Positions 1-64,000 of a stretch of 64,000 nucleotides of DNA are shown here, in pieces. Under the pieces are notes generated by a model, which was given only the letters and a program-made list of their open reading frames with translations, ran no database searches and had not been told where the DNA came from. Made by a program: the position numbers and the translations under genes. Numbering within the stretch: position 1 is the stretch's first letter; each line of letters begins with the position of its first letter. Origin of the DNA: Trichococcus shcherbakoviae (lineage in GTDB: Bacteria; Bacillota; Bacilli; Lactobacillales; Aerococcaceae); contig NZ_OY762653.1 in assembly GCF_963666195.1 (NCBI RefSeq), positions 868,001 through 932,000 of the forward strand, given 5' to 3'.

Positions 1-126
1 TGGCTTCTCCTGTTTTTTGACACCCCACCAAATAGGAAAATTGCGCTACTTGGGGATCGAAAAATGATTTAAAAAACATGCATGAACTCCTCCTTTATCC
101 TCCACCAATCAAAAATTCAAAATGAT

Positions 127-789
127 TCATCTGCTCAGGCTTGCGACAAAATTGATGGTCGTGGCGATGATGGCCGTCCCGAAAACGAAGGACAGCAGCG
201 CATGGCCCAGCGCGGCCTTCCGGAATTCCGTTGTCGTGAAAGTCGTGTCGGAGACTTGATAAGTCATCCCGATCGTGAACGCCAGATAGGCGAAGTCCCA
301 AAAATTAGGCTTTTCGGTACCCTCAAAGATGACGCCGCCGTTCACATCGCGGTAATAGAGTTCCGCGTACCGCAACATGTAGAGACTGTGCACCGTCGTC
401 CAGGAGAGCACGATGCTGAACAGACCAAATCCGATCGTCCCGAAGCTGCGTACATGAGTCGTCAGCATCAACGCGACAGCCCCGATGCTGATCAGGCATG
501 CCATAAGGACAAAAAAATCGATCGTCGAATATTGGATATCTTCCTCTTGCGCAATCCGCTCGGTTTCCGTGCCATCATGCGGATGAAAATCCTTCCACAG
601 CAAATACAACAAAATGATTGCTGCACTGTCCCAACCGATCAAAGGGGCCAATTCCCAACGCAACCAGAATCCGCCGGCCAGCCCGATGCCCGTACCGATC
701 GCTCCGGCAATCAGGAAGCGCGTCCTTTTTTTGCGCATATCCCTTCCGGCTTTCGTTTGATCGGCAAATAGATGGCTTCTTTTCTTCAT
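127..789 (-). CDS. DUF1345 family membrane protein
   Basis: A 220-residue integral membrane protein that I assign to the DUF1345 family; no biochemical function is established for that family. The N-terminus is strongly basic (MKKRSH, then RKKRTR near residue 20), followed by about five hydrophobic segments. The conserved C-terminal half has YFRD-like and TYQVSDT segments typical of the family, including a D-FAYLAFTIGMTYQ stretch around residues 165-180. The ATG at 789 is preceded by a G-rich Shine-Dalgarno at good spacing. It lies 39 bp downstream of the VOC gene on the same strand, so the two may be co-transcribed. Family call is from recalled motif pattern, not a search. Confidence 0.75.
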   Translation of the reverse strand: MKKRSHLFADQTKAGRDMRKKRTRFLIAGAIGTGIGLAGGFWLRWELAPLIGWDSAAIILLYLLWKDFHPHDGTETERIAQEEDIQYSTIDFFVLMACLISIGAVALMLTTHVRSFGTIGFGLFSIVLSWTTVHSLYMLRYAELYYRDVNGGVIFEGTEKPNFWDFAYLAFTIGMTYQVSDTTFTTTEFRKAALGHALLSFVFGTAIIATTINFVASLSR

Positions 790-828
790 GGCTGACAGCC
801 CCCCTGCTTTTTCGGCCTGACTGTTCTT

Positions 829-1212
829 TCAGATCGTGATTTCGATGACATTCTTTTCCGGATCAAGGAACATGCTTTCATAATAGCCATCCCCTGTAAT
901 GCGCGGCTGGCTTTTGCATGTGTACCCCGCTTTGATGAGTCTATCAGTGAAATAGTCGACGTTCTGCTTGCTGCCGACGGAGACGGCCAGATGCGCCCAG
1001 CCAAGCATATCAAGGGGATAGCGTTCGTTGACATCCATCCTTTTCATAAGCTCCAAACGGGCCCCTCCTTCACGGAAAGTAATAAAGTAAGATTGGAAGT
1101 CTTTCTCAGGATTCCGGTATAATTTATTGGCCTTTCCATCAAAAAAACGAACATAAAAATCGCGCATCAGCTCCAAATCGCCCACCCACACTGCAACATG
1201 TTCAATCTTCAT
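829..1212 (-). CDS. VOC (glyoxalase/bleomycin-resistance fold) protein
   Basis: A 127-residue vicinal oxygen chelate protein. The N-terminus MKIEHVAVWVGDLELMRDFY is the typical first beta-alpha unit with a metal-binding His at residue 5. A second half-motif, GWAHLAVSVGS near residue 90, supplies another His, and an E near the C-terminus (NVIEITI) would be the last ligand. The substrate cannot be deduced; members include lactoylglutathione lyases and thiol transferases. The ATG has an AGAGGA ribosome site. It is the first gene of a likely two-gene unit with the DUF1345 membrane protein. Confidence 0.85.
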   Translation of the reverse strand: MKIEHVAVWVGDLELMRDFYVRFFDGKANKLYRNPEKDFQSYFITFREGGARLELMKRMDVNERYPLDMLGWAHLAVSVGSKQNVDYFTDRLIKAGYTCKSQPRITGDGYYESMFLDPEKNVIEITI

Positions 1213-1453
1213 CGCTATTCACGTCCTCTCATCATCCTTGCCGGTGCGCTGGAGATAAACTCTGCGCGGATGGCCTGCAACAAAACATCCCGGAATCCCT
1301 TTTTGGACTTTCCGTAAAAGCGTTTCCTCAATTTGATTTTATCACATTGGCGGCGCATATGCGTTCCCGGAAGCATCCTCATGTACCGTCACCTTATGTG
1401 TCTTTTTTGCCATCTTTTTCAAAGTATTTTCTCAGCATCCACTCAGAATATGA

Positions 1454-1480
1454 TTGACAGACTGATTTGTATTTGATAGT
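1454..1480 (+). promoter_or_regulatory. Putative promoter of the dapA riboswitch transcript
   Basis: A consensus -35 TTGACA at 1454-1459 is followed by a weak -10 (GATAGT 1475-1480 or TAGTGT 1477-1482). It sits about 30 bp before the riboswitch aptamer, where its promoter is expected. Confidence 0.45.
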
Positions 1481-1507
1481 GTGGAAGTAACAAAATACGA
1501 TTCGATG

Positions 1508-1748
1508 TGATGAAGAGGTCGCGGTTAACAATCAGTAAGGGATTCCCTGAAAGGTGTTGCTGCCGAAATACTCTGTATTGGGGCCAAGGTTGAATAAATC
1601 TGGCACTGTCGGACAAAGCCGCCCAGCTTTGTTCGGTGAGCTTCTCACGTTGGGGCAAATTGGTGGAATTCACTATATGGATGCAACGCTTCAGCTTAAG
1701 CAGCCTGTTTTGAACGACTATGAGACCATTTGCTCATAGTCGTTTTTT
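1508..1748 (+). promoter_or_regulatory. Lysine riboswitch (L box) controlling dapA
   Basis: The leader of dapA carries the landmarks of the lysine riboswitch family: AAGAGGTCGCGG at 1513-1524 (P1/loop motif related to AGAGGTGCG), the CTGCCGAAAT element at 1559-1568, GGTTGAATAAATCTGGC near 1589-1605 (matching the GCATTGAATAA region of the Bacillus lysC leader), and a GTGAGCTTCTCAC hairpin at 1636-1648. A rho-independent terminator closes the element at 1714-1748. By analogy with lysC, bound lysine should stabilise the aptamer and favour termination, shutting off dapA when lysine is plentiful. The call is by eye from the conserved blocks. Confidence 0.85.
1714..1748 (+). terminator. Riboswitch expression platform terminator
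   Basis: Perfect 11-bp stem ACGACTATGAG / CTCATAGTCGT with an 8-nt loop followed by a T run, 44 bp before the dapA start. Its position after the aptamer and before the ribosome site makes it the regulated terminator. Confidence 0.85.
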
Positions 1749-1791
1749 GTCTATTCATAAATATAAAACAGAATTCAGGAGGAAGATAAGC

Positions 1792-2679
1792 ATGGCAATT
1801 TTTGAAGGATCAGGCGTTGCGATCGTTACGCCGTTTAAAGACACGGAGAACCAAGAAATCAACTACGAGGTATTGGAAGAGCTGATCGAGTTCCATATCG
1901 CGAACGGCACCGATTCGATCATCATCGCGGGCACAACCGGGGAAGCTTCAACGCTGACGGATGAAGAGCAACTTCATCTCATTCGTTTCACTGTCGAAAA
2001 AGTCAACGGCCGTATCCCTGTCATCGGCGGTGCCGGAAGCAATGACACGCGCCACGGGGTCGGATTGACGCGCGCTGTAGAGGCAACCGGTGTGGATGCG
2101 ATCCTCAGCGTAACCCCTTATTACAACAAAACATCGCAAAAAGGCTTGATTGAGCATTACAAAGCCATCGCCAACAGCGTGAAAGTTCCGATCGTCCTTT
2201 ACAATGTGCCGGGCCGCACCGGTCAGAACATTACCCCTGAAACACTGGTGGAACTGGCGAAAATCGATAACATCGTTTCCTTGAAGGACGCCACTGGAAA
2301 CTTCAGCCAAGCCGTGGACAATCTGAGTCTTTTGGGCGATCGCCTGGACATCTACTCGGGGAATGATGACACTATCATCCCGTTGATGAGCTTGGGCGCA
2401 AAAGGCGTCATCTCTGTCCTTGCCAATATCGCACCGAAAGCTACATCGGAAATGACGCATGCTTTCCTGGATGGCGACATCAAAAAAGCTGCCGCGATGC
2501 AAGCACAGTACAAAGAACTGATCGACTGCCTGTTCGTGGAGCCGAATCCGATTCCTGTAAAAGCCGGAATGCAACTGCTGGGCTTCAACGTCGGACCAAT
2601 GCGTCTGCCGTTGACGGATGCCGATCAAGCGGTCATTGACCGTTTGGCCGCAGCCATGAAAAAAGTTGGCCTGATCTAG
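1792..2679 (+). CDS. dapA: 4-hydroxy-tetrahydrodipicolinate synthase
   Basis: A 295-residue class I aldolase-type enzyme that condenses pyruvate with aspartate semialdehyde, the first committed step to diaminopimelate and lysine. Family hallmarks are visible: GTTGE around residue 45, the PYYNK tyrosine motif near 107, and the SLKDATGN segment near 161-168 holding the Schiff-base lysine. The start is ATG 1792, with AGGAGGAAG six to eight bases upstream; a longer in-frame reading would run through the riboswitch terminator and is rejected. Transcription should be controlled by the lysine riboswitch directly upstream. A strong terminator follows, so this is probably a single-gene unit. Confidence 0.96.
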   Translation: MAIFEGSGVAIVTPFKDTENQEINYEVLEELIEFHIANGTDSIIIAGTTGEASTLTDEEQLHLIRFTVEKVNGRIPVIGGAGSNDTRHGVGLTRAVEATGVDAILSVTPYYNKTSQKGLIEHYKAIANSVKVPIVLYNVPGRTGQNITPETLVELAKIDNIVSLKDATGNFSQAVDNLSLLGDRLDIYSGNDDTIIPLMSLGAKGVISVLANIAPKATSEMTHAFLDGDIKKAAAMQAQYKELIDCLFVEPNPIPVKAGMQLLGFNVGPMRLPLTDADQAVIDRLAAAMKKVGLI

Positions 2680-2690
2680 AACAAACCCAA

Positions 2691-2735
2691 AAAACCGCCA
2701 TCGGAATTTTATGTTTCCGGTGGCGGTTTTTATAT
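2691..2735 (+). terminator. Rho-independent terminator of dapA
   Basis: GC-rich hairpin AAAACCGCCA-TCGGAA / TTCCGG-TGGCGG followed by TTTTTATATTTTT, directly after the dapA stop. The flanking A run would also let it work on the other strand, for the small membrane protein gene. Confidence 0.9.
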
Positions 2736-2738
2736 TTT

Positions 2739-2846
2739 TCAGAATAGATGCAGGATATACTTGTTGAGCAACAAAATAATCAACACAAGAAGCATAACGA
2801 TGATAAAACCGATGGCTCGTTTCACATAAAAATCTCTCAACTTCAT
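2739..2846 (-). CDS. Small single-pass membrane protein, 35 aa
   Basis: A short gene not obvious from length filters. It encodes 35 residues beginning MKLRDFYVKRAIGF, then a continuous hydrophobic segment (IIVMLLVLIILLL) and a short polar tail (NKYILHLF). The ATG is preceded by AGGAAGGAAAAGCC, a good Shine-Dalgarno. A basic N-terminus followed by one transmembrane helix suggests a membrane-anchored small protein. It ends next to the shared dapA terminator and lies just downstream of the dipeptide epimerase gene on the same strand, so it may be in the same transcript. No function is known to me. Confidence 0.6.
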   Translation of the reverse strand: MKLRDFYVKRAIGFIIVMLLVLIILLLNKYILHLF

Positions 2847-2884
2847 GGCTTTTCCTTCCTGGCCTTATTAAGGAGGACATTTAT

Positions 2885-3994
2885 TTATTTTACGATTCCC
2901 AGCTTTTTGAAATGGGCTTTTGGAAAAGCGTTGATGCCGATGCCATTCGCATCACCCAGTTTGATCGTGCCCCCGGTGAATAGCGGACCGCCCTCATAAG
3001 CTTCGATTCTGTAGAACGACGGCCCAATGAGGTCGACCATCGTGATGCAGTTTTTGGCGGCTGCCAGATGGGCCGCTGCGCTGACCGAAATCTTACTTTC
3101 CAACATGCAGCCGATCATGCAGTCTAACCCGTATGTTTCCGCCACTGCACAGATTTTGAGTGCCTCGTGAATGCCGCCGATCTTCATCAGTTTGATATTG
3201 ATGAGGTCAGCTGATTGAGTCTGGATGATGTGGAGGGCATCCTTCACAGAGAAGACACTCTCGTCAGCCACTATCGGTGTTTGGACGTGTTGCGTCACAA
3301 ATTTCAGGCCGGCCAGATCGTGCGCCTTCACCGGCTGTTCCACCAGCTCGGCCTGCATGCCCTTATCCTCCAGCATGCTGATGAACCGGACCGCCTCCTG
3401 GGGGCTCCAGCTCTGATTGACCTCTACCCGGATGCGGATGCCCGGTCCAACTGCCTTACGGATGGCCAACAAGCTTTCCACATCCTTGAGCCCATTCCTC
3501 CCGACATTCACATTCAGAATGCTGAAGCCGTCCTGAACGGCCTGCAGACTGTCGCGTATCCTCTCATCGATGGAATGGTTGCTGATGGTGTGGGCAGTCT
3601 CGATTTTCCGTTTCGCCCCGCCCAACACTTTATACAAAGGTTGGCCGAGTTTTTTTGCATATAGATCGTAGAGCGCCATGTCAACAGCAGCTTTCGCCGA
3701 TGTGTTGTTGACGATGCTGGCATGCATCCTTTGCATGATGGTATCGAGATCGAAAATTTCCATTCCGATGATGCTCGGAGCGATGTATTGCATGATGGCC
3801 TCGCGGATGGAAGCCTTTGTTTCGCCGGTGATCAAGGCTGTCGGTGGCGCCTCCCCATATCCAGCGGTCCCGTCATCGGTCACGATGCGGATCAGGATGT
3901 TATGCACAGCGTCAACCGTACGCGATGCTGTTTGGAATGGCGTCCGCAGCGGGATGGCCACTTCCCCAATTTCAATTCTGTCGATTTTCATCAT
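2885..3994 (-). CDS. Dipeptide epimerase-like enolase-superfamily protein with altered catalytic lysines
   Basis: A 369-residue enolase-superfamily protein of the muconate lactonising enzyme subgroup, most like L-Ala-D/L-Glu dipeptide epimerases. It shows the N-terminal capping domain (IPLRTPFQTA), the barrel, EQPV with a metal Glu, VADES with a metal Asp, and INIKLMKIGG carrying the lysine on the far face. The usual K-x-K pair on the second barrel strand, near residue 160, reads N-V-N here (3506-3514), and the next ligand motif is V-E-V-N rather than D-x-N. Racemase activity of the classical kind is therefore doubtful. Start ATG 3994 (or 3991) follows AGAGGGG; the longer reading has no ribosome site. 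Confidence 0.8.
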   Translation of the reverse strand: MMKIDRIEIGEVAIPLRTPFQTASRTVDAVHNILIRIVTDDGTAGYGEAPPTALITGETKASIREAIMQYIAPSIIGMEIFDLDTIMQRMHASIVNNTSAKAAVDMALYDLYAKKLGQPLYKVLGGAKRKIETAHTISNHSIDERIRDSLQAVQDGFSILNVNVGRNGLKDVESLLAIRKAVGPGIRIRVEVNQSWSPQEAVRFISMLEDKGMQAELVEQPVKAHDLAGLKFVTQHVQTPIVADESVFSVKDALHIIQTQSADLINIKLMKIGGIHEALKICAVAETYGLDCMIGCMLESKISVSAAAHLAAAKNCITMVDLIGPSFYRIEAYEGGPLFTGGTIKLGDANGIGINAFPKAHFKKLGIVK

Positions 3995-4257
3995 CAAAAC
4001 CCCTCTCTTCACCGGCACGCTATCCATCCGGGCTAAGGCAGCGACTTTTTATGCTATTTTGGTTCCACCACCCATTTGTATCTATTTTACCAAGAAAACG
4101 AGTTTGCACCAAATGGGAGGGCGTTGCCTGTCAGCTTCCGGATGCAGCACAACAAAAAAAATGCACGAGCTGCCAGTAGGATGATACTGGTTGCTCTTGC
4201 GTTTTTTTCGATTACAGAGGGTCGGTCAGATATTCGGCTTCAATTTTGGCTCGAGTT

Positions 4258-4450
4258 CTCCGGCTAAGAGGAGCTTCGCCGGAGGAGATTGGCGGGTTTG
4301 GGTTGCCTCCTCCGGTCACGAGCACTTCGCCGGAGTTAAGGAGCTTATTTAGGCGACTGCCCCGGCCGCATCAGCCCTCACTTGAGAAGAACAGCTGGAT
4401 CCAGTTCAGTTCCTCCGGCCAGCTTCGTTTGCGCCAGCTGCCCCCCCATT
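4258..4450. repeat. Hairpin repeat array, family B (CTCCGG/CCGGAG), about 4 units of 52 bp
   Basis: GC-rich intergenic array. CTCCGG-type half-sites start at 4258, 4310, about 4361 and 4413, giving a period of about 50-52 bp. In the first two units CTCCGG is followed about 20 bp later by CCGGAG in the context CTTCGCCGGAG, forming a stem-loop; later units are degenerate. It abuts the 3' end of the SDR gene. Related arrays are at 11031 and 36075. The rest of 3995-4257 holds no gene I can support. Confidence 0.75.
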
Positions 4451-4452
4451 CG

Positions 4453-5217
4453 TCAGCCTTGTTTTTTCTTTTGCTGTCTGCTGGTCAGGCGCACGACCAA
4501 ATTGCGCGGCGCCAATTTCGACGAGAAGAGCGCGCCCTTCAGCAGCATCGTCGGAACGATGATTTTCTTGCGCTTGTACATCTTGTCCAACGCATACTTG
4601 ACGCAGTATTCAGAAGTGATGCCCTTCAGATTGAATTTCACATCAGCCACTTGGTTGAACTCCGTATCTACCGGTCCCGGACATAACGAACCGACATAAA
4701 CGTTACTCTTCTTCTCTTCCAACTCTTCAGCAATCGCGGAAGTGAAGCTCGTTACGTAGGCTTTTGTCGCATAATAGGTCGCCATGTAAGGCCCCGCCGG
4801 CATCAGACCAGCAACCGAAGCCACGTTCAGAATGTAGCCTTCATTTCTCGCAAGCATATCCGGCAGAAATTTCTTGGTCAGGATATGGACCGCCTTAATG
4901 TTGACGTCGATCATCTCAAGTTCCTTTTCGAGACTGGTCGCCGTAAACGCGCCGAAATCACCGAAACCGGCACAGTTGATCAGCATGGAAATATTTTTGT
5001 CCTTCGTTTCTTCGTACAGACGGAAGCATTCCTCCGCCTTCGCCAAGTCCGCTGTGATGATTTGGCTTTTTGTAGTCAACTGTTTGCTGAGCTCCACAAG
5101 CCGATCCTCACGTCTCGCGACCAGAATCAGATCATACCCTTGTTGGCTGAGCTTTTTTGCGAACTCTTGCCCAATGCCCGCACTCGCGCCTGTGATGAGC
5201 GCTATTTTTTTTGTCAT
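4453..5217 (-). CDS. Short-chain dehydrogenase/reductase
   Basis: A 254-residue classical SDR, an NAD(P)-dependent oxidoreductase of unknown substrate. The Rossmann glycine motif TGASAGIGQEFA is near residues 9-20, the NCAGFG structural motif near 85, and the catalytic Ser and YxxxK (YYATKAYVTSF) near 150. The C-terminal tail is basic (LTSRQQKKKQG). The start is ATG 5217 with GAGGGACAA upstream; the longer N-terminal reading lacks a ribosome site. The pattern resembles the DltE/YqjQ-like SDRs of Gram-positives, but I cannot assign a substrate. It ends beside a family B repeat array. Confidence 0.9.
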   Translation of the reverse strand: MTKKIALITGASAGIGQEFAKKLSQQGYDLILVARREDRLVELSKQLTTKSQIITADLAKAEECFRLYEETKDKNISMLINCAGFGDFGAFTATSLEKELEMIDVNIKAVHILTKKFLPDMLARNEGYILNVASVAGLMPAGPYMATYYATKAYVTSFTSAIAEELEEKKSNVYVGSLCPGPVDTEFNQVADVKFNLKGITSEYCVKYALDKMYKRKKIIVPTMLLKGALFSSKLAPRNLVVRLTSRQQKKKQG

Positions 5218-5385
5218 TATTTGTCCCTCGCGTTTCCTAAAAATGATTGATGCCTTTAGCGTATCGCATTTGCGCATTAAGGGCAATGATAAGGCGCCCT
5301 TGCGAAACAATATCAATATATTTATAGATTAAAAATTAATTAAATGTCGTATTATATCATTAAGTAAATATAAAGGAGTGATATT

Positions 5386-5727
5386 TTGCGCCATCATAAT
5401 GATTCTTATTTCACCGGAACGCTTGTGGAATATTTCGGCATTCTTCTTATCTGCGGTCTTGCGGGATTTTTTACTTTCGGGCTGGCTGCGCCCTGGGCTT
5501 TCTGTTATCGAGAAAAATGGGTCGCCAAGCATACCTACATCGAAGGACACCAGTTGCACTTTGTCGGGAAAGCTTGTGATTTATGGCTTTCCTTGCTGAA
5601 ATGGGCCTTTTTTTCGATCCTGACTTTGGGACTGTATTCTTTTGTCGTGCCCATCCGCTTCCAGCAGTGGCGCATCAAAAACACCTATGTGTACGGCTGT
5701 TGGGATGAATATTACGCGACGGAATGA
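5386..5727 (+). CDS. Small membrane protein, possibly DUF898-like
   Basis: A 113-residue membrane protein. There are hydrophobic segments at about residues 9-35 (GTLVEYFGILLICGLAGFFTF) and 65-85, separated by a soluble stretch with REKWVAKHTYIEGHQLHFVG. The G-FFTFG-AAPWA pattern and the repeated GLYSFVVPIRFQQW motif resemble DUF898/YjgN-type membrane proteins, a tentative call. Translation most likely begins at the TTG at 5386, which has AAGGAG eight bases upstream; no in-frame ATG fits better. Function unknown. A bidirectional terminator follows. Confidence 0.7.
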   Translation: MRHHNDSYFTGTLVEYFGILLICGLAGFFTFGLAAPWAFCYREKWVAKHTYIEGHQLHFVGKACDLWLSLLKWAFFSILTLGLYSFVVPIRFQQWRIKNTYVYGCWDEYYATE

Positions 5728-5742
5728 CAACTGCATCCAAGC

Positions 5743-5772
5743 AAAAACCCCCGAGATCTCGGGGTTTTTTTC
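5743..5772. terminator. Bidirectional terminator between convergent genes
   Basis: AAAAACCCCCGAGA / TCTCGGGGTTTTTTT is a perfect inverted repeat with A and T runs on both sides, placed between two converging genes. Confidence 0.9.
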
Positions 5773-5779
5773 CGTTATT

Positions 5780-6445
5780 TCAAACATGCATCCTTTTCTC
5801 CAGCTCGCGCCAAATCTCTCCGCCGTGATAGAGCAGGATAATGACCAAGGTGACTGCGCTCATCATGACCGACAGGCTTGAAGGCAATGACGTCGTGACC
5901 CAGTCCAAGGTCAGGAATAGCGCCGGCAGCAGCCCCAACAAGGCGGCTGTCAAAAGGTACAGCACATAGTCCCTGACGCCCAAATTGACGAGGCGCACGG
6001 CGATGTATAAGGATACGATCGCAAAGCTGCAGATGATCGGCACAGCATAGGTAGTCGACCAACCGCTCCATCCTGACAGATAATCCAAATAGATGCACAG
6101 GAGCGACAAGGAGACGATCAGATACACGATGCCTTTTGCGATATTCCGCCTTTTCCGGATCAGTATCAAAACGGAAAGCCACATGCTCATGATCCCGAAC
6201 AGAGCGAGCTGAAGGTTCTCCATCCGTCCGATCCAAATCAGTTCAATCAGCAGAAAAGCGATGATCAGCACAAAGGAAATCAATGTCAAATATTTCCAGA
6301 CAACCTCTTTATTGAACCGCAAAGGGACCTTCGGGTAGGGATCCGGCAGCAGCGGATCGGTGGCTTCATCCAATGTTTTTTGGCACAAAGGACATTGATC
6401 CCATTCTCCCTTGATGGTCGCGTTGCAATGTTGGCAGTATTTCAT
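5780..6445 (-). CDS. Zinc-ribbon membrane protein (DUF6320-like)
   Basis: A 221-residue protein. The N-terminus MKYCQHCNATI...CPLCQKTL is a CxxC-x13-CxxC zinc ribbon, followed by a short linker and about six hydrophobic helices. The start codon overlaps the stop of the upstream condensation-domain gene by four bases, so translation is probably coupled. The combination with a condensation-domain acyltransferase and an HSL-type esterase recurs in Gram-positive genomes, and I recall the membrane part as DUF6320. Its job, perhaps placing the acyltransferase product at the membrane, is inference. Confidence 0.75.
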   Translation of the reverse strand: MKYCQHCNATIKGEWDQCPLCQKTLDEATDPLLPDPYPKVPLRFNKEVVWKYLTLISFVLIIAFLLIELIWIGRMENLQLALFGIMSMWLSVLILIRKRRNIAKGIVYLIVSLSLLCIYLDYLSGWSGWSTTYAVPIICSFAIVSLYIAVRLVNLGVRDYVLYLLTAALLGLLPALFLTLDWVTTSLPSSLSVMMSAVTLVIILLYHGGEIWRELEKRMHV

Positions 6446-7827
6446 GATGACTCACCTTCCAAATCTTCACTGGTGACTTTGTTTGCTGCGACAGTTACGG
6501 CCACGCCGGCATCAGTCAATACCCTGACAAACTGTTCCTCGATCTTGGAATCGACAAATGGAGAAGTGAAACTGACAGTCAGATGGTCCCCATGGCTGAT
6601 GGCGCAAAATTGCGGGCGGACCGCCGAAGTGTGGAAATACATTTTCTCGATGTAGCCGTCGATCGGATCAGGAAAGGCAACCTTGCCCAGATTCGAGATC
6701 GCTATCGTCAAATTCCGGTTGCTGACGTAATTCACCAGCTTCAGAACAAGGTCTTTGATCGGCCGGAAGACCATCCGCGTGAAGGGGCTGTACTCGAAGG
6801 CAATCAGCGTCCTCAGCTTGTCCTCCAGACTTTCCGGCGTAATCTGTTGCTGGAACTGCTCTTTTAGAGTTTGGCCGATTGCGGCAATGTCATCCGCTGC
6901 TTCATTTTCATTTGTGGTGTAGATCAGGCGGGTCGTGCTGAAAAAATTTCTGGCAGAATTGGACGGGAAGAACTGCCGTAAGTTGACCGGTACGGAAACG
7001 GCCATAGCCGACCCGGGTTTAAAATCGGGACTGGCTCTGCGCACAGCCAGCATAAATACTGCAGTCAGATACAGGGTCAAAGAAGTCTGTTGTTCCCGGG
7101 CCAACGCAAGCACGCCCTTGACCGGCATCTCCAATTCGATGACATGCGGCCGGTTGTCAGGCGTCTTTTTGCCGCGGAACTGGTGCACCTTGACTTTCTT
7201 TTTTTGATGCGCTTCCTCAAGCGAGGTGCTCTTTTGCGCAGGGCTCTTTCCGGCCAATTGACTGACTTTCGCGACGGAGCGGATGGCGGATTGCGCCGCA
7301 TCCGTGAAGTTCTGTTTCTTTTCCTTGCGGAAATAGTGCGCAAAACTGTCCTCCAGTTGGTGGTTCAAGCGGTCATGCGCGGCGGCACCCAGGCCTTCAA
7401 AAGCTTCGGGATGCCGCAGCATGATGTAGGCCTTCAGCAGATCCTCGAAAAACCAGAGCGCACCGGTTCCGTCCGACAAGGCGTGGAACAGTTCCAAGTG
7501 AACCCGGTTTTGGTTATAGAAGACACGGAATAACAGTTCCCTCCGGTCAAAATGATAGATCTGCGCGCAAGGCGGCAACACGTCGGCCGTCACTTTCGGC
7601 TTCAGGTCGCTTTCTTCCAAATAATACCAGAAAAAACCGCGCCGCAGCACACTGTGGTACAGCACATAATTCTCATAGACTTCATCGAGCGCCCGTTGCA
7701 GCAACAACGGATCCACGGAGTCGGTCAACTCCGCACTCATGCGGAAGACCTTCGTATCGCTGCTCGTCATGGCCGCCAAAAATATATTGGAGGCATTGTC
7801 CAAACGTACCCATTTTTTCCGGTTCAC
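6442..7827 (-). CDS. Condensation-domain/alcohol acyltransferase-like protein
   Basis: A 461-residue protein of the chloramphenicol acetyltransferase-like superfamily that holds NRPS condensation domains, PapA-type and alcohol acetyltransferases. The active-site motif HxxxDG is present as FHALSDGTGALWF near residue 135. A later SVPVNLRQFFPSNSARNFF motif and NFG-like SNLGKV stretch fit the second half of the fold. It would transfer an acyl group to a hydroxyl or amino acceptor; neither substrate is known. Initiation is at GTG 7827 with GGAAGGGGG upstream. It is the middle gene of a three-gene operon with the esterase and zinc-ribbon membrane protein. Confidence 0.8.
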   Translation of the reverse strand: MNRKKWVRLDNASNIFLAAMTSSDTKVFRMSAELTDSVDPLLLQRALDEVYENYVLYHSVLRRGFFWYYLEESDLKPKVTADVLPPCAQIYHFDRRELLFRVFYNQNRVHLELFHALSDGTGALWFFEDLLKAYIMLRHPEAFEGLGAAAHDRLNHQLEDSFAHYFRKEKKQNFTDAAQSAIRSVAKVSQLAGKSPAQKSTSLEEAHQKKKVKVHQFRGKKTPDNRPHVIELEMPVKGVLALAREQQTSLTLYLTAVFMLAVRRASPDFKPGSAMAVSVPVNLRQFFPSNSARNFFSTTRLIYTTNENEAADDIAAIGQTLKEQFQQQITPESLEDKLRTLIAFEYSPFTRMVFRPIKDLVLKLVNYVSNRNLTIAISNLGKVAFPDPIDGYIEKMYFHTSAVRPQFCAISHGDHLTVSFTSPFVDSKIEEQFVRVLTDAGVAVTVAANKVTSEDLEGESS

Positions 7828-7871
7828 TGTTTTTCCCCCTTCCTCTTAATCTGTTGAACAGCCCTCTCGGC

Positions 7872-8792
7872 TTATGCATTCAGGAACGCATTGATGACTT
7901 CGTAGGCTTCCACAACCGATTCGGCTGTCTTCGGATAGGTGATGAAACCATGGACGATACCGTTCACGCGATGGACTTGTGACTTGTTGCCGGCATTCCG
8001 CAAGGCTTCCGCGTAGGCTTCGCCTTCATCCCGCAACGGATCGAATTCGGCCGTGATCACCAACGTTTCCGGTTGATTCGACAGGTCCTCCGCCATCAAA
8101 GGCGCGACATAGCCATTCTTGCGCAACTCGGGGTCGGGTTGGTACAACGCCATGTATTCTTCCATTTTTTTCGCAGTCAGTCCGTAATCATGCCCATTTG
8201 TGCGGATCGATTCGAACGGGGATGCTTCCGAATGATCCCAATAAGTGACAGGATACAGCAAAATCTGTTTGACCGGAATCGCTTGGCCTCTGTCGCGGAG
8301 CAGCAAAGACACGGCTGCAGCCAAGTTTCCGCCCGCGGAATCACCGATCAGAATCAGATCCGTTTCATCCGACAGACCGCTCTTTTCCAAGTGCTTCAGC
8401 AATACTTCAGCCACCCGATAACAGTCATAGAGGCCGGCCGGATACGGATGCTCCGGCGCCAAGCGATAGTCGACGGAGTAGACGGTTCTGCCGGTCAGAT
8501 CCGCCATATTGATGCAGGCATTCGTATACGTTTCGATGTCGCCGATGACCCACCCGCCGCCATGAAAAAACAGCAACGGTTCTTTATACAGACGCTCTTT
8601 TGGATAGAATACCCGCACAGGAATATCATGGGAACGGTCCTCCGAATAGATTTTGTGGTCCATGATGATATAGCCCTTTTTCGGCTTGGGAGCCAGTATA
8701 TGCTGCACTTTGCGGACACGGGCGTAGTCTTCCTGCATGTTGATTTTTGGTGATGACATCAACTTAAGCATCAATTTAAAAAATGGATTCAT
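7872..8792 (-). CDS. Alpha/beta hydrolase, hormone-sensitive lipase family
   Basis: A 306-residue esterase/lipase of the HSL (family IV) type. The oxyanion-hole motif FHGGGWVIGD lies near residue 80, the nucleophile elbow GDSAGG near 150, and the C-terminal acid and His are in AEFDPLRDEGEAY and VHGFITY. It should hydrolyse short acyl esters in the cytoplasm. The real start is ATG 8792, preceded by AGGAAGG; the long upstream extension has low-complexity non-coding character. It is first in the operon with the acyltransferase-like and zinc-ribbon membrane genes, suggesting ester-lipid making and breaking. Confidence 0.9.
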   Translation of the reverse strand: MNPFFKLMLKLMSSPKINMQEDYARVRKVQHILAPKPKKGYIIMDHKIYSEDRSHDIPVRVFYPKERLYKEPLLFFHGGGWVIGDIETYTNACINMADLTGRTVYSVDYRLAPEHPYPAGLYDCYRVAEVLLKHLEKSGLSDETDLILIGDSAGGNLAAAVSLLLRDRGQAIPVKQILLYPVTYWDHSEASPFESIRTNGHDYGLTAKKMEEYMALYQPDPELRKNGYVAPLMAEDLSNQPETLVITAEFDPLRDEGEAYAEALRNAGNKSQVHRVNGIVHGFITYPKTAESVVEAYEVINAFLNA

Positions 8793-8841
8793 CCTTCTGT
8801 CCTTCCTCTGACAGCGTTGGCTGTTCTGGTATCTTTGCTTC

Positions 8842-8870
8842 ATTATAGCACAGGAAAGCGCCAGTCCCAT
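8842..8870 (-). promoter_or_regulatory. Putative promoter of the esterase operon
   Basis: A perfect -10 TATAAT (8847 to 8842 on the minus strand) lies 50 bp before the esterase start. The -35 region is poor, so the call is tentative. Confidence 0.4.
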
Positions 8871-8926
8871 ATAGCCGTGAACCTTTGAGATGCCTCCTTG
8901 CGTGATGGGCTTGTCACTCTTCCGGC

Positions 8927-8954
8927 TTGCAAATCCCCCTACCAGTGTTATACT
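8927..8954 (+). promoter_or_regulatory. Putative promoter of the ABC exporter operon
   Basis: TTGCAA (8927-8932), 16-bp spacer, TATACT (8949-8954), about 100 bp upstream of the first gene of the operon. Confidence 0.4.
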
Positions 8955-9057
8955 TGTTATATAACGAACGGAAGGTTTGAGGTTGTGGGAAACCGATTGG
9001 ACACGTAAAATGAAGATATGAAAAAATAGGCGTAAAAAAGAAAGAAGGCGAGCTTTT

Positions 9058-9261
9058 ATGATAGCTGATTTGCAGCCATACTTACCCATTCTGATCCCTT
9101 TGGTCGTGATTCAGATTATTTTGTTGATCACGGCCCTGCTCCACCTGAACAAGCATCCGCAAGTAAAAATAGGCAGCAAAAATCTTTGGATCTTCATCAT
9201 CATCTTCCTGAACATCGTCGGCCCGGTCCTGTATTTCCTGATCGGAAGGGGAGATGAGTGA
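9058..9261 (+). CDS. Two-helix membrane protein, PLD nuclease N-terminal (PLDc_N) domain
   Basis: A 67-residue protein with two transmembrane helices (residues about 8-30 and 44-62) joined by a basic loop HLNKHPQVKIGSKN. The pattern, including WIFIIIFLNIVGPVLYFLIGR, is the PLDc_N domain found at the N-terminus of cardiolipin synthases and as a free small protein beside ABC exporters. Start ATG 9058 follows AAGAAGG. Its stop overlaps the start of the next gene (TGATG), so translation of the ABC ATPase is probably coupled to it. Confidence 0.85.
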   Translation: MIADLQPYLPILIPLVVIQIILLITALLHLNKHPQVKIGSKNLWIFIIIFLNIVGPVLYFLIGRGDE

Positions 9262-10178
9262 TGGATATCCTCACGATCGCCGGATTGGGGAAATCCTTCG
9301 GGAGCCAGCGCGTCCTCGCTGATTTGTCCTTCTCCGTCCCCGAAGGCTCGATCTACGGTTTCATCGGCAAAAACGGCTCAGGAAAGACGACGACAATGAA
9401 GATCGTTTTGGGCTTGCTGCAGTCGGATGCCGGAGAAATCAGCATCTGCGGCGAAAAAGTGCGTTATGGCGACACCCGTACAAACCGTTTCATCGGCTAT
9501 CTGCCGGATGTCCCCGAATTCTACGGTTTCATGACCGCAAAGGAATATCTGCGGCTGTGCGGCGAGATCACAGGCATGCCGTCCGCACTTATCAAAACAA
9601 AATCCGAAGAACTGCTGGAGCTGGTCGGGCTGGCGGATGTGAAAAAACGCATCGGCACGTTCTCCCGCGGCATGAAGCAGCGGCTGGGGATCGCCCAAGC
9701 CTTGCTGAACGAACCGCGACTCTTGATCTGCGACGAACCCACTTCCGCACTGGATCCGATCGGCCGCAGGGAAATCCTGGATATCCTTCTGAAAGTGAAG
9801 GAACGGACAACCGTGCTCTTTTCGACGCATGTCCTGACCGATGTGGAAGCCATCTGCGATCGGGTGGGCATCCTCGATGGCGGAAAACTCGTCCTGACCG
9901 GATCGGTATCCGAACTGAAAACCACGCACGCCAGACATTCCTGTTCGGTCACTTTCCGAACGCAGGCGGATGCCGCTGTATTCCGGGCAGATCCGCGATT
10001 AAGCATGATGAAGACTTCTATGCGTGCAAATGATCCTTCCCTCACCATCCAAGCCGAGGATCCGGAACAAGCCATGGCTCTGATCATCCGGATTTTGGGC
10101 GATACCGGATTGGTACCGCTCCATTTGGAAACGGCCGAACCCAAACTGGAGGATATCTTCCTGGAGGTGGTCCGATGA
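9261..10178 (+). CDS. ABC transporter ATP-binding protein
   Basis: A 305-residue ABC ATPase of the ABC-2 exporter type. Walker A is GKNGSGKT near residue 37, the signature is SRGMKQRLGIAQAL near 133, Walker B is LLICDEP near 153, and the H-loop is STHVLTD near 190. A C-terminal extension of about 85 residues after the core is common in this class. ATG 9261 is used, overlapping the upstream stop, with GGAAGGGGAG in front; the GTG three bases earlier is an alternative. It partners the permease that follows with a four-base overlap. Substrate unknown; the context offers antibiotic, peptide or bacteriocin export as options. Confidence 0.92.
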   Translation: MDILTIAGLGKSFGSQRVLADLSFSVPEGSIYGFIGKNGSGKTTTMKIVLGLLQSDAGEISICGEKVRYGDTRTNRFIGYLPDVPEFYGFMTAKEYLRLCGEITGMPSALIKTKSEELLELVGLADVKKRIGTFSRGMKQRLGIAQALLNEPRLLICDEPTSALDPIGRREILDILLKVKERTTVLFSTHVLTDVEAICDRVGILDGGKLVLTGSVSELKTTHARHSCSVTFRTQADAAVFRADPRLSMMKTSMRANDPSLTIQAEDPEQAMALIIRILGDTGLVPLHLETAEPKLEDIFLEVVR

Positions 10179-10939
10179 GAGCGTATCTTGCCTTCACAAA
10201 AAAGGAACTGACTGAATATATGCGCAACTTCAAACTGTTCCTGGCGATCGCCTTGTTTGCGCTGTTGGGCATCATGAATCCGTTAACGGCCAAATTTTTG
10301 CCTGATCTGTTGGGAAATTTCATGCCGGAAGGGATCACGATCCTGATTGCGGAACCGACGAACCTCGATTCCTGGATCCAATTCTTCAAGAACGGCACCC
10401 AGATTGGCCTGTTCATCATCGTCATCCTCTTGAGCGGCATGATGGCTAAGGAATATGAAAAAGGCACGCTCATCAATATGGTCACGAAAGGTCTGCCGCG
10501 CCGGACCATCCTTTTTTCAAAATTCACAGGCGCTCTGCTGCTCTGGACCGTCAGCTATTGGGTCTGCTTTTTCATCACTTTGGGGTACACGCTGTATTAC
10601 TTCCCTGAAGGCACGACGGAAAATCTGGCCTTGTCCGTCGTCAGCCTCTACCTGTTCGGCATCCTGCTGATTGCCGGCCTGCTGCTCGGGGCTGTCTTGT
10701 TCAAAAATGCCTACGGGCCACTGTTGTTCACGGGTGCCTTCCTGATGGTGCTGTTTTTGTGGAACCTGTTCCCGGAAGCGGCCGAGTGGAACCCGCTGGT
10801 GCTGGCTTCGCGCAACATGGACATGCTGCAGGGGACGCTGTTGCTTAAGGAACTTTGGAATCCGCTGCTGACGACGGGACTGATGATCGGTTCAGCTCTT
10901 GTTGCGGCGGTGAAATTTTTCAACAAAACTGCACTATGA
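10175..10939 (+). CDS. ABC-2 type transporter permease
   Basis: A 254-residue integral membrane protein with six predicted hydrophobic segments, starting MRAYLAFTKKELTEYMRNFK, a typical ABC-2 permease N-terminus with an amphipathic lead-in. The motif SGMMAKEYEKGTL near residue 90 is characteristic of this permease class. The start codon overlaps the ATPase stop (ATGA), indicating translational coupling and a shared complex. A strong terminator follows the stop. Confidence 0.9.
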   Translation: MRAYLAFTKKELTEYMRNFKLFLAIALFALLGIMNPLTAKFLPDLLGNFMPEGITILIAEPTNLDSWIQFFKNGTQIGLFIIVILLSGMMAKEYEKGTLINMVTKGLPRRTILFSKFTGALLLWTVSYWVCFFITLGYTLYYFPEGTTENLALSVVSLYLFGILLIAGLLLGAVLFKNAYGPLLFTGAFLMVLFLWNLFPEAAEWNPLVLASRNMDMLQGTLLLKELWNPLLTTGLMIGSALVAAVKFFNKTAL

Positions 10940-10943
10940 CAAC

Positions 10944-10992
10944 AAAAAAACGCGCCATCAAGCCCTTTTTCGGCTGATGACGCGTTTTTTGA
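10944..10992. terminator. Terminator after the ABC exporter operon
   Basis: AAAAAAACGCG-CATCA ... TGATG-A-CGCGTTTTTT forms a long stem with a T run, immediately downstream of the permease stop. Confidence 0.9.
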
Positions 10993-11030
10993 GGTTTTCG
11001 GTAATAAGGATTTTTGGTGTTTTTCTTCAG

Positions 11031-11212
11031 CTCCGGTCAACTGAACCTTCGACGGAGTTGAGAGTCTGATTCGGACCCTCTGCTCCGGCGGCGAGCGCTT
11101 GGCAGGAGCAGACTAATTGTTTCGGGCCGGCTGCACCGGCCCGCACCGGCTTCGCCGGAGAAGAACACTCGATCCAGGCCATCTGCTCCCGCCGAACCGT
11201 ACTTAAATCGAC
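11031..11212. repeat. Hairpin repeat array, family B, about 4 units of 52 bp
   Basis: CTCCGG-type half-sites begin at 11031, 11083, about 11134 (CACCGG) and 11185 (CTCCCG), a period of about 50-52 bp. Within units the partner strand appears as CGGAG in contexts such as CTTCGACGGAG and CTTCGCCGGAG. The segment GAGAAGAACA-n-GATCCAG also recurs in the array at 4258. It lies between two converging genes, beyond the ABC permease terminator and against the 3' end of the siderophore permease. Confidence 0.75.
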
Positions 11213-12184
11213 TCAGCGCATCCTCCCCAACAGCAAATACAGGAAATAAGGCGCCCCGATCAGGGAAACGACGATACCGGTCGGAAAAGCGGTATCCATC
11301 ACCGTACGGCCGATCGCATCGGCGACCAACAGGATGATGCTGCCGATCAGCAGTGCAAGCCAACTGTAGCGTTCATGCCGTTTGCCGCCCAGTTTTTTGG
11401 CGATGTGCGGGGACATCAGACCGATGAAGCCGATGTTGCCGGTCAACGAGATCGCCGCTGAAGCGATGGCGACCGCGCAAAGCAGCAGAATCAGTTTTTC
11501 GTTCCGGAGCCTCAATCCCAACGCAAGAGCGGTTTCCTCTCCCAACGCGAGAATGTTCAGCGTCGGGGCCTTCAGAAAAAGGATCCCCATCGCCAACAGC
11601 CAACCGGGCAGGATCGTGAACACAAAGGGCCAGGTCGAACCCCAGATGTTTCCCGACATCCAAGCAGTGATGAAACTGACGTCGGTCCGGTCGGAGGAGG
11701 ACATCAGCAGGATGATCAACCCCGAAAAGGCGGAGGAGATCCCCGCTCCGATGACGACCAACTGCATCGCATGCTGTTTGTGGCTGCGGCTGTAGCTAAG
11801 CAGGTAAACTGTGGAGGCAGCCACCAGCGCGCTGAGGAAAGCGACAAGCGGCAATGCCGCAGAAAACTGAAGCATGCCTTCGCCCGCGTACAGATAGAAG
11901 ATCGTCACGCCGAGGCCGGCACCGGAATTGATGCCCAGAAGCCCCGAATCGGCCAAGTCGTTGTTGCTCAAGGTCTGCAGGATGATGCCAGCGCCTGCCA
12001 AGCAGGCGCCGGCCATCGTCAATACCAATGCCCGAGGCAAGCGGATCTGGTAAAAGACGTAGTTTTCTTTAAAAGCCCCATTCCCTGACAGCACCTGCAG
12101 GATGCGGTCCAACGGAAGCGAAGAATAACCCATGGACAAGGCAGCGATGAAAGCCGCCACGAACAAAAAGAGGAATAGCCACAA
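11213..12184 (-). CDS. Iron-siderophore ABC permease (FecCD family)
   Basis: A 323-residue FecCD/BtuC-type permease with about nine hydrophobic helices. Family motifs include RLPRALVLTMAGACLAGAG near residue 48, LADSGLLGINSGAG near 78, and GNIGFIGLMSPHIAKKL near 268, the coupling helix region contacting the ATPase. TTG 12184 is the annotated start, but its upstream sequence has little Shine-Dalgarno and the protein would lack the usual basic N-terminus. An in-frame CTG at 12220, seven bases after AAAGGGGGA, would add residues including PTYRKK and may be the true start. It is last in the siderophore operon. Confidence 0.9.
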   Translation of the reverse strand: MWLFLFLFVAAFIAALSMGYSSLPLDRILQVLSGNGAFKENYVFYQIRLPRALVLTMAGACLAGAGIILQTLSNNDLADSGLLGINSGAGLGVTIFYLYAGEGMLQFSAALPLVAFLSALVAASTVYLLSYSRSHKQHAMQLVVIGAGISSAFSGLIILLMSSSDRTDVSFITAWMSGNIWGSTWPFVFTILPGWLLAMGILFLKAPTLNILALGEETALALGLRLRNEKLILLLCAVAIASAAISLTGNIGFIGLMSPHIAKKLGGKRHERYSWLALLIGSIILLVADAIGRTVMDTAFPTGIVVSLIGAPYFLYLLLGRMR

Positions 12185-12212
12185 TTTTTTCCGATAAGTC
12201 GGATTCCATTCA

Positions 12213-13214
12213 TTAAACAGCTCGGATTCCCCCTTTTCTGGCGATCGTCACGTAAAAAGGCACGCCAATCACGGAAACGATCGCCACAACGGGAATTTCG
12301 AAAGGACTGACAACCGTGCGGCCGATGTAATCAGCCAGGATCATGAAAGTCCCGCCGACCGTGATACACAACGGAATGATTTTGCGGTAATCCTGCCCGA
12401 CCATTTTGCGCACGACATGCGGAATCATCAAACCGATCAGGGCCAAATTGCCGGCGATGGCGACTGCGCTGCCTGCAAGCAGCGTGATCAAAAGAATCAG
12501 GGCGGTCCGGATCAGATTGGTCCGTTGCCCCATGCTGATCGCTGTTTCCTCGCCCAAACTCAGCACAGTCAACTGGCCGCTGAACACTAAGCTCAGCAGC
12601 AGCGCCAGCCCGATGACAGGCGTTATGCTCAAAATATTCCAATCCACGCCCATCAGGCCGCCGGAAGTCCACATCGAAACATCCTTCGAGATGCGGAACC
12701 AGATCGCGATCCCGTCCGCGATGGCCTGGAAAAAGAACGAGACGGCTGCTCCAATCAGGATCAGGTTCAAGGGTGATTGTCCGCTTCTGATCGCATTACT
12801 GAGACCGTACACGAACAGCATAGCCAAACCCGCACCCACGAAACAGGCAATGGAAACGAGCAGATAGGAACTCTGCGGAGCCAGGGCATAGACCAAGGCC
12901 ACAGCGATGTTTGCTCCGGAAGTCAGCCCCAAAAGCCCGGGGTCGGCCAACGGATTCCGCGTCAGCGCCTGCATGATCGCTCCGGCAACAGCCAAGGAAC
13001 TGCCTACGAAGAAGGCACCCAGAATGCGCGGGAAACGGATGCCCCTAAGCACAAGGTAATAATCTCCGCCGCCTTCCCCGATGATTGCTTCGATCAGGTC
13101 AGACCAATCCGTGTCCGCCGCTCCTGTGTAAAGCGCCAGCACCGCTGCCGCGATCAGCAACAAAACCGTTACAGCCAGATAGATTCCGAAGGCGTTTCGT
13201 TTCCGTTTAATCAC
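12213..13214 (-). CDS. Iron-siderophore ABC permease (FecCD family)
   Basis: A 333-residue FecCD permease, probably the heterodimer partner of the next gene. Motifs: RFPRILGAFFVGSSLAVAGAI near residue 60, NPLADPGLLGLTSGA near 85, SLGEETAISMGQ near 212 and GNLALIGLMIPHVVRKM near 258. The N-terminus is basic (MIKRKRN) before the first helix. Translation starts at GTG 13214 with AGAGGGG upstream. It lies 15 bp after the binding-protein gene. The pair imports ferric siderophore across the membrane. Confidence 0.93.
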   Translation of the reverse strand: MIKRKRNAFGIYLAVTVLLLIAAAVLALYTGAADTDWSDLIEAIIGEGGGDYYLVLRGIRFPRILGAFFVGSSLAVAGAIMQALTRNPLADPGLLGLTSGANIAVALVYALAPQSSYLLVSIACFVGAGLAMLFVYGLSNAIRSGQSPLNLILIGAAVSFFFQAIADGIAIWFRISKDVSMWTSGGLMGVDWNILSITPVIGLALLLSLVFSGQLTVLSLGEETAISMGQRTNLIRTALILLITLLAGSAVAIAGNLALIGLMIPHVVRKMVGQDYRKIIPLCITVGGTFMILADYIGRTVVSPFEIPVVAIVSVIGVPFYVTIARKGGIRAV

Positions 13215-13229
13215 TGCAATCGTCCCCTC

Positions 13230-14159
13230 TTATTCCGCTAAAAAGGATTCCTCGAAGAAGTCCAGTTGGTAATCCAACGATAGCGAATCATTGAAATAGA
13301 ATGTCTCGGCATCAGCCACAAACACTTGGTTGTTCTGCACAGCCGGAATGTTCTTGAACCATTCGGCATCCAAAAAGCTCGATTCCGGATCGGTTGCGGC
13401 CAAGCTCAGGATCAGGTAGTCGCCGATGTAATCACCGAGCACCTCTTCGGAAATGGCATAATAACCTGCATCAAGGGCGTTTTCTTTGACCGTTTCAGGC
13501 ATATTCAGCCCCATTTCCTGATAAAGAATCTCCGTGCCGCGTGCCCAATTGTCGCCGAAAATGTACATCTGTTTATCGAAGTTCTCGGCAACCGTGACCG
13601 TCGCTTCCTCGCCTATGGCACCCTTGATTTCCTCACCTACCGTTTGTGCTTCAGCTTGGAATGCCTCCACCCACGCGACAGCTTCCTCTTCCTTGTTGAC
13701 TACTTTCCCGATTTCCACGATCTGATCCAGGTAAGAAAGGTCTCCGTATGTGAACAGGACGGTCGGCGCGATTTCCGACAATTGATCGGCATTTTCGATA
13801 TTGTCCAAGCCGATGATCAAATCCGGTTCCAATTCGAGAATTTTTTCGACGTCGGCATTCGATACGACTGCGACGCCTGAAAGACCTTCGCTGAAATTCG
13901 GGTTACCGGCTGACCAAGCATCCACGCCGACGATGTTGATGTCGAAGTTGATGAGATCCCCAGCATAGGACGACAGCACCACTACCCGTTCCGGGTTTGC
14001 GGGAACCGCGATTTCTTCGCCGTCGACCGTTGTGTACGTCACTGTTTCGGTTGCTGCGCTTTCGCTAGATTCATCGGCTGTGTCCGTAGCGGAGCAGGCT
14101 CCCAAAATCAATCCGGCACTCAATAACATTGTCAGTGATAGTTTGTTTATTTTTTTCAT
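13230..14159 (-). CDS. Iron-siderophore substrate-binding lipoprotein
   Basis: A 309-residue lipoprotein of the FepB/FhuD class-III binding family. A signal peptide with lipobox LILGAC ends at Cys about residue 21, followed by a Ser/Thr/Glu-rich linker. The mature domain has the typical opening PERVVVLSSYAGDLINFDINIVG and LEPDLIIGLDNIENADQL. It captures ferric siderophore outside the membrane and delivers it to the two FecCD permeases. Start ATG 14159 is preferred because GAGGAG is seven bases upstream; the ATG six bases earlier is too close. It follows the ATPase gene by two bases. Confidence 0.92.
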   Translation of the reverse strand: MKKINKLSLTMLLSAGLILGACSATDTADESSESAATETVTYTTVDGEEIAVPANPERVVVLSSYAGDLINFDINIVGVDAWSAGNPNFSEGLSGVAVVSNADVEKILELEPDLIIGLDNIENADQLSEIAPTVLFTYGDLSYLDQIVEIGKVVNKEEEAVAWVEAFQAEAQTVGEEIKGAIGEEATVTVAENFDKQMYIFGDNWARGTEILYQEMGLNMPETVKENALDAGYYAISEEVLGDYIGDYLILSLAATDPESSFLDAEWFKNIPAVQNNQVFVADAETFYFNDSLSLDYQLDFFEESFLAE

Positions 14160-14161
14160 GT

Positions 14162-14956
14162 TCATTCTCCTCTATTTATCAATTCGTATCCGATGATGAC
14201 GGGTTTATTTGTCTTTGCGTCCGGCTGGATGGTCGGACGGATGTTGAAGATGGACGCTATATTCGCGGCGGTGATCACTTTATCCGCCGCACCTTGACAG
14301 ACGACTTTGCCGTCCGCTAGCGCCACGATATGGTCGGAATAGAGCGAAGCCTGATTGATGTCGTGCAGCACCATCACGATCGTATAACCTTCCTCTTCAT
14401 TCAGTTTCTTCAGTAGTTCCAAAATTTCCAGTTGGTAACTGATGTCCAGATAGGTCGTCGGTTCATCCAAAAAGATTATGTCGGTTTTTTGCGCCAACGC
14501 CATCGCCAGCCAGACCCGTTGCCGCTGCCCGCCTGACAGTTCATCGATATAGCGGTGACGCAGCTCGTCGATTTGCGTCTTCTTGATGGCCCAGTCGATG
14601 ATTTCCTTGTCCTCGCTGCCCAATCCCCTCAAGCCTTTCCGGTGTGGGAACCTGCCGTACGAAACGATCTCTTCAACCGTGATGCCGGAAAGGTTTTCCT
14701 GACGCTGCAGCAGGATTGCAATCCGTTTCGCCAACCGTTTCGTATCCATCGTAAAAATCGAAACACCGTCCAGCAGAATGTCGCCGCTCGAGCAAGTCAG
14801 GATACGCGACATCGCCTTCAATAAGGTCGATTTTCCGCAACCGTTCGGCCCGATGATTGTTGTGATTTTCTGTGGTGCGATAGTGACTGAGATATTTTTC
14901 ACAATGATCTGCTTGTCGTACTTGATTTGCACCTCCTCAACTTTCAGGCTGCACAT
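14162..14956 (-). CDS. Iron-siderophore ABC transporter ATP-binding protein
   Basis: A 264-residue FecE/FhuC-type ATPase. Walker A is GPNGCGKST near residue 38, the signature LSGGQRQRVWLAMALAQ near 140, Walker B IIFLDEPT near 160, and the H-loop VLHDINQAS near 193. First gene of the operon ATPase, binding lipoprotein, permease, permease. The intergenic region upstream contains a Fur box, so expression should rise under iron limitation. Start ATG 14956 follows AAAGGGGA and GAAGG. Confidence 0.94.
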   Translation of the reverse strand: MCSLKVEEVQIKYDKQIIVKNISVTIAPQKITTIIGPNGCGKSTLLKAMSRILTCSSGDILLDGVSIFTMDTKRLAKRIAILLQRQENLSGITVEEIVSYGRFPHRKGLRGLGSEDKEIIDWAIKKTQIDELRHRYIDELSGGQRQRVWLAMALAQKTDIIFLDEPTTYLDISYQLEILELLKKLNEEEGYTIVMVLHDINQASLYSDHIVALADGKVVCQGAADKVITAANIASIFNIRPTIQPDAKTNKPVIIGYELINRGE

Positions 14957-15010
14957 GCCTTCATTCCCCTTTCTTTATCCTTGCAGAAGCGATTCATTTC
15001 CGGATCGTTC

Positions 15011-15039
15011 TTGACATTTTCGAATAAAAATTATTTAAT
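15011..15039 (+). promoter_or_regulatory. Promoter of the ferredoxin reductase gene
   Basis: TTGACA at 15011-15016, 17-bp spacer, TTTAAT at 15034-15039. The Fur box begins immediately after the -10, a position where repressor would block initiation. Confidence 0.75.
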
Positions 15040-15062
15040 TGATAATGAGAATCATTCTCATT
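15040..15062. promoter_or_regulatory. Fur box in the divergent iron-gene region
   Basis: GATAATGAGAATCATTCTC at 15041-15059 matches the classical 19-bp Fur box at 17 positions, and AATGAGAAT-C-ATTCTCATT (15044-15062) is a perfect 9-1-9 palindrome. It lies between the siderophore ABC operon and the reductase gene and can repress both. Confidence 0.9.
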
Positions 15063-15123
15063 TATAATTTATTCTATTATCATTCATAACATCCAATTAG
15101 TCAACAGAAAATGAGGTGGTCTT

Positions 15124-16143
15124 TTGAACGAAGTATTTGACGTAACGATAATCGGTGGCGGGCCTTCGGGTCTGTACAGTGCTTTCTACAGCGGTTTGCG
15201 CAATCTGAAGACGAAGCTGATCGAATCCCAGCCCGTCCTTGGCGGCAAAGTCAACCTGTACCCAGACAAAATCTTATGGGATGTGGGCGGTCTGACACCG
15301 ATCACCGGCAAACAGTTCCTTTCCAATTGCATCACGCAAGGCCTGACGTTCCATCCGACCGTATGTCTGAATACGGAAGTCAGCCTGATCACCAAAGTCG
15401 CGGGCGTTTTCGATATCCGCGCCAGCAATGGCGACCATCATTACACGAAAGCGGTGATCCTTGCATACGGCAGCGGCATCATCACACCGAACAGGCTGGC
15501 GGTCGACGGTGCGGAGCAGTTCGAACGGACCAATCTGCATTACATCCCGACCAGTCTTCATGCGTTCCGCAACAAACAGGTTTTCCTTTCGGGAGGCGGA
15601 AACACAGCGATCGAACAGGCGAACGAATTGCTGTCCATCGCAAACGGCGTAACCCTCGCTTGCCGCAGCAATGAACTGCGCGCACATGAACACGGCGTGG
15701 AGACCTTCCTCAACAACGGCGGCAAGCTGCTTCTGGAAACGCAGATCCGCTCCTTCCGTTCCAACCGCGAAGGCGAGATCGAAGCCGTTTCCCTTTCGGT
15801 CAGCGGTGAGCATCGGACTGTGGCTGCCGATGCGGTCATCGTCAACCACGGCTTCGCCAGCAAACAGGCGATTGCGTTCGGTGATGCAATGGAGCTGCAG
15901 TTCAACGAAAACAACTTCATCGAAGGCAGCCCCGACAGCACAATCGGCTACCCGGGCATCTTTGCGGCAGGTGACGCGATCGCCTACTCGGGCAAAGTCA
16001 ATCTGCTGGTCGGCACCTTCCAGGACGCCGTGAATGCTGTGAACAGCGTCAAGCAATACCTGAACCCCACCGCTGAAAAGCACGCAATGGTGTCCTCTCA
16101 CAACGAAGCATTCGCGGAGAAAAACAAACAGTACTGTGTGTAG
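15124..16143 (+). CDS. Ferredoxin/flavodoxin--NADP reductase, thioredoxin reductase-like (YumC type)
   Basis: A 339-residue FAD/NAD(P) two-domain flavoprotein. The FAD-binding GGGPSGLYSAFY motif is at residues 11-22, the NADPH-binding FLSGGGNTAIEQANE near 157, and the C-terminal FAD motif YPGIFAAGDAIAYSG near 278. It lacks the thioredoxin-reductase CxxC, which fits the type 2 ferredoxin-NADP reductase family. Start is TTG 15124 with GAGGTGG upstream. Sharing a Fur box with the siderophore uptake operon suggests it supplies electrons for releasing iron from ferric siderophore, which is inference. A strong terminator follows. Confidence 0.9.
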   Translation: MNEVFDVTIIGGGPSGLYSAFYSGLRNLKTKLIESQPVLGGKVNLYPDKILWDVGGLTPITGKQFLSNCITQGLTFHPTVCLNTEVSLITKVAGVFDIRASNGDHHYTKAVILAYGSGIITPNRLAVDGAEQFERTNLHYIPTSLHAFRNKQVFLSGGGNTAIEQANELLSIANGVTLACRSNELRAHEHGVETFLNNGGKLLLETQIRSFRSNREGEIEAVSLSVSGEHRTVAADAVIVNHGFASKQAIAFGDAMELQFNENNFIEGSPDSTIGYPGIFAAGDAIAYSGKVNLLVGTFQDAVNAVNSVKQYLNPTAEKHAMVSSHNEAFAEKNKQYCV

Positions 16144-16161
16144 ATTTGTAGATTTGTAGAT

Positions 16162-16207
16162 ACGCAAAAAGCAGCCGACGGGACGCCTCATCGGCTGCTT
16201 TTTGCGT
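16162..16207 (+). terminator. Terminator of the ferredoxin reductase gene
   Basis: Perfect 15-bp stem GCAAAAAGCAGCCGA / TCGGCTGCTTTTTGC with T run, 20 bp after the stop. Confidence 0.9.
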
Positions 16208-16219
16208 TTATACTTGTAG

Positions 16220-16404
16220 TTGTCCGATTCTTTCGGGTTATCGGACAACACACACTACATTCGTTCTACGGTTGTCCGATTCTTTCGGGTTATCGGACAA
16301 CGCACACTACATTCGTTCTACGGTTGTCCGATTCTTCCCGGTTATCGGACAACGCACACTACATTCGTTCTCTGGTTGTCCGATTCTTCCCGGTTATCGG
16401 ACAA
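16220..16404 (+). repeat. Hairpin repeat array, family A (TTGTCCGAT/ATCGGACAA), 4 units of 52 bp
   Basis: Four 29-bp palindromic units TTGTCCGAT-11 nt-ATCGGACAA start at 16220, 16272, 16324 and 16376, exactly 52 bp apart. The 11-nt loops are TCTTTCGGGTT or TCTTCCCGGTT. The three 23-bp spacers are almost identical (CGCACACTACATTCGTTCTNYGG), which excludes a CRISPR array. Related arrays are at 26223 and 27475. Short proteins can be read through the array in changing frames, because 52 is not a multiple of three; they are not genes. Confidence 0.93.
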
Positions 16405-16496
16405 CTTTAAAATGCAACAGCCGACAACCCCAAAATAAAAACGCAGGCAAAGTCTCATCCTAAGAATGATCCCTGCCCTGCGCCACTATTTCACTA

Positions 16497-16709
16497 TCAG
16501 ATTTCGTACTCGACAGCCCGCCTGGCTTCGTCCTCAGTTGCTTCTTTGTACATTTTGCGGGTTTTCTTCTTGCCCACGCCTTCCACCCACCATTGCCAGA
16601 AATCGTCGTCCTTGTGATGAGAAATCCCGCCCATCAGGATGCCACGTTTGTAGACATTTAGTTCCGTGTATTCTGCATTTGTTTTGTCCGATTTCAGCCA
16701 AAAAATCAT
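16497..16709 (-). CDS. Small hypothetical protein, 70 aa
   Basis: A soluble, charged 70-residue protein beginning MIFWLKSDKTNAEYTEL and containing HHKDDDFWQWWVEGVGKKKTRK, ending in an acidic helix (EATEDEARRAVEYEI). ATG 16709 is chosen because AAGAAGG lies seven bases upstream; the GTG six bases earlier is too close. It is on the same strand as the Wadjet operon but separated from jetD by about 170 bp without an obvious promoter. I do not recognise the family. Confidence 0.6.
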   Translation of the reverse strand: MIFWLKSDKTNAEYTELNVYKRGILMGGISHHKDDDFWQWWVEGVGKKKTRKMYKEATEDEARRAVEYEI

Positions 16710-16876
16710 CTGCACGCCTTCTTTCGTTCGATTTTGTTGATATGCTTATGAATGATTGCTTGAAAATTTTCAACAAGTCAACTCTACTCCTAAATCAAAA
16801 AGGTTTCAACAAAAAAATGAACCTTACGCGTTACACATTGTGAACAAGCTTCCTTGCAGCTCACAAAACATCATTA

Positions 16877-18232
16877 TTAACCTTCGCGAAGAATCCTGAT
16901 TTCATCCAGCAACGCATCCAAAATCCCTTCCTGATAGCCGGCGACTTTCTTTTCCGCCATCAGGTCCGCCAGACCGCGGAGCTCACCCGCTTGAACCCGC
17001 TTCAGCTTCTGCAGCCTTTTGTCATCGATTTCCGTTACCGGTTTTGAGGCCAAATAGTGGTCGGTGGTCATCCCGATCAACTGAAGCTTTTCACCATACC
17101 GTCGTTTCAACGTATCCGCCATCAGCAAGCCTTCCGGATCGAAATCGCCGGAATAGTACAAGGTGATCCCCTCATCCGGAATCCGTTCCAACAGCAGCCA
17201 GACCGCATAGCGGAACTGGCCATTCGTGCAGACCATCGGACAGTCCGGGAAAGCATCCAGCAAGATGGAATACACGCCTGAATTTTCGATCAGGAAAATC
17301 TGTTTGCCTTTGCCGGGCCGGATCCATGAGATATCCAAAAGCTGGCGCACCGGAACATTCCACGGGATCCGATCCAGACAGGCATCCTGCCACATGGCGA
17401 TTGGCTCTTCCCCGCGATAGGCGATGAGCCCGTTCACGGCGGTGAAATTCATGATGTCATCCTTGATGATCTTGAACAGTCCGTAGATTTCATTTTCCAG
17501 TTCCGCTTTCGACAAGAATCCGTTCATCGCTTGGGCTGACTCGGCTTCGGCATATTTATGATACAACATCATGAAAAGCAGCTGTCCTGTCAGACCACTC
17601 GAATCGAAAGCATGCGGATTGCCGCTGATGCGGTGGGCGAAGACCGGTAATTTCGTGTATTCCTGCGGGAGATTCCTCAGGGCTTCCGCAACGTTCCTGA
17701 AGGCAGCCAAGCAAGCATTTGGCTCCTTCAGGAACCAGCCCAAGTATGCGGTGTTGCGGTTGCGGCTGAAGACCACCCTGAACAGTGGATAAATCTCACC
17801 AATCTCCACCAGGAAAGAGCCGTATTCCGTTTCGGCATCTTCCGCGAGCTCCTGCTTCGTTTTGAGCTGCTTGCCGCTTACGCTCTCCACAACCAGCTCG
17901 AAAGGGATCGGCTCGAATTTACTCTGCTCGTAATTGCGAAGGAAGTCACTGATTTTGATGCTTTTGCTTTTTTCCCATTCCCATTGGGCAATGCCCATGA
18001 ACATCAGCAACGGCTCTGTATCGACTTTTTTGAACAGCGACTTGCTGATCGTGCCGGTGAAGCACCCGAAGCTCTCGTATTTCTTATGGATCTGTTTGAT
18101 GCAGATGACCATCACTGGTTTGCCCGCAAAATAGCGGATGGCTTCCGCCTTCAGTTTCTCATTAAGCCTTTCATCCAGCTTGGCCACCCCCAGCACTTTC
18201 CGGACTGGCATCTTCAAAAAGATCATCTTCAT
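16877..18232 (-). CDS. jetD: Wadjet type III subunit JetD (TOPRIM nuclease, DUF2399/TIGR02679-like)
   Basis: A 451-residue protein forming the nuclease subunit of Wadjet. The C-terminal TOPRIM-like domain has a glutamate in FLIENSGVYSILL near residue 308 and the acidic motif YYSGDFDPEGLLMADTLK near 360, the expected metal-binding residues for DNA cleavage. The N-terminal half matches the helical region of the TIGR02679 family. It overlaps the end of jetC by 62 bases. The start is uncertain: ATG 18232, ATG 18211 and downstream GTG codons are possible, none with a strong Shine-Dalgarno. In Wadjet, JetABC extrudes small circular DNA and JetD cuts it. Confidence 0.88.
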   Translation of the reverse strand: MKMIFLKMPVRKVLGVAKLDERLNEKLKAEAIRYFAGKPVMVICIKQIHKKYESFGCFTGTISKSLFKKVDTEPLLMFMGIAQWEWEKSKSIKISDFLRNYEQSKFEPIPFELVVESVSGKQLKTKQELAEDAETEYGSFLVEIGEIYPLFRVVFSRNRNTAYLGWFLKEPNACLAAFRNVAEALRNLPQEYTKLPVFAHRISGNPHAFDSSGLTGQLLFMMLYHKYAEAESAQAMNGFLSKAELENEIYGLFKIIKDDIMNFTAVNGLIAYRGEEPIAMWQDACLDRIPWNVPVRQLLDISWIRPGKGKQIFLIENSGVYSILLDAFPDCPMVCTNGQFRYAVWLLLERIPDEGITLYYSGDFDPEGLLMADTLKRRYGEKLQLIGMTTDHYLASKPVTEIDDKRLQKLKRVQAGELRGLADLMAEKKVAGYQEGILDALLDEIRILREG

Positions 18233-21200
18233 CAGGCAGCATCAGCGTCTTCACTTTCCCGTCCCAGTGGTACTGAATCGTCGAGACGGTCGGCGCATTC
18301 TTGGGCCGGATCAGTTCGTACGTGTTCAGGCTGGAGACCGTATGATATTCTCCGTAGAGCGCCTGGGAATTCATCATATAATTGAACTCCAGTTGCTCCG
18401 TGGCCTTGAACAGTTCGGCGATGTTCAGATCGTCGATGCCGGCAAACGCCTCATCCAGCGTGATGATGTAAGGGGCGTCCTTCCCGGCATCCTGATAGCG
18501 GGAGTACATGGCGGTAAATAGCGGCAAATACATCGCGATCGCTTTTTCGCCACCGCTGAACTGATTGAACTTGTTGTTGGAAAGTTCCTTCATGACTTCG
18601 TTTTTCCGGTGATAACACAGTTCGAAGCTAAACCATTTCCGGTAATCCAACACATCCTGCAACACCTGATAAAGACTGTCTTCGCCATTGGATTCGTCGC
18701 GCATCTGTTTAGCCTGCTCGATACGTCCCTGGAAATGTTGCTTGATTGCTTCCCTATCGCTTTCCTTTATGATGTTCTGGTCTTTGCGCAACAGTTCCAC
18801 CAAACGAGCCGTCGACAAGCCATCATCGCTTTCCGCCGCATTCGGTTTCCATCTGATCGAAAGCGTCAACCCGGAAGAATTGTCCTGATGTTCGAGGATA
18901 TCGTTCATCTTGGACACCCATTTTTGGGCATTCCCGATTAGCGTCCGCAATACATTCCCGATCGAATGGAAAATGATCTGTTCGAACAATTCCTTATCGT
19001 CCTCGCGCAGCACCATCTTGGTTTTTTCGATTTGGTCCTCCAGGATTTTATTCAGGTCATCCGGACTTCTCCATGCACCCTCCGAGTTCACTTCGTAGAT
19101 CCTGATTTGATTTGCGTGATGCCAAATCTCAATCTTATCACGGAAATCCTGGGCCTCGAACTCGTTGAACCAAGTCGGGGCCACAATGATCTGATCCTGG
19201 ATGATTTTCGGGCGATAGTCAATCAGGTCCGATTCCATTTGCCGATGGACGGCATCCAGATTTCCTTCCAACTGCGTCAAGCGATTCTCTTGGTTGGTCC
19301 AATTCCTTAAGTAGTCTTCGGCTAAAGCAGCCAGAACTTTATCCCCACCTTTGCCGTATCTGGAGACTTCCTTCGCAAAGGTATCCCGCCATAGTTGCGT
19401 GTACGGTTTTTCGAAGCGGATCTGTTCTTCGATTTGTTTCAGGTTCAGACTGATGACCGTGAGCTTGTTATTGTGTTCAATTCGCTCATCTTGGATAGAC
19501 TCCTTGCGGGTTCCCCCTTTCCGGATGTTCCGGATGCAGTATTCGATCCGCTCGGTGATTTCGGCGACATTGTTGATTTTCTGCAGTTCCAGATTCGAAG
19601 CCAATTGCCGTTCGAGCGTATGTTGCTTGGCTGCCTCTTCATCGAATTCCGCCAGCATTTCCTGGAGTTCCTCACGCTGCACGCGCAGCAATTCTTCGGC
19701 TCCCGCTCTGTTGTCGTCAATGTGCTTCCGGTCAGAGACCGTGCCCGTCCAGTCTTGGAAGGCAGCCTGATAATCTTCTTGGCACTTTTCGGCCTCTTCG
19801 TATTCAACCAAGGTAAAGCCGATCGTATTGCCTTTAGCCTTTTGATGCAGCGTGAGCCTTAAGTTATCCGCCTGATTTTTGATTTCCTGCAGTTCCCTTT
19901 GTTTTCGCGCCAATTCGTTTTCGCCGCGACTGATTTCTCCTTCCATCTCCAAAATATTCTGGTTGGCGAAGGCAAGTTCCTTGTCGATAGGAAGCCGCGT
20001 CAGATCGGCATCGATTGCGGCCAAGGCTGCCAACAATCGGCTTTCCATTTCAGCTGATGTTTGCAGCTCTTCCTGCAGCCTATCGATTTCCTCCTCCAAT
20101 GATCGGATCTTTTCCATCCTGTAGCGTTCCCGACTGGCTTTGCCGATGTAGCTAGCCTGATGGTCCGTGTCCGCTTTCCCTCTCAGCGAAAACAAGCGGT
20201 AGCTTCCGTCTTCCACAATGATCGGAGCCGCGGAGTCGGACTCGCCGCCGTCGATGACTGCAATCGATTGGAGGATGTCCTGCACATAGCCGGCATCCAA
20301 ACTGCGCCCGCTGCTGTCGGGGACGAGGAAATCAGCCAATGTCTGCGTGAAGAACTGCGGATTCGGCAACAATTGTCTGTCGCCTTCCAAATCCAAACTC
20401 GTTTCAGAAAGCAAAGCATCCAAAAATCCTGTCTCCATCAATGCGCTTTCGATGGCATTGCGTTTCTCATCGGCCAAGTCGGATCTGAAATCTATACAGG
20501 AGTAGAAAGGTTCAGCCACAATGCCCGCTTGCACCAATTGTTCGCGGTAGTTCCGGCTGGCTTTGGTGCGTTCCGGAACCGGATCCTTCTCATTCTTCCA
20601 GGCGCGGATTTCCTTCTCGTTCTCTGTGATGGAATTCCTGATCCATTCCATCTGACTTCTGATCGGCAGCAAATCATTGCTGACGCGCTGTTTTTCATTG
20701 TTGGCGGCTTTATAAATCGGCTCAGTGACCTGAGTAAACTGGATCGTTTTCGCATACAGCCCTTCCAGTCTGCGAAGTACCTCGCTGTATTCGTTTTGCG
20801 GCACCGTGAAATGCGCTTGCTTTTGCCAGTGGCTGAAATCGCTGATCAGCTTTTCCTTTTCATCCGTAAATATGCCCTGCCAATGGCGGTGATTTTTACG
20901 GTCTGCTTCCAATTTTTCGGCTATGTCGCCCAATTCCTTGTCTATGCGTTTCTGAATGCTCAAAGTTGCGTTCAGTTCCTTGAACAGCGAGACCATGTCG
21001 CGCAGATGCTTCAGATAGTCGCGGTTCGTCGATTTCCAATAGTCGAAGGAATGTTCTCCTGTCTTTCTTTCGAAGTCAGCCAGATGCTGCTCATGTTCGG
21101 AAAGATAGCCGGAGCCTTCCGCGTGTTCCGCCATTTCATCGGTCAAAGCGGCCAATTCCTTTTCGGCCCGTTCCAGATCTCTTATATGGCCTTCCAACTT

Positions 21201-22328
21201 ATTGCGGGTTTCGGCAACCTGAGTTTCTTTTTTGTTCACCTTATCACTGTATCTTTGCAGAGCATTCTTACTGCTCTCCAGATCATTCTTGAGTTGTGTC
21301 CCCTTTTCGATCAGCTGATAGGCTTTATTCTGCTTCAGCTCATCCTGTTCCTTCCGCCAGAGCGAAAGATTCAGGTCCAGCTCGGCCTGTTCCTTCTGCA
21401 ACGCAGCCAAAATGCCGCTGAGCTCATCCCGTTTTGCCGCATCGGCCTCTATCTTGGCTTGCTTCTGCTTTGTCGTCCTGTCGTTTTCCTGCCAACGGTT
21501 CGCCAACTGCCGCAATTTCTCTTCGTACAGGCTGTCGTAGCTCTGTTGGATTTTGCTTACCGCCTTCGATTCGCGCTCAAACTGGCCGAGCCGTTCACGG
21601 CTGGCATCGATCTGTTCCAATGTCCGCGAAACCGGCTGGAGATCATCTTCTTTCAAGGCGGGTAGCGAATTCGTCAAAATGTTGTAGATCGCTGTTGGGG
21701 TGAATTCCCTGGATAATTTAGGACTGCGCAATTCCATCAACAGCTTGATGCAATCCTCGAATTTCCCCAGGCTGTCGAAGCCAAAAACGCGTTCATTCAC
21801 AAATTCCTGGTAATCCTTCTGGGAGCTCATCACTTTTCCGCCCTCTGCAATCCGATTAATCAATTGCCGTTTGGACAAAGGCTGCAGTTGCTCTCTTTTC
21901 AGCTCCTCGAACAGGCTGAAGTCGACGCCGATGCGCCTGCCGTCGGTGATGCCGAAGTACCATTTCCCCAGCGAGCCGCCCCGTTTGGCCTGCAGACCGA
22001 TGCCGACAGTCAGATAGGATTCCTGTTCTTTCCGTTTGAATTCCAGGAAGAGATAACCCGTCCGTTCCTGGATCTTCGACACCTGCTCCTCACCCAAAAG
22101 ATAATCTTCCATCTTTCTGGCGCGGCTGCCGAAGGAATCCAGACGGGTCGGGTCCGTCTTGCCATCCAACAAAGTAGGCAGCAAGCTCTGCATCGTCACC
22201 GATTTGCCCGATCCGTTGGAACCGCGCAACAGCAGTTTCCCATCTGCGAAATCAAAATATTGTTCGTCATAGTACCAGAAATTGACGAGTCCGGCTCTGT
22301 TCATTACCCATTTATTCGTTTTGTTCAC
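18171..22328 (-). CDS. jetC: Wadjet type III subunit JetC (SMC-like ATPase, TIGR02680-like)
   Basis: A 1385-residue SMC/MukB-like motor. The N-terminus NRAGLVNFWYYDEQYFDFADG is the family's signature, followed by Walker A GSNGSGKS near residue 40. Long coiled coils rich in Glu, Gln and Lys fill the middle on both sides of a hinge-like globular region. Near the C-terminus are the signature FSGGEKAIAMYLPLF and Walker B IITLDEAFAGIDD. The start is taken as GTG 22328, six bases after AGGGAG and 17 bases inside the end of jetB; ATG 22343 is an alternative. It extrudes plasmid DNA in the JetABCD complex. Confidence 0.93.
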   Translation of the reverse strand: MNKTNKWVMNRAGLVNFWYYDEQYFDFADGKLLLRGSNGSGKSVTMQSLLPTLLDGKTDPTRLDSFGSRARKMEDYLLGEEQVSKIQERTGYLFLEFKRKEQESYLTVGIGLQAKRGGSLGKWYFGITDGRRIGVDFSLFEELKREQLQPLSKRQLINRIAEGGKVMSSQKDYQEFVNERVFGFDSLGKFEDCIKLLMELRSPKLSREFTPTAIYNILTNSLPALKEDDLQPVSRTLEQIDASRERLGQFERESKAVSKIQQSYDSLYEEKLRQLANRWQENDRTTKQKQAKIEADAAKRDELSGILAALQKEQAELDLNLSLWRKEQDELKQNKAYQLIEKGTQLKNDLESSKNALQRYSDKVNKKETQVAETRNKLEGHIRDLERAEKELAALTDEMAEHAEGSGYLSEHEQHLADFERKTGEHSFDYWKSTNRDYLKHLRDMVSLFKELNATLSIQKRIDKELGDIAEKLEADRKNHRHWQGIFTDEKEKLISDFSHWQKQAHFTVPQNEYSEVLRRLEGLYAKTIQFTQVTEPIYKAANNEKQRVSNDLLPIRSQMEWIRNSITENEKEIRAWKNEKDPVPERTKASRNYREQLVQAGIVAEPFYSCIDFRSDLADEKRNAIESALMETGFLDALLSETSLDLEGDRQLLPNPQFFTQTLADFLVPDSSGRSLDAGYVQDILQSIAVIDGGESDSAAPIIVEDGSYRLFSLRGKADTDHQASYIGKASRERYRMEKIRSLEEEIDRLQEELQTSAEMESRLLAALAAIDADLTRLPIDKELAFANQNILEMEGEISRGENELARKQRELQEIKNQADNLRLTLHQKAKGNTIGFTLVEYEEAEKCQEDYQAAFQDWTGTVSDRKHIDDNRAGAEELLRVQREELQEMLAEFDEEAAKQHTLERQLASNLELQKINNVAEITERIEYCIRNIRKGGTRKESIQDERIEHNNKLTVISLNLKQIEEQIRFEKPYTQLWRDTFAKEVSRYGKGGDKVLAALAEDYLRNWTNQENRLTQLEGNLDAVHRQMESDLIDYRPKIIQDQIIVAPTWFNEFEAQDFRDKIEIWHHANQIRIYEVNSEGAWRSPDDLNKILEDQIEKTKMVLREDDKELFEQIIFHSIGNVLRTLIGNAQKWVSKMNDILEHQDNSSGLTLSIRWKPNAAESDDGLSTARLVELLRKDQNIIKESDREAIKQHFQGRIEQAKQMRDESNGEDSLYQVLQDVLDYRKWFSFELCYHRKNEVMKELSNNKFNQFSGGEKAIAMYLPLFTAMYSRYQDAGKDAPYIITLDEAFAGIDDLNIAELFKATEQLEFNYMMNSQALYGEYHTVSSLNTYELIRPKNAPTVSTIQYHWDGKVKTLMLPDEDDLFEDASPESAGGGQAG

Positions 22329-23514
22329 TGCTGTCTCCCTCATCTCCATCAAATTCTTCCTCAGACAAATCGTTTTCCTCCAGCAATTTCTGAAGGAAGT
22401 CCTGCGGGTACCTACCTGTATTGCGCGCAAATGTCGGGAAAATTGTGACGTTCCCGTCTCCATCTTCTTCAAAGAAACGCCATTTGATGCCATTTTCCAG
22501 TATCAGTTTGGCTAATTTCTTGTCAACACTCTCGCGGTATTCCTTCGACCAGCCCTGCCTATTCTGCGTGGCATGCTGTCCGATCAAAGCCAGCCATTGA
22601 TTTTTTGATAAATGGATGCACCCATATGCGTCCGCTGCATAATCCGAAGTGCGGACCATCTCCGCCAACTGCAGCAAGCTCTCGTCTGCGGATTTCAGCA
22701 TCGGGAAATAGGTCTGTTGCTTCAGGCGTTCTTCCAGCGTCAGCATCGCCACGTCCTTCGTCAACTCGAAGGTGTAAGGCGTATTTTTTTCAAAAAAAGC
22801 ACTGATGTACTGTTGCTGGTTGCGCAGGTAATAAAACAGCCTGTCATTTTCTTCGGTGCGGAGGATGGCGGGTTCCATCATCAACCGCCTGAAAGCGATT
22901 GTGCTTGTTTCATCGTCGGCGCGCTCCTTCTCCATTTGCACCAATTCCCGCCAGTCCTGGAATTGAGTGATGTCTTCCGGATAGGAACGCATGAAATATT
23001 TGCTGTAGGGACTGACTTTATAGAGGACTTCATTGGACTCGGAGGTCGCGAAATCATCGGTCTTCCCCTCGATCGTATCGATCAATTGCATGTCAGTCAT
23101 CACGTTCAGGACGCGCACTAGGCTTTTTCGGTGGTTGAAATTGGTCCAGTCCAGGAGGCCCCGTTCAGGATAAAATAGGTCCAGTTCATCAATGAGTTCA
23201 TTGATCAGAAATGCTGCACCTTCGCTTTTATCCTCCGTATAGGCCATCGCGCAGGCAAACAGGGCATAATCCATCGGCTCATTGAAAGCTGTGATGCCCA
23301 TCCAATCCTGGGACTCGAAAGGGATTTTTTCCAGCTTGATGAATTTAGCATGCACGATCAAGCGCAATCCGAAGTTTCTCTGGATGACGCGTTTCAGGTC
23401 GTTTTCGATACGCAAAAGCTGATGGTAGGCGTCCTTATCGGTTTCCCGTATGATCCAAAAATTTTCAAAAAGGATACTGAGTCCTTCGCGGATTTCCTCA
23501 CTGCTTGCCGGCAT
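22312..23514 (-). CDS. jetB: Wadjet type III subunit JetB (DUF2398/TIGR02678-like)
   Basis: A 400-residue protein recognised as the DUF2398 family, the kite-like JetB partner in type III Wadjet. The pattern of an N-terminal segment EAYHQLLRIENDLKRVIQ-like, then RLIVHAKFIKLEKIP, then a winged-helix-like region (LVRVLNVMTDMQLIDTIEG) is typical. An acidic tail (EENDLSEEEFDGDEGDSSE) precedes the stop. Start ATG 23514 is eight bases after AGGAGG; the GTG nine bases upstream sits on the ribosome site. It overlaps the end of jetA and the start of jetC, so the operon is tightly coupled. Confidence 0.88.
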   Translation of the reverse strand: MPASSEEIREGLSILFENFWIIRETDKDAYHQLLRIENDLKRVIQRNFGLRLIVHAKFIKLEKIPFESQDWMGITAFNEPMDYALFACAMAYTEDKSEGAAFLINELIDELDLFYPERGLLDWTNFNHRKSLVRVLNVMTDMQLIDTIEGKTDDFATSESNEVLYKVSPYSKYFMRSYPEDITQFQDWRELVQMEKERADDETSTIAFRRLMMEPAILRTEENDRLFYYLRNQQQYISAFFEKNTPYTFELTKDVAMLTLEERLKQQTYFPMLKSADESLLQLAEMVRTSDYAADAYGCIHLSKNQWLALIGQHATQNRQGWSKEYRESVDKKLAKLILENGIKWRFFEEDGDGNVTIFPTFARNTGRYPQDFLQKLLEENDLSEEEFDGDEGDSSEQNE

Positions 23515-25051
23515 TTCTGTCACCTCCTGTATTTTCCTTGTCGATTAGCATATAGACCACATTTGGCATCTCCAAGAAGCCGTCTTCGGATTCCAACCTG
23601 ACTTTTACGCTCCTATCCACCTTGATAGCGAAAATTTGGCCAAATTCGGTTGCGATGGTCCTCTCTTCATTCTGGAAAGACAAGCTTAGCCATTTCAATA
23701 ACAATTTCCGGATCGACGCATCCATAAAGGGATGTTCGATCAGATCGATCTTTCCGTTCTGGATATAGTGCTGCAGGGATTTTTCGAGTTCTTGCCGTTG
23801 CTTCAGATGTGCCGCTACGGCTTCTTTCTTCGCTTGGGTATTGCGGGTGAAGGCCGTCGCACTTGTCCGTTCCCGGTACGCCCTGATCCGCGGAATCGTT
23901 TCATGGACGGTTGCCGGAATGTCCCAAATATCCGCAAATTTATTGCTGGTTTCGGAGGGCTTCACATAATAGTGCTGCGAATGAAAAGCACCGAAGACCT
24001 GCGATGAAAGCTGATGCGCTTCTTCAACAGAACGGCAGTTCAGGAACCAATCAGCCAAATGGATATAGTCCTTTTTCCGGCTCTGATGCTGTTGCATGCG
24101 GTCGCTGAAACGTTGGATCATCCGGGTGATTTTGCTGATGGCCTGATTGGTCTGTTTCATCAAGGAACTGTATTCGCTTGACTTACCTTGCCCGTCGATG
24201 AACCAAGCAAGCATCGTATCCCAAATCCCAAAAAGTTCCGCCGTCAGTTTCCCCTCATCCAGAACCGTTTCATCGAAGCGGGGAATCTCTTTTTCATGGT
24301 TGACGACGCATCTGGCGACGAGCAACAGTTTTTCCTTGGACACGCCCTGCAAAGCGTGCTGGATCTGATAGGAAGTGTTCTGCATTGTGACGATGAAGTC
24401 CCGCAAATAAAAGACGAACTGATCTTTGAAGACCAGGAACGCCTCCGTCTGCATCTGGCTTTCCGTCCGCTCGCTGTTCAGGTAGCCGATGTAATCGGAT
24501 GTGTTGTTTTTGATGCTCGTAAAATGCGTGACGGTATCCTGCCAAATATTGAACAGTTCCTTCTCGTCGGATTGTTGGTCCAACTCCCTTATGGCTGAAA
24601 GAAACCTTTCAAAAGTATTCTTATCCAAGGCCCCTCTGCTGTGGCCGGTCTTGCCGCTCAATTTTTCCAGCATCTCTTCGATCGCGATGCTGGTTTCGGA
24701 AATCTGGTAGCGGAAATGTTTATTTTTGTATTCCGCTATGCTTTTGGGTTCGCTCATTTCCTGACGCGTCTCCAAATTTTGCCACCCCACCAGGCTAGTC
24801 AGATCCTGATCCAATTCTTTTTCGGAGTAATCCGCAAAACCCGCAAGGCTCTGCATGTACTCCAGCACGTCCCCCCGGTACAGCAAATCGTTCATTTTCC
24901 GATGCTGCTGATAGAAAAAGTGCATGATGGTGCGGTAGCGTTGGAAATTGTCCGCGGAAAGATAACTCGCTTCATTTATTTTACTGTACTCGATTGCGTC
25001 GGCCAGAATGCTCACTCCTTGATCATGATTTGTATGCAAAAAGCTTTCCAT
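23498..25051 (-). CDS. jetA: Wadjet type III subunit JetA (DUF2397/TIGR02677-like)
   Basis: A 517-residue kleisin-like subunit of the DUF2397 family. The N-terminal segment YLSADNFQRYRTIMHFFYQQH followed by a region reading LTSLVGWQNLE and a YKNKHFRYQIS motif is typical. A long helical middle part precedes the C-terminal domain with ATEFGQIFAIKVDRSVKVRLES. ATG 25051 is chosen because a promoter (-35 at 25113, -10 at 25090) overlaps the earlier start codons; there is no strong Shine-Dalgarno. It is the first gene of jetABCD. The kleisin bridges the two JetC heads. Confidence 0.87.
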   Translation of the reverse strand: MESFLHTNHDQGVSILADAIEYSKINEASYLSADNFQRYRTIMHFFYQQHRKMNDLLYRGDVLEYMQSLAGFADYSEKELDQDLTSLVGWQNLETRQEMSEPKSIAEYKNKHFRYQISETSIAIEEMLEKLSGKTGHSRGALDKNTFERFLSAIRELDQQSDEKELFNIWQDTVTHFTSIKNNTSDYIGYLNSERTESQMQTEAFLVFKDQFVFYLRDFIVTMQNTSYQIQHALQGVSKEKLLLVARCVVNHEKEIPRFDETVLDEGKLTAELFGIWDTMLAWFIDGQGKSSEYSSLMKQTNQAISKITRMIQRFSDRMQQHQSRKKDYIHLADWFLNCRSVEEAHQLSSQVFGAFHSQHYYVKPSETSNKFADIWDIPATVHETIPRIRAYRERTSATAFTRNTQAKKEAVAAHLKQRQELEKSLQHYIQNGKIDLIEHPFMDASIRKLLLKWLSLSFQNEERTIATEFGQIFAIKVDRSVKVRLESEDGFLEMPNVVYMLIDKENTGGDRNAGKQ

Positions 25052-25084
25052 ATTAATATCCGTAATTCGTTGTTCCCGCATCAA

Positions 25085-25113
25085 AATATAACGATACATC
25101 CATTTTATCACAA
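25085..25113 (-). promoter_or_regulatory. Putative jetABCD promoter
   Basis: On the minus strand TTGTGA (25113-25108), a 17-bp spacer, then TATATT (25090-25085), ending 33 bp before the chosen jetA start. Confidence 0.6.
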
Positions 25114-25146
25114 CAGTTCCAATTCTTTTCCTGCAGAATTAACTAG

Positions 25147-25155
25147 TGCTATACT
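25147..25155 (+). promoter_or_regulatory. Extended -10 promoter of the class I aldolase gene
   Basis: TGC-TATACT, an extended -10 motif, lies 80 bp before the aldolase start. No clear -35 is visible, as is common for extended -10 promoters. Confidence 0.5.
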
Positions 25156-25235
25156 GACCTTAGAAATCCTCGTTCCGCAAAAAAACAGCACAGGATCCGG
25201 ATTTCGGAAATCTGAAAAGCAAAGGGGTTTGTATC

Positions 25236-26123
25236 ATGAACAAAGAGCAATTCGATATCATGAAAAATCGCAAAGGTTTCATTGCGGCGTTAGACCAAAG
25301 CGGCGGCAGCACGCCCAAGGCACTGGCGCTGTACGGCATTCCGGAAGACAGCTATAACGGCGAAGAAGAAATGTTCACGCTTGTCCATGAGATGCGCTCC
25401 CGCATCATCACCTCGCCGGCATTCAGTTCGGACCACATATTGGGGGCCATTCTGTTCGAGCAGACAATGGACCGCAAAGTTGAGGGCCTCTATACGGCCG
25501 ACTACCTGTGGGAGAAAAAAGGCATCGTGCCCTTCCTGAAAGTCGATAAAGGACTCGATACGGAAGCGGAAGGCGTCCAGTTGATGAAACCGAATCCGGA
25601 TCTGGATGCCCTACTTGTACGCGCAAGCGAGCGCCACATCTTCGGCACCAAAATGCGTTCCGTGATCAAATCAGCCAATCGTGAAGGCATCAAAAAAGTC
25701 GTCGCCCAGCAGTTCGAAGTCGGCAAGCAGATCCTTGCGGCCGGTCTGATCCCGATCATCGAACCGGAAGTCGACATCCACAGTGCGGACAAAGCTGAAT
25801 CAGAAGCGATCCTCAAGGAAGAATTGTTGTCGGCGCTGGATGGGCTGAATCCGGATCAGTTCGTGATGCTGAAGCTTTCGATTCCGAGTGTGGATGATTT
25901 CTACAAGGAACTGATCGCCCATCCGCAAGTGTTGCGGGTCGTGGCATTATCCGGCGGCTATTCGCGGAAAGAAGCCAACGAAAAATTGACTCACAATCCC
26001 GGATTGATCGCGAGCTTCTCGCGGGCGTTATCCGAAGGCCTGTCTGTTGATCTGACGGATGATGAATTCCGGACCAGCTTGGCCGAATCGATCCAATCCA
26101 TCTATGACGCATCGATTGTTTGA
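25236..26123 (+). CDS. fda: Fructose-bisphosphate aldolase class I
   Basis: A 295-residue class I aldolase of the bacterial fructose-bisphosphate aldolase type that cleaves fructose 1,6-bisphosphate by Schiff base. The opening [26 protein letters not shown] is diagnostic, with the catalytic glutamate/lysine region in [15 protein letters not shown] near 172 and the active lysine in [11 protein letters not shown] near 212. A phosphate-binding GGYSRKEAN motif is near 246. ATG 25236 follows AAAGGGG. It diverges from the Wadjet operon. No ordinary terminator is seen; a family A hairpin array begins about 100 bp after the stop and could serve. Confidence 0.95.
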
Positions 26124-26222
26124 CAAATGTAAAAAACACAGGGTGCTCTTTTCTTTCAGATAGATTGCAAAACTGAATAATAATTGAAGAATCCGACAAC
26201 TTGTGCTATATCTAGCCTCCGG

Positions 26223-26458
26223 TTGTCGGATTTTTATGGTTATCGGACATTCTGCACTGCCGTCGTTCCCTGGTTGTCCGATTCTTCCAGATTATCGGAC
26301 ATCCCGAACTGCCGTCGTTCCCTGGTTGTCCGATTCTTTTCGGTTATCGGACATCCCGCACTGCCGTCGCTCCCTGGTTGTCCGATTCTTTTCGGTTATC
26401 GGACATCCCGCACTGCCGTCGCTCCCTGGTTGTCCGATTCTTCCGAGTTATCGGACAA
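26223..26458 (+). repeat. Hairpin repeat array, family A, 5 units of 52 bp
   Basis: Palindromic units start at 26223, 26274, 26326, 26378 and 26430 (51, 52, 52, 52 bp apart). Most units read TTGTCCGAT...ATCGGACAT and the last ends in GGACAA. Spacers follow NCCGNACTGCCGTCGYTCCCTGG. A half-unit ATCCGACAAC at 26191-26200 pairs with GTTGTCGGAT of the first unit. It lies between the aldolase gene and the NERD gene. Confidence 0.93.
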
Positions 26459-26553
26459 CCAACACCGGATTACTTCTTACTCTCAATCAAGCTGAGTGTT
26501 TTTATTGGCGTATATTACCAATAGCAACAACAAACTTATTTGAGGTGATTTTT

Positions 26554-27450
26554 ATGGCATACAAAGACCGGATAAAGCCTGAAGTTCTTCGCATATACGA
26601 AATACTGCTCACACGAACCAAGATTTCAAAAGATGCTTACTACTATTTTCTCAACCTAAAAAAAGGATTCGATGGAGAATCTTTGTTTGATGAGTACACA
26701 AAACAATTTAAAATTGATCACCTGTTCCTGAACGACCTTCAGTTGGAAATCAGAAATTCATCATTTCAAATAGATGCTTTGATGATTTCTACCAAAGTGC
26801 TTGTGCTTTATGAAATCAAGAATTTTGAGGGCCTCTATCAATGGGGAAAAGAAAAATTCACAAGAACATCTGGTACTTTTTTGGAAAACCCAACGATGCA
26901 ATTGGAGAAAACGAAGGTTCGTCTGGAACTTTTACTGTTGGAAAAAGGGTATTCATTGAAGGTAGAGGCATATGTCATTTTTGTAAATCCAGAATTCACT
27001 TTGCTAGGAGCACCCAGTGACGCAAATTTTATTCTTCCGAGCCAGATTCTCGGGCATTTTCGAAACATACAGGCTCCAGCTCAACTTAATACTGAACAAA
27101 TTAAACTGGCCGAAATGCTTACAAACCAGCATGACCCGATTTACCTAAGAAAAAACCCGCAATATAATTATTCTGATTTAAACAAAGGCATCATTTGTCC
27201 AGAATGCGGAACCTTATCGAAGATCTATAGCGGTTATTTCCACTCTTGCAACAAATGTGAGAAAAAAGTAAACGTCAAAAAGGCCATACAATCCAGTATC
27301 GAGGATTTTCGCACATTATTCCCGGAAGATAAATTGACATCCAGCCGCATAATGGACTGGTGTGGTTGCGGAAATCAAAAGCGCATTTATAGAATTCTCA
27401 GGCACGACTACCAAATGATAGGAAAAAACCGCGGCAGCTACTACGGCTGA
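26554..27450 (+). CDS. NERD-domain nuclease-related protein with zinc ribbon
   Basis: A 298-residue protein with a NERD (nuclease-related) domain. A restriction-endonuclease-like core is visible as FQIDALMIS near residue 70, giving an Asp, and LVLYEIKNFEG near 87, giving the E-x-K. The C-terminus has a Cys4 ribbon (CPECG...CNKCEKK) and a final CGCGN-YRILRHDYQ helix that may bind DNA. Start ATG 26554 follows GAGGTG; the longer reading through the repeat array is rejected. NERD proteins are inferred to act in DNA processing or defence. It is bracketed by two family A repeat arrays, with lower GC than its neighbours. Confidence 0.85.
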   Translation: MAYKDRIKPEVLRIYEILLTRTKISKDAYYYFLNLKKGFDGESLFDEYTKQFKIDHLFLNDLQLEIRNSSFQIDALMISTKVLVLYEIKNFEGLYQWGKEKFTRTSGTFLENPTMQLEKTKVRLELLLLEKGYSLKVEAYVIFVNPEFTLLGAPSDANFILPSQILGHFRNIQAPAQLNTEQIKLAEMLTNQHDPIYLRKNPQYNYSDLNKGIICPECGTLSKIYSGYFHSCNKCEKKVNVKKAIQSSIEDFRTLFPEDKLTSSRIMDWCGCGNQKRIYRILRHDYQMIGKNRGSYYG

Positions 27451-27474
27451 AGTGAATAAAGATAAAGACTACTG

Positions 27475-27711
27475 ATGTCCAATTCTTCCGGGTTATCGGA
27501 CATTTCGCACTACATTCGTTCTCCGGTTGTCCGATTCTTCCGGATTATCGGACATTCAGCACTGCAGTCGTTCCCTGGTTGTCCGATTCTTCCGGGTTAT
27601 CGGACATTCAGCACTGCAGTCGTTCCCTGGTTGTCCGATTCTTCCGGTTTATCGGACATTCCGCACTACATTCGCTCTCCGGTTGTCCGATTCTTCCGGA
27701 TTATCGGACAA
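27475..27711 (+). repeat. Hairpin repeat array, family A, 5 units of 52 bp
   Basis: Palindromic units start at 27475, 27527, 27579, 27631 and 27683, each exactly 52 bp apart, with 23-bp spacers such as TTCGCACTACATTCGTTC and TCAGCACTGCAGTCGTTC followed by YCYGG. The first unit has a changed left arm (ATGTCCAAT). It starts 24 bp after the NERD stop codon and ends near the terminator of the converging amino-acid transporter operon. Confidence 0.93.
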
Positions 27712-27736
27712 CGCAAGTACCATTAATCCAATAAAG

Positions 27737-27782
27737 ACAAAAAGCCCCCGACTGCAGCGTTATAAGCTGTAAGTCGGGGGCT
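27737..27782 (-). terminator. Terminator of the amino-acid ABC operon
   Basis: On the minus strand AGCCCCCGACTTACAGC ... GCAGTCGGGGGCTTTTTG is a strong GC stem with a T run, 12 bp after the last permease gene. Confidence 0.9.
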
Positions 27783-27792
27783 ATTCATATTG

Positions 27793-28452
27793 TTAAGCAT
27801 GTTCTGCATTGCGCTTGTGCCAGCTTCGGACGACTGCCGAAAGCGTAAAGCAGATGATGAAATACACCAACGCCAGGAAGCCATAGACCAAAAACACTTC
27901 TGAAGTTTTTGTCACTTTTCCGAGAATAACTTGCCCACTTCTTGTGAATTCCATGATCCCCAGCCCGGCAAGGAAAGACGTATCCTTGATGGTTGTGATC
28001 ACTTGAGACAACAACGAAGGGATGATTTTCTTGAAAGCTTGCGGCAGAATGATGTATCTCAAAGTCTGCATGAATGAGAATCCTTGCGAATGCCCAGCTT
28101 CAAATTGCCCTTTCGGTATCGAATTCAATCCGCCGCGCACGATTTCGGCTACAACTGCCGATGTGTACAGGAACAGGGCAAAAGACCCTTTCAAGGTGAT
28201 CGTGCTGCCCGGTATCAAGAATGAACATGAAAGCATCCATAATAATAACGGTGTATTCCGGAAGAGCTCGATGTAGGCACCGGCCAACTTTCCGAAGAAT
28301 TTTTTATCATAATTACGCAACAGACCCAATACCGTACCGAAGATGATTGAAAGGATGACGACACCGACCGAAATCAGCAATGCCAGTTTCAATCCTTCCA
28401 TCATGAACGACACATTCGATGGTGTGAAGACTGTTCTGATTGATTCCATCAT
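27793..28452 (-). CDS. Polar amino-acid ABC transporter permease
   Basis: A 219-residue HisM/GlnP-type permease with about five helices. The motif EIVRGGLNSIPKGQFEAGHSQGFSFMQTLR near residues 105-135 is the conserved EAA-type coupling loop for amino-acid permeases. The start overlaps the upstream permease stop by four bases and follows GAGGTGATGG. It is the last gene of the operon ATPase, binding protein, permease, permease. The likely substrate is glutamine, glutamate or a related polar amino acid, based on family only. Confidence 0.93.
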   Translation of the reverse strand: MMESIRTVFTPSNVSFMMEGLKLALLISVGVVILSIIFGTVLGLLRNYDKKFFGKLAGAYIELFRNTPLLLWMLSCSFLIPGSTITLKGSFALFLYTSAVVAEIVRGGLNSIPKGQFEAGHSQGFSFMQTLRYIILPQAFKKIIPSLLSQVITTIKDTSFLAGLGIMEFTRSGQVILGKVTKTSEVFLVYGFLALVYFIICFTLSAVVRSWHKRNAEHA

Positions 28453-29171
28453 TCCATCACCTCCGGAATATCTACGCCAATGTTGACGACAACCGAATCA
28501 TTGTCTTTCAGTTTTTGCTCGTATTTCCGCGCAAATGTTGCAAGCGGGAAGCAAAGCAGGAAGTAAAGCAAACCGGCTACTGCGTAAGCAGGACCGTAGT
28601 TCAAACTTGAAGAAGCATAAGAATCTGCCACATACATCAGGTCCGCTCCGGCAATGATCGCCAATACGGAAGTATTTTTGATCAAGTTGACGGCTTGATT
28701 GGTCAATGGCGGCAAAATGATTTTGACCATCTGCGGCAAGATGACGTAACGCATTGTTTGGATGTAGTTGAAGCCCTCTGAGTAAGCTGCCTCTTCTTGG
28801 CCTTTCGGAACAGCGAGGATCCCTGCACGAACGACTTCAGCGATGTAGGCACCGTGATATATCCCTACACCGACTACCCCGATTGTAAATTCACTCAAAA
28901 CCAAGCCTGCCATGGCAAGCCCGTTATACATGAAGAAGATTTGGATGAGCAACGGGATATTCTGAAACATTTCTACGTATATTCTGGCAACAGCACGAGG
29001 CAATCGGCCTTTTGCCGTGGACATGGTCCCCACGACAACCCCGATTACCAAAGCCAGCAATAACGCCAACACAGCGACTAGGAGCGTCCGGATAAATCCG
29101 GCTCCAAAGTCGCTGCTGTTTTCAAGAAGGCTTTCCCAACGCCAGAGAGCGAATGGATTGGTACTTCTCAT
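28449..29171 (-). CDS. Polar amino-acid ABC transporter permease
   Basis: A 240-residue HisQ/GlnP-type permease, the second membrane subunit. A conserved loop AEVVRAGILAVPKGQEEAAYSEGFNYIQTMRYVILPQ lies near residues 118-150 (quoted in part as AEVVRAGI and GQEEAAYSEG). The start is taken as ATG 29171, which overlaps the binding-protein stop (TAATG), giving translational coupling; ATG 29189 is an alternative. It would form a heterodimer with the following permease. Confidence 0.92.
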   Translation of the reverse strand: MRSTNPFALWRWESLLENSSDFGAGFIRTLLVAVLALLLALVIGVVVGTMSTAKGRLPRAVARIYVEMFQNIPLLIQIFFMYNGLAMAGLVLSEFTIGVVGVGIYHGAYIAEVVRAGILAVPKGQEEAAYSEGFNYIQTMRYVILPQMVKIILPPLTNQAVNLIKNTSVLAIIAGADLMYVADSYASSSLNYGPAYAVAGLLYFLLCFPLATFARKYEQKLKDNDSVVVNIGVDIPEVME

Positions 29172-30004
29172 TATTCGCCCAAGCCCCACTCTGTAGTCAG
29201 TGCATCAAGAGTGCCGTCTTCTCCCCATGCAGTGATTAATTCATTAACAGATGTTGCCAATTCTGTGTTTGATTTTTTTATCGCAACACCGTAATCTTGC
29301 GTAGCGAAGCGGTCTTTCAGGATTTCAGTTGAATCATCCAAGTAGCCAGCCAAGATGGATCTGTCCACGCTGAATGCGTCCACACGGCCGGAATCCAAAG
29401 CTGCTTTGATTTCTGGGTAAGTCGCGAATTCTGAATAGTTCAAAGTGATGCCGTATTGTTCAGCTTCAGCAGTAATCGCATCGGCTGTTGTCGAGCTTTG
29501 GGCAACCCCGACTGTAGCGCCGTCCATGTCTGCCAATCCTGCATAGCCTTTATCTTTCTTAACCAAAAGGCCGACTGCATCCACGTAGTAAGCATCAGAG
29601 AAGTTATACGTTTCTTTACGTTCCTCTGTTACAGTGAAAGTTGCAATGATCATATCCACTTCGCCGTTATCCAATAATGGACCACGCGTTTTTGCGGTTA
29701 CTGGAACCAATTCGATTGCTTCAGGATCGCCTAAGATTTCTTCAGCGATTTTCTTAGCGATGTCGATTTCAAAGCCTTCGATTTCGTTTGTTTCAGTGTT
29801 TCTTAAACCAAAATTCGGTACATCTTCTTTAACGCCGACTTTCAATACGCCAGCTTCCTTGATTGACTCTACAGTCACTTGACCGGAAGCATCTGTTGCA
29901 GATCCAGCTGCAGAATCTGCTGTATCCGTAGCGTCACTGCCGCACGCACCCAAGAACAATGCAGCTGATAAACATAATGAAACCCATAGATTTTTCTTTT
30001 TCAT
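29171..30004 (-). CDS. Amino-acid ABC transporter substrate-binding lipoprotein
   Basis: A 277-residue lipoprotein of the SBP_bac_3 family. The signal peptide ends with lipobox LFLGAC, Cys about residue 21, then an Asp/Ser/Ala/Thr linker. The mature part shows AGVLKVGVKEDVPNFGLRN, EIEGFEIDIAKKIAEEI and the ligand arginine region (VDMIIATFTVTEERKETY), the classic motif for polar amino acids. It delivers substrate to the two permeases. ATG 30004 follows TAGGAGGAA. It sits 40 bp after the ATPase gene. Confidence 0.94.
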   Translation of the reverse strand: MKKKNLWVSLCLSAALFLGACGSDATDTADSAAGSATDASGQVTVESIKEAGVLKVGVKEDVPNFGLRNTETNEIEGFEIDIAKKIAEEILGDPEAIELVPVTAKTRGPLLDNGEVDMIIATFTVTEERKETYNFSDAYYVDAVGLLVKKDKGYAGLADMDGATVGVAQSSTTADAITAEAEQYGITLNYSEFATYPEIKAALDSGRVDAFSVDRSILAGYLDDSTEILKDRFATQDYGVAIKKSNTELATSVNELITAWGEDGTLDALTTEWGLGE

Positions 30005-30044
30005 ACCAAATTCCTCCTATAATGTTGTATTCCGAAAAGTTCGG

Positions 30045-30767
30045 TTATCTTAAAATTTTACCCAGGAATGCTTTCGTCCGCTCATGTGTCGGATTATCGA
30101 AGAAGTGCTCCGGAGTGCCTTCTTCTACAATCATGCCATCAGCCATAAAGATGACCCGATCAGCAACCTGTCTCGCAAAGCCCATTTCATGCGTCACGAC
30201 AACCATCGTGATGTTCATGCTGGAAAGCTTGATCATGACGTCCAATACTTCCTGAACCGTTTCAGGGTCCAATGCTGAAGTAGGTTCATCGAAAAGAATG
30301 ATTTTTCGCTGTGAGCAAAGCGCTCTTGCAATTGCCACCCTTTGTTGTTGCCCGCCTGAAAGCGTTGAAGGATAAACATTCGCCTTTTCGCGCAAGCCAA
30401 CGATATCCAAATATTCGTAAGCCATTTCTTCCGCTTCTTTTTTGGATTTGCCTTGCAGCTTCATAGGGCCGATTGTCAGGTTCCCTAACACTGTCATATG
30501 TGGATATAGATTAAATTGTTGAAAAACCATTGCAGAGGAATGGCGCACAATATCCAACTTGTTTTTTGTTGTGACTTCTGTGCCATCTATAAAAACTTTT
30601 CCATCTGTAGGTTCTTCGAGGAAATTCATGCAACGCACCGTTGTACTTTTACCGGAACCTGAAGGACCGATAATGACCACTTTTTCCCCTTCGGCAACTT
30701 CCAGGTTGATATCCTTCAACACATGGTTGGCGCCGAAATACTTATTTACGTGCTCTAACTTAATCAA
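30045..30767 (-). CDS. Amino-acid ABC transporter ATP-binding protein (GlnQ type)
   Basis: A 240-residue ATPase. Motifs: Walker [10 protein letters not shown] near residue 34, signature [15 protein letters not shown] near 132, Walker [13 protein letters not shown] near 154, H-loop VVTHEMGFA near 190. I prefer TTG 30767, which gives the usual family start ([15 protein letters not shown]) and follows TTGAGG at good spacing; ATG 30800 has no ribosome site. First gene of the four-gene amino-acid importer operon. Confidence 0.93.
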
Positions 30768-30859
30768 TTTTGCCTCAACCCCTTTTGTGCTCGTCATCAT
30801 ACTACTATTATTTCAAGAGCATGGATTGGATCCTTATCAAGAAAGGACCGCTTCTTATT

Positions 30860-30868
30860 ATTATACCA
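30860..30868 (-). promoter_or_regulatory. Extended -10 promoter of the amino-acid ABC operon
   Basis: On the minus strand TGG-TATAAT, about 93 bp before the ATPase start. The -35 region is weak. The rest of 30869-31236 is AT-rich and holds no gene that I can support. Confidence 0.55.
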
Positions 30869-31236
30869 TTAAGCAAAATTATAATGAAAGCATGATTAAA
30901 AATCAATTAAATTGTTCCGTGAAAATGTCAGGTTTTCTAACATCGATTTCTTGTATGCTAACCTAATCTTTAAAAAAAGCCGTTTTTATGCCTTTTTTAT
31001 GAGAAATACTTCCACAGAACTTGCTTTCATAAAGACAAATCCGCGTAAATGAAACTTATTGAGTAATAAAGCGCCATTAACAATATATTTCCTAACGAAC
31101 AATTTATTGTTAATTCTCATTTCATTTCGCGGTTGTGGACTGGATCAGCCGAAATGGACACATTTCAGTATCTCTTTCAGCAGTTTTTTGATAAAATGAC
31201 TGCAGATGAAAATTCCATGATAAAGGGGTACTTAAT

Positions 31237-32454
31237 TTGCCAGAAAAACACAATAAAATTCTTTCTTCCAAAAACTGGGCACCGCATACGCACCAAGCGC
31301 TGAATGCTGTCATTGCTGCCTACGGGAACCAAAACAGCTCATTCGACCCAGCTGACCCTCCATACGTTGTATTTGATTTCGACAATACTTCCGCCATCAT
31401 GGATATAGAAGATACCTTGATGCTTTACATGTTGCTGCATTTGGATTACCGTTTGACGCCCGATCAGTTCCACGCGATTTTGACTGATGGCCTCGAAAAT
31501 GTCGGTGCAACAGAGGCGACGCTCCTCGATAAGACCAATCCGCTTGCAACTATCGGCAATATCGCTGACGATATCAAATCGGCCTATGCTTGGCTCTATG
31601 ATAACTATGAGGGCTTTCTGCAAGGCGGTACCCTTTCTCTTGAAGAAGCTAAAAAAACTTCTTACTATGAAGAATTCGCCGCAAAAATCCGTCTGTTCTA
31701 CACGGTCATCAACGGCGATTTCAAAAGAAAAGCCGGCTATCCCTGGATGACTTACCTTTTCGCGCAACGCACCAGCGAAGATTTGCGCCAACTTGCTTAC
31801 CAATCCATCTCTTATTGGTTGCAGTACGGCAAATTTGAACGCGTGACCTTGACCAGCCCGGCTGAATTGCCGAGCAAAGCCGGCGTCATCGTATCCCATT
31901 ACGATACAGGCTTGGCGTTCCCTACCGAATTGAAGGAACTTTATCACGTCCTGAAGGCGAACGACATCGTCGTCTATGTCATTTCGGCTTCACCTGTGGA
32001 TGTCGTCCAAGTCGCCGCAACGCATCCGGACTTCGGTTACGGGTTGGACAACGAGCACGTCATCGGCATGTATTACAACAAGGATGAAAACGGCCTGATC
32101 CAACCGTGCATGGAACCCGGCAAAAACATCACCAAAGGCCCAGGCAAAACAGCCGTCATCACGGAACAACTGATGCCGAAGCACAACGAAAAACAGCCGC
32201 TGATACTCTTCGGGGACAGCACCGGCGACTACGATATGATGGTGGAACTGCAGGACGCCAAACTCTGCGTCCTCTTCAACCGCTACATGAACGACGACAC
32301 CCAAAAATTGGCGCGCGAAGCATTCCGCACAATCGAGGACGCAAACCCGCGCATCGTTCTGCAGGGACGCGACGAAAACAAAGGCAGCCTACGCCCTTCC
32401 GAAAAGACAATCCTTCTGGGAACCCAAGAAGAAGTACTGATTCACGAAGCATAA
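31237..32454 (+). CDS. HAD-superfamily hydrolase (phosphatase-like)
   Basis: A 405-residue protein of the HAD phosphatase superfamily. Motif I is VVFDFDNTSAIMD near residues 46-58 with the nucleophile Asp in FDFDNT. Motif II may be VYVISASP near 248, and motif IV is ILFGDSTGDYDMMVEL near 325. The large insertion between motifs I and II forms a cap domain. It resembles the phosphoserine/phosphorylcholine phosphatase-like group (Pfam HAD type 12710). TTG 31237 is used, with AAGGGG seven bases upstream. Substrate unknown. A bidirectional terminator follows. Confidence 0.85.
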   Translation: MPEKHNKILSSKNWAPHTHQALNAVIAAYGNQNSSFDPADPPYVVFDFDNTSAIMDIEDTLMLYMLLHLDYRLTPDQFHAILTDGLENVGATEATLLDKTNPLATIGNIADDIKSAYAWLYDNYEGFLQGGTLSLEEAKKTSYYEEFAAKIRLFYTVINGDFKRKAGYPWMTYLFAQRTSEDLRQLAYQSISYWLQYGKFERVTLTSPAELPSKAGVIVSHYDTGLAFPTELKELYHVLKANDIVVYVISASPVDVVQVAATHPDFGYGLDNEHVIGMYYNKDENGLIQPCMEPGKNITKGPGKTAVITEQLMPKHNEKQPLILFGDSTGDYDMMVELQDAKLCVLFNRYMNDDTQKLAREAFRTIEDANPRIVLQGRDENKGSLRPSEKTILLGTQEEVLIHEA

Positions 32455-32456
32455 AC

Positions 32457-32502
32457 AAAAGAAGCCTCCGCTCAATTTTTATTGGCGGGGCTTCTTTTTT
32501 GG
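32457..32502. terminator. Bidirectional terminator
   Basis: AAAAGAAGCCTCCGC / GCGGGGCTTCTTTTTT stem between two converging genes, the HAD hydrolase and the zinc-ribbon membrane protein. Confidence 0.88.
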
Positions 32503-32913
32503 TTATAGAATGATGCGGGATTCGAATTTTTGATGACAGGTCGGACATTTGACTGTCTTCTTACCGCGTTTGACGGGCAAACGCAATGTCGTCCTGCAGT
32601 TAGGACACTTGCGGAAACGGGCCACTTTGATTTCCTTGAACCTTCTGAACAACAACTTCAGCTTTTTCTGGTTCGGCTGCCACCACTTCAGGAATTTGCG
32701 GTTTTCTTCAGCACGTTTATTGATTTTTTTCGAGTAGACTCGGAACAGCGCCCAGAAGATCAAAAGTTGCGCCACGAAGACCAACACACCCAAGTCTGTC
32801 ATTGCACCCAAAAAGTACAACACCATCCCCAAAATGATCAACGCATTGTAAAGCTGATCCGCGCCGTATCTTCCGCGCATAAAATTCATTATTTTTCTTT
32901 TCAATTTTTCCAA
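32503..32913 (-). CDS. Membrane protein with C-terminal zinc ribbon
   Basis: A 136-residue protein. Two hydrophobic helices lie near residues 24-60 (ALIILGMVLYFLG and LVFVAQLLIFWALF), followed by a basic linker and a Cys4 ribbon CPNCRTTLRLP...CPTCHQKF. The ribbon pattern resembles zinc-finger regions of small membrane proteins in Gram-positives; function unknown. Start TTG 32913 has AAGGGG upstream; the ATG at codon 9 is an alternative. A TGC-TATAAT extended -10 lies at 32999-32991 on the minus strand. Confidence 0.75.
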   Translation of the reverse strand: MEKLKRKIMNFMRGRYGADQLYNALIILGMVLYFLGAMTDLGVLVFVAQLLIFWALFRVYSKKINKRAEENRKFLKWWQPNQKKLKLLFRRFKEIKVARFRKCPNCRTTLRLPVKRGKKTVKCPTCHQKFESRIIL

Positions 32914-33172
32914 TCGGCTTATCCCCTTAGTTCTTCGTTTGCCTGTTCCTAGAGCCGAAAAAACGCTTCAGTAACAAGCACTATTGTTCCATTATAGCAC
33001 AGCACTTGGTTCTAAAAGTTTAAGAATAACCGAATATGGACAGATGACATACGTTAATATGCATTGGATTCTATCGCAGCGAGCAGGAGTGACCGTCCTA
33101 AAAAGATCCTCTATGTCCGATCGGTCTGTTTACACATTTCTTTCCGCAATTCCGAACTTGGTGGCGCTGTGA

Positions 33173-33178
33173 TACAAT
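33173..33178 (+). promoter_or_regulatory. Extended -10 promoter of the 164-aa gene
   Basis: TGA-TACAAT (33170-33178), 35 bp before the start of the hypothetical gene. No clear -35. Confidence 0.4.
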
Positions 33179-33212
33179 TGAAGGAACTATTACAAATGAA
33201 CGGAGATGTATC

Positions 33213-33707
33213 ATGGGTATACGCGACTTTTTCAAAAAAAGGCCTAAAGAAAAGGCTCGGCCTGTTGCCGACGCTTCAGAAGATGCAAACGACGGCGTTG
33301 GCCGAATACTGTTTCAGACACGCTGGAAAAGCAGTGCACTGTTCGCGGATAACAGCCTTATCCAGAAAGTTGCGCAGCACATCATCCTGGAAGATCCCTT
33401 CTGCAAACCGTTCGGAGGTCTTGAGGATGAAGCGATTGCTCGGACAAATCGGCGGATCTACGAATACGAACAAGTCACGACGCTGAACGTGGCCATCAAA
33501 GACGGCAACCTTATGATTGAGGGCCTGTCCCTTGGGAAACTTCCTGAAGAACAGTGGAACGAAATAAGCCCTTATTACGGAAAAAAGGATTTCACCGCAT
33601 TCGTCTATGTCACCGGAGGACGCTACAAAGTCTATTCGGATGATTCAAAAACAGTCGAAACAGCCTATACGCCTTATGATCTGGACATTTTTGTCCAGTT
33701 TGAATGA
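33213..33707 (+). CDS. Hypothetical protein, 164 aa
   Basis: A soluble protein starting MGIRDFFKKRPKEKARP, a basic amphipathic lead, then an acidic linker and a compact domain. A conserved-looking centre is FQTRWKSSALFADNSLIQKVAQHIIL, and the C-terminal half contains YGKKDFTAFVYVTGGRYKVYSDD. No transmembrane helix, signal peptide or familiar motif is visible. ATG 33213 follows CGGAGATG. I do not recognise the family; the phrase pattern suggests a conserved protein of Lactobacillales. A terminator follows directly. Confidence 0.75.
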   Translation: MGIRDFFKKRPKEKARPVADASEDANDGVGRILFQTRWKSSALFADNSLIQKVAQHIILEDPFCKPFGGLEDEAIARTNRRIYEYEQVTTLNVAIKDGNLMIEGLSLGKLPEEQWNEISPYYGKKDFTAFVYVTGGRYKVYSDDSKTVETAYTPYDLDIFVQFE

Positions 33708-33709
33708 AG

Positions 33710-33759
33710 TAAAACAAACAAGGGGCTCTCTCAGTTGAGGGAGCCTCTTGTTTGTTTTA
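33710..33759. terminator. Bidirectional terminator
   Basis: AAAACAAACAAGGGGCTC ... GAGCCTCTTGTTTGTTTT forms a long stem between the converging hypothetical gene and the PHP-domain gene. Confidence 0.88.
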
Positions 33760-33789
33760 TGTGCGGGATGGCAGGCACGCCAGCCCGAT

Positions 33790-34758
33790 TCAGACCACAT
33801 AGAACGGATTGCCAATCACCAACAGCCGATCCTTTTCGCCCTTCGCTTCCCCGTACAATTCCAGCCTCACATACCCCGGTTGGAGCGTAAGCGGAACTTC
33901 CCTTGACTGGTTTTCTTTCAGCTCGATTTCTTTGATGACTTTCTCATTTTGGATGACGACGAGCCGCTCTCCTTTGAAGCCGAAGTTCCGTAATTTCTCC
34001 TGTAAAATCGATTCCAGACTGACATGCATCCGCGCTTCTCCAGTCTGGAGTTCCTGCCCAAGGTGATGAAAACGCTCATTCTGTTCGATCTGCATCTGCA
34101 GCCGCGGACCGAGCGTGATGTAAAAGTTGCCGTTCTCCAGGCTCTCCTTGACGCCGTCCTCAGTCAGCTCCTGCAATCCGATATACGTCAGAGCAGTGTT
34201 GTCCATTTCGCTTTCGATGCGGCGCCAATCACGTCCGGCGCTGCAGGAAATCCGGTGGCCTTTCTTCAGCAAATCTGTCCACATTTCGTATGCCAATCGG
34301 CTCCGGAAGCTTTCGTCCGGATTGACCCGGTTCCATAATTCTATGAAGTCGACGTTGTCGTAATCTTTCACCTGAAATTCCCATCGGCACCCGGTACAGA
34401 TTGGACTGCCAATCGAAAAAGGATGGGCAATGCCTACGATACCGCCACTGCCTTTGATTTCGCTGATGCGGGAATCGATTGTATCCCGATCAGCTTTGCG
34501 CCAATCAATCATCTGCTTCGAACCGATGACCAACATATGGCCTAGGTAGGTCGTCCACTCGATCCCTGGAATGACCAGCATATCGCCCGACCAGTGCCGA
34601 TTATTTTTCCATTCCTCATAAGGCGCGACCGTATTGTGGTCCGTGATCGTCAGGATGTCATAGCCGAAATTCTGGGCGCTTCCCAGCAGTTCCTCAGTCG
34701 TGAAGCCGCCATCGCTGTGATTCGTGTGCGCGTGCAGCTCGATTGCGTAATAGTCCAC
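33790..34758 (-). CDS. CehA/McbA-type PHP-domain metallohydrolase
   Basis: A 322-residue protein with the PHP fold. Metal-binding motifs are HAHTNHSDG at residues 9-17, LTITDHNT near 37-44, an E in PGIEWTTYLGHMLVIG near 63-78, and H in VGIAHPFSIG near 110. PHP proteins of the CehA/McbA class hydrolyse phosphoesters or carbamates; substrate unknown. The C-terminal domain (about residues 225-322) looks like an immunoglobulin-like sandwich. Start is GTG 34758 after AAGGAGG. It overlaps the end of the upstream 116-residue gene by 65 bp. Confidence 0.85.
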   Translation of the reverse strand: MDYYAIELHAHTNHSDGGFTTEELLGSAQNFGYDILTITDHNTVAPYEEWKNNRHWSGDMLVIPGIEWTTYLGHMLVIGSKQMIDWRKADRDTIDSRISEIKGSGGIVGIAHPFSIGSPICTGCRWEFQVKDYDNVDFIELWNRVNPDESFRSRLAYEMWTDLLKKGHRISCSAGRDWRRIESEMDNTALTYIGLQELTEDGVKESLENGNFYITLGPRLQMQIEQNERFHHLGQELQTGEARMHVSLESILQEKLRNFGFKGERLVVIQNEKVIKEIELKENQSREVPLTLQPGYVRLELYGEAKGEKDRLLVIGNPFYVV

Positions 34759-35044
34759 TTAAATTTCCTCCTTGAATCGTCAGTCTGACCTGGTCTTGGT
34801 CCAAGTCAGACAATGCGGATGTTCCCGCAAAAAAGTCAGGGAGCACCTGAGAGATGATGACCAAAGCCTTTTCTCGATCCACACGCTGCGTCGAAAAGGA
34901 AAAGTTTGCATACAGACTCTGATAGGCTTTCGTCAGCACGAACGGAATCTTGTTGTGCCTCTGATGGCCGGCCGGCGTCAAAACCATTTCCTTCTCTACT
35001 ATCGTTTCCATGGACTCTATTCTTGTGTGCATTTGGATCATCAT
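34694..35044 (-). CDS. Hypothetical protein, 116 aa, upstream of the PHP gene
   Basis: A soluble protein starting MMIQMHTRIESMETIVEKEM, with FVLTKAYQSLYANFSFSTQRV and LPDFFAGTSALSDLDQDQVRLTIQGGN. The C-terminal 20 residues (RNRAARAHESQRW) overlap the PHP gene and may be less conserved. ATG 35044 follows GGGAGG. The close coupling suggests a partner of the PHP protein. No family recognised. Confidence 0.6.
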   Translation of the reverse strand: MMIQMHTRIESMETIVEKEMVLTPAGHQRHNKIPFVLTKAYQSLYANFSFSTQRVDREKALVIISQVLPDFFAGTSALSDLDQDQVRLTIQGGNLSGLLRNRAARAHESQRWRLHD

Positions 35045-35080
35045 ATTTCCTCCCTTGGATAATTCTCTATTCACAACCAC

Positions 35081-35116
35081 AAAAAGTGCCTCCTGCTGAT
35101 TAGCTGTGAAAGGCAC
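35081..35116 (-). terminator. Terminator after the GDPD-like gene
   Basis: On the minus strand GTGCCT ... AGGCAC, with an inner CAGCTAATCAGCAG segment, followed by TTTTT. It separates the GDPD-like gene from the PHP pair. Confidence 0.7.
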
Positions 35117-35219
35117 CTATTGCGTGAGTGTGACGGATGCGCAACAACACCGAAAATGAGCATCTCAAAAAAGAAGACCTTCCTGAAACTTCGGTACATC
35201 CGTTTTGGATTGAGGTATT

Positions 35220-35888
35220 TCATCCTGCCTGCCCCCCTTTCTGTTGGATGTAGCTCCAGGCTTTTCTGGTCGTGATGTTGTAGATATTTTCCTTTTCGTA
35301 ATTTCCGATCGCGTTCAAGTCGTTCACAGTCCACAAGGAAAATTCCAACGCTAACTGCTTGCCTTTTTCCTGCACGGCATCCGTGAACAACTGATGATTG
35401 ATGTTGATGACTCTTGCATGGCTTCGGGATAATTTGACCAATGCTTCGAGCAATACATTTTCTCCCCATCGCCCGATGTGTTCGCCATGAAATGAATCAT
35501 CCATACCGTTTTCGATGTTCATCAAAATCTGATTGCTCCACTTTAACAGATAGCTGCAGGCTACCGTTCCGCTCAGCTCCACTTGCGGCCAAAGTGCGTG
35601 CTTGTTGGCCAATCCGTACACGGCCTCTTCGAGACCTGTTTCCTTCAGGTCGCAATTGATGCGGATCGGGCTGTTTTTCCGGGCGATATACGCAAACACA
35701 TCTTCCAAGGCGACATAATACTGTCCCTCCTCCAATGTATCGTGGTGCAGAACAAGTTGGTGTTCCTTGTTCATCCGAACATCAACTTTGATGGCGGAAA
35801 TTTCCTGTTTGTCGCAGAAGAACCCAACAAACTCCATGCTGTTGTCCGCCAATCCATCACTGCCGGATTGCGCTGTTAGATAGGACAA
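35220..35888 (-). CDS. Glycerophosphodiester phosphodiesterase-like protein, degenerate active site
   Basis: About 222 residues with the GDPD barrel pattern: DVRMNKEHQLVLHHDTLEEG near the N-terminus, RINCDLKET near 80, and VININHQLFTDAVQ and SLWTVNDLNAIGN further on. Active GDPDs have an HRG motif at the first strand and an E-x-D pair; here the first reads Q-S-G and the second K-V-D, so a catalytic His and a metal Glu are missing. The start is uncertain; TTG 35888 follows AAGGAGG, and a TGC-TATAGT extended -10 (35933-35925) overlaps the earlier ATG 35939. Catalysis is doubtful. Confidence 0.65.
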   Translation of the reverse strand: MSYLTAQSGSDGLADNSMEFVGFFCDKQEISAIKVDVRMNKEHQLVLHHDTLEEGQYYVALEDVFAYIARKNSPIRINCDLKETGLEEAVYGLANKHALWPQVELSGTVACSYLLKWSNQILMNIENGMDDSFHGEHIGRWGENVLLEALVKLSRSHARVININHQLFTDAVQEKGKQLALEFSLWTVNDLNAIGNYEKENIYNITTRKAWSYIQQKGGQAG

Positions 35889-36074
35889 TTCTGATGATAC
35901 CTCCTTCATTTTGCTTATTAATTCACTATAGCAAGGCATTGTAAATATCCCGTCAAAATACAATGAAATATACACGAAGTTTGTAGCATCTTTGTAAACG
36001 AAGTATTTTTTTGTGCGGATGTAAATTTAGTGCCATCAAATGGATTGGGCTGCGGTAGTCACAATGGCCGCCTT

Positions 36075-36215
36075 CTCCGGTGAAGGATTGCCTGGCCGGA
36101 GGAGCGGATATGATCTGACCCTCAGCTCCGGTCAGCCGCTGTTCGCCGAAGTTGGGGATGAAATAGGACCGTCTTCTACGGCGAAAGTTCGCTTGGCCGG
36201 AGCTGACGGTCAGAC
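36075..36215. repeat. Hairpin repeat array, family B, about 3 units of 51 bp
   Basis: CTCCGG-type half-sites start at 36075, 36126 and 36176 (CTACGG). The partner CCGGAG appears as GGCCGGAG at 36096-36103 and 36196-36202; in the middle unit it is TCGCCGAAG. One unit (CAGCTCCGGTCA...GGACC) closely matches the first unit at 11029. It lies downstream of the GPH transporter gene. The rest of 35889-36294 shows only a promoter and terminator. Confidence 0.72.
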
Positions 36216-36233
36216 ATTAAAAAAAGACAGCAC

Positions 36234-36277
36234 ACAAAAAAGAGGCACCACCCTGATCAACAGGATGGTGCCCCTTT
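36234..36277 (-). terminator. Terminator of the GPH transporter gene
   Basis: On the minus strand GGGGCACCATCCTG-TTGAT-CAGGGTGGTGCC followed by TCTTTTTTG, 18 bp after the stop. Confidence 0.9.
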
Positions 36278-36294
36278 AACGAGCTTACTTCATA

Positions 36295-37746
36295 TTATTT
36301 TGCTGCTTGTTTACGGCGTTCTGACAAGATCGCCACGTTCTCTGCAACTTTTTCCTTAGTCAACGGATAGATGAACCATAGACATAACGCAACGCCTGTG
36401 TACCCGATAGCCGGCACGAGTGTAGCCACATCGTAGATGCTGTTAAGAACAGAAGCTTCTTGTGTTGCCGCAGCTGATGCATAACCGATAGCAGCCAGTG
36501 CGAAACCGCCCAATCCGCCAGCCAATGCTTGTCCAAGTTTTCTTGAGAAGGAGTAGACGGCGTATACTGTACCGCTATCCGCACTTCCGGTTTTGACTTC
36601 TTGGTAGTCGATGATGTCTGTGATGAATGCCCAGATAACAACGTTGAAGTAGTTCATTCCCAGACTTGCAAGAAATGCCATCGGAAGGAAGACCATTACA
36701 TTATCCGTATGCATAAAGTACAGGACTGCATATACAACTGCTGAGAAGAACAACGCTACTGTCGCTGATTCTTTTTTACCAAAACGAGAAGCGATTTTAT
36801 TTGCAAAAGGTGCAATCATCAGCGTACCGATAGTACCAAGGATACCGGCAACAGCCAATGTTTTGGAACTCTTGAAATAATCAGCGTACAGATATGCGTT
36901 CATCGTGTTCACCAACAGCATGGACAACAACAGGAAGATCGCTGCAGCGATGATTCCGCCTAGTGCGCGGTTTGTTGATAAGCCTTTGACAAGAACAGCC
37001 ATTTCTTTACCGAAAGATTGTTTTTCAATTGCCGGTTTTTGCGGAATCTGTACACGTTCGATCGTGAAGTGATAGCAGAACTGATATAGCGCGAAAGCAA
37101 GCACTGCAAAGATTGCAGCAATGATCGTGAAGCGTTCCGGAATGACTACTTGTGCACCGTTCGCATCAGTCGTATAGACGAACAAAGGAACAAAGAATGA
37201 GATGAAGATGCTGGCAATGCTGGCTCCCATGCTGCGGAATACAGAAAGTGATGCACGGTCTTCAGGTTTCTCACTGATTACGGATGCCATCGATCCATAA
37301 GGAATGTTGATCGCTGTGTAGCAGATGCTTCCCCAGAACAGATACGTAACAAAAATGTAGACGATTTTTGCAGTCATAGACCAGTTTTGAACGACTGATA
37401 AGAACATCAGGAAACCGGCGATAACAGCGAATGGTGCTACACGTTTGATCCAAACACGGAAGCGGCCGTCTTTCGAAGGCTTCAGGGTATCAACGAGACG
37501 TCCCATACCCATATCGGTAAAAGCATCAATAATTCGTGCTGACAAGAACAACGTACCGACAACTGCTCCGCTGATTCCTAATACTTTTGTATAGAACAAC
37601 ATCAAGAAAGAACTTGAGAAAATGAAGAACAAGTCATTTGCCATATCCCCCGCCATATAGGCTATTTTATCCAGTAATCCGAATTCCCTTACATTTTTTT
37701 TGTCATCGGTTACATTTTGTACTTTATTTGCGCTTGCGTGTTGCAT
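36295..37746 (-). CDS. GPH-family sugar:cation symporter (MFS)
   Basis: A 483-residue transporter with 12 hydrophobic helices of the glycoside-pentoside-hexuronide:cation symporter family. Typical features are the N-terminal REFGLLDKIAYMAGDMANDLFF segment, GRLVDTLKPSKDGRFRVWIKR near residue 88, and a late FAAAIGYASA-like helix region. It imports a sugar with H+ or Na+; substrate unknown. Start ATG 37746 follows AAGGGG; the longer reading has no ribosome site. Upstream cre-like sites suggest catabolite control. It has its own terminator. Confidence 0.92.
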   Translation of the reverse strand: MQHASANKVQNVTDDKKNVREFGLLDKIAYMAGDMANDLFFIFSSSFLMLFYTKVLGISGAVVGTLFLSARIIDAFTDMGMGRLVDTLKPSKDGRFRVWIKRVAPFAVIAGFLMFLSVVQNWSMTAKIVYIFVTYLFWGSICYTAINIPYGSMASVISEKPEDRASLSVFRSMGASIASIFISFFVPLFVYTTDANGAQVVIPERFTIIAAIFAVLAFALYQFCYHFTIERVQIPQKPAIEKQSFGKEMAVLVKGLSTNRALGGIIAAAIFLLLSMLLVNTMNAYLYADYFKSSKTLAVAGILGTIGTLMIAPFANKIASRFGKKESATVALFFSAVVYAVLYFMHTDNVMVFLPMAFLASLGMNYFNVVIWAFITDIIDYQEVKTGSADSGTVYAVYSFSRKLGQALAGGLGGFALAAIGYASAAATQEASVLNSIYDVATLVPAIGYTGVALCLWFIYPLTKEKVAENVAILSERRKQAAK

Positions 37747-37847
37747 TTCATGACCCCTTTTCTTATATTGATAAATCGACGCCGAACCAGTTGATAAAAT
37801 GGATAGAAACAATATCACATTGCGATACTCGGTTGCGATTAAAAAAC

Positions 37848-37861
37848 GATAAACGTTTTCA
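37848..37861. promoter_or_regulatory. cre-like CcpA site
   Basis: On the minus strand TGAAAACGTTTATC matches TGWAANCGNTNWCA at 12 of 14 positions, upstream of the GPH transporter gene. Confidence 0.55.
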
Positions 37862-37985
37862 AATGAAACGACGTAACATTTACACACAAAATATACCACG
37901 CATTTTTTGCGCATACAACGGATTTATTATTAACAATTTGTGAACGTTTTTCACGATATCTGTCCTGTTCTTGATCCACCAATTA

Positions 37986-37999
37986 TGTAAACGATACCA
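37986..37999. promoter_or_regulatory. cre-like site / LacI-family operator
   Basis: TGTAAACGATACCA matches the CcpA cre consensus at 13 of 14 positions. Its minus-strand half TGGTATCG is also identical to half of the local LacI operator at 41202. It overlaps the tail of the PTS operon terminator. Confidence 0.55.
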
Positions 38000-38041
38000 A
38001 AAAGACCAGCTATCCATATGTTACTGTGGATAGTTGGTCTG
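37998..38041 (-). terminator. Terminator of the alpha-glucoside PTS operon
   Basis: On the minus strand AGACCAACTATCCA ... TGGATAGCTGGTCT followed by TTTTT, just after the PTS gene stop. Confidence 0.88.
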
Positions 38042-38045
38042 AAAA

Positions 38046-39467
38046 TTAATGCTGTATTTTGACCTTCGTCACAATTGTTTCATTCCCCATCACCAGCACG
38101 TTCGTCAACACAAAGGCCAGGATGAAGGTAGCGATGCCGATCACAACATACATCGTCAATTGGTACGGATCGTAAATATACATCAGCGGCGACAACAACA
38201 CCGCCAATCCGTAACTGTTCGCCTGGATCCCTAGCAGCGAAAGGGCCATGCCTCCCAGAGCGGAACTCGCCAACATCACGCCGATCGCCTTCATACCGGT
38301 GCGCATCACGACCCCGAACAGCGCCGGTTCGCTGATGCCCAGCATCTGGGTAACGGTCGCGGAAATGCCGGCCGTTTTTACGGCGGCGCTGTTTGTCCGC
38401 AAAGCAATCGCCAGACACACGGCAGCGTTCGCGAAGCCGTACATCGCGCAAACTGTGATCAGCGGGTTGAATCCGGTTGAAGCGATCAGCGACGTTTCGA
38501 TCATGATGAACATGTGGTGCATTCCGGTCATGACCGCTATCGGATAGAGGAAACCGATGATCAGGCCGCCGATACCAAACGGCAAATGCAGGAACATCTC
38601 GATCAGTTTGACAGCCTGAGCTTCAAACCCGTGCACCAAGGGGCCGAGCACAAACAGCGCGATGAATACGGAAACCAGGATGACCACAAACGGCGTGAAA
38701 ATTAGGTCCATCGCGTTCGGCATCACCTTACGCAGCTTCTTCTCCAGATTGGCGCCGATGATCCCGGTGATCAAGGCAGTCAAAATGGAGCCTTGGTAAC
38801 CGACCAATGGAATGACACCGAAAGCCATAATCGGTTCAGCAGTTCCGCCCGCTACGGCATAAGCATTCGGCAAGGCCGGCGAAACCAGCATCAAACCGAT
38901 TAGGAAGCCGATGATAGGCAAACCGCCGACTTTTTTGAACGCCGACCAACAGATAAAGGCGGTCAGGAAACCGAAGGCTGTGTCCGTCAACACGGTCACG
39001 CTGGCGCTCAGCCAAGTTGGTATGGCATCAGGCGTAAGCCCCATCGCGCCCAGTACGGTTTCATTGAAAAGCACGCCCTTCAGTCCCAGGAACAGTCCGG
39101 TTGCGCCCAGAATCGGGATGATCGGGACAAAGATATCCGCAATATTGCGGACTCCCCGCTGCAATGCCGATGATTCATCCCTCGCGATCTCGTCTTTGGA
39201 AGCTTCGCCGAAGGAATATAGCGCTTGCAATTCAGCGTATACTTTATTGACGATGCCGGCTCCGAGGATGATCTGATACTGGCCGGCGTTATAGAAAACG
39301 CCTTTGACTTCTTCCACTTCCTCCACCTGATCGTCATCGATCGCTTTGCGGTCCTTCACCTGCAGACGCAAACGCGTCGCGCAGTGGGTAGCGGAGACGA
39401 TATTATCGTCCCCCACTATCGCTACTATTTTTTTGGCAATCTCCTGGTAATTCGGCAATTTAGACAT
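38046..39467 (-). CDS. PTS EIIBC component, alpha-glucoside type (sucrose/trehalose group)
   Basis: A 473-residue permease of the glucose superfamily. The N-terminal EIIB domain (1-85) has the phosphorylated cysteine in SATHCATRLRLQV near residue 25 and GVFYNAGQYQIILG near 60. The EIIC domain (about 105-473) has ten or so helices, with TWLSASVTVLTDTAFGFLTAF and GMHHMFIMIETSLIASTGFNPL. No EIIA domain is present, so a separate EIIA must serve. Start ATG 39467 is eight bases after AAAGGA and overlaps the end of the glucosidase gene. It brings in and phosphorylates a disaccharide. Confidence 0.92.
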   Translation of the reverse strand: MSKLPNYQEIAKKIVAIVGDDNIVSATHCATRLRLQVKDRKAIDDDQVEEVEEVKGVFYNAGQYQIILGAGIVNKVYAELQALYSFGEASKDEIARDESSALQRGVRNIADIFVPIIPILGATGLFLGLKGVLFNETVLGAMGLTPDAIPTWLSASVTVLTDTAFGFLTAFICWSAFKKVGGLPIIGFLIGLMLVSPALPNAYAVAGGTAEPIMAFGVIPLVGYQGSILTALITGIIGANLEKKLRKVMPNAMDLIFTPFVVILVSVFIALFVLGPLVHGFEAQAVKLIEMFLHLPFGIGGLIIGFLYPIAVMTGMHHMFIMIETSLIASTGFNPLITVCAMYGFANAAVCLAIALRTNSAAVKTAGISATVTQMLGISEPALFGVVMRTGMKAIGVMLASSALGGMALSLLGIQANSYGLAVLLSPLMYIYDPYQLTMYVVIGIATFILAFVLTNVLVMGNETIVTKVKIQH

Positions 39468-41184
39468 GTTCTTCATCCTTTCTGATCACGATGGTTTGGT
39501 ATGGTTTTAAAGTCGATTGCGTTCCGGATTGTTCGATGTTTTCGTAGTTGTTCAATAAAACTTCTCCGGAAACCTTCTCTACTGCGGTTTCCTGATTGCT
39601 CATGTTCACAAAAATCTGGATGACCTCATCCCCGATGCGCTCATAGCCGATTACATCATCAGGCGTCTCCAACGACCTGAATGCTCCATAGATCAGCGTA
39701 TTCTTATACACAGAATGGTCTCTGAGCTGGATCATCTGTTTATAGAAGCTGAAGATGGAATCCGGATCGTTCACTTGATCCGCAGCGTTGACTTCTTCGT
39801 GATCGCCGACTAGTTTGAGCCAAGGTTCTGTTCCCTCATTGAAACCGGCATTTTTCGTGGCATCCCATTGGAAAGGCGTGCGCCCGTTGTCGCGGGAGCG
39901 TTGGTTCACAAAAGCAAGCGATTCTTCCGCGGTGAAGCCCTCCAGCACCGCGCGCGGATAGTTATCCAGGCTGGACACATCATTGAAGTCAGTGATCGAA
40001 TCCCGTTTGAAATTCTTCATGCCGATTTCTTGACCCTGATAAATGTATGGCGTCCCCCGCAAAAAGAAGTAGAGGGTTCCCAAGGCTTTCGCGCCGATTT
40101 GGTTCTGATAGGCTTCATCCTTGATGTATTTAGAAAGGGACCGCGGCTGATCGTGGTTTTCCAGGAAGTTCGCTCCCCAGCCGGCTTTTTGGACAGCTTT
40201 TTGGCTTTCGAAAATCAGTTCCTTCAGTTCCTTCGTCTTCCAGTCGGTCTTGCGGAACCATTCGCTGCCGTTCTCCACATCGATATCCGCATAATGGAAA
40301 TCGAAGATCATGTTGAAATAGCCGCCTTCCCCGATGTATTGGTCAAATTCATCATAAGTCACACCGGGCGCTTCGCCAACAGAAACGCATGGATAGTTGT
40401 TGAAAGTTTTCCGGTTCAGTTCCGCCAAGAAGTCGGCGATTCCCGGACGGTTCCTGCCTTTGTGCTTCACGCTGGCCAAACCATCTGCGCCATCGGCTGG
40501 CATATCGCTGTAATCCTGATCCTTTTTGATGAAGGTGATGGAGTCGATGCGGAAGCCGGCAATGCCTTTCTCCAACCACCAATTGATCATCGCGTAGATT
40601 TCCTCGCGCAAGGCTGGATTTTCCCAGTTCAAGTCCGGCTGTCTTTTGTCGAAGGTATGGAAGTAATACAGGTTTTCATCTTCCGGAACCTTTTCCCAAA
40701 CGCTGCCGCCGAAAATGGACCGCCAGTTGTTCGGCGGGTTTCCGTTCTTGCCTTCTTTGAAGATATAATAGTCCCGGTATTCGCTTGCCGGATTGCGCAA
40801 AGCCTGCTTGAACCAGTCATGTTCATCTGAGGAGTGGTTCACGACCAGATCCAGGATGATGCTGATGTTCCGCTTTTTGGCTTCATCCAACAATTCCTCA
40901 AAATCAGCCATCGAACCGAACTCGGGCTGGATCCCCTGGTAATCGGAAATGTCGTAGCCGTTGTCGACCATCGGTGAAGTGAAGATCGGGCAGATCCACA
41001 GCATCGTAATCCCCAATTCCTCCAGATAAGCCAATTTCTTTGTGATTCCTTTGATGTCCCCGCTGCCGTCGTTGTCGCTGTCATAAAAGCTCTTCGGATA
41101 AACCTGATAGACGACATCTTCTTTCCACCACTGCTTTTGTTCCATGCGTTCACTGCCCTTTCTTTCCTTGGTTGCGTTATTCAT
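39460..41184 (-). CDS. GH13 alpha-glucosidase (oligo-1,6-glucosidase / trehalose-6-phosphate hydrolase group)
   Basis: A 574-residue glycoside hydrolase family 13 enzyme. Motifs: YQVYPKSFYDSDNDGSGD near residue 27 with a calcium-loop pattern, DLVVNHSS near 112, nucleophile Asp in GFRIDSITF near 213, acid Glu in VSVGEAPG near 273, and FLENHDQPR near 338. The residue after the nucleophile is Ser, unlike the Val common in 1,6-specific enzymes, so specificity is open. Since it is co-transcribed with a PTS permease, its substrate is probably a phosphorylated disaccharide. ATG 41184 follows GGAGGAG. Confidence 0.9.
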   Translation of the reverse strand: MNNATKERKGSERMEQKQWWKEDVVYQVYPKSFYDSDNDGSGDIKGITKKLAYLEELGITMLWICPIFTSPMVDNGYDISDYQGIQPEFGSMADFEELLDEAKKRNISIILDLVVNHSSDEHDWFKQALRNPASEYRDYYIFKEGKNGNPPNNWRSIFGGSVWEKVPEDENLYYFHTFDKRQPDLNWENPALREEIYAMINWWLEKGIAGFRIDSITFIKKDQDYSDMPADGADGLASVKHKGRNRPGIADFLAELNRKTFNNYPCVSVGEAPGVTYDEFDQYIGEGGYFNMIFDFHYADIDVENGSEWFRKTDWKTKELKELIFESQKAVQKAGWGANFLENHDQPRSLSKYIKDEAYQNQIGAKALGTLYFFLRGTPYIYQGQEIGMKNFKRDSITDFNDVSSLDNYPRAVLEGFTAEESLAFVNQRSRDNGRTPFQWDATKNAGFNEGTEPWLKLVGDHEEVNAADQVNDPDSIFSFYKQMIQLRDHSVYKNTLIYGAFRSLETPDDVIGYERIGDEVIQIFVNMSNQETAVEKVSGEVLLNNYENIEQSGTQSTLKPYQTIVIRKDEEHV

Positions 41185-41201
41185 GCTGACTCCTCCGTTT
41201 A

Positions 41202-41215
41202 TGGTATCGATACCA
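41202..41215. promoter_or_regulatory. LacI-family operator upstream of the glucosidase gene
   Basis: TGGTATCGATACCA is a perfect 14-bp palindrome placed 18 bp before the glucosidase start, between it and the regulator gene. A variant copy is at 42262. Confidence 0.85.
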
Positions 41216-41239
41216 CATTTTTGTTTTTTGAGAACCCGC

Positions 41240-42238
41240 CTAAGCGGATTCCCGTTTGATCAATTCTAATTTCAGTTCTTTCGTATCTATCTGATAAGCA
41301 GTCTCTTCGATCTGCGCTACCAACACCTTCGTGGCTTCTCTTCCCAATGCATCGACCGGTTGCGCAATCGTCGTCAACTTGACCGCAAGCATCGCCGTGA
41401 ACGGCTGATTGTCGAAGCCCATGATCGCCAAATCTTCGGGAACTTTCTTCCCTGCCTCCAGGAACTTCTGCAGAATGCCGCTGGCCACTTCATCGCTGCC
41501 TGTAAAGATCGCATCCGGGCGGTTGCTTGCCGGCAAGCTCAAAATGTTCTCGGCAATCTGATGGCCATCCGCGATGGTATGGACCTCCTTGAAGATCCAA
41601 TCTTTCTTCATCGGAAGTCGACTTTCCAAAAGCGCCCTCTCGAATCCCGCTGTCCGGGCATTTCCGTGGCCGCCCTTTGTCAGGCTGCCGCCCGTGCAGT
41701 AGGCGATTTTTTTGTAGCCTTTCCCGATCAGGTAGTTTGTGGCTTCAAAAGTTGCCTGCTCCTGATCCGTATAGACTTGCGGAATCGTCGAACCTGGGAT
41801 CCTTTCGTTGCAGAAAACGATGGGTCCGTACTCTTGATACGTTTCGATCACATCGGGATTGCCTTCTACTGAGCACATGATCAAACCTGTGATCACCTGC
41901 TGTTTCAGCATTTCCAGCATCTTCAGCTCGGCCGCCGGATCATCGTAGGTCTGCATGACCAACACGTTGTAGCCCAAATGCTTGCTGTTCTTCTCGATCG
42001 AATCCACCAGGTAGGAGAAGAATGGATTCGTTATGCGCGAAACCAGGATCCCGATCATGGTGCCTTTTTTGGAGCGCAGTTGTGTCGCCACCATGCTGGG
42101 CGAATAGTTCAATTCATCCATCGCGGCTTTGATGCGTTTCTTCTTCTCATCGGAAATATAAGGATGATCGTTCAGATACCGGGATACTGTTGAAACAGAC
42201 AGCCCGGCCTTTTTCGCAACGTCCTTGATCGTCGCCAT
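41240..42238 (-). CDS. LacI-family transcriptional regulator of the alpha-glucoside operon
   Basis: A 332-residue LacI/GalR repressor. The N-terminal helix-turn-helix is TIKDVAKKAGLSVSTVSRYLN at residues 3-23, with the hinge motif LNYSPSMVATQLRSKKGTMIGIL near 49-70. The rest is a periplasmic-binding-like sensor domain, with a DAIFTGSDEVASGIL motif near 230. It should bind the TGGTATCGATACCA-type operators before the glucosidase gene and in its own promoter, with a sugar phosphate as inducer. ATG 42238 follows AAGGAG. Confidence 0.93.
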   Translation of the reverse strand: MATIKDVAKKAGLSVSTVSRYLNDHPYISDEKKKRIKAAMDELNYSPSMVATQLRSKKGTMIGILVSRITNPFFSYLVDSIEKNSKHLGYNVLVMQTYDDPAAELKMLEMLKQQVITGLIMCSVEGNPDVIETYQEYGPIVFCNERIPGSTIPQVYTDQEQATFEATNYLIGKGYKKIAYCTGGSLTKGGHGNARTAGFERALLESRLPMKKDWIFKEVHTIADGHQIAENILSLPASNRPDAIFTGSDEVASGILQKFLEAGKKVPEDLAIMGFDNQPFTAMLAVKLTTIAQPVDALGREATKVLVAQIEETAYQIDTKELKLELIKRESA

Positions 42239-42261
42239 GCGAATCACTCCTTTCATGTTTG

Positions 42262-42275
42262 TGGTATCGATTTCA
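42262..42275. promoter_or_regulatory. LacI-family operator in the regulator's own promoter
   Basis: TGGTATCGATTTCA shares the first ten bases with the perfect operator at 41202. It lies just downstream of the regulator's -10, so autorepression is likely. Confidence 0.75.
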
Positions 42276-42282
42276 TAAACAG

Positions 42283-42311
42283 AGTATAATGGAACCGATT
42301 CCGAAAGTCAA
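42283..42311 (-). promoter_or_regulatory. Promoter of the LacI-type regulator gene
   Basis: On the minus strand TTGACT (42311-42306), exactly 17 bp, TATACT (42288-42283). Confidence 0.8.
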
Positions 42312-42352
42312 CTGCGATTTTGGAATTTTTTTGTTTTTATGCTGTAGGCTCC

Positions 42353-42398
42353 AAAAAGAGGAACGGGAGCAGTCCAGAGATGCTCCCGTTCCTCTTTT
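42353..42398 (-). terminator. Strong hairpin terminator downstream of the SDR fragment
   Basis: AAAAGAGGAACGGGAGCA / TGCTCCCGTTCCTCTTTT is a perfect 18-bp stem. It probably ended the SDR gene of which only a fragment is left at 42447. Confidence 0.85.
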
Positions 42399-42446
42399 GC
42401 AATTTTAGTCAAAAATCGATTAGATATCTTGCATCTGCAAGTCCAA

Positions 42447-42530
42447 TTAAAGGTCAATCACATCGCCGCCGCCACACCATAAATCTTGGCAATCACGTAG
42501 CTGGCATTGTTGGATTCCAGGAAGACCTAC
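42447..42530 (-). pseudogene. C-terminal fragment of a duplicated SDR gene
   Basis: The minus strand reads VFLESNNASYVIAKIYGV and then, after a one-base frameshift, GGDVIDL and a stop. The intact SDR at 52285 ends VFLASNNASYVTAQIYGVTGGDVIDL. Only about 28 codons remain; everything upstream is lost. The rest of 42531-43019 holds no supportable gene, only AT-rich sequence with a stray ribosome site. Confidence 0.88.
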
Positions 42531-43019
42531 CCAAGTCCTTTTCATTCCACAATACAACGGATACCCTTCAACGACCACCATCATCCCGATTATTGCCCAT
42601 TGTGTCTACATTGTTTCCTCTTTCCAAAATCGCAACGCAAACCGACACGACATTATCACCTCCTGCTCATCGAATGAAACATCCATATCCAAATTCCTTC
42701 CGAAATAAAATCCTCCACCAATAAGTTAGAACCGTCCCCATGAAAGTTCCTTCCCGTTTTTTTGCAGAACCGAGAAGTTTATAAGATTACCTTTACTATG
42801 GGCCCATCAGCTGTTTCATGCACTTTTGTGGAACTGCACCCAACTTCTTTTAGCCCTAAATTAGTTCTTATTTTACATAGAAATACGCCCTATCTGAAAT
42901 ATTTAACACTCCAGTGATGTTTTAGTATCAGGAGCAATTAATAACTTGAAATTACAAAAGGCTCCTTCGTGATATAATCAATACAAATCAGATATTGTTA
43001 TTTGAAGGTGGAATGACTT

Positions 43020-43439
43020 ATGAAACATAAAAAGTTAAAGACTATACCAGAAACTTCTAAAAGAATGGCAAATGTTCATCTGAAAGGTGGAAAAGCTGAG
43101 ATCCTGCTTGCAAAATCACTATGGAATAATGGAGTACGCTACCGTAAAAATTATAAGATACTGCCTGGTTCTCCTGATATTGCTATCACCAAATATAAAA
43201 TCGCCATTTTTGTTGATGGTGAGTTCTGGCGTGGCGAAAATTGGGGTTATCGAAAAAAACGACTCAATAGAAATCGTTATTATTGGATTGAAAAGATAGA
43301 AGAGAACATAGCACGTGATAAAAGAAATGATTTACTTCTACTTAATCTAGGATGGACTCCTCTACACTTTTGGGAAAAACAGGTCATCAAACAGCTTGAT
43401 GATTGCATAGCTATAATCATGAATGAAATCTATAAATAG
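43020..43439 (+). CDS. vsr: Very short patch repair endonuclease Vsr
   Basis: A 139-residue mismatch endonuclease. Vsr nicks T:G mismatches left by deamination of 5-methylcytosine. Family features are TSKRMANVHLKGGKAEILLAKSLW near the N-terminus, with the metal Glu in GKAEILL, YRKNYKILPGSPDIAI with the catalytic Asp, IAIFVDGEFWRGENW with the conserved FVDG-FWHG-type motif, and a late LGWTPLHFWE segment. The usual CFWHGH is altered to E-FWRGE, a possible loss of zinc ligands. Start ATG 43020 follows GAAGGTGGAATG. It sits next to a Sau3AI-type R-M system whose methyltransferase makes 5-methylcytosine. Confidence 0.88.
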   Translation: MKHKKLKTIPETSKRMANVHLKGGKAEILLAKSLWNNGVRYRKNYKILPGSPDIAITKYKIAIFVDGEFWRGENWGYRKKRLNRNRYYWIEKIEENIARDKRNDLLLLNLGWTPLHFWEKQVIKQLDDCIAIIMNEIYK

Positions 43440-43482
43440 ACCGCTAATCTAAAACAATTCAGTTATTTATCAAAGAAGTTGA

Positions 43483-45030
43483 TTACTCAAAAAATTCTTG
43501 CACTTGATAATACATATAATCTCGGTTCAACCACCATGCTTGTTTTGTCATGTACTCATCTGATAATTCATTGACAACCATTTCGGCTGGTTTTCTCCCT
43601 TCCTCCCAATCAGTGGACTCAGGCCGATTTATCCAATTAGACTTAGCTGGCAATTTCATGGCGTAGCGAGGATCGTCATAATAGCATGCAACTTTAGCAG
43701 AAGGGCGAACATGCAATATTTCTCCTGAAGACATCCCTGGTAAGTCATTGGTCACTTCATACAATTTACCAGTTTTTGTGGGTTTATTTAGTTTTTTATA
43801 TTCTAATCGAACACCCTTCATGAGTTTATCTCTTGCCTCTTCCCAAGTCTGCTTTATCTCACCTTCTAAATCATCGTATGGGACATGCCAAAATTTTGCA
43901 CCTCTGAAATAGACGCCCTCTGTTGTCCTTTCAAAAATGACTAACAAAAATTGATAAGATGAGAGGTATTCCCTTAAAGAAGATTCCTCCCATTTCTCAT
44001 TATATAATTTCGCAGGATCAATCACGCTTTGTCCTGGAATAATGATTTTAAAACCCTCAGTTGTCTTTTTATTAGCGGCATCGACAGTAACGATTTTCAC
44101 AGATATATCTGCTTTTTTGAATTCTTCGGTGTCTTCTATATCGCCCTGCAGATTCAACATTTTTTTGGCCAATACTGCTGAACTAGCTTTATCATCCTTT
44201 TTCGGGATATCGACACCCAATTTTTTGGCCAAGTCCACCTTAGTCTTCCCGATGTGGGGCTTGAATTTTTCTAAAACGATGTCTTCAAATAATTTAACTT
44301 CTAGCTCATCGATATCTTCAATAATTTTTTCTTCACAATAGTGTTCACCAGCCATCACTTTACGAGCAACTTCACTCATATACGCTCCTTTCAATGTAAA
44401 AGAACGTCTATGGGCTTTTTTGTCACTAAAAGGCTGCGAGGTCATATTTTTTTCTGTTTTTGAACCTTTAGTTGTTGCTCCAAGATATTTTGTCAAACTA
44501 TCTGATAACTCTTCAGCTTTACCTTCTTTGATTTTGTTCACTATGATTTCCCAGTCTTGCTTAATAATCAGAATATCTTCTTTAGGTAATTTTTTTAAAT
44601 CGAAAAGAGTTGCAGCTGTTATAAAGAATTCTGGACCTATTTTTCCCTTTATATATTCATAATATATAAGCTCAATCAGATTTGCTTTCTCAATGAATGA
44701 TGAACGCTCGAAGTCTCTCTTATATTCATCCTTAAAATCGAAAATATTTAAAACTAGACGTTCTTTGGCACTCCATCCATTTCTGGTATTTCTTATTGGA
44801 GTAACTTTTATCTCTAACCCAAGATACGGTATGTCCGCTTCATGTCTTGAATTATTTGGAATACCGAACCAATCTCTTTCGATAGCATTCCCTATCCAGC
44901 CTTTATTGTCAGGCTTGTCAAAATACTTTTGAAGTGTCGTCTCTGTGACTAAACTTTTGACTAGTTTTCCAATTGCATCCTGTGCATGACTATGAACTTC
45001 CTCTACTGAACTCCATTTTTTTTCTTCCAT
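43483..45030 (-). CDS. Sau3AI-type restriction endonuclease (GATC, tandem MutH-like domains)
   Basis: A 515-residue enzyme strongly resembling Sau3AI. It has two MutH-like domains: an N-terminal catalytic one with ADIPYLGLEIKVTPI near residue 72 (D..ExK) and ERLVLNIFDF near 95, and a C-terminal one. Shared landmarks are EYIKGKIGPEFFI, EIIVNKIKEGKAEELSDSLTKYLGATTKG, RSFTLKGAYM, VLEKFKPHIGK, LHVRPSAK and NWINRPESTDW. Sau3AI cleaves GATC unless the C is methylated. ATG 45030 follows GGGAGG. It diverges from the adjacent cytosine methyltransferase gene. Confidence 0.92.
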   Translation of the reverse strand: MEEKKWSSVEEVHSHAQDAIGKLVKSLVTETTLQKYFDKPDNKGWIGNAIERDWFGIPNNSRHEADIPYLGLEIKVTPIRNTRNGWSAKERLVLNIFDFKDEYKRDFERSSFIEKANLIELIYYEYIKGKIGPEFFITAATLFDLKKLPKEDILIIKQDWEIIVNKIKEGKAEELSDSLTKYLGATTKGSKTEKNMTSQPFSDKKAHRRSFTLKGAYMSEVARKVMAGEHYCEEKIIEDIDELEVKLFEDIVLEKFKPHIGKTKVDLAKKLGVDIPKKDDKASSAVLAKKMLNLQGDIEDTEEFKKADISVKIVTVDAANKKTTEGFKIIIPGQSVIDPAKLYNEKWEESSLREYLSSYQFLLVIFERTTEGVYFRGAKFWHVPYDDLEGEIKQTWEEARDKLMKGVRLEYKKLNKPTKTGKLYEVTNDLPGMSSGEILHVRPSAKVACYYDDPRYAMKLPAKSNWINRPESTDWEEGRKPAEMVVNELSDEYMTKQAWWLNRDYMYYQVQEFFE

Positions 45031-45115
45031 ACATGAGCCTCCCAAAAAAGTTTGCAGTTCTTACTCTCATAAATTGAATTGAATTGAATTGAATAGCGGA
45101 TTATATATTGTAGAT

Positions 45116-45147
45116 AATGTTATAATCATCACTATGATTATAACATT
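45116..45147. promoter_or_regulatory. Palindromic operator between the Sau3AI-like and methyltransferase genes
   Basis: AATGTTATAATCAT-CACT-ATGATTATAACATT, perfect 14-bp arms around 4 bases. A tandem TTGAA repeat (about 45074-45094) lies beside it toward the endonuclease gene. Position suggests a binding site that balances the divergent genes. Confidence 0.65.
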
Positions 45148-45161
45148 TTAAGAATTCGATC

Positions 45162-45190
45162 TTGATCTTTTTTAGATTTTGGTGTATAAT
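45162..45190 (+). promoter_or_regulatory. Promoter of the GATC cytosine methyltransferase gene, with GATC in the -35
   Basis: TTGATC (45162-45167), 17 bp, TATAAT (45185-45190). GATC occurs at 45158-45161 and again inside the -35 at 45164-45167, so methylation by the gene's own product could change polymerase binding. Confidence 0.75.
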
Positions 45191-45221
45191 ATCGATAGCA
45201 AATCGAAAGGATGTTCTCTTA

Positions 45222-46517
45222 ATGACAAAAAAATTAAAAGTCTTGGAACTTTTCGCTGGCGTTGGGGGCTTCAGAGTTGGTTTAGAAAATGCTGATTCCA
45301 ATGTTTTTGAAACAAAGTGGGCAAACCAATGGGAGCCTTCTAGAAAAACTCAAGATGCTTTTGAAGTATATGATTATCACTTCCCGAATAGCATAAATAT
45401 TAATGAAAATATTGAAGAAATTCCTAATGAAGTCTTTGAAAAAATGGACGCAGATATCATAGTGGGAGGATTTCCTTGCCAAGACTATTCTGTTGCTCGA
45501 AGCAAGAAACATGAAATGGGACTTGAAGGTAAGAAAGGGGTTTTATTTTGGGAAATTATCCGAGCGACTAACCATATCAGACCCAAATATCTTATTTTAG
45601 AGAACGTTGATCGCTTGTTAAAATCCCCCTCTAAGCAGAGAGGGCGAGACTTTGCTATTATGCTGGCCTCTTTCAATGAACTTGGCTATTCTGTGGAATG
45701 GCGTGTTATTAATGCAGCCGAGTACGGAAGAAGCCAGAGAAGGCGTAGAGTATTCTTCTTTGTTTACCGGAATGACACTGATTTTGCTCACAATATTGAT
45801 AATAAGTTCGAGTCGAATGAGCCAAATATCTTATTTGATGAGCATTTATATGATGACTATATTTTCAATAAGGGGCTTTTTGCGAGACAATTTCCTGTTC
45901 AAAAAAAACCCTATAAGAATCGTCAAGCATCCCATGAACTGTCTGATGACATAGTTGAAGTATCTGATAATTTTACGGGAACTGTTTGGAATACTGGAAT
46001 AATGCGACATGGAAGATACTTTACTATTGATACAGAACCTACCGGTGATGAGAAACCTATAACTCTAGGTGAAATAATTCAAGCTGAAAATGAAATAGAT
46101 GACAAATACTTTCTAACAGACCTCAGTAGAATTAAAAAATTTGAATACTTACGTGGTCCTAAAAAAATTGAAAGAACCTCTATAGAAGGCCATACATATA
46201 CATTTTCTGAAGGTAGTATGTCCCCATTTGACGATTTATCTATGCCAGGAAGAACTATGTTGACTTCTGAAGGATCTATCAACCGTTCAACCCATTTATT
46301 GAAGATAAATGGGCGTTATCGATTAATAACACCTATAGAGGCTGAAAGACTTCAGGATTTCCCAGATGACTGGACGAAGTACAAAAAAATATCTACTGGA
46401 GAAGTAGTAGATGTTTCTGATCGTATGCGTATGTTCTTTATGGGAAATGCACTTGTTACTGAGATAGTGAGAAGAATTGGAGAAGAGCTAATACAAATAA
46501 ATCTAGGACATAATTAG
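45222..46517 (+). CDS. DNA (cytosine-5-)methyltransferase of the Sau3AI-like R-M system
   Basis: A 431-residue C5 methyltransferase. Motif I LELFAGVGGFRVGL is near residue 8, motif IV GGFPCQDYSVA with the catalytic Cys near 92, motif VI LILENVDRLL near 128, motif VIII RRRRVFFFVY near 182, and motifs IX-X with ERLQDFPDDWT and FMGNALVTEIVRRIG at the end. It should protect GATC by making GATm5C, inferred from the neighbouring Sau3AI-type nuclease. ATG 45222 follows AAAGGATG at long spacing; the upstream in-frame region overlaps the promoter. A terminator follows. Confidence 0.92.
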   Translation: MTKKLKVLELFAGVGGFRVGLENADSNVFETKWANQWEPSRKTQDAFEVYDYHFPNSININENIEEIPNEVFEKMDADIIVGGFPCQDYSVARSKKHEMGLEGKKGVLFWEIIRATNHIRPKYLILENVDRLLKSPSKQRGRDFAIMLASFNELGYSVEWRVINAAEYGRSQRRRRVFFFVYRNDTDFAHNIDNKFESNEPNILFDEHLYDDYIFNKGLFARQFPVQKKPYKNRQASHELSDDIVEVSDNFTGTVWNTGIMRHGRYFTIDTEPTGDEKPITLGEIIQAENEIDDKYFLTDLSRIKKFEYLRGPKKIERTSIEGHTYTFSEGSMSPFDDLSMPGRTMLTSEGSINRSTHLLKINGRYRLITPIEAERLQDFPDDWTKYKKISTGEVVDVSDRMRMFFMGNALVTEIVRRIGEELIQINLGHN

Positions 46518-46528
46518 ATAAAGTTAAT

Positions 46529-46574
46529 AAAAAAAGGTTCCAATCACCAAATCGGGTGATTGGAACCTTTTTTG
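46529..46574 (+). terminator. Terminator of the GATC methyltransferase gene
   Basis: AAAAAAGGTTCCAATCACC / GGTGATTGGAACCTTTTTT, a near-perfect stem with T run. Confidence 0.92.
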
Positions 46575-46812
46575 TGGTAAAGTGCATATTCTGAACATCC
46601 GCCACAGGAAACCCTTGGACGGCTTATTTTGATGTTACAGTTAATGAGCGTAAATCCTGATTGAAATCTGACTGAATTATACCTTACCGGAAATTTATAA
46701 TGAAGATTTCGGAAAATGCCGGTAATATAAATGCCTTAAGAGATTTTAATCAATCCATCACGTTTGTTATAAATAATTTCGTATAAATGAAGCAAGAATC
46801 TAATTTTTTCAA

Positions 46813-46849
46813 TATTTTTGTTATTATTGTAACAATAATAACAAAAATA
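46813..46849. repeat. AT-rich 37-bp perfect palindrome
   Basis: TATTTTTGTTATTATTGT-A-ACAATAATAACAAAAATA has 18-bp arms around one base. It lies 24 bp after the stop of the REC-HEPN gene on the minus strand. It could fold into a terminator hairpin or serve as a protein site; there is no clean T run after it. The rest of 46575-46873 shows nothing else. Confidence 0.7.
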
Positions 46850-46873
46850 CTGAATGCATTTCTAAATAAAAAA

Positions 46874-47713
46874 TCAATGCCACTCATGTGGAAATGGACG
46901 ATTGGGATTTCTAATCAAAAAAATTATCTTTTTCTTTAAGTTCTTTAAGTCTAATCTGTACTTATCTAATTGATTTTCATAAATAATAATTTGTTCATTC
47001 AAAGCAGATTTTATATAGAAACCATTCTTAATATCATATCCTTCTAACGTATGAGCTAATAAATTTCTATATTCAATTAGTTCAGACCAATCCTCATATA
47101 TTTTTTTACTTCGTTTTAAATAAGCAGGAGTAGTTGATTTTTTTAACCGATAAAACAAATCCTTATATGTTTTATTTTCATCAAAGCATGAATACTTTTC
47201 TCTTAATAGTAGTTCTAATTCAGCATGTTCACACATATATAAACCTCTAATGGCATTTAATTCATCCCAACGACTAAGACTAATATCAACAGCTTTGGAA
47301 AATTCTTGTTTTATCATTTGAGGGGAGCTATTTGCTAAGGAAATAAATGTAAAATTACAAAATAATTCAATGTTATTTTCTTTTAACTTATCAATAACAC
47401 CATTACGAATTTCATTATATTCATTTTTAGAGTACAAAATAAAAAACTGCTTATATAGACCTTTTCTTCTTATTTCTAGCAAATATTCTAACCCAGTTTC
47501 ACCAACACCTAAATTATAATCAGAAATAAAGAAATCCACACGTCTTTCTGGATCTGACAACATTTGTTTAGCAGTTTCAAGTTCACTTATTTCTTCAATA
47601 TTACTATCGTAACCTTTCTTTTCAATTATTTCTCTAACTGATTTAATCTTGCTGGTATGTTCTCTATTCTTTAGGTTATCTTCTAGCCAAATAATTTCTA
47701 CTTTCCCTCTCAT
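46874..47713 (-). CDS. Receiver-domain protein with C-terminal HEPN-like domain
   Basis: A 279-residue two-domain protein. Residues 1-120 look like a response-regulator receiver: acidic WLEDN near 9, the phospho-acceptor candidate Asp in FFISDYNLG near 63, and a Ser/Lys end motif in FFILYSKNEYNEIR near 95. Residues about 145-265 are helical and contain EYRNLLAHTLEGY near 216, an R-N-x3-H motif of the kind that forms the active site of HEPN RNases. This would make it an RNase switched by phosphorylation, which is inference. Its ATG overlaps the stop of the GHKL gene, so the two are coupled. Confidence 0.72.
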   Translation of the reverse strand: MRGKVEIIWLEDNLKNREHTSKIKSVREIIEKKGYDSNIEEISELETAKQMLSDPERRVDFFISDYNLGVGETGLEYLLEIRRKGLYKQFFILYSKNEYNEIRNGVIDKLKENNIELFCNFTFISLANSSPQMIKQEFSKAVDISLSRWDELNAIRGLYMCEHAELELLLREKYSCFDENKTYKDLFYRLKKSTTPAYLKRSKKIYEDWSELIEYRNLLAHTLEGYDIKNGFYIKSALNEQIIIYENQLDKYRLDLKNLKKKIIFLIRNPNRPFPHEWH

Positions 47714-49797
47714 TTGTGCGCCCCCAGTTTAATTGTAAAGTCCGCAATACTCTTTTGAGACCTAGCAGAAATTGTCCAGCCAAAATCTTCGCAAATTTCC
47801 TTGGATAAATACATTCCTATCCCTGTACCATTCTTCTTACTACTAACTCCCAAATTAAAAATATTATCTATTGGTGTAATTTCAATTGGCCCGGTATCAG
47901 AAATGACGTGAAATTCGTTTTGAGCATCTGAAAATATCACTTCAATAAAACTAGCTTCTCTTTCAACAGCATTAGATACTAAATTATCCAGTAATACTCC
48001 TAATTCAAAAATCTCCACTTTAGCTAAATAGGAACTACTAGTAATTGCAATTTTTATATGGGTTCTTGATAAATGAATATTTTCGAAATAGCTTCTAAGA
48101 TAACCTTTTAAATCAATATTTTGTTTGCCTATGATATCATAATCATTTAGCTTCAAAAACTGTTGTTTTATTGTTGTTAATTTATCTGAACTTTTTTTCA
48201 AATCCGCCAAATAAGGAGCAATGCGAGTATATTCTTCAGTCCTAAAGAAATCTTCAGCCATATCGTCAATGACATAATCAATTTGATTACTAACTCCCGT
48301 TAGTTCATGAACTAATAAAGTTTGTCTTGTAGGATCACTTTCATTCAGTAAAATATCTTTCATTTTGTTTTGTGTACTTAAACTCATGTTTTCGTCTTTT
48401 AGACTTCTGTTCTCTACATTTAATCGCTGTGAATGCTCTTCCGCTGATTTCCTTGCCTTTCTCTCTTCTTCTTTAGCCTTCTGCTCTCTTTGTTTAGCTG
48501 CTTTTTGATTCTCTAATTCTTGTTCATATATAGCATCTGCTTCTCCTTTTATTACTTGCCTAATATTAATTCGTTCCCTAATAAGTTTATTAACAATAAT
48601 TTTTAGAATGTCAATTAAAAGTTGAACTCTTTCATCATCCTTAGACAATCCTTCTCGGCTAGTCGTGGAAATATCTGGTAATCTATCATCATCTAAAACA
48701 TCAAAAGATATTTCGCCCTCTATATAGTTTGAAAAAGCCTGATTATTATTCAAATATTCCAGGAAGTTCTCCACAGCTAGTTTATCCCTTACATAGAGCT
48801 TTAATCTGTTTGGGCTATAGACCTCATTTTTCATAAAACGAGTATCATTTAATCGAGCTTCATCAGAATTAATGGTAGCATGGATACCAATCCAACCCTT
48901 CAGCTCATATGGAACTTTTACCTCTCCCCCATCTAAGCCTATAAATTCTTTTTTCCCTTTAATTGCAAAATTCGATGATATAGTTTCCGGAGTCAAAAGA
49001 ATCACATTTCGCTTTTTATCATCTAACTCTACTATCCCACTATTTTTAATAGGTATAGCCGCACTCAACTCTTTGCTTTTTAAATTTTTCTCACTTTCAA
49101 AAAAAGCGTAGAAGTTCTTAAAGGCTACTTCTTTTGTTACTATTTGAAAATCAATGGTTTCATTTGAATTTGTGACATATGCAACTTCGATTCTCGCCCC
49201 TAATTCGTCCAACAGATAATAATCGGCAATTCTCCTCTTTAATCCATCTAATTTTTTTTCAGCAAAATTGGTCATATCAACATCAGTTAATTTAATGAGT
49301 GTTCCCTGACTATAGGTATCCCAAATCTTCTGACTTTCGAGTCTTACATTCTCAACATCAATTTTATCTAATTTTGGTAAATCAGAGTCCTTGACTTCTT
49401 TTGAATCCAAAACCCAAGCGGATTCTATTCCTTTATTTTTTGTAATAATATAGTACTTTTTAGAAAGAAACAGTCCTGCTAACTTTCCAACGCCTTTTCT
49501 GCCTTTTACCTTGTCAGATATTTCGCTATCTTCTTGTCTTTTGTTTCTCCCTATTAATGCATACTTATTTGCTAAGTCAAAGTAACTCATACCGCTACCA
49601 TTATCAAAAATTTCAATAGTAGATTTGTCTTTTATTGTAGAATTGATATAGATTCGAACTATCGAGGCATCAGCATCTAAACCATTCGCAACTAGTTCTG
49701 AAATAGCACTCCATTTATTTGTATACATTTGTTTCCCTAATAAGTTTAAAGCGTAATAAGAAAAATTAAAATATATTTCATTATTATTACTTTCCAT
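47710..49797 (-). CDS. Dual GHKL ATPase: MORC/Hsp90-like N-terminus plus histidine-kinase-like C-terminus
   Basis: A 695-residue protein with two GHKL modules. The first has the N-box SELVANGLDADAS near residue 33, DNGSGM near 65 and GRKGVGKLAG near 98, as in MutL/Hsp90/MORC proteins, followed by an S5-like region. A charged coiled coil (EQELENQKAAKQREQKAKEEE) leads to VHELTGVSNQID near 505, resembling a DHp phospho-acceptor helix, and then a histidine-kinase-type module: LLDNLVSNAVERE near 600, ISDTGPIE, and KKNGTGIGMYLSKEICEDFG. ATG 49797 follows GGGGAGG. Operon: methyltransferase, this, receiver-HEPN. Function inferred, probably defence. Confidence 0.8.
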   Translation of the reverse strand: MESNNNEIYFNFSYYALNLLGKQMYTNKWSAISELVANGLDADASIVRIYINSTIKDKSTIEIFDNGSGMSYFDLANKYALIGRNKRQEDSEISDKVKGRKGVGKLAGLFLSKKYYIITKNKGIESAWVLDSKEVKDSDLPKLDKIDVENVRLESQKIWDTYSQGTLIKLTDVDMTNFAEKKLDGLKRRIADYYLLDELGARIEVAYVTNSNETIDFQIVTKEVAFKNFYAFFESEKNLKSKELSAAIPIKNSGIVELDDKKRNVILLTPETISSNFAIKGKKEFIGLDGGEVKVPYELKGWIGIHATINSDEARLNDTRFMKNEVYSPNRLKLYVRDKLAVENFLEYLNNNQAFSNYIEGEISFDVLDDDRLPDISTTSREGLSKDDERVQLLIDILKIIVNKLIRERINIRQVIKGEADAIYEQELENQKAAKQREQKAKEEERKARKSAEEHSQRLNVENRSLKDENMSLSTQNKMKDILLNESDPTRQTLLVHELTGVSNQIDYVIDDMAEDFFRTEEYTRIAPYLADLKKSSDKLTTIKQQFLKLNDYDIIGKQNIDLKGYLRSYFENIHLSRTHIKIAITSSSYLAKVEIFELGVLLDNLVSNAVEREASFIEVIFSDAQNEFHVISDTGPIEITPIDNIFNLGVSSKKNGTGIGMYLSKEICEDFGWTISARSQKSIADFTIKLGAHK

Positions 49798-49821
49798 TTT
49801 TCCTCCCCGTGAACAGTTATG

Positions 49822-50985
49822 TCAAAAATTATCAAAGAAAGACGTTAATTTCTGTGCAATTGCCATAGCCAAAAGCGGGGGGACAGCATTGCCAATTTGA
49901 CTATTTATGTTTTCTTTATTCCCAATAAAATGAAATGTATCAGGAAATGATTGTATTCTTGCACCTTCTCTGGGTGTTAGTGCTCTGTTTTGAATAGGAT
50001 GAATACATCTTAATGAAGAAGGTGTCGACAAATTGTTTGTAATTGTTGAACTTGGTCTGTCCCACCATAGTTTCCCATAAGTATTGTGATATCCGGAAGT
50101 TAAAAAATATTTTTCATCTAACTTTCCTGCTTCAACAAGTTCATTAATATAATTTTTCCCTTTTCCGGGAGTAACAGTCTTCATAATTTTCAACATTCTT
50201 TCTCCATTTAAGCCATTAACATGATGCGTTAATTCAACCGAATTATTTCTCATCAATTTTTGATAAAAAGTATATGGATTACTTTCGTAATATCCCTTTT
50301 TTTCTCCATTGCCTAATTCAGGCAAATCGCCTATGGCATCTTCCAAAGTTAAAAACTCATCTTCTGAAATAAGTTCTGCATCTGGAAACTCCCAATTGAA
50401 TTCACTCTCTAAGTCTCTTCGCATCCCTACTAAAAATACTCTTTCTCTATTTTGTGGAACACCAAAATGTTTGGCGTTCATTACACTTTCTTTAATCTCA
50501 TAAGATAAGTTAATGCCAAAATCAGAAAAATCGCTGAATTCATATTTTATGTCCTCGAGTACAGGTAAGCCTTCAGCATTCTTCATAGTCATAAGCCCTG
50601 TTACATTTTCAAAAAGAAATACCTTTGGTTGCAAAAAAGACAACATTCTTCGGTATTCCTTGTACATCTGGGCTCTCTCATCGTATTGTCGTCTTCCAAC
50701 AGTACTAAATGATTGACATGGGGGCCCTCCAATTACTAAATCAACATCGGAATATTCAATATTATTTTCAACTAAATAGTTTTGTGTTATCTGCGTTATA
50801 CTACAGTTCAACATTGGAATTTGCGGAAAGTTTAACGAAAAGGCATCAGATGCATTCTTATCTATCTCATTAGCAAATAGAATGTTATAGTCGTCAGATT
50901 TCACAAAAGTATCGTTGAGAATCTTATTTTTAAAACCTAGAGTTAACCCGCCAGCTCCTGAAAATAAGTCAACTACTCTAATCAT
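49822..50985 (-). CDS. DNA (cytosine-5-)methyltransferase, second
   Basis: A 387-residue C5 methyltransferase. Motif I VVDLFSGAGGLTLGF at residues 4-18, motif IV GGPPCQSFSTVGRR with the catalytic Cys near 90, motif VI LFENVTGL near 128, motif VIII GVPQNRERVFLVGM near 173, and final motifs TPREGARIQSFPD and IGNAVPPLLAMAIAQ. Target unknown. No restriction nuclease gene adjoins it; instead it heads a three-gene operon with the dual GHKL protein and the receiver-HEPN protein, 24 bp and then four-base overlap. ATG 50985 follows AGGAGG. The base composition is low GC, like the rest of the island. Confidence 0.9.
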   Translation of the reverse strand: MIRVVDLFSGAGGLTLGFKNKILNDTFVKSDDYNILFANEIDKNASDAFSLNFPQIPMLNCSITQITQNYLVENNIEYSDVDLVIGGPPCQSFSTVGRRQYDERAQMYKEYRRMLSFLQPKVFLFENVTGLMTMKNAEGLPVLEDIKYEFSDFSDFGINLSYEIKESVMNAKHFGVPQNRERVFLVGMRRDLESEFNWEFPDAELISEDEFLTLEDAIGDLPELGNGEKKGYYESNPYTFYQKLMRNNSVELTHHVNGLNGERMLKIMKTVTPGKGKNYINELVEAGKLDEKYFLTSGYHNTYGKLWWDRPSSTITNNLSTPSSLRCIHPIQNRALTPREGARIQSFPDTFHFIGNKENINSQIGNAVPPLLAMAIAQKLTSFFDNF

Positions 50986-51269
50986 CTATAAGCCTCCTAA
51001 AGTTTCTATTACTATAGATTTTAACAAAATTTAGATAAAATTGATACAAATTTATTAGTGTAACATGATTCGAATACTGAATCATGAATAAAGAAAGCGC
51101 AGAATAAATAAAAAAAAAGCCACTTTTTTGAATGAAATCCTCCAATTATAATAAACAGACTTTTATAAAAAATTTAGAATTATGAATTCCTGAGAGATTT
51201 TTTTCAATCTATTTTAACAGGTTGCTCTGATTACCACATCACACTTTCCATCGCAGGAACAACAACCCT

Positions 51270-51840
51270 CTAACTTCTTCTCTGCCCTCTTTGGTAAGAA
51301 TGATTGTACACTTCGAAATTAATGTCGCGAAGGTCTTCCACTGCCTCAGCTAACAAGTTGATGTTGCGGATAAGCGCTCTGCCTTGCAGGATTAGGTCTG
51401 CTTGGTTGGTTTGCAGGATTTGTTCGCACAAGCCAGGATTGTCCAATAGGCCGACCACGGATACCGGAATCGAAACGGCTTCTTTCATCGCGGTGGTGTA
51501 AGGGACTTGATAGCCTGGGCGGACGGGGATGTTCGGTTTCTTGTCAAGAAGCCCTCCTGAGGAAACATCGATGCAATCGATGCCGTCTTTTTCAAGCCAT
51601 TTCCCGATTATTTTCCAATCTTTCAAGCTATTTTGTTTTTTCTGAATCAGCGTATGCTGTCAGGGATAATCTGATCCATAAGGAACCTTTGAAGGAGCCG
51701 CGTATTTGCTCGATGATTTCTTTTGCAAACAGGTAACGGTTTTCTAGCGAACCGGCGTATGCATCCGTCCGTTCGTTGGTCAGTGGGGGCAAAAATTGAT
51801 TGATCAGATAACCGTGCGCGCCATGCAGCTGAATCCTCAT
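51270..51840 (-). pseudogene. Truncated, frameshifted copy of the Old Yellow Enzyme gene
   Basis: The minus strand encodes the last ~190 residues of an NADH:flavin oxidoreductase, in two frames broken near 51627: HGAHGYLINQFLPPLTNERT...ADSEK, then KDWKIIGKWLEKDG...RGQRRS. The intact paralogue at 58256 matches both halves closely (HGAHGYLINQFLSPLTNERT and DDWKIIGKWLEKDG). The N-terminal half, which carries the start and part of the FMN site, is missing, so it is non-functional. Confidence 0.93.
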
Positions 51841-51963
51841 AAGTCATGAATATTTATTGGTTGGCAAACCGAATATATTCTGACACTTAGTGAGAATTTT
51901 TTTACACTGACGGAGGCTATCCGAAACCATGGGCCTTGTCCATGATTTTCATTTCCACAAAAT

Positions 51964-51995
51964 AAAAACTCTATCCCTTTTGATGTGGATAGAGC
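51964..51995 (-). terminator. Hairpin terminator
   Basis: On the minus strand CTCTATCC ... GGATAGAG followed by TTTTTATTTT, downstream of the hydrophobic relic. Confidence 0.7.
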
Positions 51996-52180
51996 ATGTA
52001 ATACGCCAGTTTTTTAAAAAATTGGACTTATTTTTTATGATCCTTCTGTTCCAAATCAGGTAGAGGACGAATGCAGTCAAGACAATGACAATCGGCAAAG
52101 CCACAAACAGCGGTGTGCTTTCTTGCTAATGGGCTACAGCATACCGCTGGATACCGCCGTTAAGCGCATAAGTAAAGACG

Positions 52181-52220
52181 AAAAAAAAGGACAAGAGCAC
52201 CTGGCTGCTCTCGTCCTTCT
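52181..52220 (-). terminator. Terminator of the SDR gene
   Basis: On the minus strand AAGGACGAGAGCAGCCAGGTGCTCTTGTCCTTTTTTTT in outline: AAGGAC-GAGAGCA stem with TGCTCT-GTCCTT and a T run. Confidence 0.88.
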
Positions 52221-52284
52221 TCTTGTTTTGAAATTACTTTTTCTGTACAGTGTCTTCAACAATTTCCGATCGATGATTCAGAAA

Positions 52285-53178
52285 TCACAAATCGATTACG
52301 TCGCCACCGGTCACGCCATAGATTTGGGCGGTCACATAGCTGGCGTTGTTGGATGCCAGGAAGACATAGACATGCGCCAGTTCGACCGGCTGTCCCGCCC
52401 TACCCAACAAGGTTTTTTGCCCGAATTCCGGCAAAGCACCTTCCGGTTGTCCTTGGTCCAGTTGCAACGGTGTCCAGATTGGACCCGGCGCCACGCCGTT
52501 CACGCGGATGCCTTTCTTGGCGAATTGTTTCGCCAAACTGATCGTGAAGCTAGCAATCGCTGACTTGGTTGCAGCATAATCCATCAAATGAGGGCTGGGA
52601 TCGTAAGCCTGGATTGAGGTTGTCGTGATGATTGCGCCTCCCGCCGGCAGATGTGGTTCAGCAGCTTTCACCAGTCCGAACATCGAAATGATGTTGACGG
52701 TGAAAGTGTCTTTGACTTGTTCCAACGGCAACTCCGAAATGGACTCCCGCGCGATCTGTTGGGCGGCATTCAATACAAGTGTATCCAATCCACCTAGTTC
52801 TTTGACGGTTTTATCGATTATTTCTTGGTACTTGGATTCATCGCGAAGGTCGTATGGAAGCAATACAGCCTTCCTGCCGGCCTTCTCTATATATTCGGCG
52901 ACTTCTTCTGCATCGCGTTCTTCGCCAGGGAAAAATTGGATCGCCACATCGGCGCCTTCTCTGGCATAAGCTATCGCAGCCGCCCGGCCGATTCCGGAAT
53001 CCCCACCAGTGATCAATACACGGCGATTCTCCAACAGGTGGTTGCCCACATAGCTTTCCTCCCCGCAATCGGGTTCCGGCAGCATCTTAGCTTGCAAAGC
53101 TGGGGTGTCTTGATCCTGATCTGCAAATTTTCCAGTGTGATACAACTCTCTTGGATCCTTCAAAATAGGTTCAGTCAT
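52285..53178 (-). CDS. SDR oxidoreductase (YhdF/glucose dehydrogenase-like)
   Basis: A 297-residue SDR of the group with a long N-terminal lead that contains LPEPDCGEESYVGN, as in the YhdF/YhxC stress-linked dehydrogenases. The cofactor motif is ITGGDSGIGRAAAIAYAREGADVA near residue 55, the NAAQQ structural motif near 135, and catalytic YAATKSAIASF near 205. C-terminal SYVTAQIYGVTGGDVIDL is typical. ATG 53178 follows AAGGAG. A broken copy of its 3' end lies at 42447, so this locus was duplicated. It lies between the two defence islands. Confidence 0.92.
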   Translation of the reverse strand: MTEPILKDPRELYHTGKFADQDQDTPALQAKMLPEPDCGEESYVGNHLLENRRVLITGGDSGIGRAAAIAYAREGADVAIQFFPGEERDAEEVAEYIEKAGRKAVLLPYDLRDESKYQEIIDKTVKELGGLDTLVLNAAQQIARESISELPLEQVKDTFTVNIISMFGLVKAAEPHLPAGGAIITTTSIQAYDPSPHLMDYAATKSAIASFTISLAKQFAKKGIRVNGVAPGPIWTPLQLDQGQPEGALPEFGQKTLLGRAGQPVELAHVYVFLASNNASYVTAQIYGVTGGDVIDL

Positions 53179-53366
53179 CTAAATCACTCCTTTTCCTTTG
53201 TAATAATAGTCTAATACACTTACTTACAATTTGGAAATGATAAACCTCCGCGGACAGACACCACTTAGTCAGATGAATCTTACATTGAAAGATTTACCCC
53301 TCTTATGAAACCAAATATTCTATCTCTTTTGTCGCTCTTTATCTATTCTTTAGACTTAATCATTAA

Positions 53367-54428
53367 CTATTTAAAACCCTTATTCACCCTAAGAAAAGAT
53401 TTTTCAGCAAGTTTTAATAGCTGTTCAGTTATTTGCGTAAATGGTTGATCCAAATCAATAACATCAATTACGACACTCTGTCCTTTTATCCAGTAACTAT
53501 GATTTGGCTGATATTCATCTGAGGTTTTTGCATATAAAATCATACCACCAACATTTGCGTCTGTTATCATGCTCCAGTTATTTAGATACGCAAACATCTG
53601 ATAAAGATTACTGCTTAACTGCTTATACTCAGCACCTTCAAAACTCTGCGCCATATTTTTTGAATAAAATTTAGTATCAATAATCAGAGTACTTTTTCCA
53701 TCTCTTAAGACGATATCCGTTTGCATTTTGGGTAAGGCAGATGTGTATCCATCACTAACTAGCCAATTAATTTGGTTATGCGTGACAGTGTATGGAGATT
53801 CTCTCCTGTAAAATTCATAAACAAATTTCTCATACAACGCAGAGAGTTTCCGATTATCATTAACGCTTTTTCGTAAAAAATCATCTTGGCTTTCATCAAT
53901 TAAAATCTGCTCAAATGCATAACGGCATATATCCACCATAAAATTATAGCGAATATTTTGTTTCGAATATATGATTCCGTCCCAAAGCCTCAAATCCAAT
54001 TGAACATCAGAGACATCCGCAAAATAAGGCAACAGCGAGGATATTTTCTTTCGTATTGGTGTGCTAACTCTCTTTTGACTGCGAAAATTTTCAAGTGTCG
54101 CTTTTATGATTTGATTCAACAAATTGTCCTCTGAAAACTGGTCATAAGATACTATCAATTTTTTTCGTATCAATGAATTGCTCTTAATCGTATCTGATAA
54201 GTTTATCTTACCGCGAACAACTCCACTTTGTTCAGTAAAAACCCTGTACTCTTTTAGCAACCCGGCACGAATCAAAGAAGGAACACCCAAAGATAAGATA
54301 GTAGCATAAAGTTCAAGAACATTCTCAAATTCTTCTTCTCCAACTCGCTTGAACTCTTGAAATTTTAAGGAATCATGTGTATAGGCCAGCATGTAATAAA
54401 TATTACGAATGGGAATTTTACTCTTCAT
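53367..54428 (-). CDS. mcrC: McrC-type 5-methylcytosine restriction subunit (nuclease)
   Basis: A 353-residue McrC. The N-terminus IPIRNIYYMLAYTHDSL is typical, as is the long helical middle part with LIRAGLLKEYRVFTEQSGVVRGKINL. The PD-(D/E)xK nuclease core is visible as LPKMQTDIVLRDG near residue 245 and TLIIDTKFYSKNM near 260, giving D and D-x-K. McrC binds the McrB hexamer and cleaves DNA between methylated sites. Its start overlaps the mcrB stop by 11 bases. The gene ends in an AT-rich stretch without a clear terminator. Confidence 0.9.
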   Translation of the reverse strand: MKSKIPIRNIYYMLAYTHDSLKFQEFKRVGEEEFENVLELYATILSLGVPSLIRAGLLKEYRVFTEQSGVVRGKINLSDTIKSNSLIRKKLIVSYDQFSEDNLLNQIIKATLENFRSQKRVSTPIRKKISSLLPYFADVSDVQLDLRLWDGIIYSKQNIRYNFMVDICRYAFEQILIDESQDDFLRKSVNDNRKLSALYEKFVYEFYRRESPYTVTHNQINWLVSDGYTSALPKMQTDIVLRDGKSTLIIDTKFYSKNMAQSFEGAEYKQLSSNLYQMFAYLNNWSMITDANVGGMILYAKTSDEYQPNHSYWIKGQSVVIDVIDLDQPFTQITEQLLKLAEKSFLRVNKGFK

Positions 54429-56529
54429 AGTTCATACTCGACTGTAAGTTAATTATCCACTGCTTTGCTTTTTCGGGATCATCAAACCAGAACTCCATTA
54501 ATTGGGGGCCGATTTCATAATCTATCACTTCTTTCAGACGTTGATTTGTGCTTATCTTATAGGCATCATCAACGAAATAGCTATGTCCTATCTCAAATCC
54601 GGAACCCAATTCATTCCTTATATCCTTATTAAGTTGTTTTACAGTTCCTATTACTTGGCGAAACTCGCTTGAATTATCCAACGAAGAGACGAATCGTTCA
54701 AATCCCATTGAATCAAACGCGGGTACGACATCCACAAAGGCAAATCGTCTGCGCAATGCATAATCCAATAACGCCAAGCTTCGGTCTGCCGTATTCATCA
54801 TACCGATGATGTAAAGATTTTCAGGCACAGAAAATGGCTCATTTGAATACAAAAGATTTATGGACTTGCCTCTTTTATCAGACTCAATCAGCATCATTAA
54901 TTCTCCAAAAACTTTGCTCATGTTCCCTCGATTGATTTCATCTATAATGAAAAAATAGTCACGGTCTTTATCCTCGCTTGCTTTTCGCGCAAATTTAACA
55001 AAAGGACCTGTCTTTCTCTCAAAGCCGTCACCATCTTCTTTAGGACGAAATCCCTCAATGAAGTCTTCATAACTATAGCTTTGATGGAATTGGACAAACT
55101 GGAGACGACTATCATCTTTTGATCCCATCATTGAATAGGCTAGGCGATCTGCCATAAACGTTTTCCCTACACCAGGCGCTCCTTTCAAGATAAGATTTTT
55201 CTTGTTTTGAAGCAACGAAACCAGTCGATCATATCCTTTTTCGTCGATAAAAACATCATTAAGAAATTCTCTTTTAGTGTACGCTTCAATCTCTTCCTTC
55301 ACTACAGGACGAGATTCCAAATATCGCAAATAATAATCAAATGAACTTGTGATTACAACGCGATTATTTTGAGTGTCTCTATTTTTTAGCATTTCATCTC
55401 TTAAATCTTCCAGCATATTTGGATCGCTTTCCCCGAAGATGCCCTTACCAAGTATCTTCTCAGCCTCAACAAGTGCATTCACTCTACTGCGTACGCTTTT
55501 TTCATCCATCACTTCACCGGAAGGTAACTTCTGATTGGCCAACCAAAGCTCAAATTGTTTTATAAATTTCGTCTTCTCATCCGGTATTTCTTCACCATTG
55601 ATGAGACGCTCTGCATAATCAATCCAATCTGTGGACTGATTGAATTTGGTTAATGTCTTTTGAGCAATGGCATCCCGTAGATCCCATTCTCCTTTGTTTG
55701 TCCAATCGACTGTCCTTCGATGTTTATAGGAATTTGATGAATTGTCAAAATAGTAATCACTGGTCACTATGCCCCGACCTACAATTCTTTTTGTTCCTTT
55801 CTTGACATAGACGACATCCCCGATTTGAACATCATGTAAAAATTCCCAAACAGCCTTAGAGTCATTTTTCGGATGAATCCCATCACCCCGAATCTCTCTC
55901 ATTTTCGCCTCTATGCTTTCACGAGTTGAATAGTCCGCCAAATTACCGAGATAATCCCATCCTAAACCCATTACTGCAGAATTATAGAATTCCTCCCACA
56001 TTAAAGATTGTTCACCCGCGGAAAATATCCAATAGTTGATGCTGTCGTCTACAATACCTTCTTGCGTTTTAATTTTTTCATTTTTCTTTGGGTACATTAA
56101 CTGCGGGTTTTCATGATAATACAAAAATCTGAGATATGCGCGGCAAATAGTACCCAAACTAGGTATTCCCCCAAAATTTTCAGGTTTACTCCGCTCGCCT
56201 TTTTCAAAAGTATGCTGCGCAAATTTTTGAGTGAAATCTTTTATTTTCAAAACGCTCTCTTTAGGGTAACGCAAATTTTTTCCGTTAATTATCAGTTCGA
56301 CACTTATATCTGATTCCCCAAATATTTTTCTGTAAACTGATTCGAATTCTTGATAAGTACCATAATAAAAAAAGTTCTCCTTTAAATCATCTGTATCTTC
56401 AAATTCGAATTTTTTCAGCAGCTCACCAATTCTTTCTAAGTAAGGGGCATACCAAAGACCTGTTTTTTCCCCCAAGTTTTCTGCTGACCACTCTTTAAAA
56501 TCATCAATTCTTTTTTGAACGTCATCCAC
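54418..56529 (-). CDS. mcrB: McrB-type AAA+ GTPase with EVE-like domain
   Basis: A 703-residue McrB. The C-terminal AAA+ motor has Walker A LKGAPGVGKTFMADRL near residue 450, Walker B FFIIDEINRGNMSKVFGELM near 525 and the MNTADRSLALLDYALRRRF segment near 580, the McrB signature for GTP use. Before it, YWIFSAGEQSLMWEEF to RIVGRGIVTSDYYF (about 170-275) looks like a PUA/EVE domain that could read a modified base. The first ~140 residues are an unidentified domain. Initiation is GTG 56529 with GGGAG upstream. Partner of McrC in one operon. Confidence 0.9.
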   Translation of the reverse strand: MDDVQKRIDDFKEWSAENLGEKTGLWYAPYLERIGELLKKFEFEDTDDLKENFFYYGTYQEFESVYRKIFGESDISVELIINGKNLRYPKESVLKIKDFTQKFAQHTFEKGERSKPENFGGIPSLGTICRAYLRFLYYHENPQLMYPKKNEKIKTQEGIVDDSINYWIFSAGEQSLMWEEFYNSAVMGLGWDYLGNLADYSTRESIEAKMREIRGDGIHPKNDSKAVWEFLHDVQIGDVVYVKKGTKRIVGRGIVTSDYYFDNSSNSYKHRRTVDWTNKGEWDLRDAIAQKTLTKFNQSTDWIDYAERLINGEEIPDEKTKFIKQFELWLANQKLPSGEVMDEKSVRSRVNALVEAEKILGKGIFGESDPNMLEDLRDEMLKNRDTQNNRVVITSSFDYYLRYLESRPVVKEEIEAYTKREFLNDVFIDEKGYDRLVSLLQNKKNLILKGAPGVGKTFMADRLAYSMMGSKDDSRLQFVQFHQSYSYEDFIEGFRPKEDGDGFERKTGPFVKFARKASEDKDRDYFFIIDEINRGNMSKVFGELMMLIESDKRGKSINLLYSNEPFSVPENLYIIGMMNTADRSLALLDYALRRRFAFVDVVPAFDSMGFERFVSSLDNSSEFRQVIGTVKQLNKDIRNELGSGFEIGHSYFVDDAYKISTNQRLKEVIDYEIGPQLMEFWFDDPEKAKQWIINLQSSMNYEE

Positions 56530-56637
56530 TCACATACACTCCCATCAATCATTGTAAATTTTGAAGTAATTATCATAGTTCGATTTTGAACATTAGATTG
56601 GCAAATATGAACTTAGCAGTAGAAAAGCCTATGTTTG

Positions 56638-57957
56638 TTACTTTTCCGGTAACCACAAATATGTTTTCCCATCTTTTATTAAGAGTTGAAGATCTTTTTG
56701 ATATAGGTCTGTCTCTTGAGACTTCCACTCAATCTTATCAGGAGTCATTTGCTGTTTGATCTTAACCGTTAAGCCTTCTTCCAATTTAGCATACCGCCAG
56801 TCGTCTTTAATCACTCCTGTAATATTTGTAACCACACCCTCAATCCCTTGTTTTCTGCGTTTACTTGCATCCAAGTCGATTTCAAAATTATCTATGTATT
56901 GATTCTGCCAGACGGTCAAATCATCGCTTAATATTGCAATTTGTTCTACATAGGTATGCACTAAAGAAAAGATACTTTCTTGGGATAACTTTCCGTTTAC
57001 AAAAACAACCGTTAATTTCCCAACTTCCTGTAAAACCCTAAGCAGTATTTTTTGAAAGAAAACTAAACCGTCGAGTTTATTGACGATACTTGAATATTCC
57101 TCATAGCTAATTTGTGTTTCCTTTTGAATCAATTCTTCAATTTCAAGATTGACTTGTTCTAATAACTGTGTTGTTTGTTCCTGCAACTGTTGTAAGTGTA
57201 TTAGTTTGTTATTACGGATAGTTTCGTCTTCAAAAATTTCCTCAGTAAATGTTGATATGGCTTGAACATTAGCAACTAGAGAACGGGCACGGCTTTTGAA
57301 TTCACGTTTCTGGTAATCACTTATTGCGCTCAATGACTTGTTCATGCCTTCCAGCTTTGAATTTACCTCAGACATATAGTACTGACCCACGATAAGTGAG
57401 GCAACGTTCATGATATTTGCCGTTGCTGATGTTGCCATCTTGGTATTTGTTGTTATTTTTTTAGTTTTGGTTGGGCTGACTTTCATTAAGTTTGCGTGCT
57501 CTTTTACTCCCTTAGGACCGCGGGTAAAACCACGATAAGCATTTTCCATATTCTTTGACTTTACTAATTCTCCGCCTTTTTTTAGACTGACTCGATAATA
57601 TTCTCCTGACATTTTTGTCGTTGTCGTGGTCGCCACTGTCTGGGTTTTTCCGAGTGCATTAACAATAGCTGGGCTCAACGAAGAAAGCCTTGTCATTATA
57701 TTTGGAGCAGTTATCTCGTGCAAAAGATGTTCTTCCACCTCAACGTTCATTGGTAATTTTGAGACTGAAACGAGTGGTTGAAACTCTTCAACAGGTTTGA
57801 TTTGTTCTTGATTTATCATTTGTTCATCTGTTAATGCTGTATGCGTGCTGCCATTTTTCTCAGACGTATTCTTTTTTTGTATTGCTCTAAAAATTAAAAA
57901 AACTAACAGAAAGATAACCACAACTATACTCGTTACAATATAAGCTTCGTTCATCAT
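56638..57957 (-). CDS. Membrane-anchored hypothetical protein upstream of mcrB
   Basis: A 439-residue protein with one N-terminal transmembrane helix (IVTSIVVVIFLLVFLIFRAI, residues about 8-27), a basic then acidic linker, and a soluble part. A hydrophobic, small-residue stretch near 170-200 (ATSATANIMNVASLIVGQYYMS) may be a second membrane region, followed by coiled-coil helices with many Gln and Glu. It starts ATG 57957 (or 57954) after AGGAG and lies 108 bp before mcrB on the same strand. I do not recognise the family; its place in the AT-rich defence island suggests a part in McrBC-linked or independent defence. Confidence 0.7.
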   Translation of the reverse strand: MMNEAYIVTSIVVVIFLLVFLIFRAIQKKNTSEKNGSTHTALTDEQMINQEQIKPVEEFQPLVSVSKLPMNVEVEEHLLHEITAPNIMTRLSSLSPAIVNALGKTQTVATTTTTKMSGEYYRVSLKKGGELVKSKNMENAYRGFTRGPKGVKEHANLMKVSPTKTKKITTNTKMATSATANIMNVASLIVGQYYMSEVNSKLEGMNKSLSAISDYQKREFKSRARSLVANVQAISTFTEEIFEDETIRNNKLIHLQQLQEQTTQLLEQVNLEIEELIQKETQISYEEYSSIVNKLDGLVFFQKILLRVLQEVGKLTVVFVNGKLSQESIFSLVHTYVEQIAILSDDLTVWQNQYIDNFEIDLDASKRRKQGIEGVVTNITGVIKDDWRYAKLEEGLTVKIKQQMTPDKIEWKSQETDLYQKDLQLLIKDGKTYLWLPEK

Positions 57958-58096
57958 TCATTCTCCTGATGGGCATATTTTAAATAAATTGTACCATTTT
58001 TAAAAATATTTGCCCATGATAGTTTTCAAGATGATAGTAATTATCAAGCTTAGTTTCTCATTGAGTAACTAGTGTTGGTAGACCGATATCTAGTTC

Positions 58097-58125
58097 AAAA
58101 AGACCCCACTCCTCCGAATGAGATC
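58097..58125 (-). terminator. Terminator of the MarR/nitroreductase/OYE operon (shared terminator sequence, copy 1)
   Basis: On the minus strand GATCTCATTC-GGAG-GAGTGGGGTC followed by TTTTT. Nearly the same hairpin recurs at 60579 and 61599. The rest of 57958-58255 holds no gene. Confidence 0.75.
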
Positions 58126-58255
58126 TTAAATTTATACTATGAGAAAGACTAACATTTTGAGAATCGTGAAGGTATGTGAGTTTTTTTTAAGCTGATTTTG
58201 CAAGTTATTCTAATTCCCGAAAACCATAAAATTCCCTTTCAAATACCCCACTTTG

Positions 58256-59296
58256 TTATTTCCTTCGTTGCCCTCTTTGGTATGAATGATTGTACACTTC
58301 GAAATTAGTGTCGTGAAGTTCTTCAGCAGCATCCGCTAACCAGTTTACGTTGCGGATGAGGGCTCTGCCTTGCAGGATCAGGTCCGCTTGGTTGGTTTGC
58401 AGGATGTGTTCGCACAAGCCCGGATTGTCCAGCAGGCCGACCGCGGTAACCGGGATTGAAACTGCCTCTTTCATCGCAGTGGTGTAAGGGACTTGATAGC
58501 CTGGACGGACGGGGATGTTCGGTTTCTTATCAAGAAGTCCGCCTGTGGAAACATCGATGCAATCGATGCCGTCTTTTTCAAGCCATTTGCCGATTATTTT
58601 CCAATCATCAAGGCTGTGCTGCTTCTCTGAATCATCATATGCAGTCAAGGATAACCTAATCCATAAGGAGCCTTTGAAGGAACCGCGTATTTGTTCGGTG
58701 ATTTCATTTGCGAACAAATAACGGTTTTCCAATGAACCGCCGTATGCATCCGTCCGTTCATTGGTCAACGGGGACAAAAATTGATTGATCAGATAGCCGT
58801 GCGCGCCATGCAGCTCGATCATATCGACCCCAGCAAATGCGGCACGTTCTGCAGCCGCCACAAAGGACGCTTGGACACGCTTGATTTCTTCTCTGGTCAT
58901 TTCGTTGGGCCTCCCGTATTCATTGCTGAATGGGATGGCGCTGGGTGCGATCATGTAATCGGCATTCTCCGCTTTGCGGCCTGCATGCCCAAGTTGGATG
59001 CCTACTTTGCTTCCCAATGAATGGAGCATATCCACCAAACGCTTCAGTTCCAGCGCCTGATCATCGTTCCATAGGCCCAGATCCCGGTTGCTGATCCGTC
59101 CATCTGGTTCCACGCCGGTTGCTTCAATAATGATCAAGCCAGCCTTAGCGATTGCACGGGCGCCGTAATGGGCAAAATGGAAAGGAGCAAGCACACCGTC
59201 CTCTTTTTCGACTTCGAACATGCACATCGGAGCCAAAACCACCCGATTGCTCAAGGATAAGCCGGCTACTTCTGTTGGTGACAATAATAATGACAT
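58256..59296 (-). CDS. Old Yellow Enzyme family NADH:flavin oxidoreductase (YqjM/NamA type)
   Basis: A 346-residue FMN enzyme that reduces activated alkenes with NADPH. The opening SLLLSPTEVAGLSLSNRVVLAPMCMF has the Cys26-type residue typical of the thermophilic-like YqjM subgroup. Others are IQLGHAGRKA near 103, active-site HGAHGYLINQFLSPLTNERTD near 172 and the FMN-phosphate motif NQADLILQGRALIRN near 310. ATG 59296 follows GAGGAG; the longer reading is not supported. It is last in the MarR/nitroreductase operon. A broken paralogue is at 51270. Confidence 0.93.
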   Translation of the reverse strand: MSLLLSPTEVAGLSLSNRVVLAPMCMFEVEKEDGVLAPFHFAHYGARAIAKAGLIIIEATGVEPDGRISNRDLGLWNDDQALELKRLVDMLHSLGSKVGIQLGHAGRKAENADYMIAPSAIPFSNEYGRPNEMTREEIKRVQASFVAAAERAAFAGVDMIELHGAHGYLINQFLSPLTNERTDAYGGSLENRYLFANEITEQIRGSFKGSLWIRLSLTAYDDSEKQHSLDDWKIIGKWLEKDGIDCIDVSTGGLLDKKPNIPVRPGYQVPYTTAMKEAVSIPVTAVGLLDNPGLCEHILQTNQADLILQGRALIRNVNWLADAAEELHDTNFEVYNHSYQRGQRRK

Positions 59297-59361
59297 TTTA
59301 GTGACTCCTCTATCTTTCTGATTTCCAGCAGTTCGCAAGGTCTGTTCCAGCACCTTCTCGC

Positions 59362-60000
59362 TTATTTGAATGCCGTGATTTTTTCTGGTGCAAACCGAAC
59401 GGATTCGTAGCCTTCTTCCATTGCCTTGCCGATTGACAAAATCATGACCGGAACATATCTTTCTTTGTCCAAATCAACCACTTCTGCCAATTGATCCGCT
59501 TCAAATCCTCCGATAGGGTTCGTGTCATAGCCATGGGCACGAGCCACCAGCATGAACTGCATCGCTGCCAGACTGGAATCGATTTTTACAACATCATTCA
59601 TCTGTTCTTTTGAAAAGTTCTTGTAGTAAGGAATGATGGCAGCCAGTTGTTGATCCCGGACTTCTGCGGACATTTTCCCTTTTTCGACGGCTGCGTTGTA
59701 GATTTCTTCCCCATATTCGTAGCATTGCATATCGCCGAATATCAGCACCATCGCTGACGAGGTATCATTTTGTCTTGTGTTGAAACGGATCAGCGGCTTC
59801 AATTTGGCCTTCGCTTCCTCGCTCTCGACAACCACAAAACGCCAAGGTTGCATGTTCACGGATGAGGGGGTCGTCGTGGCTTCCTGGATCATTTCCAGCA
59901 TTTCTTCCTGACTGATTTTAAAATTTTCATCATAAAGACGGATCGATTTTCTTCCGAATGTGATATCCGAAAAATCGTTGTTGATAAATTTATTGGTCAT
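59362..60000 (-). CDS. Nitroreductase family protein
   Basis: A 212-residue FMN-dependent nitroreductase. The opening FGRKSIRLYDENFKISQEEMLEMIQEA and TTPSSVNMQPWRFVVVES near 45 bind FMN, and GYDTNPIGGFEADQLAEV near 158 is the second family motif. It should use NAD(P)H to reduce quinones or nitro compounds. Start ATG 60000 follows AAGAAAGAGG. It lies 19 bp after the MarR gene and 65 bp before the Old Yellow Enzyme gene, so the three form an operon for electrophile stress. Confidence 0.92.
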   Translation of the reverse strand: MTNKFINNDFSDITFGRKSIRLYDENFKISQEEMLEMIQEATTTPSSVNMQPWRFVVVESEEAKAKLKPLIRFNTRQNDTSSAMVLIFGDMQCYEYGEEIYNAAVEKGKMSAEVRDQQLAAIIPYYKNFSKEQMNDVVKIDSSLAAMQFMLVARAHGYDTNPIGGFEADQLAEVVDLDKERYVPVMILSIGKAMEEGYESVRFAPEKITAFK

Positions 60001-60019
60001 GTTTATAGCCTCTTTCTTT

Positions 60020-60433
60020 TTATCTTTTCAAGTATAGTTTGTTCAGCAATTCGGATAATTGTTCCGCTTCCTCATCGCTTAATGAAAGGGTCAGGGAAGA
60101 TTTCCCCTGATCATGTTCTTTTCCGCAAGCCTCCAAATCCTGGATCGCTTTGTCGGATAATTGAACAAAGACCTCTCTGTTGTTGTCAGCGTTCCGTTCC
60201 CGGATGACATAGCCCTTTTGTTCCAATATTTTCAGATGGCGCGTAATTGCCGCGCTATCTATCTTCAGCTCTGTCTGGATCTGGTTTTGGGAACAAATCC
60301 CCTTTTCTTTCAGGAACATCAGCATCTCATACCGCGTCAAACTGAAGCCAGTTTCTTTTTCGAACAGGGTGTTGATTTCCTGATTTGTGAGTTTGATTTG
60401 ATAAAGCAGCCTACTGATTTCTCTTAAGTTCAT
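60020..60433 (-). CDS. MarR-family transcriptional regulator
   Basis: A 137-residue MarR repressor. The winged helix is ICSQNQIQTELKIDSAAITRHLKILEQKGYVIRERNADNNREVFVQLSDKA, with recognition helix AAITRHLKIL near residue 62 and the DxR-type wing ERNADNNRE. ATG 60433 is chosen because GAGGTG is seven bases upstream; the ATG six bases earlier is too close. Palindromes overlapping its own promoter suggest it represses itself together with the nitroreductase and Old Yellow Enzyme genes, with an electrophile or quinone as the inducer. Confidence 0.92.
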   Translation of the reverse strand: MNLREISRLLYQIKLTNQEINTLFEKETGFSLTRYEMLMFLKEKGICSQNQIQTELKIDSAAITRHLKILEQKGYVIRERNADNNREVFVQLSDKAIQDLEACGKEHDQGKSSLTLSLSDEEAEQLSELLNKLYLKR

Positions 60434-60479
60434 AAACATTCACCTCGATTATGCGGATTTACCTGACTGACCAAACAAT

Positions 60480-60505
60480 TGACTCGTCAACTGTTGATTA
60501 ATCAA
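60480..60505. promoter_or_regulatory. Putative MarR operator pair
   Basis: TTGATTAATCAA (60494-60505) is a perfect 12-bp palindrome, and TGACTCGTCA (60480-60489) has TGAC/GTCA arms 14 bp away. Both lie at the promoter's -10/start region. Confidence 0.7.
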
Positions 60506-60533
60506 TTATAAAACAGCGACAAACTTTTGTAAA
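60505..60533 (-). promoter_or_regulatory. Promoter of the MarR operon
   Basis: On the minus strand TTTACA (60533-60528), 17 bp, TATAAT (60510-60505); the operator at 60494 touches the -10. Confidence 0.82.
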
Positions 60534-60573
60534 GTAAGTTGCTTGATAAACCCGATTTAAATTAGAAAAATAC

Positions 60574-60602
60574 AAAAAGATCCCACTCTTCTGAATAGGA
60601 TC
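60574..60602 (-). terminator. Terminator of the small membrane protein pair (shared terminator sequence, copy 2)
   Basis: On the minus strand GATCCTATTC-AGAA-GAGTGGGATC followed by TTTTT, 80 bp after the second membrane protein gene. Confidence 0.75.
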
Positions 60603-60682
60603 ACCCAATTTGTAACATGCGCGCAGCAAGTGCACCGCCCAAGAAATATTTTTTGGAAGTCATAAGGGTTATGTAAGGATAG

Positions 60683-61027
60683 TTATTTACTGACTAAATA
60701 GAGTAAAATACCTGCAATTAGCCCCCCACGAAGCGCAGCTGATAATAGGTATAGTGATTTTTGAAAACTTTTTCCTCCTAATAATCCATACACAAATATA
60801 CCTACGCCAGTTGCTAATCCCATATCAACAAAAGCTCCTCCAGTTTGGTGTATAAGAGAAAAAGTCATGCCATGGTTCATTAACCATATTGGACCAACAA
60901 TTAGAAAAGCCGACAAAAAACCTCCTGCTACTTTCCAGCGGTTTACCAATCTTCCCCATACTTGTAAAATAGTGAAAGGCAATATAAATCCGCCTATAAT
61001 TGTTAATATTTCTATTTCTCTATACAT
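60683..61027 (-). CDS. Small membrane protein, Lin0368-like putative transporter subunit
   Basis: A 114-residue protein with four hydrophobic helices, starting MYREIEILTIIGGFILPFTILQVWGRLVNRWKV. A conserved patch is LIVGPIWLMNHG near 44 and GGAFVDMGLATG near 67, also seen in its neighbour. I tie it tentatively to the Lin0367/Lin0368 family, annotated as putative glycerol transporter subunits. ATG 61027 follows AGGGGA and overlaps the end of the preceding gene, so the pair is probably translated together and forms a heteromer. Confidence 0.65.
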   Translation of the reverse strand: MYREIEILTIIGGFILPFTILQVWGRLVNRWKVAGGFLSAFLIVGPIWLMNHGMTFSLIHQTGGAFVDMGLATGVGIFVYGLLGGKSFQKSLYLLSAALRGGLIAGILLYLVSK

Positions 61028-61376
61028 CGGGATTCCCCTGCCTTCTTTCAAAGTAGTGTGAAACTACTGCTGCAAACACTGCGCCGATTGATAAAAGAAC
61101 AATTGTTGGTAAGGATGAAAAGCTACTAATGACCCCGTTAGATAAAACATCTCTCGTAAAAACAGCAATCGCGATGCCAGCTCCCATATCGACTGTCGCT
61201 GCCTCACTGTCTTGATAGATCAGACCCTTGTAGTGAACAATATACCAAACGGGTCCAATTATTAATATTGCCGCTGCAAAACCAGCATAAATTCCCAAAA
61301 TGGAAACATAACTCCAAAGGTAAGGGACCAAAAAACCAGCTAAACAATACGCCAAAAATGTTCTGATATAGTTCAA
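61020..61376 (-). CDS. Small membrane protein, Lin0367-like putative transporter subunit
   Basis: A 118-residue protein with four hydrophobic helices, homologous to the next gene: GPVWYIVHYKG and AATVDMGAGIAIAVF align with GPIWLMNHG and AFVDMGLATGVGIF. The paralogous pair suggests gene duplication and a two-subunit membrane complex. TTG 61376 is chosen, with GGGGGTG upstream; other TTG/GTG codons just upstream are possible. The inverted repeat at 61454-61493 may regulate it. Confidence 0.65.
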   Translation of the reverse strand: MNYIRTFLAYCLAGFLVPYLWSYVSILGIYAGFAAAILIIGPVWYIVHYKGLIYQDSEAATVDMGAGIAIAVFTRDVLSNGVISSFSSLPTIVLLSIGAVFAAVVSHYFERRQGNPDV

Positions 61377-61453
61377 AGACAACACCCCCTGATACCACAA
61401 ATAATAACATGAGTCCTCTTGTTAATCAGTCAAATTTTCCATTTAATAATACC

Positions 61454-61493
61454 GTTTACAATTTACTCACGAAAGTTAATAATTATTGTAAAC
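61454..61493. promoter_or_regulatory. Inverted repeat upstream of the small membrane protein pair
   Basis: GTTTACAAT (61454-61462) and ATTGTAAAC (61485-61493) are perfect 9-bp arms separated by 22 bp, a plausible operator. Confidence 0.5.
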
Positions 61494-61589
61494 AGTGTTC
61501 TAAGAACGGAGATATTCTGCTCTTAAGTTAAGGTTTACTAGCTGTTCATTGCCCACTATTGAATTTGAGCCTGCCCCTCATTTCTATAA

Positions 61590-61622
61590 AAAAAAAAAGA
61601 CCTCACTCTATCGAATGGGATC
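61590..61622 (-). terminator. Terminator of the 42-aa gene (shared terminator sequence, copy 3)
   Basis: On the minus strand GATCCCATTC-GATA-GAGTGAGGTC followed by eleven Ts, 20 bp after the stop of the small gene. Confidence 0.8.
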
Positions 61623-61643
61623 TCCAAAATATCATAGATCGGC

Positions 61644-61772
61644 TTATTTATTATAAATCTTTGGACCTTTACGCATGTTCTTAATGTCATTTTTCGGCGT
61701 GTCGATTTGCTTGGACCTTCCGCCGCCTTGTTTATTCTTGATTATTTCTAACATTTTTTCTTTTGGATTCAC
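61644..61772 (-). CDS. Small basic protein, 42 aa
   Basis: A short gene encoding MNPKEKMLEIIKNKQGGG followed by RSKQIDTPKNDIKNMRKGPKIYNK. It begins with GTG 61772, preceded by AAAGGCGGTG, and ends 20 bp before a strong terminator, which supports it as a real transcript. The protein is very basic and Gly/Lys-rich with no hydrophobic helix, so it may bind nucleic acid or a ribosomal partner; this is speculation. It lies downstream of rpsI on the same strand. Confidence 0.6.
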   Translation of the reverse strand: MNPKEKMLEIIKNKQGGGRSKQIDTPKNDIKNMRKGPKIYNK

Positions 61773-61833
61773 TGTTTACACCGCCTTTGTTGATGGAACA
61801 CTCCATGCTTTCATTCTATTGATTTTATGCCAT

Positions 61834-61864
61834 AAAAAAAGCATCAGCAAGATGCCGATGCTTT
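61834..61864 (-). terminator. Terminator of the rplM-rpsI operon
   Basis: On the minus strand AAGCATC ... GATGCTT followed by seven Ts, 85 bp after rpsI. Confidence 0.85.
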
Positions 61865-61948
61865 AAGGCTGTTAATTGATTTGTCAAATTGGTCTTTTGA
61901 ACCAAATTGAAGCAAAAAACTTTTTTGAAAACGTTGATACAATAAATA

Positions 61949-62341
61949 TTAACGTTTTGAGAATTGTGATGCTTTACGCGCTTTTTTCAAACCTGGTTTC
62001 TTACGTTCAACCATACGTGGGTCACGTGTTAACAGTCCAGCTGCTTTTAATGGTCCGCGGAAGTCAGGATCTACTTCTAATAATGCACGAGAGATACCGT
62101 GACGAGCTGCTCCAGCTTGTCCAGTGAATCCGCCGCCGTTTACGTTAACGAAGATATCGTAGCTACCTAAAGTACCTGTAAGGTTTAAAGGTTGTTTGAT
62201 TACTTCATATAAGTAAGCGAATGGGATGTATTCTTCCATGTCTTTTTTGTTGAAGATGATTTTACCTGTGCCAGGTAATAAACGTACGCGTGCAGTCGAA
62301 TTCTTACGACGACCAGTTGCGATATATTGTGCTTGTGCCAA
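61949..62341 (-). CDS. rpsI: 30S ribosomal protein S9
   Basis: A 130-residue ribosomal protein S9. It begins [23 protein letters not shown], has [25 protein letters not shown] near 68-92, and ends with the basic tail [17 protein letters not shown] that reaches the P-site tRNA. It starts 13 bp after rplM in the conserved rplM-rpsI operon. Confidence 0.98.
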
Positions 62342-62354
62342 TGAAATTCCCTCC

Positions 62355-62798
62355 TTAAATTAGGTTAGTGATATCTAAAACTTCTGGTAATTGAGCTTCG
62401 TGTGGGTGAACTGCTTCACCGTATACGTGTAACTTAGTGAATTGTTTAGCACCTAAAGAGTTCTTAGGTAGCATGCCTTTAACAGACAATTCAACTAATT
62501 TTCTTGAATTCTTAGCACGTAATTCACCAGCTGAAATTTGTTTTAGCCCACCTGGATAACCTGAATGACGGGAATAAATTTTGTCAGATGCTTTTTTACC
62601 TGTTAATGTAACTTTGTCTGCATTGATAACAATCACATAATCACCAGTATCTACGTGTGGTGTGAAAGTTGGTTTGTTTTTACCGCGTAAAATAGTTGCA
62701 ACTTGTGTTGATAAACGTCCCAATGGGATGTCAGTCGCGTCGATTACGAACCATTTGCGGTCGATCTCGTTTGCTTTAGCCATGTATGTTGTACGCAC
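62355..62798 (-). CDS. rplM: 50S ribosomal protein L13
   Basis: A 147-residue L13. Typical sequence: [30 protein letters not shown] at the start, [13 protein letters not shown] near 52, [11 protein letters not shown] near 78 and [19 protein letters not shown] at the end. The start is GTG 62798, preceded by GGAGG at eight bases, which gives the standard N-terminus; the longer in-frame reading runs into the leader. Promoter and leader lie upstream. Confidence 0.98.
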
Positions 62799-62882
62799 GT
62801 TTGTTTCCTCCATATTCTTCTCTGTCTGTTTGATCCAATTGAGTTTCCGGGGCTCATCGTGGGGCAAACAATACCGTCTTAT
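62799..62882 (-). promoter_or_regulatory. Probable ribosomal protein L13 leader
   Basis: The transcript leader between the promoter and rplM (about 80 nt) contains GTTTGCCCCACGATGAGCC and CCGGAAACTC, similar to the Firmicutes L13 leader as I recall it. It would let L13 regulate its own operon. A covariance search would settle it. Confidence 0.55.
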
Positions 62883-62911
62883 ATGATACGACATCCCAAA
62901 GGAATTGTCAA
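62883..62911 (-). promoter_or_regulatory. Promoter of rplM-rpsI
   Basis: On the minus strand TTGACA (62911-62906), 17 bp, TATCAT (62888-62883). Confidence 0.85.
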
Positions 62912-62996
62912 ACGATTCAAAAGAAATAATTTATCATTTACTTCGCAAAAAAGTCTCCACATACCGCATGGACCGCGACTGTGAAGGCTTTTCAGA

Positions 62997-63350
62997 TTAT
63001 TTTTTTAAATATAAATATAATTGCTCGATGACCTCGGCTGGCACAAATGGATAGGCACCTTTGCTGGAAGTCTTGTGTGGCTTGAACGCTTCGATGATAC
63101 TTTTATCCTTCACGATGTCTTCCACCGAAACGAACTCACCTTTTTTGGTGATCGTCAATTCAAATGCTTCGTATTCTTCGGCTTCGACGTTCTTTTTTGG
63201 GGTCGAGTAATGCGCCATGCTGGCTTGCACGGAAAGGACAACATCATTCGGGCATCCGATTGCTTCATAAAACTGGGGCATAGCGGCAGACACAAAATCC
63301 GGCACATCGCCGCGTGGGATGCGTTTGAGTTCCTTGATGAACGTTACCAT
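62997..63350 (-). CDS. Hypothetical protein, 117 aa
   Basis: A soluble protein starting MVTFIKELKRIPRGDVPDFVSAAMP, with QFYEAIGCPNDVVLSVQASMAHYSTPKKN in the middle and KTSSKGAYPFVPAEVIEQLYLYLKK at the end. There is no membrane segment. ATG 63350 follows GGAGAG; the upstream ATG at 63368 lies on that ribosome site. It stands alone between rplM and the divergent PLP enzyme gene. Family not recognised. Confidence 0.7.
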   Translation of the reverse strand: MVTFIKELKRIPRGDVPDFVSAAMPQFYEAIGCPNDVVLSVQASMAHYSTPKKNVEAEEYEAFELTITKKGEFVSVEDIVKDKSIIEAFKPHKTSSKGAYPFVPAEVIEQLYLYLKK

Positions 63351-63488
63351 GTTTCCACTCTCCTTCATTCATTCTTATACTTCCATTATACGCGAGTTTC
63401 GGAATTTTAACATCATTCCAGCGAAATAACCGTTCAAGCGTGATCGATTATTTCTCGCAGCTTCACTGACTTTAAATACATAAAAATA

Positions 63489-63517
63489 TTGACCACTCTA
63501 AGACCTCATGCTACCAT
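63489..63517 (+). promoter_or_regulatory. Putative promoter of the PLP enzyme gene
   Basis: TTGACC (63489-63494), 17 bp, TACCAT (63512-63517), 76 bp before the start codon. Confidence 0.45.
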
Positions 63518-63592
63518 TGCACTAATATTAATTTTAAATGATAAATAAATGACAATGCACTCATGTGTGTCATTTCGCATAAAGGGGAATCG

Positions 63593-64000
63593 ATGATGGA
63601 TAAGATCAGCATTCAAAGTTATCTTGCGCAATTGGGCAACAGAAAAGACCCAAAAACCGGTGCCGTCAGTGCACCGATTTATTTGTCCACAGCTTATGGA
63701 CATCCCGGCTTGGGCCAATCGACCGGCTATGACTACACCCGCACAGCCAATCCGACAAGGGATATCCTTCAGGAAGGCTTGGCTGTGCTTGAAAACGGCG
63801 TCCAAGGGTTCGCCACAAGCTCCGGTATGAGCGCCATCCAGCTCGCCTTCAGCATTTTCCCGGTCAACAGCCATTTCGTCGCATCCAGGGATCTTTACGG
63901 CGGCAGCTTCCGTTATTTCCAGGATATGGAGAGAAAAGGATTCTACTCCTTCACTTATGTCGATGACCCGATCGATATCGCGTCCGCCATCCAGGACAAT
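63593..64000 (+). CDS. Cys/Met metabolism PLP-dependent enzyme, cystathionine gamma-synthase type (partial)
   Basis: The first 136 residues of a gene that runs off the window. The reading starts MMDKISIQSYLAQLGNRKDP, then PIYLSTAYGHPGL, GYDYTRTANPTRDILQEGLAVLENG (the YxRxxNPT-type PLP phosphate motif), FATSSGMSAIQLAF and DLYGGSFRYF. This is the Cys/Met metabolism PLP family; the resemblance is strongest to MetI-like cystathionine gamma-synthase/O-acetylhomoserine thiolyase, but the catalytic lysine lies beyond the window. ATG 63593 follows AAAGGGG. No S-box or T-box was seen in the 240 bp upstream. Confidence 0.9.
   Translation, partial: MMDKISIQSYLAQLGNRKDPKTGAVSAPIYLSTAYGHPGLGQSTGYDYTRTANPTRDILQEGLAVLENGVQGFATSSGMSAIQLAFSIFPVNSHFVASRDLYGGSFRYFQDMERKGFYSFTYVDDPIDIASAIQDN

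Follow-up and report, generated by a model that had tools for sequence, protein, structure and literature searches.

Relationship to Described Systems

Detocs is a two-component defense system that combines a kinase and a response regulator with a self-harming effector. Compared by description, it resembles the locus analyzed here in having a kinase/response-regulator pathway that drives such an effector, but it lacks a methylase and a GHKL front end and uses a different effector. Among the PADLOC matches of the window regulator and kinase, none carries the name Detocs.

A layout consisting of a methylase, a kinase with HATPase_c_3 and HATPase_c domains, and a response-regulator-like protein with an unassigned output domain was published in 2021, with restriction-modification (R-M) genes often found near such kinase-regulator pairs (PMC8011034). 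The role of these methylase-linked, two-component-like pairs was left open because the output domain was unrecognized (PMC8011034). The window examined here, a 64,000-nucleotide stretch of the Trichococcus shcherbakoviae genome, encodes a trio with the same general layout, so the novelty of the gene order suggested in the first-pass annotation is not supported. Like the Response_reg_2/HEF_HK system (PMC8011034), the trio has a C5 methylase upstream, an adjacent regulator-like gene, an R-M neighborhood, and a kinase with an N-terminal HATPase_c_3 domain, a His-bearing helical region, and a C-terminal HATPase_c domain. However, the regulators described here are ~270 to 325 amino acids (aa) long and carry a HEPN-like end, whereas the query protein in PMC8011034 has 600 aa and an unassigned output domain. 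HEF_HK (PF19191) found no match in the window kinase or in the kinases of loci L035, L036, and L079, and Response_reg_2 (PF19192) found none in the window regulator at E values up to 1. A PF19192 search of 61 relatives gave no match, with the controls likewise unmatched; the prophage relative L103 scored 0.0025, which is under the cut-off. Because its proteins match neither family, the window trio is a sister lineage of the 2021 system.

Two further groups link GHKL ATPases to DNA methylation. ParaMORC ATPases are encoded beside DNA methylases and carry swappable C-terminal effectors, such as nuclease and TIR domains (Iyer et al. 2008; PMC2292703). The trio shares with them the GHKL domain, the R-M neighborhood, and the interchangeable effectors, but it reaches its effector via a kinase and a separate protein, and receivers are absent from the text of PMC2292703. 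The paraMORC-Ymh(HEPN) fusions, which also lie in R-M neighborhoods (Anantharaman et al. 2013; PMC3710099), similarly tie a GHKL ATPase to a HEPN RNase but, unlike the trio, do so by direct fusion, without a histidine kinase or a receiver. Finally, the BbrUII/HgiDII family (NF050001) has the same type of N-terminal GHKL module and C5 methylases (PMC5867850), whereas in the trio the C-terminal half of the kinase is a histidine kinase core instead.

Gene Organization and Genomic Setting

The trio comprises three complete open reading frames (ORFs) on the minus strand, encoding the methylase (positions 49822 to 50985), the kinase (47710 to 49797), and the regulator (46874 to 47713), with a 24-bp gap between the first two and a 4-bp overlap between the last two. 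The first-pass annotation had described three packed genes over exactly this interval and with this spacing, and the motifs that it quoted, VHELTG (H497), SDYNLG (D65), and RNLLAH (R216 to H221), were all found. The methylase is preceded by AGGAGG and the kinase by GGGGAGG. A terminator-like hairpin past the regulator (46530 to 46573) is a weak signal, with one found versus 1.8 expected by chance.

The trio lies in a low-GC segment (42421 to 51268; GC content of ~30 to 39% versus ~50%), which also includes a Sau3AI-type R-M system. Both flanks of this segment align to a genome of the same genus (G380; L093), which lacks the segment at the matching place. The Sau3AI-type nuclease, with a methylase of its own, lies next to the trio, as does a Vsr gene (43020 to 46517), and McrBC is also nearby. 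Thus, the earlier remark that the trio methylase has no restriction nuclease beside it holds within the operon but not for the genes next door.

Methylase and Two-Headed Kinase

The first gene encodes a 387-aa C5-cytosine DNA methyltransferase (Pfam DNA_methylase, 3.6e-68). The second one encodes a 695-aa ATPase/histidine kinase, whose two GHKL modules, proposed in the first-pass annotation, are both matched by Pfam: HATPase_c_3 at residues 28 to 149 (8.9e-23) and HATPase_c at residues 600 to 690 (3.2e-15). The N-terminal module (49351 to 49716, minus strand), the proposed sensor half, contains six residues, E34, N38, D65, G67, G99, and G102, that are invariant in all 27 homologous trios described below. 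It is akin to the GHKL part of the BbrUII/HgiDII restriction enzymes (1.6e-47), although there is no full-length match over the NF050001 cut-off: the best stretch covers residues 14 to 193 and yields 162 of 550 bits. In the C-terminal catalytic domain (47728 to 48000, minus strand), N605, N609, G657, and G659 are likewise invariant. The candidate phospho-acceptor, His497 of the VHELTG motif (48307 to 48309, minus strand), which had been suggested from the window sequence, is a His in 27/27 homologs.

Receiver Domain of the Regulator

The third gene, translationally coupled to the kinase gene, encodes a 279-aa protein with a receiver and a HEPN-like end, for which an AlphaFold model has a mean pLDDT of 82.7. 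Its N-terminal part (residues 1 to 127; 47333 to 47713, minus strand) has the (βα)5 fold, the acidic pair E11/D12, and the phospho-acceptor Asp that characterize receiver domains. Foldseek aligned it to the CheY and PhoB receivers with TM scores (to target) of up to 0.72, and the CheY profile matched it at 1.4e-4. D12 and D65 are invariant among the 27 trios, and Asp65 (47519 to 47521, minus strand) is the candidate phosphorylation site; the receiver-like N terminus that the first-pass annotation had read from the SDYNLG motif is thus backed by both fold and conservation. "Imm71" and other Pfam matches obtained with the window regulator were attributed to chance.

HEPN-Like Output Domain

The C-terminal domain of the regulator (residues 128 to 279; 46877 to 47332, minus strand) is modeled as a helical bundle with a pLDDT of 90.4. 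The RNLLAH motif (47051 to 47068, minus strand) closes a helix ahead of the last helix; in HEPN domains, the motif is located at a helix end (PMC3710099). This RN-x3-H arrangement agrees with the HEPN pattern of R-x4-6-H with a polar residue after the Arg, and R216, N217, and H221 are invariant in 27/27 trios, while identity elsewhere in the domain falls to ~15%. Over 18 end domains, the five best Pfam families, HEPN_RiboL-PSP, DUF4145, HepT-like, HEPN_MAE_28990, and HEPN_Apea, are all of the HEPN type, and subthreshold matches were also obtained with the HepT toxin family of NCBIfam and with the Cas13-ApeA and RTasHEPN models of PADLOC; all these HEPN profile matches fall under the curated cut-offs of the respective families. 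In profile-profile comparison, the end domain scored 30.4 against HEPN, compared to ≤13.9 for 100 column shuffles and ≤19.2 for the remaining domains of these proteins. For HEPN_RiboL-PSP, a first hhalign run with other options scored weaker than the local run.

The assignment rests on relatives of the window protein, whose own end domain, searched alone, gave no HEPN match. Likewise, no HEPN domain was found among solved structures in a Foldseek search with the isolated end domain (best E value of 0.68), nor among their sequences in a search with the end-domain profile. The HEPN C terminus proposed earlier is thus favored by the weak profile matches, the shuffle-controlled comparison, and the RNxxxH motif, but not by Foldseek against solved structures. 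Weak matches converging from three libraries, the profile comparison, and the invariant R-N-x3-H suggest that the output domain is HEPN-like.

Conservation and Distribution of the Trio

Besides the window, the trio is found in Streptococcus, Turicibacter, and prophage-type contigs, the last of which were reached through the kinase alignment. All 27 full-length trios retain the kinase His, both sets of ATP-binding motifs, the receiver Asp, and RNxxxH. Regulator identities fall to about 16%; because the same residues are invariant in 27/27 trios despite this low identity, a chance occurrence of the motifs is excluded. The kinase and regulator genes are coupled in every trio, with spacings of −11 to +6 bp across the 27, and the methylase is adjacent in 26 of them (including L035, which is partial at the contig start), with the contig ending in the remaining one. 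The three genes occur together wherever the trio is found, so the possibility raised in the first-pass annotation that their homologs never co-occur did not materialize.

Neither plasmids nor viral contigs yielded close homologs when searched with the window regulator or its close alignment. Searches of plasmids and phages with three prophage regulators gave no matches, and a search of viral contigs with one prophage regulator retrieved that protein alone. The regulator profile, run against 399 genomes of the phylum, retrieved just two weak receiver matches, neither accompanied by the trio.

Exchange of Modules between Two Blocs

Distance correlations are 0.92 to 0.99 within the group of methylase, GHKL half, and middle region and 0.90 to 0.99 within the group of kinase core, receiver, and HEPN-like domain but only 0.65 to 0.85 between the two. 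For the GHKL half, the AU test rejected a single Lactobacillales clade (P of about 1e-5), and the grouping seen with the GHKL half was rejected for both the kinase core (P = 0.002) and the regulator (P = 0.006). For the methylase, the tree agrees only weakly with that of the GHKL half, with an AU value of 0.045 against one clade of Lactobacillales; a single clade of trios with type-A methylases on the kinase-core or regulator trees was neither shown nor rejected. One shared history is thus rejected by the trees, which, at the level of sequence comparison, indicates that the methylase-GHKL bloc has been exchanged against the kinase core-receiver-HEPN bloc. This module swapping lends indirect support to the idea that the GHKL half may read the mark made by the methylase. 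The same methylase-GHKL base also carries other ends, TIR-like (L048 and L051) or nuclease-like (L052), and therefore appears to have swappable effectors, as known for paraMORCs (PMC2292703).

Proposed Mechanism and Alternative Interpretations

With moderate confidence, we interpret the trio as a stand-alone methylation-linked defense cassette, similar to an R-M system in which the nuclease step is replaced by a phosphorelay whose output is an abortive HEPN RNase. In line with this, ORF reading recognized no separate nuclease gene beside the trio in at least four streptococci (L025, L041, L042, and L043). The C5 methylase would mark host DNA at one sequence, and the GHKL half of the kinase may be an ATP-driven clamp or sensor that responds to the unmarked form of that sequence. 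Sensing would switch the C-terminal kinase core to autophosphorylation on His497, from which the phosphate could pass to Asp65 of the receiver. The phosphorylated receiver would then release the HEPN domain, which may cut cellular RNA, leading to growth arrest or aborted infection. Phosphate could turn the output either on or off, and the trio may act in phage defense. In four prophages (L065, L076, L101, and L105), the regulator gene adjoins one for a PNKP-type phosphatase, which is consistent with breaks in RNA that leave terminal phosphates.

Alternatively, the kinase-regulator pair could regulate the neighboring R-M genes, as speculated in 2021, with the end domain being a HEPN fold that has lost catalysis and serves in binding or dimerization. 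The frequent proximity of R-M genes to such pairs (PMC8011034) and the Sau3AI-type R-M and McrBC genes beside the window trio speak for this option, but the Arg, Asn, and His of the motif persist in an otherwise strongly diverged domain, and the regulator search found no DNA-binding domain. Furthermore, by ORF reading, several streptococcal trios have no other recognized R-M gene alongside. Taken together, we regard such a regulatory role as unlikely. It is equally improbable that the trio is primarily a selfish addiction module, in which the methylase quiets the sensor, cells that lose the cassette are killed via the HEPN RNase, and phage defense is secondary. The anatomy expected of such a module is identical to that of the defense cassette, many copies reside in prophage-type contigs, and the window copy sits in an inserted low-GC segment; however, addiction is compatible with defense, and both can coexist, as in ordinary R-M systems. 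That the GHKL-kinase protein is itself a BbrUII/HgiDII-type restriction nuclease, merely modulated by the regulator, is very unlikely, as its N-terminal kinship to that family and the shared C5 type of the methylases are set against a match far below the family cut-off and a C-terminal half that is a histidine kinase core.

Implications

While the layout itself was already known, the HEPN-like output, the conservation across 27 trios, the bloc exchange, the streptococcal loci with no recognized separate nuclease, and the PNKP-type neighbors are new here. More tentatively than for the defense cassette itself, we propose that such trios may represent a widespread restriction class, in which unmethylated DNA would trigger a His-Asp phosphorelay onto a HEPN RNase, with swappable blocs for specificity (methylase and GHKL half) and signaling (kinase core and receiver-HEPN protein), and that the HEPN-like domain may be the missing output of the 2021 systems. 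The invariant RNase-type motif and the bloc exchange pose a direct question, namely, whether unmethylated DNA fires an RNA-cutting phosphorelay. If so, restriction can act by signaling to an RNase rather than by cutting DNA, and the bacterial relatives of GHKL/MORC ATPases would act as methylation-linked sensors whose outputs can be interchanged.

Gene cluster and genomic setting

The first-pass annotation placed three adjoining genes on the minus strand, and all three open reading frames were found there, separated by a 24-bp gap and then a 4-bp overlap. They encode a C5 methylase (49822-50985), a GHKL/histidine kinase (47710-49797, 695 aa), and a regulator (46874-47713, 279 aa); good ribosome-binding sequences precede the first two. 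As annotated, the first gene product is a C5 methylase and the second carries an N-terminal HATPase_c_3 and a C-terminal HATPase_c domain. At its N-terminal end, the kinase is related to the GHKL portion of restriction enzymes in the BbrUII/HgiDII family, but over its whole length it scores far below the family cut-off.

The trio lies in a low-GC stretch (about 30 to 39%, compared with near 50% for the surrounding region). Genome G380, from the same genus, aligns to window positions 36630-42420 and 51269-53247 but lacks 42421-51268, that is, the trio and the adjoining Sau3AI-type restriction-modification system. Since both sides align, the simplest reading of this segment is that it was inserted. 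In the adjoining system (43020-46517), a Sau3AI-type restriction enzyme (NF040973; 432.9 bits, above the cut-off) is accompanied by a C5 methylase of its own and by a Vsr endonuclease. A McrB/McrC-like pair is encoded at 53367-56529, and the trio is therefore flanked by a cluster of restriction systems. Two copies of a fragment from an NADH:flavin oxidoreductase gene region (51277-51835 and 58263-58820; about 7 kb apart, 87 to 88% identity) bracket the McrBC stretch. The regulator is encoded once in the 2.93-Mb genome containing the window and is absent from the other searched genomes of the genus.

Domain architecture of the regulator

The regulator matches no Pfam family. An AlphaFold model built from 13 relatives (mean pLDDT, 82.7) displays a receiver fold at the N terminus, in agreement with the annotation; Foldseek matches the model to CheY/PhoB-type receivers, and a profile search of solved sequences recovered CheY, backing this fold.

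The proposal that the C-terminal domain (residues 128 to 279) belongs to the HEPN superfamily agrees with the motif placement and with weak profile matches of relatives, whereas a Foldseek search of this domain against solved structures did not find HEPN. Modelled alone, the domain is confidently helical (pLDDT, 90.4), with the RNLLAH motif at a helix end, followed by a β-hairpin and the last helix; HEPN RNases have been described with their motif in this helix-end position (PMC3710099). On the sequence side, the case is built on relatives. In a Pfam scan of 18 end domains, the best five families, HEPN_RiboL-PSP, DUF4145 (counted as HEPN in PMC3710099), HepT-like, HEPN_MAE_28990, and HEPN_Apea, were all HEPN-type, and the NCBIfam match for prophage-type contig L063 was HepT toxin, all these matches being below curated cut-offs. 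PADLOC matched the L079 and L109 proteins to its Cas13-ApeA and RTasHEPN models. Profile-profile comparison with HEPN_RiboL-PSP members drawn from genomes gave a score of 30.4, compared with a maximum of 13.9 in 100 column shuffles, 10.2 for the reversed profile, and at most 19.2 for other domains of the same proteins. We judge that the end domain is likely, though not proven, to be HEPN.

Distribution and conservation

Outside the window's own genome, the regulator is encoded in 7 of 398 genomes of the order, each time (7/7) within the trio. A scan of genome contigs added Turicibacter and Streptococcus, several of these contigs being from the same genomes as those given G handles. Alignments of the kinase and regulator led to viral (prophage-type) contigs with a GHKL-kinase beside a receiver protein ending in RNxxxH (L063, L064, L065, L066, L069, L073, L074, L076, L079, L084, L087, L101, L103, L105, L108, and L109). 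A C5 methylase adjoins this pair except where the contig ends; contig L103 begins at the regulator. The expected co-occurrence was borne out: the kinase and regulator genes are coupled in all 27 tabulated sets (gap, -11 to +6 bp) and the methylase is present in 26 (partial in L035, at the contig start), the remaining contig, L066, stopping at the regulator. Because the table includes near-identical rows (e.g., L029, L040, L043, and L044), fewer than 27 of the sets are independent. Several prophages carry the methylase gene on the opposite strand. In L064 (2836-6819), the kinase gene is interrupted by an oppositely oriented open reading frame, which is probably an inserted element, and in L054 a gene that by eye is A/G-glycosylase-like sits between the C5 methylase gene and a GHKL-kinase gene.

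Invariant in 27/27 sets are the candidate phosphoacceptor His497 of the kinase, its GHKL residues E34, N38, D65, G67, G99, and G102, and its N605, N609, G657, and G659, as well as D12 and D65 of the receiver and R216, N217, and H221 of the end domain. Regulator identity to the window meanwhile drops to 16 to 20% in most prophage members. The invariance argues strongly that the two ATP sites, the predicted phosphorelay, and the RNase-type motif are all used.

Probable exchange of modules and effectors

Lactobacillales trios have two kinds of methylase (types A and B), and the GHKL half comes in two matching kinds. Identity of the window proteins to those of L043 (type A) is 58% for the methylase, 60% for the GHKL half, 53% for the middle part, 38% for the kinase core, 44% for the receiver, and 34% for the HEPN domain; for L037 (type B), the respective values are 32, 26, 18, 38, 46, and 39%. 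In its kinase core and regulator, the window is thus about as near to one type as to the other, but not in its methylase and GHKL half. Two blocs also emerge from pairwise module distances. Trees of the GHKL half contain a 100/100 split uniting type B with prophage contigs L063, L065, and L073. In AU tests, a single Lactobacillales clade was rejected for the GHKL half (p about 1e-5) and marginally for the methylase (0.045), and the type-B-plus-prophage group was rejected for the kinase core (0.002) and regulator (0.006). We read these data as swapping of a specificity bloc (methylase and GHKL half) against a signaling-effector bloc. Such swapping would fit a GHKL half that reads the mark of the methylase, though it is not proof. 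The L036 and L038 regulators have nearly identical receiver halves and different HEPN halves, which, judging by the sequences, is recombination within the regulator gene.

Related loci carry other outputs. L048, from Listeria (2889-5884), and L051 encode two-gene cassettes of a C5 methylase and a GHKL protein whose end is TIR-like, and the ends of GHKL proteins in L052 and its relatives look nuclease-like (both by eye rather than by family match). L046, L071, and L080 show a sister layout with another effector, combining a GHKL-kinase, a short receiver-like protein, and an HNH nuclease gene; in L046, an Eco57I-type methylase replaces the C5 methylase. Judging from these partners, different effectors seem to be connected to the GHKL front end, directly or via a phosphorelay. 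In four prophage-type contigs, a PNKP-type phosphatase gene immediately follows the receiver-HEPN gene (L065, 9404-9859; L076, 9377-9829; L101, 6976-7419; L105, 6934-7374). HEPN RNases leave 2',3'-cyclic phosphate ends (PMC3710099), and this position is suggestive of a phosphatase that could process such ends made by the predicted RNase.

Relation to known systems

The annotation knew of no counterpart to this gene order, but a 2021 paper on two-component-like elements (PMC8011034) had already described the general layout, in which these elements are linked with C5 methylases and with paraMORC ATPases. In the 2026 DefensePredictor paper (PMC13092281), a figure legend names HATPase and receiver domains in a set of systems that are predicted but unvalidated. 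The window proteins differ from the 2021 system in matching neither Pfam domain defined there, PF19191 (HEF_HK) or PF19192 (Response_reg_2), and no output domain was assigned in that work. What the present family adds to it is accordingly a likely HEPN output and what we read as the exchange of modules.
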